DNA from: Chloroflexota bacterium
GTDB taxonomy: Bacteria > Chloroflexota > Dehalococcoidia > Dehalococcoidales > JACPPQ01
DNA: 33,783 nucleotides
Assembly: GCA_016190925.1 (NCBI GenBank)
Contig: JACPPQ010000005.1
Span: 1-33,783 of the forward strand
Direction: 5' to 3'
Shown here one piece after another: positions 1 through 33,783 of this stretch (positions are counted from its first letter, which is position 1; each line of letters starts with the position of its first letter). The notes beneath the pieces are model-generated. The model ran no database searches, was not told the DNA's origin, and saw only the letters and a list, made by a program, of their open reading frames with translations. Made by a program: the position numbers and the translations under genes.

Positions 1-67
1 ATTCCGACCCCACATCAATCCCGTATCAAGCACGGGACAAGGTTTGGGGCAAGCTTTTCGTCGGAAT
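1..67. repeat. Short intergenic repeat bounded by an 8-bp inverted repeat
   Basis: The segment starts with ATTCCGAC and ends with GTCGGAAT, an exact 8-bp inverted repeat. Between them lies a G-rich stretch with 'caagcacgggacaagg' and 'ggggcaagc'. Similar 'aggacagg / cagggcaag' wording recurs near 6760, 8890, 12370 and 15350, so this is probably one member of a dispersed non-coding repeat family. The left end coincides with the window edge, so the element may be longer. Confidence 0.45.
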
Positions 68-125
68 GGTTATTGGGAAACGGATTGCTTCGAGGGCTAG
101 TGAGACCAACAGGAGAAATCGCATC

Positions 126-1379
126 ATGGGCAAGACTTTAGCCGAGAAGATATTGAGCGAGAAGGCCGGGACCGATGCGCGGGCTGGCGATATTGTCTTT
201 ACGCCGGTAGACCTGGTCTTTATGCAGGATACCACCGGGCCGTTGACCATAAAGCAGTTCGAGGCCGCCGGCTTCGAGCGGCTGGCAAAACCGCAAAAAA
301 CGGTGCTGTTCATCGACCACGCTGCTCCCAGCCCGAGCAAGGAGCTCTCCAACGACCAGATAAAGCTGCGGGAGTTCGCCCAAAAGACAGGCGCCCTCCT
401 GTCCGACATCGGGGATGGAGTGTGCCACCAGATTGTGGCCGAATCCATGGCTAAACCGGGCGATATAATCATCGGCGCCGATTCGCACACGGTATCCGCC
501 GGCGCCCTGGGCGCCTTTGCCACCGGCATGGGTTCCTCCGATGTGGCGGTTGCCGCTGCCCTCGGAAAGACCTGGCTGCGCGTTCCCGAAGCCATTAAAA
601 TAACCGTCGACGGCGAATTCCCTTCCCGCGTGGTGGCCAAAGACCTCATCCTTCATATTATCGGCCGGATTGGAGCCGACGGCGCTAACTACAAGGTCCT
701 GGAGTTCGGCGGCAATGCGGCGGACCGGATGAGCATGTCCCAGCGCCTGACCATTGCCAACATGGCGGTAGAAGCCGGCGCCAAGGCAGGACTTTTCCCT
801 TCCGATAAAGTCACCCGCGACTTCCTGGCTTCCCAAAAGAGGGGAGACCACTTCCAGCCGCTTTCTCCTGATGCTGATGCTACCTACGAACAAAGCATCT
901 ATGTCAATGCAGCCAAACTTGAGCCAACGGTGGCCAGGCCTCACACCGTCGATAATGTTGCGCTCGCCAGGGAGCTTAAGGGCACAAAAATCCAGCAGGT
1001 ATTCATCGGCACGTGCACCAACGGGCGGACAGAAGACCTGGCACTGGCTGCGGAGCTTATGAAAGGCAAGAAACGCCACCCGGACACCCGGTTGATAGTC
1101 GCGCCGGCATCCCGGCAGGTCCTGCTGGAAGCAATCGAGGCCGGATATATCCAGACCTTCATCCAGGCCGGGGCCGTGTTATTGCCGCCGGGCTGCGGCG
1201 CCTGCCTCGGACTGCACCAGGGAATACTGGCCGACGGCGAGAACTGCCTGTCCACCGCCAACCGGAACTTCCAGGGGCGGATGGGCAATCCCATGGCGTT
1301 TATTTACCTGGCAAGCCCGGCTACCGCTGCGGCCACTGCAATCGCAGGTGAAATCACCGACCCAAGGGAGATGGTATAA
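126..1379 (+). CDS. Aconitase / 3-isopropylmalate dehydratase large subunit (LeuC/HacA family)
   Basis: A 417-residue 4Fe-4S hydro-lyase, the normal size for the large subunit of split aconitase/homoaconitase/isopropylmalate dehydratases. The cluster-binding cysteines sit in the GTCTNGR motif (near residue 300) and in PGCGAC (near residue 355); the substrate-site motif GADSHT is near residue 120. The ATG at 126 has AGGAGA nine bases upstream and gives the family N-terminus MGKTLAEKI, so I prefer it to an upstream ATG at 66. The family alone cannot tell aconitase from LeuC. The small subunit, an isocitrate dehydrogenase and a malate dehydrogenase follow, so I infer that it works as aconitase (citrate to isocitrate) in the cytoplasm. 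No leuA or leuB is nearby, which argues against a leucine operon. Confidence 0.9.
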   Translation: MGKTLAEKILSEKAGTDARAGDIVFTPVDLVFMQDTTGPLTIKQFEAAGFERLAKPQKTVLFIDHAAPSPSKELSNDQIKLREFAQKTGALLSDIGDGVCHQIVAESMAKPGDIIIGADSHTVSAGALGAFATGMGSSDVAVAAALGKTWLRVPEAIKITVDGEFPSRVVAKDLILHIIGRIGADGANYKVLEFGGNAADRMSMSQRLTIANMAVEAGAKAGLFPSDKVTRDFLASQKRGDHFQPLSPDADATYEQSIYVNAAKLEPTVARPHTVDNVALARELKGTKIQQVFIGTCTNGRTEDLALAAELMKGKKRHPDTRLIVAPASRQVLLEAIEAGYIQTFIQAGAVLLPPGCGACLGLHQGILADGENCLSTANRNFQGRMGNPMAFIYLASPATAAATAIAGEITDPREMV

Positions 1380-1672
1380 TATATTACAGTTGCTGGTGGT
1401 CCATAATAATCTGGATATGAATGATAATACCGTAATAACCAATAACCAAGATACAAGCACCAAACAAATTCCAAAATACAATAACCAATTATCAAACGTC
1501 ACCCGCATTATCATTTGTTTGGTCCTTCAGCCGAAGGATGAGCATTGGTTGTTGTTTGGCCATTGAGTCCATCCTAATTTTAAGACGATTATTAACTGAT
1601 TGAACACCTGAACACTAACCTCCGTTCGGAGAGCCAGTGGCATAGCCCCCTTGAAACGGGGAAGGTGGTACG
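1380..1672. repeat. 293-bp AT-rich spacer made of repeat debris
   Basis: No gene is seen here. The stretch 1436-1500 is a low-complexity run of 'aataaccaa / accaaacaaa' words. The stretch 1538-1565 carries the opposite-strand version ('attggttgttgtttgg'), so the two could pair loosely. The last 60 bases, to the SD of the next gene, contain 'ccccttgaaacgggg', a small palindrome. Such spacers inside an otherwise tight operon suggest insertion of non-coding repeats rather than a promoter. Confidence 0.4.
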
Positions 1673-2170
1673 ATGATATTAAAAGGAAGAGCAATAAAAT
1701 TCGGTGATGATATTTCCACCGACCATATCACTCCCGGTCGTCTTGCCAACCTGAGAAGCAATTTGCCGGAGCTGGCCAAGCATGTCCTTGAGGATATCGA
1801 CCCTAAATTTGTTTCCCGCGTGAAGCCCGGCGATTTCCTGGTGGCGGGAAGTAACTTCGGTCTTGGCTCCAGTCGGGAGCATGCCGCCCAGGTGCTCAAG
1901 ATAGCCGGGGTAAAGGTTATCCTGGCAAAGTCAGTGGCGCGCATCTTTTTCAGGAACGCAATCAACCTGGGGCTGCCGATAATAATATGCAACACGGACA
2001 AAATCAATGATGGGGATGAGCTTGAGATAGACCTGGAAGCGGGCACTGTTAAAGACCTGACCAATGGCAACCAGGTTTTCTTCGGCAAGATTCCGGAGGT
2101 GATGCTTCGCATCCTGAACGAGGGCGGCCTGATTCCTTATATTCAGAAACACGGCGATTTTAAAGTGTAG
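1673..2170 (+). CDS. Aconitase / 3-isopropylmalate dehydratase small subunit (LeuD family)
   Basis: A 165-residue swivel-domain subunit, the size seen in the archaeal-type split enzymes. It begins with MILKGRAIKFGDDISTDHI, where the family's DDISTD substrate loop is near residues 12-18. The GSNFGLGSSREHA motif near residues 59-71 is the other diagnostic signature and binds the substrate carboxylates. The ATG is preceded by a G-rich SD-like stretch (GGGGAAGGTGG). It pairs with the large subunit upstream, although 293 bases of repeat-like spacer separate the two. It should form the heterodimer that isomerises citrate/isocitrate (inferred from context) or isopropylmalate. Confidence 0.9.
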   Translation: MILKGRAIKFGDDISTDHITPGRLANLRSNLPELAKHVLEDIDPKFVSRVKPGDFLVAGSNFGLGSSREHAAQVLKIAGVKVILAKSVARIFFRNAINLGLPIIICNTDKINDGDELEIDLEAGTVKDLTNGNQVFFGKIPEVMLRILNEGGLIPYIQKHGDFKV

Positions 2171-2218
2171 AACATTCCTCTTCTGACTTCTGGCTACTGA
2201 CTACTCAAGAAAAGACTT

Positions 2219-3301
2219 ATGACCTATAAAGTTACACTAATCCCCGGCGACGGCACAGGCCCTGAAATCACCGAGGCCACCAGGCGAGTCCTCGAGGCGA
2301 CAGGCGTCGGTTTTCAATGGGAGATAGCCTATGCCGGCATTGTGGCTCAGAAGAAATTCGGCGATGTGCTTCCCGATTCCACCCTCGAATCAATCAGGCG
2401 GAACAGGGTGGCGCTAAAGGGCCCTGTTACCACGCCGGTAGGCGAAGGCTTCAGGAGCGTCAACGTGGGCCTGCGCAAGGAACTCGACCTCTACGCCTGC
2501 CTGCGTCCCTGCAAGCTGTACCCCGGCATTCTCTCCCCATTCAAAGACGTAGATATCGTGGTGGTCAGGGAGAACACGGAAGACCTCTACGCAGGCATCG
2601 AGTTCGAGCGCGGAGCTCACGAAACCTCTAAACTCATAAAGCTAATTGATGATACTGGCCGAGGACCGGTCAGAGAGGACTCCAGCTTCAGCATCAAGGT
2701 GATTTCGGAGGCGGGCAGCCGCAGGATTGTGAAGTATGCCTTCGAATACGCCCGTGCCTACCGCAGGAAGAAAGTTACCGCGGTGCACAAAGCCAACATT
2801 ATGAAATTCTCCGACGGGCTGTTCCTGGAGGTTGCGAAAGATGTTGCCAGGGAATACCCTGACATCGAGTTCAATGATATAATCGTGGACAACCTGTGCA
2901 TGCAGCTAGTGCGCAGGCCGCAGCAGTTCGATGTGCTGGCGCTGCCCAACCTTTACGGCGACATTGTGTCCGACCTCTGCGCCGGGCTGGTGGGCGGGCT
3001 GGGGGTGGCCCCCGGCGCGAACCTGAACGAGGAACTTGCTGTGTTTGAGGCAACGCACGGCAGCGCACCCAAATACGCAGGACAGAACAAGGTCAGTCCC
3101 ATGTCCATGATGCTCTCCGGGGTGATGATGCTGCGGCGTCTGGGGGAGCAGGAGGCGGCTGACAATCTCGAAAACGCTATTGCGGCGGTCATCGCTGAGG
3201 GAAAGGACGTTACCTACGACCTGAAGCCGGGCGGGGTGGGGGGCGTCGGCACTTCTCAAGTGGCCGATGCCATAATCAGGAAACTGCAAGCGTTGAAATA
3301 A
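2219..3301 (+). CDS. Isocitrate dehydrogenase, NAD-type (isocitrate/isopropylmalate dehydrogenase family)
   Basis: A 360-residue beta-decarboxylating dehydrogenase. The N-terminus carries IPGDGTGPEI, and the family motif VVRENTEDLYAGIEFE lies near residues 103-118. The catalytic Lys is in AVHKANIM near residue 190, and metal-binding Asps lie in DNLCMQ and YGDIVSDL. The wording 'RENTEDLYAGIE' and 'SIKVISEAGSRRI' matches mitochondrial-type NAD isocitrate dehydrogenase better than LeuB, which usually has RELTGGIYFG. Cofactor choice is inferred from family, not proven. It sits 48 bases after the dehydratase small subunit, in the same operon, and would convert isocitrate to 2-oxoglutarate in the cytoplasm. 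The SD is weak (AAGAAAAGA). Confidence 0.92.
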   Translation: MTYKVTLIPGDGTGPEITEATRRVLEATGVGFQWEIAYAGIVAQKKFGDVLPDSTLESIRRNRVALKGPVTTPVGEGFRSVNVGLRKELDLYACLRPCKLYPGILSPFKDVDIVVVRENTEDLYAGIEFERGAHETSKLIKLIDDTGRGPVREDSSFSIKVISEAGSRRIVKYAFEYARAYRRKKVTAVHKANIMKFSDGLFLEVAKDVAREYPDIEFNDIIVDNLCMQLVRRPQQFDVLALPNLYGDIVSDLCAGLVGGLGVAPGANLNEELAVFEATHGSAPKYAGQNKVSPMSMMLSGVMMLRRLGEQEAADNLENAIAAVIAEGKDVTYDLKPGGVGGVGTSQVADAIIRKLQALK

Positions 3302-3308
3302 ATTCCAA

Positions 3309-3612
3309 GCAAGTTCAAAGCTCAAAAATCAAAGCTACAACTTAAAAGTCAAAACTTACAGGATAAAGAAAGAGCAGTCAATCAATTAGCTAGTGCGCGA
3401 CAGGTGAATTGATGCCAGATTGATAGGTGTTTCCCTCTGTCATTCCCAGTCCGCCTGAGGCGGAGGAATCCATGAAGCCAATAGCCTGGATTCTCCGCCT
3501 ACGCGGAGAATGACAATACCATGGGTAAGGTGATTAGCTATTAGCCTGACAGGACTCTAGATTTTTAGCTTTTTCGTTGTGGTTCTAACTTTTGACTTTT
3601 GCCTTTTGAGTT
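3309..3612. repeat. Nested inverted-repeat region between the isocitrate and malate dehydrogenase genes
   Basis: The outer arms are AT-rich: 3310-3356 has words such as 'aaagctcaaaaatcaaag' and 'aaaagtcaaaact', and 3556-3612 carries the same words on the opposite strand. Inside them is a compact palindromic element at 3439-3514. A further copy of the 'aactcaaagctcaaaaagc / aaaagtcaaaac' arm is present at 15247-15300. No gene is seen in this 300-base gap. Confidence 0.5.
3439..3514. repeat. 76-bp palindromic REP/MITE-like element
   Basis: It begins GTCATTC and ends GAATGAC, with internal palindromes CCGCCTGAGGCGG at 3451-3463 and CTCCGCCTACGCGGAG at 3493-3508. Together these would fold into a cruciform or a long RNA hairpin. 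The terminal inverted repeat and the double internal hairpin are typical of small non-autonomous palindromic elements. Part of the wording ('cgcctgaggcgga') recurs at 6801-6811. Confidence 0.6.
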
Positions 3613-3617
3613 TCCGT

Positions 3618-3634
3618 AAAGGAGGCCGACCATC
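3618..3634 (+). promoter_or_regulatory. Strong ribosome binding site deciding an ATC start for mdh
   Basis: AAAGGAGG at 3618-3625 is a near-perfect Shine-Dalgarno sequence. An in-frame TAA at 3617-3619 overlaps its left end, so translation must begin downstream. The ATC at 3632 lies six bases after the SD. The first canonical start (GTG 3653) is 27 bases away and would remove the first beta strand. Confidence 0.6.
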
Positions 3635-4561
3635 AATAGTAAAATTACTATCGTGGGAGCGGGCAACGTGGGCGCGACCTGTGCCCAGCGGATTGTCGAG
3701 AAGGGCTACGCCGATGTAGTCCTAGTGGACATCATCGAGGGACTGCCACAGGGCAAGGCGCTCGATATTCAGCAATCGGCGTCCGTCATCGGGTTTGATA
3801 CCCGCATCACCGGCACCAACGGATATGAGGAGACGGCCGATTCAGACATCGTCGTTATCACTTCCGGCATAGCCAGAAAGCCGGGCATGAGCCGGGACGA
3901 CCTGCTGCGGGTAAACGCGGACATCGTTTCCAGTGTGGTCAGGAACGTGGTAAAGCATTCACCCGAGTGTATTATCATCAGCGTGACCAACCCGTGTGAT
4001 GCCATGACCTGGCTGGCCCTGCGCACCAGCGGCTTCCCCAGGAACAGGGTTTTCGGTCTATCGGGTGTCCTGGATGGCGCGCGGTTCGCCAGCTTCATTG
4101 CCGATGAGCTTAAGGTATCGCCGAAAGATGTATCCCCATGCATTATGGGGCAGCACGGGGAGCAGATGGTGGTCATTCCCAGGCTTACCACAGTCAAAAG
4201 CAAACCCCTGACTGAGCTCCTGCCTCCAGACACCATAAAGAGGCTGGTGGAGCGGACTATCAACGGCGGCGCCGAAATTGTGGGGCTGCTCAAGACCGGA
4301 AGCGCTTTCTATGCCCCTTCTGCAGCCGTAGCCCGCATGGCGGAAGCGGTAGTCCTGGATAAGAAAGAAGTCCTCTGCTGCGCCGCCTATCTCGAAGGGG
4401 AATACGGTATCAGGGACACCGTGTTAGGCGTGCCGGTGAAGCTGGGCAGGAAGGGCATCGAGCAGATAGTTGAGCATAAGCTGACGCCCGATGAAAAACA
4501 GGCTCTTCATAGTTCGGCAGAGGCGGTGCGGAAGCTGGCGGAGGAAATGAAGCTGGCATAA
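3632..4561 (+). CDS. mdh: Malate dehydrogenase (LDH/MDH family), probable ATC start
   Basis: About 309 residues, the usual size for the LDH-like malate dehydrogenases. From the ATC at 3632 the N-terminus would read (M)NSKITIVGAGNVGA, a complete Rossmann first strand and glycine loop. Starting at the GTG at 3653 would cut off KITI. Visible catalytic features are VTNPCDAMTW (NAD and substrate site), an Arg in the GIARKPGMSRDDLL loop, and the catalytic His in IMGQHGEQMV. The active-site loop has the ARKPGMSR pattern of malate rather than lactate enzymes. It is the last gene of the TCA-type cluster and interconverts malate and oxaloacetate with NAD(H) in the cytoplasm. It is separated from the isocitrate dehydrogenase gene by a 300-base repeat region. 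Confidence 0.92.
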   Translation: MNSKITIVGAGNVGATCAQRIVEKGYADVVLVDIIEGLPQGKALDIQQSASVIGFDTRITGTNGYEETADSDIVVITSGIARKPGMSRDDLLRVNADIVSSVVRNVVKHSPECIIISVTNPCDAMTWLALRTSGFPRNRVFGLSGVLDGARFASFIADELKVSPKDVSPCIMGQHGEQMVVIPRLTTVKSKPLTELLPPDTIKRLVERTINGGAEIVGLLKTGSAFYAPSAAVARMAEAVVLDKKEVLCCAAYLEGEYGIRDTVLGVPVKLGRKGIEQIVEHKLTPDEKQALHSSAEAVRKLAEEMKLA

Positions 4562-4582
4562 TACCTCACTGCGAACCCGCAG

Positions 4583-5344
4583 CTATTTAGCCAGGATTCC
4601 ACCGTCCACAACCATAGCATGCCCGGTAACAAACGAAGCCGCATCCGAGCAAAGCCAGACCACTGCCTGTGCGATTTCTTCCGGTGTGCCCAGACGCCCG
4701 ATTGGCAGCCTGGTCTTACTCTCTTCCTCTACTGCAGGGCTGTGCTCGAAGATACGCTCGACCAGGGCCGTGCGAGTGAGGCCGGGGCACACGGCATTGA
4801 TGCGAAGACCGTTTCTGGCATAGTCCAGGGCCGCCACTTTGGTCAAACCAACGACGCCGTGTTTGCTGGTGACGTAGTCCGCGCGCCTCTCCCTGCCACG
4901 CAATCCGGCCACCGAAGCCGTGTTGACAATAGCGCCCTTACCTTGCTTGAGCATCTGCGGAATCTCGTACTTCAGGCACAGCCACACGCCTTTGAGATTG
5001 ATGTTCATAAGCCGGTCCCATTCTTCCTCACTCAAATCAGCGGTCAACTTGAGCGCAGTTTCGACACCGGCGTTGTTGTGTGCGCAGTCCAGCCTTCCGA
5101 AGGTGGCTACAGTCTTATCGACCATCGCTTGTACTTCAGCCGACTTCGACACATCGGTCTTGATGAAGAAAGCATCACCACCGCTTTCCTTGATGAGTCG
5201 CACCGTCTCCTCGCCACCCCTGGAATCGACATCAACTACCACCACTTTTGCCCCTTCTCTGGCGAATGCCAGCGCCGAAGCCCGGCCGATGCCGGAGCCT
5301 GCGCCGGTCACCAGGACAACCTTGCCTTCAAACTGACCTGCCAT
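4583..5344 (-). CDS. Short-chain dehydrogenase/reductase (SDR family)
   Basis: A 253-residue classical SDR. The cofactor motif TGAGSGIG is near residue 13, NNAG near residue 89, and a catalytic Ser (NTASVAG) is followed by Tyr-Lys in YVTSK near residues 155-159. The C-terminal MVVDGG is also typical. The start at ATG 5344 has AAAGGAGG eight bases upstream, so the in-frame extension to 5422 is rejected. An Asp-rich loop after strand 2 (VVDVDSRG) suggests NAD(H). The substrate cannot be read from sequence; FabG-like or secondary alcohol dehydrogenase roles are both possible. It converges on mdh with a 21-base gap and diverges from the MFS gene. Confidence 0.88.
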   Translation of the reverse strand: MAGQFEGKVVLVTGAGSGIGRASALAFAREGAKVVVVDVDSRGGEETVRLIKESGGDAFFIKTDVSKSAEVQAMVDKTVATFGRLDCAHNNAGVETALKLTADLSEEEWDRLMNINLKGVWLCLKYEIPQMLKQGKGAIVNTASVAGLRGRERRADYVTSKHGVVGLTKVAALDYARNGLRINAVCPGLTRTALVERIFEHSPAVEEESKTRLPIGRLGTPEEIAQAVVWLCSDAASFVTGHAMVVDGGILAK

Positions 5345-5433
5345 GATAAGACCTCCTTTTGAAGCCAGTAATCCGTGATTCACAAGATAAAACAGTCTAT
5401 CACACCAGGCGGGAAATACCAACCCGATAGGTG

Positions 5434-5442
5434 TGCTATAAT
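5434..5442 (+). promoter_or_regulatory. Extended -10 promoter element upstream of the MFS gene
   Basis: TGC-TATAAT at 5434-5442 is a perfect consensus -10 with the TGn extension. No good -35 is seen, which is usual for extended -10 promoters. It lies 46 bases before the transporter ATG at 5489. Confidence 0.45.
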
Positions 5443-5488
5443 CAACTTTAACGTTCGAGGGGTAAGGTTGAACTGAAGCTGTGAAACC

Positions 5489-6697
5489 ATGAAAACACGG
5501 TTTTTTTACGGATACGTCATAGTTGCGCTTGCCACCTTCGTCATGTTCATAATGGCAGGGGGAATGTACAGCTACGGGGTCTTCTTCAAACCTCTGTCAG
5601 AAGAGTTCGGCTGGTCCAGGGCTATAACCGCAGGCGCCCATTCGATGTTCCTCCTCCTTATCGGTGTCTTTTTCATCCAGACAGGCAGGCTGGTGGACAG
5701 ATTCGGCCCGAGGCGCGTGGTAACGGTGTGCGCCGGTTTTTCAGGCCTGGCGTATTTGTTGATGTCCCGCATTAACGAATCTTGGCAACTCTATCTTTTC
5801 TGGGGACTGATAGCGGCTATCGGACAAAGCGGCGGTCTTATCCCGATGATGTCCACCATGACAAGATGGTTTGTGAAGAGAAGAGGGCTGATGACCGGCA
5901 TCGTTGCTTCCGGGGCCGGGTTGGGGAACATGGTTATGCCGCCGGTAGTCAGTAAACTCATCGAAATTTACGATTGGCGGACCACATATCTCATAATGGC
6001 AGTTGCCATCTGGGTACTGGTCATTGGAGCGGCACAGTTTCTGAAGCGCGACCCGGAGAAAGTAGGGCAGTTGCCCGATGGCGACACCACAAGAATAGAA
6101 GCGGTTGAGGCGCAGCAGGTTACAGGCTCTTCCCGCCGGGAAGCGCTCCACAGCGGCAGGTTCTGGATGCTGGTGGCGGCGATTTTCTGTTTCGGCTTCT
6201 TCATGCATTCCATTTTTGTGCACATCGTTCCCCATGCCAGGGATATGGGAGTCGAGCCTGTCGCCGCTGCCGGCGTCCTCGCCACTATCGGCGGGCTGAG
6301 CACCACCGGCAGAATCTTTATGGGCGGCGTCGGCGACAGGACTGGCAGCAAAAAAGCGATGGTGATTTGCTTCGCGCTGGCGCTGGTCTCCTTGCTCTGG
6401 CTGCAAATAGCCGCACAACTGTGGATGCTGTACCTGTTCGCGATTGCCTTCGGCTTTGCTACCGGAGGCATGGTCTCACTCGAGTCTGCCATCATCGCCG
6501 ACCTTTTTGGGCTGAAGGCGCATGGCGGAATCTTCGGGATGGTACACTTCGGTGTTACGGCGGGGGGTTCGCTGGGCACATTCCTGAGCGGAAGGTTGTA
6601 TGACCTCACCGGCGGCTATCAACTGATATTCTGGGTCTATGCCGCGCTCAGCTTTATCAGCCTTGTGCTGCTGCTGGCGCTGAAGCCACCCCGTTGA
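5489..6697 (+). CDS. MFS transporter, monocarboxylate / oxalate-formate antiporter-like
   Basis: A 402-residue integral membrane protein with about 12 hydrophobic segments split by a central loop (roughly residues 190-220). The N-terminus, YGYVIVALATF followed by YSYGVFFKPLSEEFGWSR, is the signature of the MFS group that includes oxalate/formate antiporters and monocarboxylate transporters. The loop between helices 2 and 3 (GRLVDRFGPRRV) is the MFS motif A, and GRIFMGGVGDRTGSKKAM is its second-half equivalent. The substrate is probably an organic acid (inference). It is a single-gene unit, divergent from the SDR, with its own extended -10 promoter. Confidence 0.9.
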   Translation: MKTRFFYGYVIVALATFVMFIMAGGMYSYGVFFKPLSEEFGWSRAITAGAHSMFLLLIGVFFIQTGRLVDRFGPRRVVTVCAGFSGLAYLLMSRINESWQLYLFWGLIAAIGQSGGLIPMMSTMTRWFVKRRGLMTGIVASGAGLGNMVMPPVVSKLIEIYDWRTTYLIMAVAIWVLVIGAAQFLKRDPEKVGQLPDGDTTRIEAVEAQQVTGSSRREALHSGRFWMLVAAIFCFGFFMHSIFVHIVPHARDMGVEPVAAAGVLATIGGLSTTGRIFMGGVGDRTGSKKAMVICFALALVSLLWLQIAAQLWMLYLFAIAFGFATGGMVSLESAIIADLFGLKAHGGIFGMVHFGVTAGGSLGTFLSGRLYDLTGGYQLIFWVYAALSFISLVLLLALKPPR

Positions 6698-6899
6698 AGC
6701 AAAACCAAAGTACCAGGCACCTGTCTCCGCCGAAGGCTACGACAGGCAAGCCAAATCCCTTTCGGCAGGCTCAGGGCAAGCCTAAATAATTTGTCATGCG
6801 CCTGAGGCGGACTCGCGAACGATGAAAATATTGCCCTGGCGTGTGGAAAGTCCCCATCCAAGCATAGTATTATAGTGCAGGATTCCTAAGTAAAACCCT
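6698..6899. repeat. Intergenic repeat debris between the MFS gene and tgt
   Basis: No gene is seen. 'tttcggcaggctcagggcaag' at 6760-6780 and 'cgcctgaggcgga' at 6801-6811 are words found again elsewhere in this window (8885-8935, 3451-3463). A TATTAT at 6868-6873 might be a -10 for tgt, but no matching -35 is seen. Confidence 0.4.
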
Positions 6900-6900
6900 A

Positions 6901-6918
6901 AAAGGAGATACGTTAATC
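6901..6918 (+). promoter_or_regulatory. Ribosome binding site deciding an ATC start for tgt
   Basis: AAAGGAGA at 6901-6908 is followed after seven bases by ATC at 6916, in frame with tgt. No ATG, GTG or TTG occurs in this frame between the stop near 6865 and the GTG at 7003, which is about 100 bases from the SD and inside the conserved protein. Confidence 0.65.
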
Positions 6919-8091
6919 ACCACTTCCCACACCCTCAACCTCATATCAACAGACACCAACACCGCAGCCCGCGCCGGAGAGCTAATTACGCAGCACGGGA
7001 AAGTGCCCACGCCGGTCTTTCTGCCTGTGGGCAGCCAGGCCACGGTCAAGACGCTCATTCCGCAGGAGCTTAAAGACATCGGTGTCAGGATGGTGCTGGC
7101 CAATGCCTATCATCTCTACCTCAGGCCCGGGGTCGAGGTGGTGGAGAAGCTCGGCGGGTTGCATAAGTTCATGGCCTGGGACGGGGCTATCCTTACCGAT
7201 AGCGGCGGCTTCCAGATTTTCAGCCTGGCGTCCCTGCGTCGCGTCACTGATGACGGTGTCCTGTTCCGCTCCCACATCGACGGCAGCGAGCACTTCATCA
7301 CCCCTGGGCTTGCCATCCAGTACCAGGAAGCCCTCGGCGCCGATGTGAGCATGGTGCTGGACGAGTGCGCTGCCCACGATGAGCCTTTCGATAAGGTCAA
7401 GGAAGCAATGGAAAGGACGCACCTCTGGGCTGAAAGGTGCCTTAAAGCTCACAAACACCCCGGCCAGTCCCTGTATGCCATCGTGCAGGGAGGCACATAT
7501 CCGGAGCTGCGCCGACAATCCGCCACATATCTGACTTCGCTGGGGTTCTCCGGCTATGCCATCGGCGGGTTGAGTGTCGGAGAGCCGAAGGAACTCACCT
7601 TTTCCATGCTTGAGCAGACTGTGCCGCTATTACCTCAGGATAAACCACGCTACCTCATGGGGGTAGGCTCTCCGGAGGACATAGTGGAGGGAGTGGCGAG
7701 GGGAATCGATATTTTCGATTGCGCCATGCCCACCCGTGTGGCGCGTAACGGCGCTCTTTATACCTGGGAGGGCAGGCGCAACATCCGCAATGCCGCCTAC
7801 AGCCGGATGGAAGCGCCGGTCATGACAGTGTGCGGTTGCTATACCTGCCGCACCTTCTCCGCGGCCTATCTGCACCACCTGTTCAAGAGCGAGGAGCTTC
7901 TGGCTTACCGCCTGGCAACCATCCACAACCTGAGCTTCATGAGCGAGCTGATGCGGCGTATAAGAGAATCCATCGTTAGTGGCACCTTCGAGGCCTTTAA
8001 GAATGAGTTTCTGGCAAGCTACACACCTACCGACGAGCAGGTGCGGCTGACCCAGAAGCAGAAGTGGCTGAAAGCACGGCGACAGGGTTGA
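6916..8091 (+). CDS. tgt: Queuine/preQ1 tRNA-guanine transglycosylase (Tgt), probable ATC start
   Basis: From the ATC at 6916 the product is 391 residues, a normal Tgt length. It exchanges guanine 34 for preQ1 in GUN-anticodon tRNAs. The active-site Asp is in LTDSGGFQ near residue 95. The nucleophile Asp lies in DIFDCAMPTRVARNGALYT near residue 270. The zinc site is CGCYTC followed by a His in the IHNL region. Starting at the GTG at 7003 would delete the first beta strand (residues before PTPVFLPVG), which homologues keep. This is the standard tRNA enzyme, not the DNA-modifying DpdA paralogue. It stands alone, with 6698-6899 repeats upstream. Confidence 0.93.
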   Translation: MTTSHTLNLISTDTNTAARAGELITQHGKVPTPVFLPVGSQATVKTLIPQELKDIGVRMVLANAYHLYLRPGVEVVEKLGGLHKFMAWDGAILTDSGGFQIFSLASLRRVTDDGVLFRSHIDGSEHFITPGLAIQYQEALGADVSMVLDECAAHDEPFDKVKEAMERTHLWAERCLKAHKHPGQSLYAIVQGGTYPELRRQSATYLTSLGFSGYAIGGLSVGEPKELTFSMLEQTVPLLPQDKPRYLMGVGSPEDIVEGVARGIDIFDCAMPTRVARNGALYTWEGRRNIRNAAYSRMEAPVMTVCGCYTCRTFSAAYLHHLFKSEELLAYRLATIHNLSFMSELMRRIRESIVSGTFEAFKNEFLASYTPTDEQVRLTQKQKWLKARRQG

Positions 8092-8143
8092 AGCTGCTTT
8101 TCATTTCTACCCAACTAACAGACATTCGCTGGCGTGGGATTCC

Positions 8144-8175
8144 TTGAACAATAGTACCTTATATGGTATTATAAT
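8144..8175 (+). promoter_or_regulatory. Candidate promoter of the hicAB pair
   Basis: TTGAAC at 8144-8149 and a perfect TATAAT at 8170-8175 lie just before the hicA ATG at 8185. The 20-base spacing is longer than ideal. The spacer contains an imperfect palindrome (TACCTTATATGGTA, 8156-8169) that could be a HicB operator; this is a guess. Confidence 0.35.
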
Positions 8176-8184
8176 TGCATAGAT

Positions 8185-8402
8185 ATGAGCAAGAAAGAGA
8201 AACTCGAAACCAGAATCCGAAATAATCCCAGGAGCGTCTCACTGGATGACTTCGAGACTCTTATCAGCAATTACGGGCATATCGAAAAAGGTAGCAAGCA
8301 CGCCAAAGCCAGAATTGGCAACGCTACCCTGACCTATAAAAGAGTCAACCCGATGCCGCTGAATACGTGGTTGACTTGCTTGAAATTATCGATACTCTTT
8401 AA
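8185..8402 (+). pseudogene. hicA: HicA-type toxin gene with a -1 frameshift
   Basis: The first frame (from ATG 8185) gives a HicA-like start and core, with ending motif ATLTYKRVNPM. It then drifts into unrelated sequence. Around 8350-8355 the correct reading moves to another frame, which continues AAEYVVDLLEIIDTL and stops at TAA 8400-8402, exactly ahead of the hicB SD. The join needs one missing base. HicA is an mRNA interferase with a dsRBD-like fold, and the expected G-x-S/T-H region is present as KGSKHAKA near residue 32. As read, the toxin has a wrong C-terminus (75 aa, ending at 8412) and is probably inactive. A sequencing error at this point is the main alternative. Confidence 0.6.
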
Positions 8403-8415
8403 CCGGAGGTGAAAC

Positions 8416-8814
8416 ATGGAGAAAAAAAGCCTGGAGTATTATCTGGGTCTTCCTTATACCATCACACTCAAGCGTGGTACCGGAGACGGTAAGGAATACT
8501 GGATGGCCAGGGTAGTGGAGTTACCTCATTGCATGACTCACGGTGCCACCCCTGGGGAAGCCCTCAGAGATATCGAGGATGCCAAGCGCGAATGGCTGAA
8601 ATCCAATCTCGACGCCGGCTTGACTATCCCTGAGCCTACCAGGTTCACCGGGCAATATCATCTCAGGATGCCGCCCTCACTTCATGAAGCACTGGCACTA
8701 AAGTCCGAGAGTGAGGATGTCAGCCTCAACCAGTTTATGATTACTGCCCTGGCACGGGCTGTCGGCTACGCAGAGCGGCCTGTAAAAAAGCGTAAAGCCG
8801 TCTCTAAAAAATAG
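8416..8814 (+). CDS. hicB: HicB-type antitoxin
   Basis: A 132-residue protein in two parts. The N-terminal HicB fold has YTITLKR, a YWMARVVELPHCMTHGATPGEAL core and a following amphipathic helix. The C-terminal part (from about residue 78: FTGQYHLRMPPSLHEALALKSE then SLNQFMITALARAV) is a ribbon-helix-helix DNA-binding domain. It would neutralise HicA and repress the pair's promoter. It starts 13 bases after the hicA-frame stop, behind GGAGGTGAAAC. With the toxin frameshifted, this may now be an orphan antitoxin. Confidence 0.85.
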   Translation: MEKKSLEYYLGLPYTITLKRGTGDGKEYWMARVVELPHCMTHGATPGEALRDIEDAKREWLKSNLDAGLTIPEPTRFTGQYHLRMPPSLHEALALKSESEDVSLNQFMITALARAVGYAERPVKKRKAVSKK

Positions 8815-8818
8815 ACCG

Positions 8819-8945
8819 GGAAGCTGTCAGCTTTCAGCGCTCAGCTATCAGCCCTCCCCACCATACCCTGAAGGTAAATTCCAATAACCCTTCGGCAGGC
8901 TCCTTCGACGTAGCTCAGGACAGGTCAGGGCAGGCCGAGCAAGGA
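8819..8945. repeat. Intergenic repeat debris after hicB
   Basis: 'agctgtcagctttcagcgctcagctatcagcc' type words at 8821-8853 form a short near-tandem series. They are followed at 8886-8932 by 'cccttcggcaggctc' and 'ctcaggacaggtcagggcagg', relatives of the repeats at 6760, 12360 and 15345. No gene is seen here. Confidence 0.45.
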
Positions 8946-9009
8946 TTATCATAAATTCTACACTCACAATAGACAACTTGAAAACCGTTAATGAGAGGAC
9001 TCTTGAGTC

Positions 9010-10500
9010 ATGATTCAAAGCGAAGCATTGGAAATCCTGAAAAACGGGCATAATGTATATCTCACCGGCGCTGCAGGCAGCGGAAAAACATATCTCTTGA
9101 ATGCATATATTCAATACCTCAAAGCAAACAGGGTTAACGTTGGGGTTACCGCCTCAACCGGCATTGCGGCAACGCATATGGAGGGAATTACCATTCATTC
9201 TTGGGCAGGGATTGGATTGTTGCGTACCGCCTCCGATAAGGAAATCCAAGCAATAATAGAGAACAAACGAATTGTCAAACGATTTCAAAAAACGCAGACC
9301 CTCATTATCGATGAAGTTTCTATGCTTGACGCAGACCGTCTTGACCTTTTAGAAAAAGTAGCGAGGCTTGCCAGGGGTAGTTGGGAACCCTTTGGCGGTA
9401 TGCAAGTAGTGCTTTGCGGCGATTTTTTTCAACTCCCACCCGTTGCCAAAGCGGGTGAACCTTTACCGAGGTTTGTGTATAAATCGGCGGCGTGGGAGAA
9501 CATGAATCTAAAAGTGTGTTATCTCCACGGGCAGTACCGGCAAGGAGAGGAAGAGTTTCTTAGAATGCTGAATGCAATCCGCGATGCGTCAGTCGATGAA
9601 ACGGTGGTGAGCCGTTTGCACCAATGCCGCGCCACAGCGTTTTCGCCGGACTCTTTGGGCCGCGTGGTAAGGCTTTATTCGCATAACCTTAACGTAGATT
9701 TGGAAAACAACCGCGAACTCGCAAAGCTTCCCGGAAAAGAATATGTATATCTTATGGAAATGAGCGGTATCCCGGCAATTGCCGAGTCCTTAAAAAGGGG
9801 GTGTCTTGCGCCGGAGAAGCTGGTGTTAAAAATTGGGGCTGCCGTCATGTTTGTGAAAAATAATTTTGAGCAGGGATATGTAAATGGGACTTTGGGAACG
9901 GTAGCCAGTTTTAATGAGGACGGCTTTCCGGTTATTGCCTCACTCAACGGTGACGAAATAGTTGCTGAGCCGGAAACCTGGAGTGTAGAAGAAAACGGCA
10001 AAAAACTTGCGGAGCTTAAACAAATTCCTCTGCGGCTTGCCTGGGCAATAACGGTGCATAAAAGCCAGGGGATGACGCTTGATGCCGCCCAGGTTGACCT
10101 CTCTAAATGTTTTGAGCCGGGTATGGGATACGTTGCGCTTTCACGTGTGCGTTCTCTTAAAGGACTTCGAATACTCGGGTTTAACGGGATGGCACTAAAG
10201 GTTAGCGAAGATACGCTTGCCTTCGATGAAGAGCTTAAAAAACGTTCTGAAGAAGCGCTCCGTGAGCTTGGCTCATTGCCAAAGCGAACGCCAAACGAAA
10301 AGGAACCCCCAAAAACGTATTCAGTAGAAAAAGTCAGAGAAAAATCTCCGTCTGCTTATAAAAAATGGACTGCCGACGAGGAAGCGAGTCTTGTCGCTGG
10401 TTTCCGTTCCGGCAAGTCCCCTGTCATGCTTTCAGAAATGCTCGGGCGGGAGGTCGGGGGAATTCGCTCGCGTCTGATAAAATTAGGCCTTATTGAATAG
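9010..10500 (+). CDS. PIF1-like SF1B DNA helicase with C-terminal HTH-like tail
   Basis: A 496-residue helicase of the PIF1/RecD-like group. Walker A is GAAGSGKTYLL near residues 20-30, and Walker B is LIIDEVSMLDADRLD near residues 97-110. A GDFFQLPPV motif follows near residue 137, and late motifs (AWAITVHKSQGMTLD, YVALSRVRSLKGL) are near residues 345-390. After the helicase core the tail (about 450-496) has KKWTADEEASLVAGF then SEMLGREVGGIRSRL, a SANT/HTH-like pattern that could bind DNA. It unwinds DNA 5' to 3' by family, in repair or replication. The codon use (more A/T in third position) differs from the adjacent housekeeping genes, so it may be acquired. The ATG is preceded by GAGAGGAC. 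Confidence 0.88.
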   Translation: MIQSEALEILKNGHNVYLTGAAGSGKTYLLNAYIQYLKANRVNVGVTASTGIAATHMEGITIHSWAGIGLLRTASDKEIQAIIENKRIVKRFQKTQTLIIDEVSMLDADRLDLLEKVARLARGSWEPFGGMQVVLCGDFFQLPPVAKAGEPLPRFVYKSAAWENMNLKVCYLHGQYRQGEEEFLRMLNAIRDASVDETVVSRLHQCRATAFSPDSLGRVVRLYSHNLNVDLENNRELAKLPGKEYVYLMEMSGIPAIAESLKRGCLAPEKLVLKIGAAVMFVKNNFEQGYVNGTLGTVASFNEDGFPVIASLNGDEIVAEPETWSVEENGKKLAELKQIPLRLAWAITVHKSQGMTLDAAQVDLSKCFEPGMGYVALSRVRSLKGLRILGFNGMALKVSEDTLAFDEELKKRSEEALRELGSLPKRTPNEKEPPKTYSVEKVREKSPSAYKKWTADEEASLVAGFRSGKSPVMLSEMLGREVGGIRSRLIKLGLIE

Positions 10501-10680
10501 GGTTGTCTAAATCAGACCCGATGTGCTAACTCGGCCGCGCCAGTTTGGTTTTCCTGAGTTCCTCCAACTCCCCCGATGTCGTTTGGCAACCGCTCATAGC
10601 TTGCCCCGTTTGCGGTGAACCGTTCACTTCGTGGTGACCTCAGTGGAACCAGGGCTTCACGAAGAGTCCGACCATAATTC
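10501..10680. other. 180-bp spacer with a possible decayed coding end
   Basis: No intact gene is seen. On the minus strand one frame reads GELEELRKTKLARPS and then stops (TAG near 10527). This looks like the helical C-terminus of a larger protein, but a stop and unrelated sequence lie upstream. It may be a gene remnant. GC content is clearly higher than in the AT-rich operon that follows. Confidence 0.25.
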
Positions 10681-10908
10681 TTACTGTTTATCATAGGACT
10701 TAATTTTGTTTCTTATCCACTCCCAGTCAGGGTCACCATGCTCAAAGAAGGACTTGAAATTATCCTTCAGCCACTCATAATAGTCGTCTTCCGTGTACTG
10801 GCAAAATGTTTCAACCAAGGTGCTTTTAGAAACATCCTCGGGTATCTCCAAATCTAAGTCACCAAACTCTTCATCCAGAAACTGTTCAACTACGGTTCTA
10901 TCAAGCAT
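10681..10908 (-). CDS. Small acidic hypothetical protein
   Basis: 75 residues from the ATG at 10908, which has GAGGAG six bases upstream. The product is strongly acidic and rich in aromatic residues (YTEDDYYEWLKDNF, HGDPDWEWIRNKI), with no motif I recognise. It starts 18 bases after the stop of the EVE-type nuclease gene and is the second gene of that unit. The small size, acidity and position would suit a partner or inhibitor of the nuclease, but this is inference. Confidence 0.6.
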   Translation of the reverse strand: MLDRTVVEQFLDEEFGDLDLEIPEDVSKSTLVETFCQYTEDDYYEWLKDNFKSFFEHGDPDWEWIRNKIKSYDKQ

Positions 10909-10926
10909 TTTCAACTCCTCGGATAT

Positions 10927-11904
10927 CTAGCTAAATACTACTTCTTGTAGAATGATGTCAGTTGCCTCAGTGTTGACTCTATATTTTAACAACCTTACAA
11001 CCTTCTCTTCTATTAACCTTCTTTTTTGCACATATTCAAGCACCTTATCTTGAAAGTCAAACCCAACCAATACACTTTGAACCATTTCGCCATCGCCGCC
11101 CGCAAGTTTTCTGACAAGCCAATTTTCATACTTGATAATTTGATTCAAATCCTCTTCAATGCAGGTTCCAGTTTTCAGTTCAATGCACGTGAATTTGTGG
11201 AGTATTTCAACGCCATCAACTGGTGTCACATGAGTAAGAAAAATATCCATTACCGTATTAAAAGACGTCGGTACGAAGTTTAAAAAATCATAATACTCTC
11301 CGATGAGGCTCTTTAACTTTGATTGAGCGAAAGAACGCATAAACCAAGCATTTAAATAGCCTTCTATTTTAATTCGGCCTTTCGCGTCAGTTTCAATTTT
11401 TAGTGGAAGAGGAACATTTGTGGCAGGGTATGGTTTTTGTATTAGCTTTATTGGATTGAAAACAGGATTGTTTCTGAGTAGTAGACGAATTAGCTCTTTT
11501 CCTTCTTCGGTGGTTATAGGTTGATGACTCTTTTTAGTAAAAGTCCCTAAATCGAATGTCCATATCTTACCTTTATCTCGCAAATCCAGGACATCGCTTA
11601 AGGCAATTGGCTTACGGAATTCCCTTATAGAAGGCTCAAACCTAACCCTGTAAGGATAAATCTGGTCTTTGCTTTCCCATAATTGGCGCTCATCAAAAAA
11701 TGGTCTACCCGTTGCCTTCCATAATCCATATATACCGTCATTCCTGACATAAAAGAACACAAAGTCGGACGATCTAATAGCTTCGAAACCTGCGATGATT
11801 TCTGAATTTGTACGCTCAAACGAATGAGCAATTCCGCCGTACAACCCGTGTTCAAGGCATCTCTTAAAGTTTTCTTTGCTTGCGAGGAATATATGGCTTC
11901 CCAT
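10927..11904 (-). CDS. Predicted EVE/PUA-like reader fused to a PD-(D/E)xK-like nuclease
   Basis: 325 residues. The N-terminal part (1 to about 110) reads like an EVE/PUA-fold module: HIFLASKENFKRCLE, then SDFVFFYVRNDGIYGLWKATG and YPYRVRFEP, the pattern of proteins that bind modified bases. The C-terminal part has EGYLNAWFM near 181-189, an Asp in TVMDIFLTHV (D220) and CIELKTG (E242, K244), an arrangement like the NucS/DUF91 PD-(D/E)xK core. I infer a modification-dependent (type IV-like) restriction nuclease. Domain calls are by eye. The gene is visibly AT-rich compared with tgt and aspS, a sign of horizontal transfer. The start ATG at 11904 has only a weak SD (AGGCAAGG), but a good promoter lies upstream. 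Confidence 0.65.
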   Translation of the reverse strand: MGSHIFLASKENFKRCLEHGLYGGIAHSFERTNSEIIAGFEAIRSSDFVFFYVRNDGIYGLWKATGRPFFDERQLWESKDQIYPYRVRFEPSIREFRKPIALSDVLDLRDKGKIWTFDLGTFTKKSHQPITTEEGKELIRLLLRNNPVFNPIKLIQKPYPATNVPLPLKIETDAKGRIKIEGYLNAWFMRSFAQSKLKSLIGEYYDFLNFVPTSFNTVMDIFLTHVTPVDGVEILHKFTCIELKTGTCIEEDLNQIIKYENWLVRKLAGGDGEMVQSVLVGFDFQDKVLEYVQKRRLIEEKVVRLLKYRVNTEATDIILQEVVFS

Positions 11905-11953
11905 AGTATACCTTGCCTCAAGCGCATTATTTTCGAGTTTTTTCCTTGCCGCA

Positions 11954-11984
11954 ATTATAGCATAGACTATAACCGTTAAATCAA
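11954..11984 (-). promoter_or_regulatory. Promoter of the EVE-nuclease operon
   Basis: On the minus strand TTGATT (11984-11979) and a perfect TATAAT (11959-11954) are 19 bases apart, with a TGn extended -10 (11962-11960). Transcription would begin near 11947, about 43 bases before the ATG at 11904. The promoter overlaps the end of a short upstream reading frame. Confidence 0.5.
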
Positions 11985-12110
11985 AGCCTTGCAGGTTAGG
12001 CCAATTCTAGCACTGTGACCATACTCACGCAAGAACATTCCCGTGTAAAAAATATTATCCTCTTCTTGCTTTAACTTCGCCCTCGTCCAATTCAGGAATG
12101 CCTGTCTCAT
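11976..12110 (-). CDS. Possible 44-aa remnant reading frame
   Basis: From the ATG at 12110 the minus strand reads 44 residues with protein-like composition (MRQAFLNWTRAKLKQEEDN, then FLREYGHSARIGL) to TAA at 11976. In-frame codons continue upstream for about 16 more residues (a QQCLKDNGSKVEK stretch) before a stop. The piece therefore looks like the C-terminal end of a larger, decayed protein. No family is recognised. It could also be chance. Confidence 0.3.
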   Translation of the reverse strand: MRQAFLNWTRAKLKQEEDNIFYTGMFLREYGHSARIGLTCKALI

Positions 12111-12400
12111 TTTTTCAACTTTACTTCCATTATCCTTTAAACATTGTTGAAAAACATTATTAACTTGTCACGCTCAACAAAAACCCAACTTAACAGACTT
12201 TGTTAAGTTCAAAATGCTCAAATTAGCCTCAACTTTACATAACTCTAACAACAAATATTCGTAGCTAATCAGCTTTGATTCGTTTCCCTGAAAATCAAGT
12301 TTTAGTCTTGCCCTTTGGTTCGATAGGTTCACCATGAGTGCTATGGTATACCCCCTCACTCCTTCGATAAACTCAGGACAGGTTTTATTCTCTCCTTCAG
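12111..12400. other. AT-rich spacer before aspS with a terminator-like hairpin
   Basis: No supported gene. AACTTAAC at 12187-12194 pairs with GTTAAGTT at 12202-12209 around a seven-base loop. On the minus strand it is followed by GGGTTTTTG, so it could be a minus-strand terminator. Near 12358-12380 lies 'ccttcgataaactcaggacagg', another copy of the dispersed repeat. A 61-codon minus-strand frame at 12174-12359 has no recognisable features. Confidence 0.3.
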
Positions 12401-12435
12401 GATGAATCCCTCAAGGGGCGAGAAGACTGACTCAT

Positions 12436-12464
12436 TTGAAGCTACTCCCTTAATGCGATATACT
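12436..12464 (+). promoter_or_regulatory. aspS promoter
   Basis: TTGAAG at 12436-12441, a 17-base spacer and TATACT at 12459-12464 make a good sigma-70-type promoter. Transcription would start near 12471, leaving a 33-base leader before the TTG start at 12504. This also argues against the longer frame from ATG 12402, which begins upstream of the promoter. Confidence 0.5.
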
Positions 12465-12503
12465 GTATTCTTAGCGTCTAAATTCAGTCACAGGAGCTTT
12501 CCT

Positions 12504-14297
12504 TTGCTTAAAACTCATAGCTGCGGTGAGCTTAACAAGAAGCATGTCGGTGCTCGGGTAACGCTGGCCGGGTGGGTGGACCGCCGGCGGGACCACGGCG
12601 GCCTCATTTTTATAGATTTGCGGGACAGGGAGGGCATAGTCCAGGTGGTTTTTAATCCGGAGGTAGCCAAAGAAACTCATGAGACCGCCGGAGAGTTGCG
12701 CAGCGAGTATGTAGTCCAGGCAAGCGGCGCGGTTGCCCTGCGTCCGCCGGGAACGGAGAACCCCAAACTACCCACCGGCGACGTTGAAATAATCGCGGAC
12801 AAAATCAAGATACTCAACACCTCGGAGACGCCTCCTTTTTACATCAACGAAGAGGTCGAGGTCGAGGAGAGCCTGCGCCTGAAGTACCGCTATCTCGACC
12901 TGCGGCGGAAACGGATGAAGGACAACCTTATCCTGCGCCACCGGGTGGTGAAGTTCATCCGTGACTTCCTCGATGACAGGGGATTTCTCGAAGTGGAGAC
13001 CCCCATCCTTATCAAGAGCACCCCGGAAGGCGCGCGCGACTACCTGGTGCCCAGCCGCATGCATCCCGGCAAGTTCTATGCCCTGCCCCAGTCGCCCCAG
13101 CAGCTAAAACAGTTGCTGATGGCGGCAGGCATCGAGAAGTACTTCCAGATAGCCAAGTGTTTCCGGGACGAGGACACCCGCGCCGACCGGCAGCCGGAGT
13201 TTACCCAGCTTGACCTCGAGATGAGTTTCCTGGAGCAGGAGGACATACTTGTCCTCTTCGAGGAGCTTCTTATCTCCCTGGTGGAGACCGTATGCCCTCA
13301 GAAGCGGCTGGTAAAACCCTTCCGCCGTATCAGCTATGCCGAAGCGATGGAGTGCTACGGCTCGGACAAGCCGGACTTGCGATTCGGCGTAGAGATTAAA
13401 GACCTTTCAAAAATCCTGGTCAACTCCGAGTTCACCGTCTTTCGCTCGGCCATTGCAGGTGGCGGCAGGGTCAAGGGCATCGCTGTTCCCGGATGCGCTA
13501 CTTATACGCGTGGACAGCTTGAGGAATTGAACCAGATGGCGCGCAGCCTGGGGGCGGGCGGACTGGTGACCATATCGCTGGGAATGTGTGACGGCGGGAT
13601 AGACGGACTGAGCGTGGAAATGGTCAAATCCGTCGCCAGCAAGTTCCTTTCGCTGGAGCAGGTCAAGCAAATTGCACGCGCGCTCGGCGCACGTCCGGGC
13701 GACCTTCTGCTCCTAGTTGCCGGAGACGGCGACCTGGCAAGCGTAGTCCTCGGAGGGCTGCGGACGGAGATGGGACGCCGTCTCAAGCTCGCCGACCCGA
13801 ATACAATCGTCATGGGTTTTGTCATCGACTTCCCGTTGTTCTGGTGGAACAAAGAGGTCGGGCACTGGGAGTCCATGCACCATCCTTTCACCGCACCCAG
13901 AGACGAGGACATGTGCATCCTGGACAGCGCGCCGGAAAAGGTGCACGGCAAGCACTACGATATTATTTGCAACGGGTTTGAGATTGGCGGCGGCAGCCTC
14001 AGAATCTACAATGCCGCCCTTCAGAAGAAGGTATTCAATATGCTGGGATATAAGGACGAGGAGATAATCGAGCGTTTCGGCCACATGCTGGACGCCTTCA
14101 ACCACGGCACTCCTCCACATGGCGGCATCGCCATCGGCATCGACCGGCTGGTGATGCTCCTGGCCGGAGAGGAAAGCATACGGGAGGTGATTGCCTTTCC
14201 CAAGAACCAGAGCGCAATTGATGTTTTGCTCGATGCCCCTTCACACGTCAATGAGCAGCAATTGAATGAACTTCATCTCTCTATTCGCGAGGAGTAG
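12504..14297 (+). CDS. aspS: Aspartyl-tRNA synthetase (bacterial type), TTG start
   Basis: 597 residues from TTG 12504, the normal bacterial AspRS length. It charges tRNA-Asp (or tRNA-Asp and tRNA-Asn if non-discriminating; not decidable here). The N-terminal OB-fold anticodon domain begins (M)LKTHSCGEL and includes GWVDRRRDHGG. Class II motif 2 is FRDEDTRADRQPEFTQLD, a GAD insertion domain follows, and motif 3 is GIAIGIDRLVMLLAG. The C-terminus carries VIAFPKNQSA. AGGAG at 12492-12496 lies seven bases before the TTG. An upstream in-frame ATG at 12402 would add 34 non-homologous residues, so it is rejected. The MBL-fold gene follows six bases later. Confidence 0.95.
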   Translation: MLKTHSCGELNKKHVGARVTLAGWVDRRRDHGGLIFIDLRDREGIVQVVFNPEVAKETHETAGELRSEYVVQASGAVALRPPGTENPKLPTGDVEIIADKIKILNTSETPPFYINEEVEVEESLRLKYRYLDLRRKRMKDNLILRHRVVKFIRDFLDDRGFLEVETPILIKSTPEGARDYLVPSRMHPGKFYALPQSPQQLKQLLMAAGIEKYFQIAKCFRDEDTRADRQPEFTQLDLEMSFLEQEDILVLFEELLISLVETVCPQKRLVKPFRRISYAEAMECYGSDKPDLRFGVEIKDLSKILVNSEFTVFRSAIAGGGRVKGIAVPGCATYTRGQLEELNQMARSLGAGGLVTISLGMCDGGIDGLSVEMVKSVASKFLSLEQVKQIARALGARPGDLLLLVAGDGDLASVVLGGLRTEMGRRLKLADPNTIVMGFVIDFPLFWWNKEVGHWESMHHPFTAPRDEDMCILDSAPEKVHGKHYDIICNGFEIGGGSLRIYNAALQKKVFNMLGYKDEEIIERFGHMLDAFNHGTPPHGGIAIGIDRLVMLLAGEESIREVIAFPKNQSAIDVLLDAPSHVNEQQLNELHLSIREE

Positions 14298-14303
14298 CAT
14301 GGT

Positions 14304-15248
14304 ATGGTCTACACGGAAGAAGTAGCTGAAAATGTGTACCTCATCGATGATAACCTCTATTCCGTGCCCGGCTGGGGCAGCGTCTACCTGCTCAAAGAGG
14401 ACAAGACGGCACTGATAGACAGTGGGCCCACTACCTCGATGGAAGCGGTTATCGGGGGTGTCAGAAAGCTAGGCCTCGGACTTAACGACATCGACCACAT
14501 AATCATAACCCACATTCATCTCGACCATGCGGGAGGTGCCGGCACACTCGCCGAAGAGATGCCCCGGGCGCAGGTGCTCGTTCATCACAAGGGTGCAAGG
14601 CACATGGTGAGTCCTGAGAGGCTGCTTAAGGGTGTAGTCGAGGCGCAGGGCCAGGATATGATGGTGAAGTGCGGAAAAGTTGTGCCAATCGACCAGGAAC
14701 GGGTAAAATCAATATATGGGGATGATGTCCTAGAGCTTAGCCCGAGACAGGTACTGAAATTCATCGATGCCCCGGGACACGCCCCGCACGAGCTATGCAT
14801 CCATGAGAGCCGGAACAACGGCCTGTTCACCGGCGACGCCCTGGGGGTGTGCGTGGGGCCGGGCGATGGCATTTTGCTGCCGGTTACCGCACCACCGAAT
14901 TTCGACCTTGAGCAGTTTATCAGCACGATTGAAAGGTTGATGGATTTGGACGCATCCTGTCTCTACTTCGCCCATTTCTGCAGGAGAGAGAAGGCGCAAG
15001 AAAACATGCAGTTGTGCATCAGCAAGCTTGAAGATTGGAATACCGTGATTGCAGAGACGCTGGAAAAAGAAGGCCTCGATACCGCCGCGAAGAAAATTTC
15101 CGCACTCGAAATAGCAGACCTGGAGCCGTTAAAGAAGGATTCTTCTTATCAAAGGCTGTATAAGTATATGGTTGATACCAGGACTCCCGTCTCCATTAGT
15201 GGCACCGGATTCGTTAAATACTATCGAGAGAAGCATGGGATAAGATAA
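14304..15248 (+). CDS. Metallo-beta-lactamase-fold hydrolase
   Basis: 314 residues. The metal-binding motif THIHLDHAGG (HxHxDH) is near residues 69-78, followed by the usual later ligands in DAPGHAPHELC near residue 156 and FTGDALG near residue 175 (Asp). A His in YFAHFC near 230 could be the last ligand. The C-terminal 70 residues are helical and charged, as in glyoxalase-II/RNase-J-unrelated small MBL hydrolases. The substrate is unknown. The ATG lies six bases after the aspS stop, and the aspS end (GAGGAG) serves as its SD, so the genes are co-transcribed. Confidence 0.85.
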   Translation: MVYTEEVAENVYLIDDNLYSVPGWGSVYLLKEDKTALIDSGPTTSMEAVIGGVRKLGLGLNDIDHIIITHIHLDHAGGAGTLAEEMPRAQVLVHHKGARHMVSPERLLKGVVEAQGQDMMVKCGKVVPIDQERVKSIYGDDVLELSPRQVLKFIDAPGHAPHELCIHESRNNGLFTGDALGVCVGPGDGILLPVTAPPNFDLEQFISTIERLMDLDASCLYFAHFCRREKAQENMQLCISKLEDWNTVIAETLEKEGLDTAAKKISALEIADLEPLKKDSSYQRLYKYMVDTRTPVSISGTGFVKYYREKHGIR

Positions 15249-15420
15249 CTCAAAGCTCAAAAAGCAAAAGTCAAAACTACAACAAAAAAATTAAAAGTTT
15301 AACAATTGAGGCAAAAAGTATTTAGCTATTAAACCGAAGGCTCAGGGCTTGTCTCGTATCCTATGTCGAGTACAGGACAGTTTTGATACGGTGATTAAGC
15401 GAGTGACATCTTGAGCTTCA
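15249..15420. repeat. Intergenic repeat debris between the MBL gene and tig
   Basis: 15247-15300 repeats the AT-rich arm words found at 3310-3356 ('aactcaaagctcaaaa', 'aaaagtcaaaac'). 15340-15380 carries 'ggctcagggcttg' and 'gagtacaggacag', relatives of the repeats at 1-67 and 8886-8932. No gene is seen. Confidence 0.45.
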
Positions 15421-15431
15421 CCCTCACCTAG

Positions 15432-15462
15432 CCTCTCCCATCAAGGGAGAGGGATATTTTTC
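15432..15462 (+). terminator. Terminator-like hairpin after the aspS-MBL unit
   Basis: CCTCTCCC (15432-15439) pairs perfectly with GGGAGAGG (15445-15452) across a five-base loop and is followed by GATATTTTTC. It would end the aspS-MBL transcript 45 bases before tig. The 'cctctcccatcaagggagagg' wording is also widespread as a REP-like palindrome, so it may be a repeat serving as a terminator. Confidence 0.55.
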
Positions 15463-15507
15463 AGGAATAGGGATTTTTGCAAGTCATTACTCACAAACGG
15501 AGGAAAG

Positions 15508-16842
15508 GTGAAAGTAACCAAGGATAAAGTCGAAAACAGCGAGGCATTTTTAACCATCGAGGCAGAGCCCACGGAGGTGGAAGAATCACTGGAAAAGGCA
15601 TACCATTCACTGGTAAAGAGGTCGAATGTTCCCGGCTTCCGCAAGGGCAAGGCGCCTCGGCCAGTGCTGGAGCGCCATCTGGGGAAAGAGCGCGTCTTTG
15701 ACGAGGCGCTGGACCACCTTTTCCCCGTGGTCTATAAGAAGGCTATCGATGAGCAGCAACTCAAGGCAGTGGCCCATCCCGAAGTGAAGGTAGAGAGCAA
15801 GGAGCCGGTGGTATTCAAAGTCACCGTGCCTCTGGTGCCGTCCGTAGAACTCGGCGATTATCGCGGTATCCGGATTGAAGAGAAGCCCGTGGAACTGAAG
15901 GACGAACAAATCGATGTTGCCATCGATAACCTTCGCCACCAGCGTGCCACATGGGAGCCGGTGGAGCGCGGCGTAGAGTATAATGACATGATTATCCTCG
16001 ACGTGGAGAGCAAGATAGGCGAGGAACCCTTTCTGAACCGGAAGGGCTTTCAATACCAGGCCATGCTCGATTCGAAGTTTCCAACAACCGGCTTTGCCGA
16101 ACAGTTGCTGGGCATGAAAGCAGGAGAGGAAAAGGAGTTCACGCTTGCATTCCCCGCGGACTACAGCGTGGAGAGCATGCGCGGCAAGGAGGCCTCGTAC
16201 AAAGTCAAAACGGTCGAGGTAAAGAGGGAAGTCCTGCCAGAGCTGAATGATGACTTCGCCAAGCAGGTGGACGCGAAGTTCGAAACGGTGGACGCGCTGA
16301 AGAAGGAAGTCACCGATAGTTTGAAGTCCCAGCTAGAAGAGAAGGCAAGGCAGGAATATGAGGAGCAAACGATAGATGCTGCGGTTGCGGTTTCCAAGGT
16401 TGAGTTTCCGCATGTGATGGTGGAAGCAGAGGTCGACCGGATAATGCGGGAGCAGATGGAGCGCAACCGGATGAAACCCGCCGATTTTATGGAGTATCTT
16501 GCCAGGGCTAACAAGACACTCGAGAGCTATCATGAGGAGCTGCACCCGGCGGCTGAAAAGATGCTCGTAAGGTCGCTGGTCCTGGGCAAGATTCTCGATA
16601 CGGAGAAGATTGAAGTCCTGGACTCCGATGTTGATGCGGAGATTGGAAAGGTAGTAAGCCGTCTCAAGGAGCCAAAGGAGGCAGAAAGACTCCGGATGTT
16701 CCTGAACAGCAATGGGTCCCGCCAGCAAATCAGGGAACGTCTTCTGACACGAAAGACTGTTCAATACGTGGTGGACATAGCTAAAGGCTCAGGTGTTTCG
16801 GTTGAAACAAAGAGTGAAAAGGAGGTCAAGAAAAATGATTAA
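15508..16842 (+). CDS. tig: Trigger factor chaperone
   Basis: 444 residues starting at GTG 15508 with GGAGG just upstream. The N-terminal ribosome-binding domain has the signature GFRKGKAPR near residue 42. The FKBP-like peptidyl-prolyl isomerase domain lies around 150-230 and the helical substrate-binding C-terminal domain around 245-435. Trigger factor binds the ribosome exit tunnel (L23/L29 region) and holds nascent chains. The stop overlaps the clpP start by eight bases, so the two genes are translationally coupled, as in the common tig-clpP-clpX operons; here no clpX follows. Confidence 0.95.
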
Positions 16843-17437
16843 CCCATCGAATGTTATTCCAATGGTAATCGAAAGCAGCGCCAGGGGGGAGCGCGCCTTC
16901 GACATATACTCGCTTTTGCTGCGAGAGCGTATCGTCATGCTGGGAATGCCTATTAACGACCAGGTAGCCAATGTTATCATAGCGCAGCTTCTCTTCCTGG
17001 ACCGGGAAGACCCGGATAAGGATATCAGTCTGTATATCAATAGCCCGGGCGGTGTTATCAGCTCCGGTCTGGCTATCTACGATACCATGAAGCTTATCCG
17101 TCCTGACGTCTCTACCATCTGCATCGGTATGGCGGCCAGCATGGCCACCGTCCTGCTCTGCGCGGGGGCCAAGGGAAAGCGCTATGCCCTGCCCAATGCT
17201 ACCATACACATGCACCAGGCGGTGGGTGGCGCCCAGGGACAGGCGTCCGATATAGCCATCGCTGCCCGCGAGATTATGCGCTTGCAGGACATCATTCGCG
17301 ATATCCTGACCAAGAGCACCGGCCAGCCGCTGGAGAAGATAATTCATGATACCGACCGCGACTTCTACCTGAATGCGCAGCAGGCGGTAGAGTACGGCCT
17401 GGTGGATGAACTCCTGAAGAAGCCGGAGAAGAAGTAG
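16835..17437 (+). CDS. clpP: ATP-dependent Clp protease proteolytic subunit
   Basis: 200 residues. The catalytic triad is visible: Ser102 in GMAASMA, His127 in MHQAVGG and Asp176 in HDTDRDF. The ATG at 16835 lies eight bases before the end of tig, with GGAGG nine bases upstream. An in-frame extension into tig is rejected. ClpP forms the barrel protease fed by ClpX/ClpA-type unfoldases; clpX is not adjacent, which may reflect the genome or the recombination scar just downstream. A strong terminator follows. Confidence 0.96.
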
Positions 17438-17465
17438 ACAGAAGGGGCTAAATTTTCGTAGCTGT

Positions 17466-17514
17466 AACCCCACCTTCCGGGCGGATGCTTTTGGGGGGTG
17501 GGGTTCTTGTTTTT
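17466..17514 (+). terminator. Rho-independent terminator of tig-clpP
   Basis: AACCCCACC (17466-17474) pairs with GGTGGGGTT (17497-17505), a perfect 9-bp stem, followed by CTTGTTTTT. It lies 28 bases past the clpP stop. Confidence 0.75.
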
Positions 17515-17543
17515 GGCTTATGGCGGGTTCGAATACAGAAAGT

Positions 17544-17571
17544 CAGCGTTCGAATCCCCCCGGCTCCACCA
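17544..17571 (+). other. Truncated tmRNA/tRNA 3' end (attachment-site-like remnant)
   Basis: GTTCGAATC at 17548-17556 is a T-loop, CCCCC the 3' T-stem strand, CGGCTCC an acceptor strand, then A and CCA at 17569-17571. The 5' T-stem strand does not match (cagcg instead of five G), and there is no anticodon arm or 5' acceptor upstream, so only the 3' end survives. The acceptor strand would pair with GGGGCTG, the usual 5' end of tmRNA, allowing wobbles; a tRNA starting GGAGCCG is an alternative. Another T-arm-like piece (GCGGGTTCGAATAC) lies just before, at 17523-17536. Such fragments are typical att-site traces of integrated elements. Confidence 0.55.
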
Positions 17572-17589
17572 AAGGGGACGATACCTAGA

Positions 17590-17614
17590 ACTCTTCCACA
17601 TGGGAGAGTCTTTT
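17590..17614 (+). terminator. Terminator after the tmRNA/tRNA-like fragment
   Basis: ACTCTTCC (17590-17597) pairs with GGGAGAGT (17602-17609), 8 bp with one G-U and a four-base loop, then CTTTTC. It lies 18 bases past the CCA on the same strand, as expected for a stable RNA gene terminator. This supports the idea that the fragment is a real RNA gene end. Confidence 0.5.
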
Positions 17615-17676
17615 CAATAACTTTTCCATGGCCTTCGTTTGTAACTGAAAACAGTCTCAGTACAAAGACGGGGGAT

Positions 17677-20484
17677 CTAGCCGCCTAAGCCTAGCTGCCC
17701 AACAACGTTCCTTATGTATTTGACAGCATTTCTCAGATCGGTTTCTCCCCTCGCAGCCTTGTCATGACCACCGCTAGCTGTCCTGACAAGGATATCGCGT
17801 AACTCCTTACTAGACCCTGGGATTCTGCTTTCGATGATGTTGTCCACGCCACTTGACCACATGTACTCTGCGGTCTGATCCTGCCAGCTTCTCGGATCGA
17901 ATGTATCGGGTCCGAATTTTATTTGCGCCAAGAGATAGAGCCTTTCTAATGCCAGTCTGACCAATATCCAAGATGGCTCAAGGTGGCCTTCCTCTGCCTC
18001 TTTCTCAGCACGTCTTAAGCGTTCGGATATTCTCCTGTTGCCCTCTTCAACGCTACAGCCTTTCCTTTTATTGAGCACTACCCTCAAAGTGACATATTCA
18101 GACTCTGGACGGTCACGATGGTAATAGCTTACGTCCTTTGCGAACGTATCATTGTGGGTCAGGACAATGACCTGAAAACCCTCCGACAAAACATGGTTAA
18201 GGACGTCCTTTGCGAAGGTCTTGAAATGCTCTTCATCCATTGACTGGACTGGGTCGTCGAATATCAACATCCTATGACCCAACAATTTCGACCGAGTGAC
18301 GAACGCAGCGATACCCAGAGCATTCACCTGAGATTCGCTGAAGACGCGTAGGGCGTCGACCTCTTTTTTATTATCGCCGTCGTCCAACTGTGCCTTTACT
18401 TCTATCTCGACAGGGAAACCCTTCCCTCGAGGTTCAGGGATATGCAGTTGGCTAAAAGATGAATATTGGTCCGATCTCAACGCAGTCCATACCATCCCGA
18501 TCCCATCATTGAATGATACTCGTCTAGCTTCCAGAAAATGTTTCCGGTATGCTATCAGTGCCTCACGCATAGTTTCAAGGTCGCTCTGGGCTGATTTCTT
18601 GCTGTACTCCCAGTTCAAATCGTCCGCCAAGCCTGAGCAATTTTCTGAACACACCAACCATGTCTCACGCACGCGGTACTTGGGGTCTACCCTCGCCACC
18701 GCACTTGCAGCAGCTTCTACTTTGATCACAGCCTCCCTGTACTTGTGGAAAGTGGGAGAGACCTTATCCAACTCCTTTATGGCCTTATCATATTCTGTCA
18801 TGTACTCTTCACATTTAGTTGCGTCATCAGGCAACGGTTGCGGTGTCCTAGCGATACCCCGAACATACGTAAGATTTGCGCCGAACGTCGCACTCTCTTG
18901 ATTTCGGAGTTTGCGCAAATCAGCGACAGCTGATTTGAGGTCTTCCCCCGCGCCTTGCAGGGCATCCTGCCATTCCTTATCGGAAGGAACTCTTGGTAAG
19001 GACTCATCCCAGTCTTTTGTGATCTGTGCGGCAAGTTCAGCAAGCTTGTCAAATTTTTCTTGCAATGATCTCCTTGCCGACTTCTCCGCTTCCTGAATCG
19101 GCGCCCATCCTAAGATCTCTTTGACCCGCGCTACCGTCAGAGTATTTATGTCCTTGTATTCGCATACTGGACAAATCTGATCCTTCGCTCCGGTCTGGAC
19201 TAATCCATTCTCGCCCAGCTGACTTAGAATGTTTGAAATTACCATGTGTTCTTTGCCAACCGCAACGGCTGCCGCTTTAGCCGGGCCGTAAATTACCCAA
19301 GCTTCTCTAATCTCTTTGAAGACGCTATTGACCTGCAAGGAATGGTCGATGCCAGCTTGTGCCTCTAATACTCTGCGAGGCCGTAGTTTAGCGAGAAGCG
19401 GGAATGTCTTCTGTTTGGCCTTTTCCTGTTCTTGTTGGAAAACAACCCGAATGCCATCGAAATCTTGAATCTCCTTGGTCACCTCCGCAACTTCGAGTCG
19501 CGCAACCCTTGCTAGAACCTCCTTTGCCCTAGTGCCGAGATCTCCCTCCTTCTTTTGGTACAGTTGGGCGCAGGCCTTTTTAGATGAATCGGCCTCCAAT
19601 GTTCCCTCAAGAGCCGATAATTCCTTGAGAGCCTTGCTCCCGGAAGGGCTATCGAACTCCTTAATCCGAGCCGGACCTATCACCGCCTTTCCGATAAGGG
19701 AAGTTAACTCATCCAGTTTTAGCAGGCGCTCGAAGTACCCTCGCCGCTCGCGGGGATTGCTTTGCACAAAATCTCGCAGTGTGTGCTGCATTAACAATGG
19801 AGGCTCCGAAGCGAAGAGCTGGTCAAGCTCCTTGGACTCCTCTTCTTTACTAAGCTCCGTACCGTTCTTTAATAAGACGGAGTCGCATTTTGATTCGATA
19901 GTGGCACCGTAGTCTGACTTCAATACTCGGCGCAAACAAGACTGCTTTGTCTTTTCTTTACTACTTGACAAGAAAATAGCCTCAACCCAAGTCTGGTCAC
20001 CATCGGGGCGAAATTCGTTCGTAATACAATTTTCAAGTTCCCTCGCGCTGCCCAAATCATGGCATTCCCGGCGAGAAAGCCGACCCGTGAACAGCCACTC
20101 CAAAGCCTCAGCTAAGCTGGTTTTCCCAGAGCTATTTCGGCCTTCGAATACGACCAGATTCGCATCGACATTGATGGGCTCTGGAATATCTCTGAAGCCT
20201 CTGAAATAGTGGGGTTCTATTGATTTCAAACGTACTGATTCTCCCAAAGTCCCTTCAACAATGTCGGGGAACTCTTTGTGAACCACGATCTTGTCATCAG
20301 GTCCGATCGTATGACCGCAATACTTGGTTGCACGCTCAACAAACCAAGAGTCGATCCAGGAATCATCCTCGGAACGGCTTCCAGGGTAGGCTGATGCAAA
20401 GCCGCCTAAGGCGCCAGGAACATTTGCCAGGATAGATAGAACTTCATCCCCAGTGGGATGGACATTCTCGGCTTTCGAGTCCAT
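17677..20484 (-). CDS. SMC/Rad50-like AAA ATPase with CxxC hook (defence operon gene 11)
   Basis: 935 residues. An N-terminal extension of about 85 residues precedes an ABC-type head: FRGF then GRNSSGKTS (Walker A, 115-123). A long coiled-coil-like charged region has one CPVC (438-441) that could form a zinc hook by dimerising. The second head half has FSESQ (715-719, signature-like), MLIFDDPVQSMDEEH (Walker B and D-loop, 739-752) and VIVLTHND. About 155 further residues form an unassigned C-terminal domain. It resembles RecF/SMC-type ATPases of defence islands that act on DNA ends. It starts at ATG 20484 behind AAAGGAGG and lies 32 bases after the DndB-like gene, last in the operon. Its exact role is unknown. 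Confidence 0.85.
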   Translation of the reverse strand: MDSKAENVHPTGDEVLSILANVPGALGGFASAYPGSRSEDDSWIDSWFVERATKYCGHTIGPDDKIVVHKEFPDIVEGTLGESVRLKSIEPHYFRGFRDIPEPINVDANLVVFEGRNSSGKTSLAEALEWLFTGRLSRRECHDLGSARELENCITNEFRPDGDQTWVEAIFLSSSKEKTKQSCLRRVLKSDYGATIESKCDSVLLKNGTELSKEEESKELDQLFASEPPLLMQHTLRDFVQSNPRERRGYFERLLKLDELTSLIGKAVIGPARIKEFDSPSGSKALKELSALEGTLEADSSKKACAQLYQKKEGDLGTRAKEVLARVARLEVAEVTKEIQDFDGIRVVFQQEQEKAKQKTFPLLAKLRPRRVLEAQAGIDHSLQVNSVFKEIREAWVIYGPAKAAAVAVGKEHMVISNILSQLGENGLVQTGAKDQICPVCEYKDINTLTVARVKEILGWAPIQEAEKSARRSLQEKFDKLAELAAQITKDWDESLPRVPSDKEWQDALQGAGEDLKSAVADLRKLRNQESATFGANLTYVRGIARTPQPLPDDATKCEEYMTEYDKAIKELDKVSPTFHKYREAVIKVEAAASAVARVDPKYRVRETWLVCSENCSGLADDLNWEYSKKSAQSDLETMREALIAYRKHFLEARRVSFNDGIGMVWTALRSDQYSSFSQLHIPEPRGKGFPVEIEVKAQLDDGDNKKEVDALRVFSESQVNALGIAAFVTRSKLLGHRMLIFDDPVQSMDEEHFKTFAKDVLNHVLSEGFQVIVLTHNDTFAKDVSYYHRDRPESEYVTLRVVLNKRKGCSVEEGNRRISERLRRAEKEAEEGHLEPSWILVRLALERLYLLAQIKFGPDTFDPRSWQDQTAEYMWSSGVDNIIESRIPGSSKELRDILVRTASGGHDKAARGETDLRNAVKYIRNVVGQLGLGG

Positions 20485-20516
20485 TGGGCGCCTCCTTTTG
20501 CCAGGCTGCGGGAACC

Positions 20517-21782
20517 TTATGTGATTCTCTTCGGTAGATCCACTTCGGCAATAGTGCGGTTGAGAGCGCTTGCATATCGTTCCTTTAGCACCACAACACT
20601 AGTCCTGAGCCTAGCCAAATCAATTCCCAGCATGTATAGCAACAACAAGGTTGCTGTCCGCTGATTTTCTTTTCGCGTGATCATGACGTTTGCAGTTGGC
20701 TCCCATAGGACTCCGACCCAAGGTTCTGAGGCAAGGTCAATGGGAAGCCGGGCGAATTTCGGTATCCAAGTCGACAACGTCCCCTCGAGTTGAGTCGCCA
20801 TTCGTACAGCCCTAACAAAGGACAAAAGCCCAATGGTTCGAAATAACAAGTGACCCCCACCTTTATGCCTGTACTTCCCGGCGATCAAATCCTCGCTTAC
20901 GCTGTCTTGCACTTCTGCTAAAGGCGGAAAATTCTTCACTATCAAATTCCAGAACTCGGTAGCCTTTCCATATAGACCTGCCAATCGAACATCAGTCGGC
21001 CTGAATCGTTTGAAATCCTTCCATTTACGGCCGCGATCCGTGGCTAGAATAATGTCGTTGGCCTCATAGAGTGTAGTGATATTTGTAAAACACTTTTTAT
21101 CGGTAACCGGAATAGCTTTACCCTTCGACACGGAAATTCGGAACTCCTTGAATAAAGGGTACTCCTCCATCAATCTTCTTGTGACTATCGCGACAGCATC
21201 GTCCTCATCGAGGGCTATGATGTCCATCATGTCAACGGGTTTTGCATATCGGTTGAGTGTAGAGAATAGCCTTCTGGTCCGTTCAAGGCCAGCCTCTTGC
21301 CTCACGTCAGCCGCCAAGAAAATAGTGCAGACTTCCTCATCCGCGAGTCCAGGAACCGGCTCACCAGTCAGCGCATCCTTTATGCCCGCAACCCGATGTT
21401 GTCCATCTATAGCAAAAAGCTTCTCGCTACCAGCTAGTTTAAGCATCCCCAAGACTCCTTCCTGATAACTGGGAAGGTTTGATGGATCGAATTGATCTGA
21501 TTTTCCAACTGAGAGTTCATACCATTCAGGAGACCCACCATAGACACCAATAATTAGGGCATTGAAGAATCTCTGCGACTGTGTGCGTAGGTAGGTGGAA
21601 ATCTCTTTGGACCTATTTGTGACACGTCGTTGAATCAGCTCTCTCAGTCCCGTGTTCTTGTGAATTTCTTCAGCTAGGCTCACTCTATCAGCTACGTCTT
21701 TCATTCTAAGAAAACTTATGTAGTATACGTTATCCCCCATCGTAGCTCTGAGGGCTGGAACAAGCATTTCTGTAGCTGTCAT
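20517..21782 (-). CDS. DndB-like DGQHR-domain protein (defence operon gene 10)
   Basis: 421 residues. The family hallmark DGQHR is at 126-130 (LFAIDGQHRVAGI), followed by a ParB/Srx-like region with RLFSTLNRYAKPVD near 180 and a helical C-terminal half. DGQHR proteins include DndB, the DNA-binding regulator of phosphorothioation operons, and DpdB of the 7-deazaguanine system. DndB is thought to tune the modification system and bind its own promoter. Here it sits next to the DndD-like and PP-loop genes, so DndB-like is the better reading. Its ATG overlaps the GIY-YIG stop (ATGA), showing translational coupling. Confidence 0.85.
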   Translation of the reverse strand: MTATEMLVPALRATMGDNVYYISFLRMKDVADRVSLAEEIHKNTGLRELIQRRVTNRSKEISTYLRTQSQRFFNALIIGVYGGSPEWYELSVGKSDQFDPSNLPSYQEGVLGMLKLAGSEKLFAIDGQHRVAGIKDALTGEPVPGLADEEVCTIFLAADVRQEAGLERTRRLFSTLNRYAKPVDMMDIIALDEDDAVAIVTRRLMEEYPLFKEFRISVSKGKAIPVTDKKCFTNITTLYEANDIILATDRGRKWKDFKRFRPTDVRLAGLYGKATEFWNLIVKNFPPLAEVQDSVSEDLIAGKYRHKGGGHLLFRTIGLLSFVRAVRMATQLEGTLSTWIPKFARLPIDLASEPWVGVLWEPTANVMITRKENQRTATLLLLYMLGIDLARLRTSVVVLKERYASALNRTIAEVDLPKRIT

Positions 21783-22267
21783 CGAAGCGCCTCCACTATT
21801 GTCCGCACCCTAGCCGGCAATTGGTCATTACACGGTGGCACAAAGGCCGTGATTAATGCTTCTTCAATCTGAGTCAGTTGAGAAGGGTCGGTAACCACGA
21901 CGTAGCAGAAAGCGAGATTATTCGGGTATTTGTTCAGGAGTCGAACAACCCTTGGTCGACCAATCTCTCGGTTTTTCTCAGAAAGATAATCTTGAAAACG
22001 GCCACGAAGCGTGCCAGCAGTCTTTCCCACGTACATCAAATATGATGAGGAAGGATGATTAGCCAAAGAAGGTTGGACCACGAACGAATATATTCCAGGT
22101 GCTGCCGGAACGTTACCAACTTCACATGAAGCGAATTGGCAGGAGTGCCAGTCGAAAGGCCAATTGTGGTTTTCGGAATATTCCTTCCAAAGTCTTGGCC
22201 AGAGAAAGAAGGTGTGCTTGTGAGCACTCGCCTCGTCTTCTTGAGCTAAAATGTCTTGTACGGGCAA
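21779..22267 (-). CDS. GIY-YIG family nuclease (defence operon gene 9)
   Basis: 162 residues with a complete GIY-YIG set: PGIYSF (58-60), YVGKT (79-83), the catalytic Arg in LRGRF (about 90), the metal-binding Glu in IEEALI (135-136) and Asn in CNDQ (147). A short N-terminal piece (1-50, HTFFLWPRLWKEY) precedes the domain and may contact DNA or a partner. It would nick or cut DNA, so it is a candidate effector. GIY-YIG nucleases occur in restriction enzymes and homing endonucleases, but are not a usual part of Dnd or Pbe systems. It overlaps the DndB-like gene by four bases. Confidence 0.85.
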   Translation of the reverse strand: MPVQDILAQEDEASAHKHTFFLWPRLWKEYSENHNWPFDWHSCQFASCEVGNVPAAPGIYSFVVQPSLANHPSSSYLMYVGKTAGTLRGRFQDYLSEKNREIGRPRVVRLLNKYPNNLAFCYVVVTDPSQLTQIEEALITAFVPPCNDQLPARVRTIVEALR

Positions 22268-22288
22268 TGTCCTCTCCGTTTTCGTTGA

Positions 22289-22744
22289 CTAGTTAGGTTC
22301 CGGAAGTAAACCGATAATAGAATCAGTTAAGTTCCATATTGGTTTTGCAGTGCCATCATTTAACATTTCTACTACCTCTGGCAATCCAACTGCAGCCAGA
22401 TTGTTTGCCAAGTCAATGATTCCTGCTGGATTTTCTAGTATCCAGGGATTGGTGCTATCAGCTATGGCAAGAAGTTCCAGGAGCTCGATTCTGTACGGAT
22501 CTCGTGATAGAATTTCTCCAGTTATGAAGCGATGGGAGTTCTTGACCTTTGGCCCTTTACCCCTACGTGCTCCAACACACACAGCAAAAAACCAGATATC
22601 GATGTAACGGTCGAATGGACTATCGTCTGGCGATGGCTTTGCTCCTCCACTAGGCTGAGTTTGACAGAAGCGTTCTACTTCAGGACGCAACGTCTCCGGA
22701 ATCTCAAGGTCCAAATTCTGAAATGGATTAGTTATATATGACAT
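22289..22744 (-). CDS. Dnd-associated accessory-like protein (defence operon gene 8)
   Basis: 151 residues, mostly helical. The central pattern DRYIDIWFFAVCVGARRGKGPKV and the following LLELLAIADS and LANNLAAVGL recall the small family called 'dnd system-associated protein 4', which has an analogous 'FAAALGYKKGRR' helix. The match is from memory and weak. No catalytic motif is seen. It is not obviously DndE, whose conserved features I do not find. It lies 23 bases after the DndD-like gene and 22 bases before the GIY-YIG gene. Confidence 0.55.
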   Translation of the reverse strand: MSYITNPFQNLDLEIPETLRPEVERFCQTQPSGGAKPSPDDSPFDRYIDIWFFAVCVGARRGKGPKVKNSHRFITGEILSRDPYRIELLELLAIADSTNPWILENPAGIIDLANNLAAVGLPEVVEMLNDGTAKPIWNLTDSIIGLLPEPN

Positions 22745-22766
22745 ATAATACCCTCCGCGTAAAGAA

Positions 22767-24905
22767 CTAATTGCGCTGCGTCAGCCGGGCATTCTTTCCA
22801 TCTCCAATCCGCTCGCAAACATCACAATATTGACGATGGTTACAATCGCAAAGAAGAGCTTGCATATTCGCCGTGGATGTATTGTTGACTAGTTGTTTTG
22901 GATAATGAGCTGAGTTACTGAGGGTGAAAACCTTGCCAGCATAGAGGTCGATGATGTCTTCACATCCCGAAATTTCATCCCGGGTTAGAAATAGAATAAG
23001 TTGAGCAGTGTGGCTGACTGCCGTTCGAAGTACCGACTGTTTCACGATTCCGCTCATCATGCCCAATGGAGTATCAATGATATTGGGTGCCTTAACTCCG
23101 CTTACTTCTGTTAGAGCTAAGATGAAAGCCAGGGTCAACGCTCTACGGGAAGCTCCATTAAGGTCTAGGTCGGTATCTAGAAGTCTATCTTGTGGACCGT
23201 ACACCACAATGTCATAAGCCTCTGAAATATCAGCTTTCCGAATTATGGAATTCTCAGGGTCCGCTTGAATCATGCTCAAGAAATAATCATTCATGGCGTT
23301 ACAAACCCGCGGTACCTCGCTATCTTCAATCGATTTGTAGGAGGCCGCCAAAACATCAGCAATGTCAGTAGCTGCATCAAGTCGGCAGGCTACTTTTTTG
23401 AACCGTTTTTGTTGAGTCGTGAGAACTTTCCATTCTTCATTGGCGTTCTTTTTTTCTCGGATGAGTCTTTCTCTATCTGACAGTCGTATACCATGTTCGC
23501 GGGTCAATTCCTCTTTGTGCTCTAGCCGGGCTCTTTTCTGTTCCCTTAAGAAGCCAATGTCAGTTTCGGGGAGTTCATTGATCTTTGACTCAATCGTTTT
23601 CAATTCGCTTTCTAGATCAGCGATTTGTTTGTCAAAGTCGTTTCTCCGCTGAATTATCGCATTTGCTAGATTCCCCCAATCTCCACTCGGAGTGCTCACT
23701 TGCAATAACTTCTGATTTGCAATAAGCCTGAGGTCGGTGAGTCTGTCGTCGACCACAGAAGCCGCCTCTTGCTGAACAATTAGATCCTGAACATGTTGGT
23801 AATGTACGCTCCCGGGTTCTAATACCTCTCCACATATACATTCCCGCATTTCCAACCTTTCACGAAGAACGGGTATTGCTGTCCTCGGAATTCGGCCTTT
23901 TGCCTTGAGGTCGTTCAATATCTTACTAGCTTTGGCAATGTGATCCTTTAGAAGGAACTGTCCCAAAGGTTCAACTTTGAATAATTCGCCGTGTTCCCGG
24001 CGAAGCGCTTCAAGTCGAGTTCTTGCCGATGATAGCTGACTCTGTTTGAGCTGTTTTTGTTTGACTAACTCCTCTCGATTGCCTCTTTCAAGAGCCCGCT
24101 CTAATTTCTGCTCAATCATCTGAACATCTACGTTAACCTGCTTCAGTTCTCCATCGATCTCGGATAACCTCTTGTTGTTTTCAGCTTCTTTTTCTTCGAG
24201 CCTCCGCATCTTTTCTTGAAGTGCGTTCAGTTCGTCGGCGCCGGAGAACTGCTTCACCTCGCCGCGGATTTCTACCGCGCTTTTCTTAACGTGACTCAGA
24301 GCGTTTTCAAGAAGTTCAAAGCCAAGCATATCTCTTATCGCTTTTCGAACCATTTTCCTTTTTTCCCCTGTCGGGACCTCAGAAGTTATGAAGCTCAATG
24401 CGCGGTCACCATCAGTAAAAAATAGGTCTTTCAGATTACTCCCCATGATCTGCCTAACGAAAAGTTCACCAGACTTTTCAGGGGTGTATCCGCTCTGGTC
24501 CTTCTTGAATAGTTGGAACGAGTCCTCGTTCCTTTTCCAAGAAGATGGGCCTCGAATCATCTCGGTCGCAGTTCTTCGCACCAAGTACTCGTCCGTAGAT
24601 TGAATCCAACCGCCCTTTCCGTCAGGTCTCTCAAATGTATGTTCAAATTCCAATTCGCCAACTATTTCTGCGGCTTTCGATGCAGATGTGTCCCAGTCGA
24701 TAGGAATTATCCTATAGCTGGCTCCACGCGTTGGCAGCCCCTCTTCACCGAATAGAGTCCATTGGAGGGCATTCAAGATAGTGGTCTTGCCGGTTTCGTT
24801 CTCAGCTCGAATGACAGTCAATGGACTCTTGCTATCAGTCGAAAATTCCAATTCCAAATCCCGTAACAGACGAAAGTTAGTAAAACTTGCTCTTCGAAAT
24901 CTCAT
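22767..24905 (-). CDS. DndD-like SMC-type ATPase (defence operon gene 7)
   Basis: 712 residues. Walker A is AENETGKTT (34-42), the coiled coil spans about 220-500 and a CICG half-hook is at 356-359. The signature-like LNGASRRAL is at 582-590 and Walker B is APNIIDTPLGMMSG (606-619). The 'IDTPLG' wording and the CICG hook are characteristic of DndD, the ATPase that partners DndC in phosphorothioation. An extra C-terminal Cys/His cluster (CDCNH at 686-690, C694 and C697 in YCDVC) could bind zinc; I do not know it from DndD. The start at ATG 24905 has GGAGG upstream. Confidence 0.88.
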   Translation of the reverse strand: MRFRRASFTNFRLLRDLELEFSTDSKSPLTVIRAENETGKTTILNALQWTLFGEEGLPTRGASYRIIPIDWDTSASKAAEIVGELEFEHTFERPDGKGGWIQSTDEYLVRRTATEMIRGPSSWKRNEDSFQLFKKDQSGYTPEKSGELFVRQIMGSNLKDLFFTDGDRALSFITSEVPTGEKRKMVRKAIRDMLGFELLENALSHVKKSAVEIRGEVKQFSGADELNALQEKMRRLEEKEAENNKRLSEIDGELKQVNVDVQMIEQKLERALERGNREELVKQKQLKQSQLSSARTRLEALRREHGELFKVEPLGQFLLKDHIAKASKILNDLKAKGRIPRTAIPVLRERLEMRECICGEVLEPGSVHYQHVQDLIVQQEAASVVDDRLTDLRLIANQKLLQVSTPSGDWGNLANAIIQRRNDFDKQIADLESELKTIESKINELPETDIGFLREQKRARLEHKEELTREHGIRLSDRERLIREKKNANEEWKVLTTQQKRFKKVACRLDAATDIADVLAASYKSIEDSEVPRVCNAMNDYFLSMIQADPENSIIRKADISEAYDIVVYGPQDRLLDTDLDLNGASRRALTLAFILALTEVSGVKAPNIIDTPLGMMSGIVKQSVLRTAVSHTAQLILFLTRDEISGCEDIIDLYAGKVFTLSNSAHYPKQLVNNTSTANMQALLCDCNHRQYCDVCERIGDGKNARLTQRN

Positions 24906-24948
24906 CTTCTCAACCTCCGAGTGCTTATCCTTGGAAGGTACTTACCCT

Positions 24949-25179
24949 CTAGCTCTCAATACCCTTGCCACCTTCTGTACTTCGGTAAACGAAGTCACCT
25001 AGAGCCTCACAATGGTCAGTTACTGTTTTCTGGATCGTAGTAGCTCTAATCGCATGCTGATGCTCTGCCCAGACAATATCACTAATGGCGTCGAGGAGAG
25101 CCTCGTGATAGTCAGGAACCCTCTCGGGTGCTTCCTGGCATTTCTTCTCGATGGTACTGATAAGCTTTTTCGGATTCAT
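24949..25179 (-). CDS. Small 76-aa helical protein (defence operon gene 6)
   Basis: 76 residues starting at ATG 25179 behind AGGAGGG. It is predicted to be all-helical and slightly acidic, with one helix carrying a conserved-looking DIVWAEHQHAIRATTIQKTV stretch. No motif is recognised. It lies between the helicase and DndD-like genes with 30- and 43-base gaps, so it is part of the operon and may be a structural partner of the DndD-like ATPase. DndE (about 110 aa) occupies the equivalent position in Dnd operons, but I see no sequence match. Confidence 0.7.
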   Translation of the reverse strand: MNPKKLISTIEKKCQEAPERVPDYHEALLDAISDIVWAEHQHAIRATTIQKTVTDHCEALGDFVYRSTEGGKGIES

Positions 25180-25209
25180 TATGCAATCCCTCCTACCGAT
25201 GCTTTGGCA

Positions 25210-27375
25210 TCAGAAATATCTCTCGATCAGAGGCCTAACTGCCAATAATGCTCCATCAGGCGCTGCCGCGTTGCTGGAGAGGCTGGCAAATTCCGTTATC
25301 CGTTCCAATTCGCTTTTCAGAATTTTTGACATGCCTGAATCCGAGAAGGTTTCTTCGTTCATCGGAGGTATTACTAAGAAGTCGTGGATAAAGGCAATCT
25401 GCTTGTTGGTTCTCGGACATTTGCGTAGAACTCTTCCCCTTCGTTGAATCCATTGTCTTTCGACTGTCGTGCTAGCCAAAATGAAGGCTGTGGATATTTC
25501 AGGGATATCGATACCCTCGTCCAAAACTCGCATGGCTGTCAATACTTGTATATCGCCATCGGCAAAACTGGCTATCAGACTCTGCGCTAATTCCGTCTTG
25601 GAGGTCTCTTCTTGTGTGATTTGGTGTATCCGAAGCCTGATATCATCCATGAGCATCCGATTCACTTCAATCAGTTGTTCTCTGCCTTTATCACTTGCAT
25701 ATACCAGAGTGTGTTTGATCCTTTTCGAATCTCGGCTCTCCAGGATTTCACGTAGAACACCAATCTTGTTCTCCGCTTGTTCAAGAACGCGCCGCCTCCG
25801 AATTAGCAATTTTTGTAGCGCCAGAGGAATATCACCGTTCTTCCCATCTCCGCTTTCGCCTAAGGTCCACCCCATGTTTTTCAACCGATCAGTTAGTTCT
25901 ATCCATTGCTGGAGCTCATCTGAAGTTAGCTCGGTGGGGTGTACATAATAGTTATAAGGAACAAGGCATTTACCGATTGCTTCCTTAAGGGTAAACCGGA
26001 ACACAACGTCTCCGAAGAATATTTTCAGCTGTTCAGTCCCTTCTTCGTCATATTGTCTTATTGGCGTTGCCGACAAACCCATCCTGTAATCGAAACGAGT
26101 TGGTGGATTACCAAGAAAACGCGGGGTACCCAAGTCGTGCACTTCATCCGCGATGAGCATGGAGACACCTGAGAAACGACTCAGTTCGTCCTGAAATCTT
26201 GCGTCGCATAAGAAATCGTGAGTTACCACAAGACATTCTACCTTAGAAAGACCCAACCTGAGATTCCTCACCGTTCGTCTCACGGAAGCCAACTTCTCTG
26301 CCTTCCCAGCCTGGTCTCCCGGTAATATGGCATTCAGCCCGAACTTTCTTGCTTCTTTAGCCCATTGAGAAACTAGTGGCAGGTACGGGGCTGCAATCAC
26401 TAGTAATAAGGGGCTAGCCGGGTCAAACAGCTTCCTAGCCGCAATTAGGGATGTCACCGTCTTACCAGACCCGGTGGCCATCTCAAGAATTCCTTTATGT
26501 CCAGCCTGTTCCCAAGCGATGACTGCTTGGCCTTGATGTGCAAAATCACCTTTTTCGTATATCAGACCCTGCGGAATCTCAAAGCCCCTGCTATTGGTCG
26601 GACTGCCGGCAACTATGACCTCAGACGAACCGACTAAACCATGAGAATGATCAACTGACCAGGCTTGTGCAAAGTCTTCAACATTTGGTATACGCTGAGG
26701 CAAGAAATCTTGAACGATTCGTCTCTTGAAAGCTTCGGGAGGATCATAGGTTCGCATGAAGCTGGGCTTCCTGTTATGCCAGGTGGCTTCGAATTCGTCC
26801 CGCAGACGTTGAACAACTTTCTGTTCCTCTCCGCTTAACCATGACCGGGAGACACTTACTTGCTCAACGTTGGTGATAAAACCACTGCGTGTGAGGTTGT
26901 TGGACCCATGTACAGCAATCCAGGTGTTTCCATCTGAAAAAAGGCGAATCTTAGGGTGAAATAAGCCATTCTTGACCAAGACCAGCTTAATTGACATTCG
27001 TCCCGCAGAGATCAGGTAAGCGAGACATTCGAGAGTATGCTTGACCAACGCACTTTCGCTGACCTCATGACTACCGTACAAGTCCTCGAGTCGCCTGGCT
27101 AGAAGTTCGGCGGGCGTCTCAGAACCATCTCTAATTGCGGTTTGGTCTTCTATGGACAGATATGGACTGGATAGAAGTCTCATCTTTCCTTCAGGGTGTA
27201 ATATGAATTCGGCTAATCCGGGAGCCATTTCCCTCAAGGCTGAACTATGAAAGAACCCGGTCATGCAATCATAGGTGTTTGACGTTCGCAAACACGGAAT
27301 GATGACTTCGCCCAATAGATTGTCTTCAGGCAATATGTACAACGGGGCAAAGTCCGGAAGTGTCTCAAAGCTCAT
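25210..27375 (-). CDS. PLD-domain SF2 helicase, Dnd restriction-type (defence operon gene 5)
   Basis: 721 residues. The N-terminal third has a phospholipase-D-like half site, LFHPKIRLF (HxK at 140-142) and GSNNLTRSGF (157-166). The SF2 helicase follows: ATGSGKT (300-306), DEVH (410-413), MGLSATP (432-438), and in the C-terminal half WIQRRGRVLRKC. This architecture matches the family 'DNA phosphorothioation system restriction enzyme' found beside dnd genes. It is the most likely restriction effector here, either cutting or unwinding unmodified DNA. The PLD nuclease has only one HxK, so it may need to dimerise. The stop is 30 bases ahead of the 76-aa gene. Confidence 0.88.
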   Translation of the reverse strand: MSFETLPDFAPLYILPEDNLLGEVIIPCLRTSNTYDCMTGFFHSSALREMAPGLAEFILHPEGKMRLLSSPYLSIEDQTAIRDGSETPAELLARRLEDLYGSHEVSESALVKHTLECLAYLISAGRMSIKLVLVKNGLFHPKIRLFSDGNTWIAVHGSNNLTRSGFITNVEQVSVSRSWLSGEEQKVVQRLRDEFEATWHNRKPSFMRTYDPPEAFKRRIVQDFLPQRIPNVEDFAQAWSVDHSHGLVGSSEVIVAGSPTNSRGFEIPQGLIYEKGDFAHQGQAVIAWEQAGHKGILEMATGSGKTVTSLIAARKLFDPASPLLLVIAAPYLPLVSQWAKEARKFGLNAILPGDQAGKAEKLASVRRTVRNLRLGLSKVECLVVTHDFLCDARFQDELSRFSGVSMLIADEVHDLGTPRFLGNPPTRFDYRMGLSATPIRQYDEEGTEQLKIFFGDVVFRFTLKEAIGKCLVPYNYYVHPTELTSDELQQWIELTDRLKNMGWTLGESGDGKNGDIPLALQKLLIRRRRVLEQAENKIGVLREILESRDSKRIKHTLVYASDKGREQLIEVNRMLMDDIRLRIHQITQEETSKTELAQSLIASFADGDIQVLTAMRVLDEGIDIPEISTAFILASTTVERQWIQRRGRVLRKCPRTNKQIAFIHDFLVIPPMNEETFSDSGMSKILKSELERITEFASLSSNAAAPDGALLAVRPLIERYF

Positions 27376-27422
27376 TTACTTACGCTCCTGGGCGTGTTTA
27401 ATGAGTTAACCACTTTCTCCTC

Positions 27423-28217
27423 CTAAAGTGTACAAATCAAGCATGGTTGTGGGTATGTATCATCTTCGAAGATGTCTACCAATCGTCCTCCGTTTGCCTT
27501 ATCTGTGCCTACTCTCTTTTCGTGTTCAGCCTTGATCGCGGCTATCCTCTCGGGACGGGCCAGTTCTTCCAAGCTCTCCCGATCTGACCAGGTAAAACGC
27601 TTCCCAGACGTTTCATCGACCTTCTCATATTTGGTTGCTAATTCATATAACTTAGGATGCCTTTCGAGTAATCCGACCCACTCTATCTTTTGCTGGAAAA
27701 AACAGAAATAGCATCCCGACCTGGAACGCCAACTCCGATATGAAGGTTCACCGATTCCGGACTCCTGTAATATCCGCCTTACGTCTGAATAGCAGATACC
27801 ATCTTCCTTAAAGGGAAACACAGGTTTTATGTTTGGTTTTGTTGATACGTATCCTTCTCTGTCTTCGTCAGCGCGAATACCAACGTAGTTGACTACTGCG
27901 GAGTCCCCAACGTAGAATTCAAACGGCCGCAACTTAAGATGCTTCGTGCACCAGCGCATCCTTGCAGACGGCAGGTATCCCCTGTAAACGCTAAGCCAGT
28001 GGTCAAAGCCGCGGCCGTCATGTTTCAAAACCATTATTCGTTTGCCGAGCACAGCCTCTAAACGGCCTAAGTAATCATAAGTCTCTGGCAATTCTTTCTC
28101 AGTATCGCAAAAGACATACTCGAGGTCAGGAACCTTGTTACGCATGTAGATTGCCAATGCAGCGCTGTCCTTGCCCCCGGAAACGGAGAGAATATGACGT
28201 GTTCGCATGTTGGGCAT
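27423..28217 (-). CDS. PAPS-reductase/DndC-like PP-loop Fe-S protein (defence operon gene 4)
   Basis: 264 residues. The ATP-pyrophosphatase PP-loop SGGKDS is at 13-18. Cys residues at 90 (WCTKHLK), 169 and 172 (GCYFC) and 259 and 262 (CLIC) suggest a 4Fe-4S cluster plus one more Cys. This is the core of DndC/SspD-type enzymes that use ATP to activate DNA and transfer sulfur to the backbone; DndC proper is much longer (about 500 aa). BrxP of type 4 BREX also belongs to this family. It starts at ATG 28217 behind AAGGAGGTGG. Its catalytic residues look intact, so it is probably the modification enzyme of this operon. Confidence 0.85.
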   Translation of the reverse strand: MPNMRTRHILSVSGGKDSAALAIYMRNKVPDLEYVFCDTEKELPETYDYLGRLEAVLGKRIMVLKHDGRGFDHWLSVYRGYLPSARMRWCTKHLKLRPFEFYVGDSAVVNYVGIRADEDREGYVSTKPNIKPVFPFKEDGICYSDVRRILQESGIGEPSYRSWRSRSGCYFCFFQQKIEWVGLLERHPKLYELATKYEKVDETSGKRFTWSDRESLEELARPERIAAIKAEHEKRVGTDKANGGRLVDIFEDDTYPQPCLICTL

Positions 28218-28236
28218 ACCTCCACCTCCTTTTCGA

Positions 28237-31200
28237 TTAGCTATTTTCTTGTCTGGACTCGGACTCAGCTATGAGATTCTTTGCCGATTCCATAAATGCG
28301 GCCAATAATAGGCGCCGATTTACTGTGGTCCCTGCTTGCTCCAATATTTTGACTGCCCGCTGAATCTCATCTCGCTCAGCACTCGAATATCTCACGAGGC
28401 GACTTGTTACCTCTCCTCTATTGTTGCTTATTGATAACTGCAATCCTTCCTCTCCTTCGTCTAGGACGTCAGACACGTGCAGTACAGATTCTGCCGCATG
28501 GATAAGCGAACGAAGATGAGGGATCAGCCGGGTAAAAGCCTCCTCATCAGATTTACCCCATTGACTTGGAGGTTGCCCAACAACGCCGGCAGCTAATGAC
28601 TCCAAGTATTCGGTCTCGGCGAGATGTCCGTCTTTCGCTCGGACAATCAATGTTCTTAGTTTCGAATCTGTTGCAGCGTCGGATATCTTCGTGGCCCGAG
28701 CAACAAGCTTGGTGGTCCAATTCTGCTCGTCAGAAACTTCGAAAATATCTAAGATTCCTTGTTTGACTCGATGCAGGAGACTTGGGTAACAGTTAGCCAA
28801 CGACGCCATTGCTCCATTCAGCGCATCGAAGAATACTTCCGTATTCTTTCGGGCATTGGTATCGTTATCGGACGCATTTGCCTGGAATGGTTGGCATCCC
28901 AATGCCGTTGGCAGGTCGACAAACAATAATTTTTCCGGGCTCTTCGCTCTGAGAATGACTTCGCGAACCTCAATAGCCTGGCGGGGCAGATCAGACGTTA
29001 TTAATGTGTATTTGGGCAGAAAACGCATTCTAGCATATAATGCCCTCACCACCGGCAACACACCTTCCTCAACGCGAAAACCGCGAGCAAATCGTTTAAT
29101 TACGGTAGACCGCTCTCCTGCAAGTTCAAACTGATTTATGGAGAAGCTGGCTGGCTTACGCATCAGCCTCTCCATTGCAGGTACGGTTAACTCCGGAATA
29201 AACGCTCCATCTTCGTACAAGGCCATAGTGTTCTTATTGGCGATTAGACACGCACATAGTAAAACTGGTGCAAAACCGTCTGCAACCCCAAATGGCGACC
29301 TCGTTATTTCATCAAACAAATCGACGACAGGTTTTGGTTTGAAGTCTTTAGGTGTTGCGGATTGGATGATATGGTCCCACACCCTTTGAAGGCCGAGATC
29401 CGTGTCGTTGGGTCGAACAAACGCCCATCTCCCATTGCCAATATCCGTGTGCATTCCACTAGTCAAGAGCAGAGATTCATAGATACTTCTTTGGGGCGGA
29501 TACCCGATTATTCCAAGTCCCGGTTGGTCTGTCGACGATAGCATTGCTTCAACGAGATTACGTCTTGCCGCCGCAGCCGAGGAAGACAACTCCCGACGGT
29601 TTATCAACTCGTTCTTTACGACTGGAGCATATGGAAATGTTACATCACAAGCCTCTGACAAGAGTGAAGCGAAGGCTTTGGATGAAAGGTTCGATAGTTC
29701 TAATCCGTGCCAAAACACTTCAACGTGTTTCGATCCAGGAGAAAAGACCTTGCTCCATTCCGCGCGAAAAGCTGTTTCGGCTTCAACACGTCGCTCGCTT
29801 AGTTCTTGACGAGCAACCCTGTCGCCTTCCAGTTCCGGAGTATTTCGTTTGATCCATTCGAGAGCGACCACATCTCGAGCTGTCTCCACCAATTCGTCAC
29901 TTGATTTGCCGACAAGAACAATCACGGAAGGATTATTTACCCCGCGAGCAGCTGTCTGGGCAAGCTCGCACTCCTCCTCACTTTCGACCAAACATTGTAT
30001 GACTCGGCCATCGGCTTCGGTCTTTGCAGACATCGCCACTGGTAAAGTCGCGGCCGAGGCTGGCTGCACAGAGAAGAATCTCAGCATGCCAGTGCGAAAC
30101 GAATGTTTCCGAGCCATCAAGGGTGGTGCTGGACACAATTCGGCTGCTACGGTTAAAGCTACTGAATGCGGTGGTAAAGCCTGATAAGCGTCAGAAATAC
30201 GTTCACCAATATCTACGTCGCTGCCTTCCCAAAGTCTATATGCATTCCTGAATCTCCTGAATACAATCAGCCTTTTTGATTCGAGATCCTTAATAATTCT
30301 ATCTAGCTTTTGTCTTCTGGTAGCTGAGGCCTCTTGTATTAGTTCTAATGACTCTCTTGATGGGGATACGTGTGAACTTTCCCCGATTAGCCCCATCAAA
30401 CCAATGGTTTTTACCACGTTAAGTTCTTCTGGTGCTACATCCCCCAAACGGGACATGGCATCTTCAATTTCAGTCCATTGTCGGACCATCTGAGGATTTG
30501 GAGATCCAGCTAGGAGGGTATGCGAAACGTAATCATACAAGTCGCTTGGTCTGAAGAAGGGTGGTATTCTTGCGTTAAAAACTTGTTTGCGAGACCAATC
30601 TTGAAGCGAGAATGGCTCATCTGCTGAAAGGAACGAAAACAACGACCGCTCGTTTTGGCCTAGCCGCCGGAACGTAGCTGGTAGCATTACCAACGTGACT
30701 GGATGTAATGGATATGAAGCAATGCATGTTTCCTCGAAATCGTTTTCAGAGCCTCTCGGAGCTAGTTTAGAGCAGGCAGCCGCTGTGCTTCGAACGCTGG
30801 CATTGCCAACAACCTTGAAGTTAGTTGAGCTACTAAGTGCCGCGGCTACCAGTTGAAGGCTGTCTGAGTCATTCATCAAGCATGGAACGTCGAAGAAACG
30901 CTGCTGGACTCTGGTCCATTCCCGTTGATGGCGTCTTCCCAAACGGGTCGCGTACTGGGAAAATTCTTGGTGAAGTATGGTTATAAACCATAAAGGATGG
31001 TCGTTACTTCGCGAAGCAAACTCTGCCATCTCCTGTAGTATGTGTATATCACTTTCTGCGGGCTCCAGCGCAGCGTGCTCAAGCAACTTACCAAGTTCAT
31101 CGACGATTACCACGACGCCGAGAAGATTTTCCTCTTCGACCGCGAGTTTCGCGAGGTCCTCGAACAGCTCGACAATCATTCGGGTGTCAATTTCGTCCAC

Positions 31201-31671
31201 GGAAACTCTATGGCGACGAAGCAGTCTGCCAAATAGCTTTTGCCTCCCGCTCATTTCGAGTGAGCGTTTTAGTCCGTGCATAAGACAGGTAGAAATACTT
31301 TCCCTTGAACCTGTTGCTAGGACAGTTACATATCCTTCGCCCAAAGCAGGGACTAAGACGTGACCAATTTCTCCTAACCTCTCTGTCTCTTCGCTTCGAG
31401 ATCCGTTTAGCGAAGCCTTATCTAGTAACCTAGCAAAGTACAAAGCCAAGGCTGATTTACCCGACCCATATGGTCCCGTGATGCATTGGGCACGGTATGT
31501 CGAATCAGAGCATCCCCGAGCTAGCAGGGTAAGTGCTGAGAGACACCCACCGGTTAGCAAGAAGCCCTGCGTCGCATCCCTGCTGTAGAAATCCCGCTCA
31601 AGATGAACTGAACGCAAGAACCTAGTATTAAGCGAAACCAATTCAGTCATCGACAGTTCATTTCTGCCCAT
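28237..31671 (-). CDS. Giant P-loop ATPase, BrxC/PglY-like (defence operon gene 3)
   Basis: 1144 residues from ATG 31671. This start has GGAG seven bases upstream and overlaps the DUF4007 stop by 14 bases; a longer frame from 31725 is less likely. Walker A is GPYGSGKSA (66-74) and Walker B VVVIVDELGKLLEHA (186-200). An arginine-rich section with QREWTRVQQRFFDVP follows around residue 270. The rest (about 400-1144) is long, mainly helical and unassigned. The layout resembles the large ATPases of BREX (BrxC/PglY) and related islands, though no PglZ or BrxL is present. It may couple ATP use to target recognition. Confidence 0.75.
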   Translation of the reverse strand: MGRNELSMTELVSLNTRFLRSVHLERDFYSRDATQGFLLTGGCLSALTLLARGCSDSTYRAQCITGPYGSGKSALALYFARLLDKASLNGSRSEETERLGEIGHVLVPALGEGYVTVLATGSRESISTCLMHGLKRSLEMSGRQKLFGRLLRRHRVSVDEIDTRMIVELFEDLAKLAVEEENLLGVVVIVDELGKLLEHAALEPAESDIHILQEMAEFASRSNDHPLWFITILHQEFSQYATRLGRRHQREWTRVQQRFFDVPCLMNDSDSLQLVAAALSSSTNFKVVGNASVRSTAAACSKLAPRGSENDFEETCIASYPLHPVTLVMLPATFRRLGQNERSLFSFLSADEPFSLQDWSRKQVFNARIPPFFRPSDLYDYVSHTLLAGSPNPQMVRQWTEIEDAMSRLGDVAPEELNVVKTIGLMGLIGESSHVSPSRESLELIQEASATRRQKLDRIIKDLESKRLIVFRRFRNAYRLWEGSDVDIGERISDAYQALPPHSVALTVAAELCPAPPLMARKHSFRTGMLRFFSVQPASAATLPVAMSAKTEADGRVIQCLVESEEECELAQTAARGVNNPSVIVLVGKSSDELVETARDVVALEWIKRNTPELEGDRVARQELSERRVEAETAFRAEWSKVFSPGSKHVEVFWHGLELSNLSSKAFASLLSEACDVTFPYAPVVKNELINRRELSSSAAAARRNLVEAMLSSTDQPGLGIIGYPPQRSIYESLLLTSGMHTDIGNGRWAFVRPNDTDLGLQRVWDHIIQSATPKDFKPKPVVDLFDEITRSPFGVADGFAPVLLCACLIANKNTMALYEDGAFIPELTVPAMERLMRKPASFSINQFELAGERSTVIKRFARGFRVEEGVLPVVRALYARMRFLPKYTLITSDLPRQAIEVREVILRAKSPEKLLFVDLPTALGCQPFQANASDNDTNARKNTEVFFDALNGAMASLANCYPSLLHRVKQGILDIFEVSDEQNWTTKLVARATKISDAATDSKLRTLIVRAKDGHLAETEYLESLAAGVVGQPPSQWGKSDEEAFTRLIPHLRSLIHAAESVLHVSDVLDEGEEGLQLSISNNRGEVTSRLVRYSSAERDEIQRAVKILEQAGTTVNRRLLLAAFMESAKNLIAESESRQENS

Positions 31672-32653
31672 AGTACTTCTCCAGGAAAGGCATAGGGTCA
31701 GTTTTGGCCCCTTCCCTGACAACACGCCGCACTAGCGCGGTATCTTCAAAGATCATTCTTCCAGCCGTGACATCTGCGAGTTTATCAAGGTAACTAAGGA
31801 CAGAGTCTTGGTCTAGTTTGAAAGCAAGGGAAGGGCTGCCTTCTCTCGCCATTATTTCTCGAAAATCAAGAGTCTTTCCCTTATTGTCAGTGGAATCCCA
31901 AAACTCTAAGAGGGCATAAGCAAAAATAGAAGCAGGCAGAGATGGTTTGGGGCCGACTCGAAACCTCATCCGGTCACTATCAGGCTCTTGAATAAGGATA
32001 CCTAAGCCGGCTAAGGGACAGTCAATAGAGTCGTTCAATTGCCGCCCGGGATTTGAATTGGACATATACGTATGAACGAAGCAATCAATATCGCGCTTAA
32101 TTGTAGAAAGTGAGACATCAACCCAGCCAATTAGCTGAAGCTCTCTAGCCAATGACTCAACCATCAGGGGTCTCGTGAACGCATACTCTCTAAAACGGTG
32201 GAATGCCCAATACCACGTTGCTGCGCGCGTGCCGGAACTTGTCAATTTCCAGTGGAGTAACCAAAGACTTGCATCATCCTCCAGAAATGGGTCCCAACCA
32301 GCATCCGCAAATAACCTTCTTCCTAGCGATGTTACTTGCAGATGCCCAACTCCGACCTCTCGATTTTCCGTGACCATCGCCGTTGCAAGGCACCAGTGGC
32401 GAATAGATTTAACCATGTTCTTACCCACACCCAACCGGATGATGGCTTCGTCACGTTGGAAAATGTTGGAAGTGGTTTGTACGGCATCTACACCTTTTTT
32501 CAGCCATCCGAAACGAAACGGAAATGTCTCATGACCAGCGAATGATTTGCCAAAAGGTAAGTCGCTCAGAGAACTTTCTTTTACTGACGGCGATACTACA
32601 GTTTGTGGCTTCGTTCTTTCTTGCTTTGAATATCTCGATTCCGATGTTGCCAT
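31658..32653 (-). CDS. DUF4007 protein (defence operon gene 2)
   Basis: 331 residues. The family signature SFAGHETFPFRFGWLKKGVDA is near residues 37-57, followed by GVGKNMVKSIRHWC around 77-90 and a winged-helix-like middle part. DUF4007 proteins are commonly next to PAPS-reductase-family and Dnd-like genes; their function is unknown, and DNA binding is likely from the helical, basic N-terminal half (inference). It starts at ATG 32653 with GGGGAG about 13 bases upstream, a weak spacing. It overlaps the next gene, which shows coupling to the giant ATPase. Confidence 0.85.
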   Translation of the reverse strand: MATSESRYSKQERTKPQTVVSPSVKESSLSDLPFGKSFAGHETFPFRFGWLKKGVDAVQTTSNIFQRDEAIIRLGVGKNMVKSIRHWCLATAMVTENREVGVGHLQVTSLGRRLFADAGWDPFLEDDASLWLLHWKLTSSGTRAATWYWAFHRFREYAFTRPLMVESLARELQLIGWVDVSLSTIKRDIDCFVHTYMSNSNPGRQLNDSIDCPLAGLGILIQEPDSDRMRFRVGPKPSLPASIFAYALLEFWDSTDNKGKTLDFREIMAREGSPSLAFKLDQDSVLSYLDKLADVTAGRMIFEDTALVRRVVREGAKTDPMPFLEKYYGQK

Positions 32654-32680
32654 CTCGGTTACTTATTCTCCCCGTGTTTT

Positions 32681-32923
32681 CTAAGAGACCAATCTAGGAT
32701 TCTCCATCTCCTCTGTTGCCTTTTGGAAAGCCATATCATGTTCAAAGCCTTGGCGTCGGTATTTGACTATGAGTTCGATTTTCCTCATTTCCTTTTTGGA
32801 ATAATCTCGTACTCTCCGGTTCTTCAAAACAACCCACTTGGGTTTGATGTAGCCTTTTGTTTCAAACCATCTTATCTCGTCCGGCAGAATACCTAGCTGT
32901 TTTGCGACCTCGGTAATCCTCAC
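32681..32923 (-). CDS. MerR-like small regulator (defence operon gene 1)
   Basis: 80 residues from GTG 32923, with AGGAC upstream. The fold is a MerR-type winged helix: ITEVAKQLGI (helix-turn-helix) then WFETKGYIKPKW and RVRDYSKKEMRKI. It lacks the long dimerising coiled coil and effector domain of full MerR proteins, which fits a small DNA-binding protein of the MerR/excisionase class. As first gene behind the promoter at 32968-32996 it is a candidate regulator of the whole operon. An excisionase-like role is possible if the island is mobile. Confidence 0.8.
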   Translation of the reverse strand: MRITEVAKQLGILPDEIRWFETKGYIKPKWVVLKNRRVRDYSKKEMRKIELIVKYRRQGFEHDMAFQKATEEMENPRLVS

Positions 32924-32967
32924 TTGCTTTTGTCCTATTCGTGTGTTAATTCACTAACTTACCCATT

Positions 32968-32996
32968 AATATACACCTGAAAACAAGCCATGTAAA
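32968..32996 (-). promoter_or_regulatory. Promoter of the defence operon
   Basis: On the minus strand TTTACA (32996-32991), a 17-base spacer and TATATT (32973-32968) give a good sigma-70-type promoter 45 bases before the GTG of the MerR-like gene. TTAAT and ATTAA arms at 32946-32969 could be an operator, but this is weak. Confidence 0.55.
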
Positions 32997-33042
32997 GGTT
33001 GCACGGTCACCCAATGATGCAAAGTGAAAGGCTTCCAGACAT

Positions 33043-33083
33043 AACAAAAAAAGGGAGCTGAGGTGGCTAACCTCAGCTCCCTT
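33043..33083 (-). terminator. Very strong rho-independent terminator of the 84-aa gene
   Basis: AAGGGAGCTGAGGT (33051-33064) pairs with ACCTCAGCTCCCTT (33070-33083), a perfect 14-bp stem with a five-base GGCTA loop. On the minus strand it is followed by TTTTTTTGTT. It lies 17 bases after the stop at 33100 and shields the defence promoter from upstream transcription. Confidence 0.85.
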
Positions 33084-33099
33084 ATCAGGATTACGTTTT

Positions 33100-33354
33100 C
33101 TATTGTTGACAAGCAGGCATTTCAAACGCTTTTTTGATGGCCTTTTCTATCCCCAGCCGGTGCTTATCGTCTGGTGGGTTTCGCCAGCCAACGATGTCTC
33201 CAGAGAAGTCGTCTATGGCCACGGCCGCCCATATCTCGAAGGCATCGTGGACCACGAACCAGCTTCCCGATGTGGCTGTGGGTATGCGGGTGACGGTGAA
33301 CTTGCTCCCATCTACGTCGATGGCTTCCTGTTCGACAGTTACTTCTTTAGGCAT
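33100..33354 (-). CDS. Small hypothetical protein (84 aa)
   Basis: 84 residues from ATG 33354, which has GGAGGG seven bases upstream; an upstream in-frame ATG at 33420 would lie across a hairpin and is not used. The sequence has KFTVTRIPTATSGSWFVVHDAFEIWAAVAIDDFSGDIVGW, a beta-rich body, and a helical end. No family is recognised. It ends at a very strong terminator. It probably belongs with the 33457 gene as accessory cargo. Confidence 0.7.
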   Translation of the reverse strand: MPKEVTVEQEAIDVDGSKFTVTRIPTATSGSWFVVHDAFEIWAAVAIDDFSGDIVGWRNPPDDKHRLGIEKAIKKAFEMPACQQ

Positions 33355-33409
33355 AGTTATCCCTCCTTTCAGGGCATGGTTAGCCCTATGAATTTGGTTG
33401 CGGGAATGT

Positions 33410-33450
33410 AACCCTGGCACTCAGCCGTGATATGACGGAGTGCCAGGGTT
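33410..33450. promoter_or_regulatory. 13-bp perfect hairpin between two accessory genes
   Basis: AACCCTGGCACTC (33410-33422) pairs with GAGTGCCAGGGTT (33438-33450) around a 15-base loop. It lies between the stop at 33457 and the SD of the 84-aa gene. No T-tract follows on the minus strand, so it is more like a transcript-stability or attenuation hairpin, or an operator-like palindrome, than a simple terminator. Confidence 0.55.
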
Positions 33451-33456
33451 CAGTGG

Positions 33457-33783
33457 TTAATACTCGTCAGGGAAGAGGATGGTGGTGGCGCTCCGGTCGG
33501 CCTCGGTGATTATCCAGATGGTCGCTATCCCATTCTTGGGGAAGCGGTCATCGTTGTAGGCCGACAGCAGGCGGGTTCCCTGTTTGAGCGCCTGGTCGTT
33601 GGTCTGTTTATCCTCGTCATCCACTTCTCCCCAGTCCCCCTTGACGTGGCGATTGAGGGATTTCTGGACGAACTTGGCGAAGTCGGGGTTCTGGCACGCC
33701 AGGTCATAAACCCCTCTTGTGGCCATAATCTGTCCGGTACTGAAAGCTGGATTGATTACGAACAACGTATCTATGGTTATCAC
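33457..33783 (-). CDS. Small conserved accessory protein, start at window edge
   Basis: At least 108 residues. The only possible start seen is GTG at the last three bases of the window, so the gene may extend beyond it. The C-terminal core GDWGEVDDEDKQTNDQALKQG followed by RLLSAY and IWIITEADRSATTILFPDEY is that of a widespread small family often annotated as plasmid-related or 'type I restriction endonuclease subunit M'; that label is not supported by any catalytic motif. Function unknown. Found mostly on mobile or accessory DNA (from memory). Confidence 0.7.
   Translation of the reverse strand: MITIDTLFVINPAFSTGQIMATRGVYDLACQNPDFAKFVQKSLNRHVKGDWGEVDDEDKQTNDQALKQGTRLLSAYNDDRFPKNGIATIWIITEADRSATTILFPDEY

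Follow-up and report, generated by a model that had tools for sequence, protein, structure and literature searches.

The window, by which we mean the whole 33,783-nt stretch of DNA that was analysed, carries two closely spaced genes on the reverse strand, one for a nuclease and, 3' of it, one for a small acidic protein that is referred to here as the companion. The following features were assigned to these genes.

10681..10908, minus strand: companion, a 75-aa acidic three-helix protein of an unnamed family, with its ATG at 10908
10915..10920, minus strand: ribosome-binding-site-like GAGGAG before the companion ATG, within the 18-nt gap between the genes, read from the sequence
10927..11904, minus strand: EVE-PD-(D/E)xK nuclease ORF, 325 aa from its ATG, a probable modification-dependent restriction enzyme
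10969..11400, minus strand: PD-(D/E)xK nuclease domain with a NucS/EndoMS-like fold, residues 169 to 312, from VIA-align comparison with EndoMS and invariant residues
11476..11904, minus strand: EVE/PUA-like domain, residues 1 to 143, from VIA-align comparison with PH1033 and Pfam EVE
11954..11962, minus strand: extended -10 element TGCTATAAT, candidate promoter for the two-gene operon

The original prediction had described the nuclease as an N-terminal EVE/PUA module followed by a C-terminal NucS-like PD-(D/E)xK core, to be checked by structure prediction and comparison with EVE and NucS domains. Residues 42 to 139 matched Pfam EVE with an E value of 2.1e-4 and 21.8 bits, just missing the gathering score of 23, and a 19-row profile of the nuclease detected the EVE protein PH1033 at an E value of 3.7e-12. 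An AlphaFold2 model was obtained with a pLDDT of 90.9 and a pTM of 0.90, and VIA-align matched its residues 1 to 143 to PH1033 with a Z score of 16.0 (1.8 Å over 127 residues), so that the Pfam, profile and model results strongly supported the EVE module. NucS was detected only weakly by the same profile (E value of 0.14), and residues 169 to 318 of the model aligned with EndoMS at a Z score of 12.9 and with NucS at 12.6. Residues E181, D220, E242, K244, Q255 and Y259 were invariant in the 19 alignment rows, and D220, E242 and K244 occupied exactly the positions first given for them. The structure comparison and the invariant residues strongly supported the C-terminal assignment, and a PD-(D/E)xK core was present in the model.

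In domain architecture and proposed role the focal nuclease is like the EVE-PD(D/E)XK proteins, which have been described as putative type IV restriction endonucleases (Bell, Wolf and Koonin 2020, PMC7641849); as this class is already published, the nuclease joins a known class. The portion of that account available to us does not mention a small 3' companion, whereas the focal nuclease has one. The new element here is the association of the companion, the nuclease architecture having been published previously. The model also aligned, with a Z score of 13.8, with VcaM4I, described as an EVE-HNH modification-dependent endonuclease (PMC7897488), whose EVE reader, likewise N-terminal, has the same fold but whose catalytic domain is HNH in place of PD-(D/E)xK. 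Residues Y22 and Y83/Y85 of the nuclease are aromatics near the positions that line the VcaM4I pocket, as placed by the PH1033 sequence alignment alone. The likeness to the NucS/EndoMS mismatch endonucleases lies in the C-terminal fold, but the NucS N-terminal domain was absent from residues 1 to 143 in the Pfam and VIA-align comparisons, an EVE domain replacing it, and no sign of mismatch repair was seen. These comparisons indicated a probable defence enzyme in which the EVE half would flip out and read a base, presumably a modified one, and the NucS-like half would cut the DNA. Cleavage of DNA carrying modified bases, as was first proposed, would agree with the published class and with the finding that no methyltransferase lies beside the nuclease within the window.

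Of the 400 genomes sampled from the phylum, 9 contained a relative of the nuclease, its own genome being one of these and one match covering the EVE stretch only. The closest relative (G154) was 61% identical, and no companion match was present anywhere in that genome. A companion was encoded 3' of the nuclease in seven relatives of the focal branch (L052, L076, L091, L096, L098, L099 and L197). No labelled methyltransferase was found among the listed neighbours at L052, L096, L098 and L099, where unlabelled genes were scanned in part; a methyltransferase-tail remnant was present at L091, and at L076 a DCD-only gene (6541-6978) stands beside the EVE nuclease. The nuclease gave no pattern match in viral contigs and no phage match, and the only plasmid-borne example was a distant relative in Halobaculum. 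A related EVE-PD-(D/E)xK branch (L036, L054, L013, L015 and L016) had an N6/N4-type methyltransferase close by in all five loci. This arrangement is unexpected of a type IV enzyme and suggests a restriction-modification system with an EVE-bearing nuclease. In eight loci the EVE domain was fused to another, distinct kind of PD-(D/E)xK-like domain, in which an E-x-Q motif was identified by eye, and the companion again stood behind it (L042, L049, L094 and others; L031:8248-9129). At L064 a DCD (EVE-like) domain was fused to an N6/N4 methyltransferase (1144-2325).

The original prediction had also regarded the gene as acquired, and this was borne out by the GC contents of the nuclease and companion genes (0.385 and 0.399), the flanking genes being at 0.479 and 0.575. 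Within the window the operon is flanked by a Pif1-like helicase gene and by a gene which we take to be aspS; the latter was present in 59 of 61 relatives. Immediately before the helicase gene stands an ORF (8416-8814) that by eye we presume to encode a HicB-like antitoxin. The extended -10 element TGCTATAAT was one of four found in the window, compared with 0.65 expected, and a generic sigma-70 promoter scan listed no promoter at 11954-11962 on the minus strand. For two short ORF remnants that precede the nuclease gene (11979-12110 and 12177-12359), no convincing counterpart was seen among the loci compared. In 29 relatives' loci no pif1 or EVE match was detected beside the gene, and these loci were uninformative about an empty pif1-aspS site because their flanks were short. 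The proposal of two accessory sites about 6 kb apart held, since a defence island (17677-32653) with Ssp/Pbe/Dnd-like genes begins 5.7 kb from the operon. PADLOC analysis of this island identified a phosphorothioation-type set comprising SspB, SspC, SspD, PbeA, a PbeC/DndD-like protein, a DndB-like protein and an LmuB-like ATPase.

The small acidic gene noted behind the nuclease proved to be a real ORF: it starts 18 nt past the nuclease stop with a GAGGAG ahead of its ATG, and its product has 21 D/E and 8 K/R residues and a pI of 4.1. The companion is presumably co-expressed with the nuclease. The predicted structure (pLDDT of 95.4) consists of helices at residues 5 to 18, 29 to 55 and 63 to 74; the conserved positions are mostly aromatic or hydrophobic and the net charge is moderate. 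The gene family is under purifying selection, with a median omega of 0.18 for 48 pairs with dS below 1.2. Scans of 65 members against Pfam and NCBIfam yielded no family at an accepted score and no helix-turn-helix family, the domain that a controller (C) protein of a type II restriction-modification system would carry, PADLOC listed no family for the window copy, a PDB sequence search gave one chance-level match only, and fold searches were weak, pointing to no clear structural relative. The companion showed no domain typical of toxins, sensors or phages, it had no match on phages, plasmids or viral contigs, and no published work on the family was found in the literature searched. DUF5986, which matched 20 of the 65 members weakly (best E value of 0.0085; the one match scored against the cut-off reached 13.4 bits versus 25), was rejected, and resemblance to the histone fold (VIA Z of 5.0 or less; Foldseek E value of 1.9 at best) was in the range ordinary for helical arrangements. 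At L044:3120-3720 a second copy stands in tandem with the companion (E value of 2.7e-12); it is more divergent and bears an acidic extension at its N terminus.

A single-sequence search detected strong relatives of the companion in 5 of 400 genomes of the phylum, its own included, the other four being 64 to 72% identical, and a profile search detected relatives in 25 of the 393 genomes examined from the class. Scanning a single genome from each species produced 213 matches to the pattern, and at 76 of these loci tblastn confirmed that a companion relative is encoded. Going by record titles, the hosts were bacteria of many phyla and archaea (among them Chloroflexota, WOR-3/Stahlbacteria, Aerophobetes, Planctomycetes, Deltaproteobacteria, Omnitrophota, Thermodesulfovibrionia, Nitrospinota, Zixibacteria, Atribacterota, Cloacimonadota, Melioribacter, Hydrothermus, Methanoperedens, Methanolliviera, Methanophagales and Altiarchaeota), although host names may be wrong because most loci came from metagenome-assembled genomes.

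An open frame through the match was present in 72 of the 76 loci (L095, L105, L106 and L108 were excluded), and 67 of these were informative, the other five (L093, L102, L103, L104 and L107) lying at contig ends with no upstream gene. In 55 of the 67, a restriction or defence gene was found on the same strand within three genes upstream of the companion. The nearest same-strand gene in these 55 loci was separated from the companion by a median of 15 nt, the gap being 50 nt or less in 47 loci and the genes overlapping in 12. With labels derived from clustering and Pfam analysis of representatives, 19 of the 55 had an N6/N4 methyltransferase, accompanied by an HNH gene in 12, BsaWI in 3 and an EVE nuclease in 2; the remainder comprised EVE-ExK nucleases without a methyltransferase (12), EVE-ExQ nucleases (8), GmrSD/HNH (5), GHKL ATPases, for which a defence role was assumed (5), other HNH genes (3), and one case each of TdeIII, REase-ARP and AbiE. 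Among the 12 loci without such a gene, L045 and L071 had nothing but another small gene, no nuclease was recognised at L055, L067 and L100, L081 and L090 had decayed companion copies, and in L038 and L064 an EVE nuclease or DCD-methyltransferase lay downstream on the opposite strand. 

Pfam assignments for the nearest same-strand upstream gene (n = 66) were EVE (14), N6_N4_Mtase (10), HNH (10), HATPase (4) and TdeIII, AbiEii, GmrSD and REase-ARP (one each), so that 42 of 66 belonged to a restriction or defence family, the families being summed without overlap. As a control, the gene upstream of polX was examined in 22 partner-less loci, a set matched to one site and to the window's class only; two restriction-enzyme families, eight SecA proteins and several toxin-antitoxin-like proteins were found, and the difference was significant (Fisher P = 1.2e-5). 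Two intact loci found later agreed, the companion following a methyltransferase-HNH pair in L196 and an EVE nuclease of the focal type in L197, and decayed companion copies were detected at secA-polX in three more loci.

Exchange of cargo next to the companion was apparent at several sites. In 17 loci polX lay within three genes downstream of the companion, and the cargo at these loci was of six kinds or more. In 9 of 30 polX loci secA stood 16 to 135 nt before polX, which represents an empty site, and L140 was the sole companion-bearing locus of the 30. Across the class this interval (L136-L165) serves generally as an accessory site, since MvaI/BcnI, DpnII/MboI, HEPN and ParE-like genes occupy it without a companion. 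Nearly related companions had different cargo in L037/L050 (dS of 0.42) and L034/L039 (dS of 0.46), and L058/L066 differed from L061 in cargo, with methyltransferase-gene fragments of the same two kinds on either side in each case. Variously cut methyltransferase fragments directly follow the companion in L053, L058, L061, L066, L079, L084, L088, L091 and L103, and a second methyltransferase is represented by a fragment ahead of the cassette in three of these loci (L058, L061 and L066).

A companion tree was built from 75 columns, with many forks unresolved, and the number of label changes was compared with shuffled labels. The EVE-ExK label required 12 changes (shuffled mean of 12.8) and the methyltransferase-HNH label 11 (shuffled, 11.2), so neither of the two largest cassette classes was grouped more than expected by chance; the host label required 20 (shuffled, 26.6). 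All cassette labels together clustered weakly (39 changes versus a shuffled mean of 44.1, with 0 of 200 shuffles as low), as they did inside Chloroflexota (23 versus 26.4; 6 of 300 shuffles). On these sequences, host accounts for the grouping of the tree better than the type of cassette does. For the N-terminal half of the companion, identity was 0.556 for pairs with the same cassette but different hosts, 0.569 when both differed and 0.606 for the same host but different cassettes, pairs not being independent; recombination within the companion gene was rejected, as this identity did not track the cassette.

Overall, the locus is on balance best explained as a horizontally acquired two-gene restriction operon with a 3' companion that is indifferent to the type of system. 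The first gene would supply the EVE reader and the NucS-like cutting domain, and the second encodes a small acidic three-helix protein whose gene was observed to come last, on the 3' side, in many unrelated restriction operons. The original prediction was that this protein restrains the nuclease. The tight pairing stood, whereas restraint specific to this nuclease did not, and a general restraint is possible. A dedicated inhibitor, or antitoxin, of the EVE nuclease would be consistent with the tight operon, with an acidic companion (pI of 4.1) beside a basic nuclease (pI of 8.2) and with the seven focal-branch relatives of like arrangement. However, highly conserved companions trail HNH, BsaWI, TdeIII, GmrSD, REase-ARP, AbiE and GHKL genes, so that neighbourhood analysis revealed many unrelated upstream families and not a specific pairing with one toxin family; the companion tree was not grouped by nuclease type; and the genome with the 61% identical nuclease lacked any companion match. 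The varied upstream families and the tree ruled out a private antitoxin as the main reading, and we consider it very improbable. Because many unrelated DNA-cutting defence genes precede its relatives, the companion would be a general helper rather than a private antidote.

Among general roles, a brake on self-restriction is tentatively put forward as the likeliest mechanism. Such a brake would act on something common to all of the systems, whether DNA, expression of the operon or a host protease or repair factor. It would explain the tight coupling to these enzymes, since self-damage is their common trait, and may account for a locus that tolerates swaps of very different restriction cassettes. 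Persistence of the companion alone in several loci, L055, L067 and L100 for example, is harder to reconcile with a brake and speaks rather for a potentiator or an anchor, and a pure brake does not simply explain this persistence together with the decay of the companion in other loci. A potentiator, i.e., a sensor, anti-anti-restriction factor or abortive-infection effector serving any restriction system, would agree with the system-agnostic association, with persistence where no nuclease was recognised, with purifying selection and with the AbiE and GHKL modules that the companion adjoins, but the companion showed neither a toxin, sensor or phage-related domain nor a match in viral contigs, plasmids or phages, and we regard this role as rather unlikely. 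The remaining explanation is that the gene is a hitchhiker or recombination anchor, with an unrelated role or serving merely as homology, and that cassettes are swapped just 5' of it. A constant companion with varying cargo at one site (secA-polX in Dehalococcoidia and the 3' flank shared by L050/L068), the methyltransferase-fragment flanks of L058/L066 versus L061 and the existence of empty secA-polX sites are in keeping with this explanation. Against it, the companion is spread over many phyla at sites that are unrelated to one another, and it almost always closes a cassette on the 3' side; nucleotide identity between phyla is low (median of 0.65); the N-terminal half does not follow the cassette; and overlapping starts suggest co-expression. 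An anchor appears less likely still than a potentiator. Returning to the brake, a broader and slightly more doubtful proposal is that the companion represents a previously undescribed family of universal restriction companions, co-translated with any upstream DNA-cutting system and buffering its self-damage, so that unrelated types of cassette could be swapped at a single locus in both bacteria and archaea.

Other accessory proteins of defence systems are comparable in part. BrxR/CapW WYL proteins are regulators common to many defence systems, and like the companion they represent one accessory family on many unrelated systems; they are 5'-placed winged-helix/WYL proteins, whereas the companion, an acidic protein of 75 aa with three helices, lies 3' and has no recognised domain. 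Ocr and ArdA are antirestriction DNA mimics, and the companion is likewise small, acidic and possibly active against many enzymes. It differs in its moderate charge and in its largely aromatic or hydrophobic conserved positions, and no match to Ocr or ArdA was seen in sequence or fold searches, though a relation in fold is conceivable.

These observations touch on how a cell survives a newly arrived restriction enzyme and on what makes defence genes gather at a small number of exchange sites. As the companion stands beside type II, type IV, GmrSD, AbiE and GHKL modules, it offers a single gene with which to ask whether such a protein tames these systems, helps them or marks their site, and it could serve as a new marker for finding restriction systems. 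A second small gene of about 80 aa, falling into two sequence clusters, also recurs near the companion, either ahead of the cassette or directly before the companion (L040, L043, L045, L048, L065, L071, L073, L074, L092, L099 and L101).
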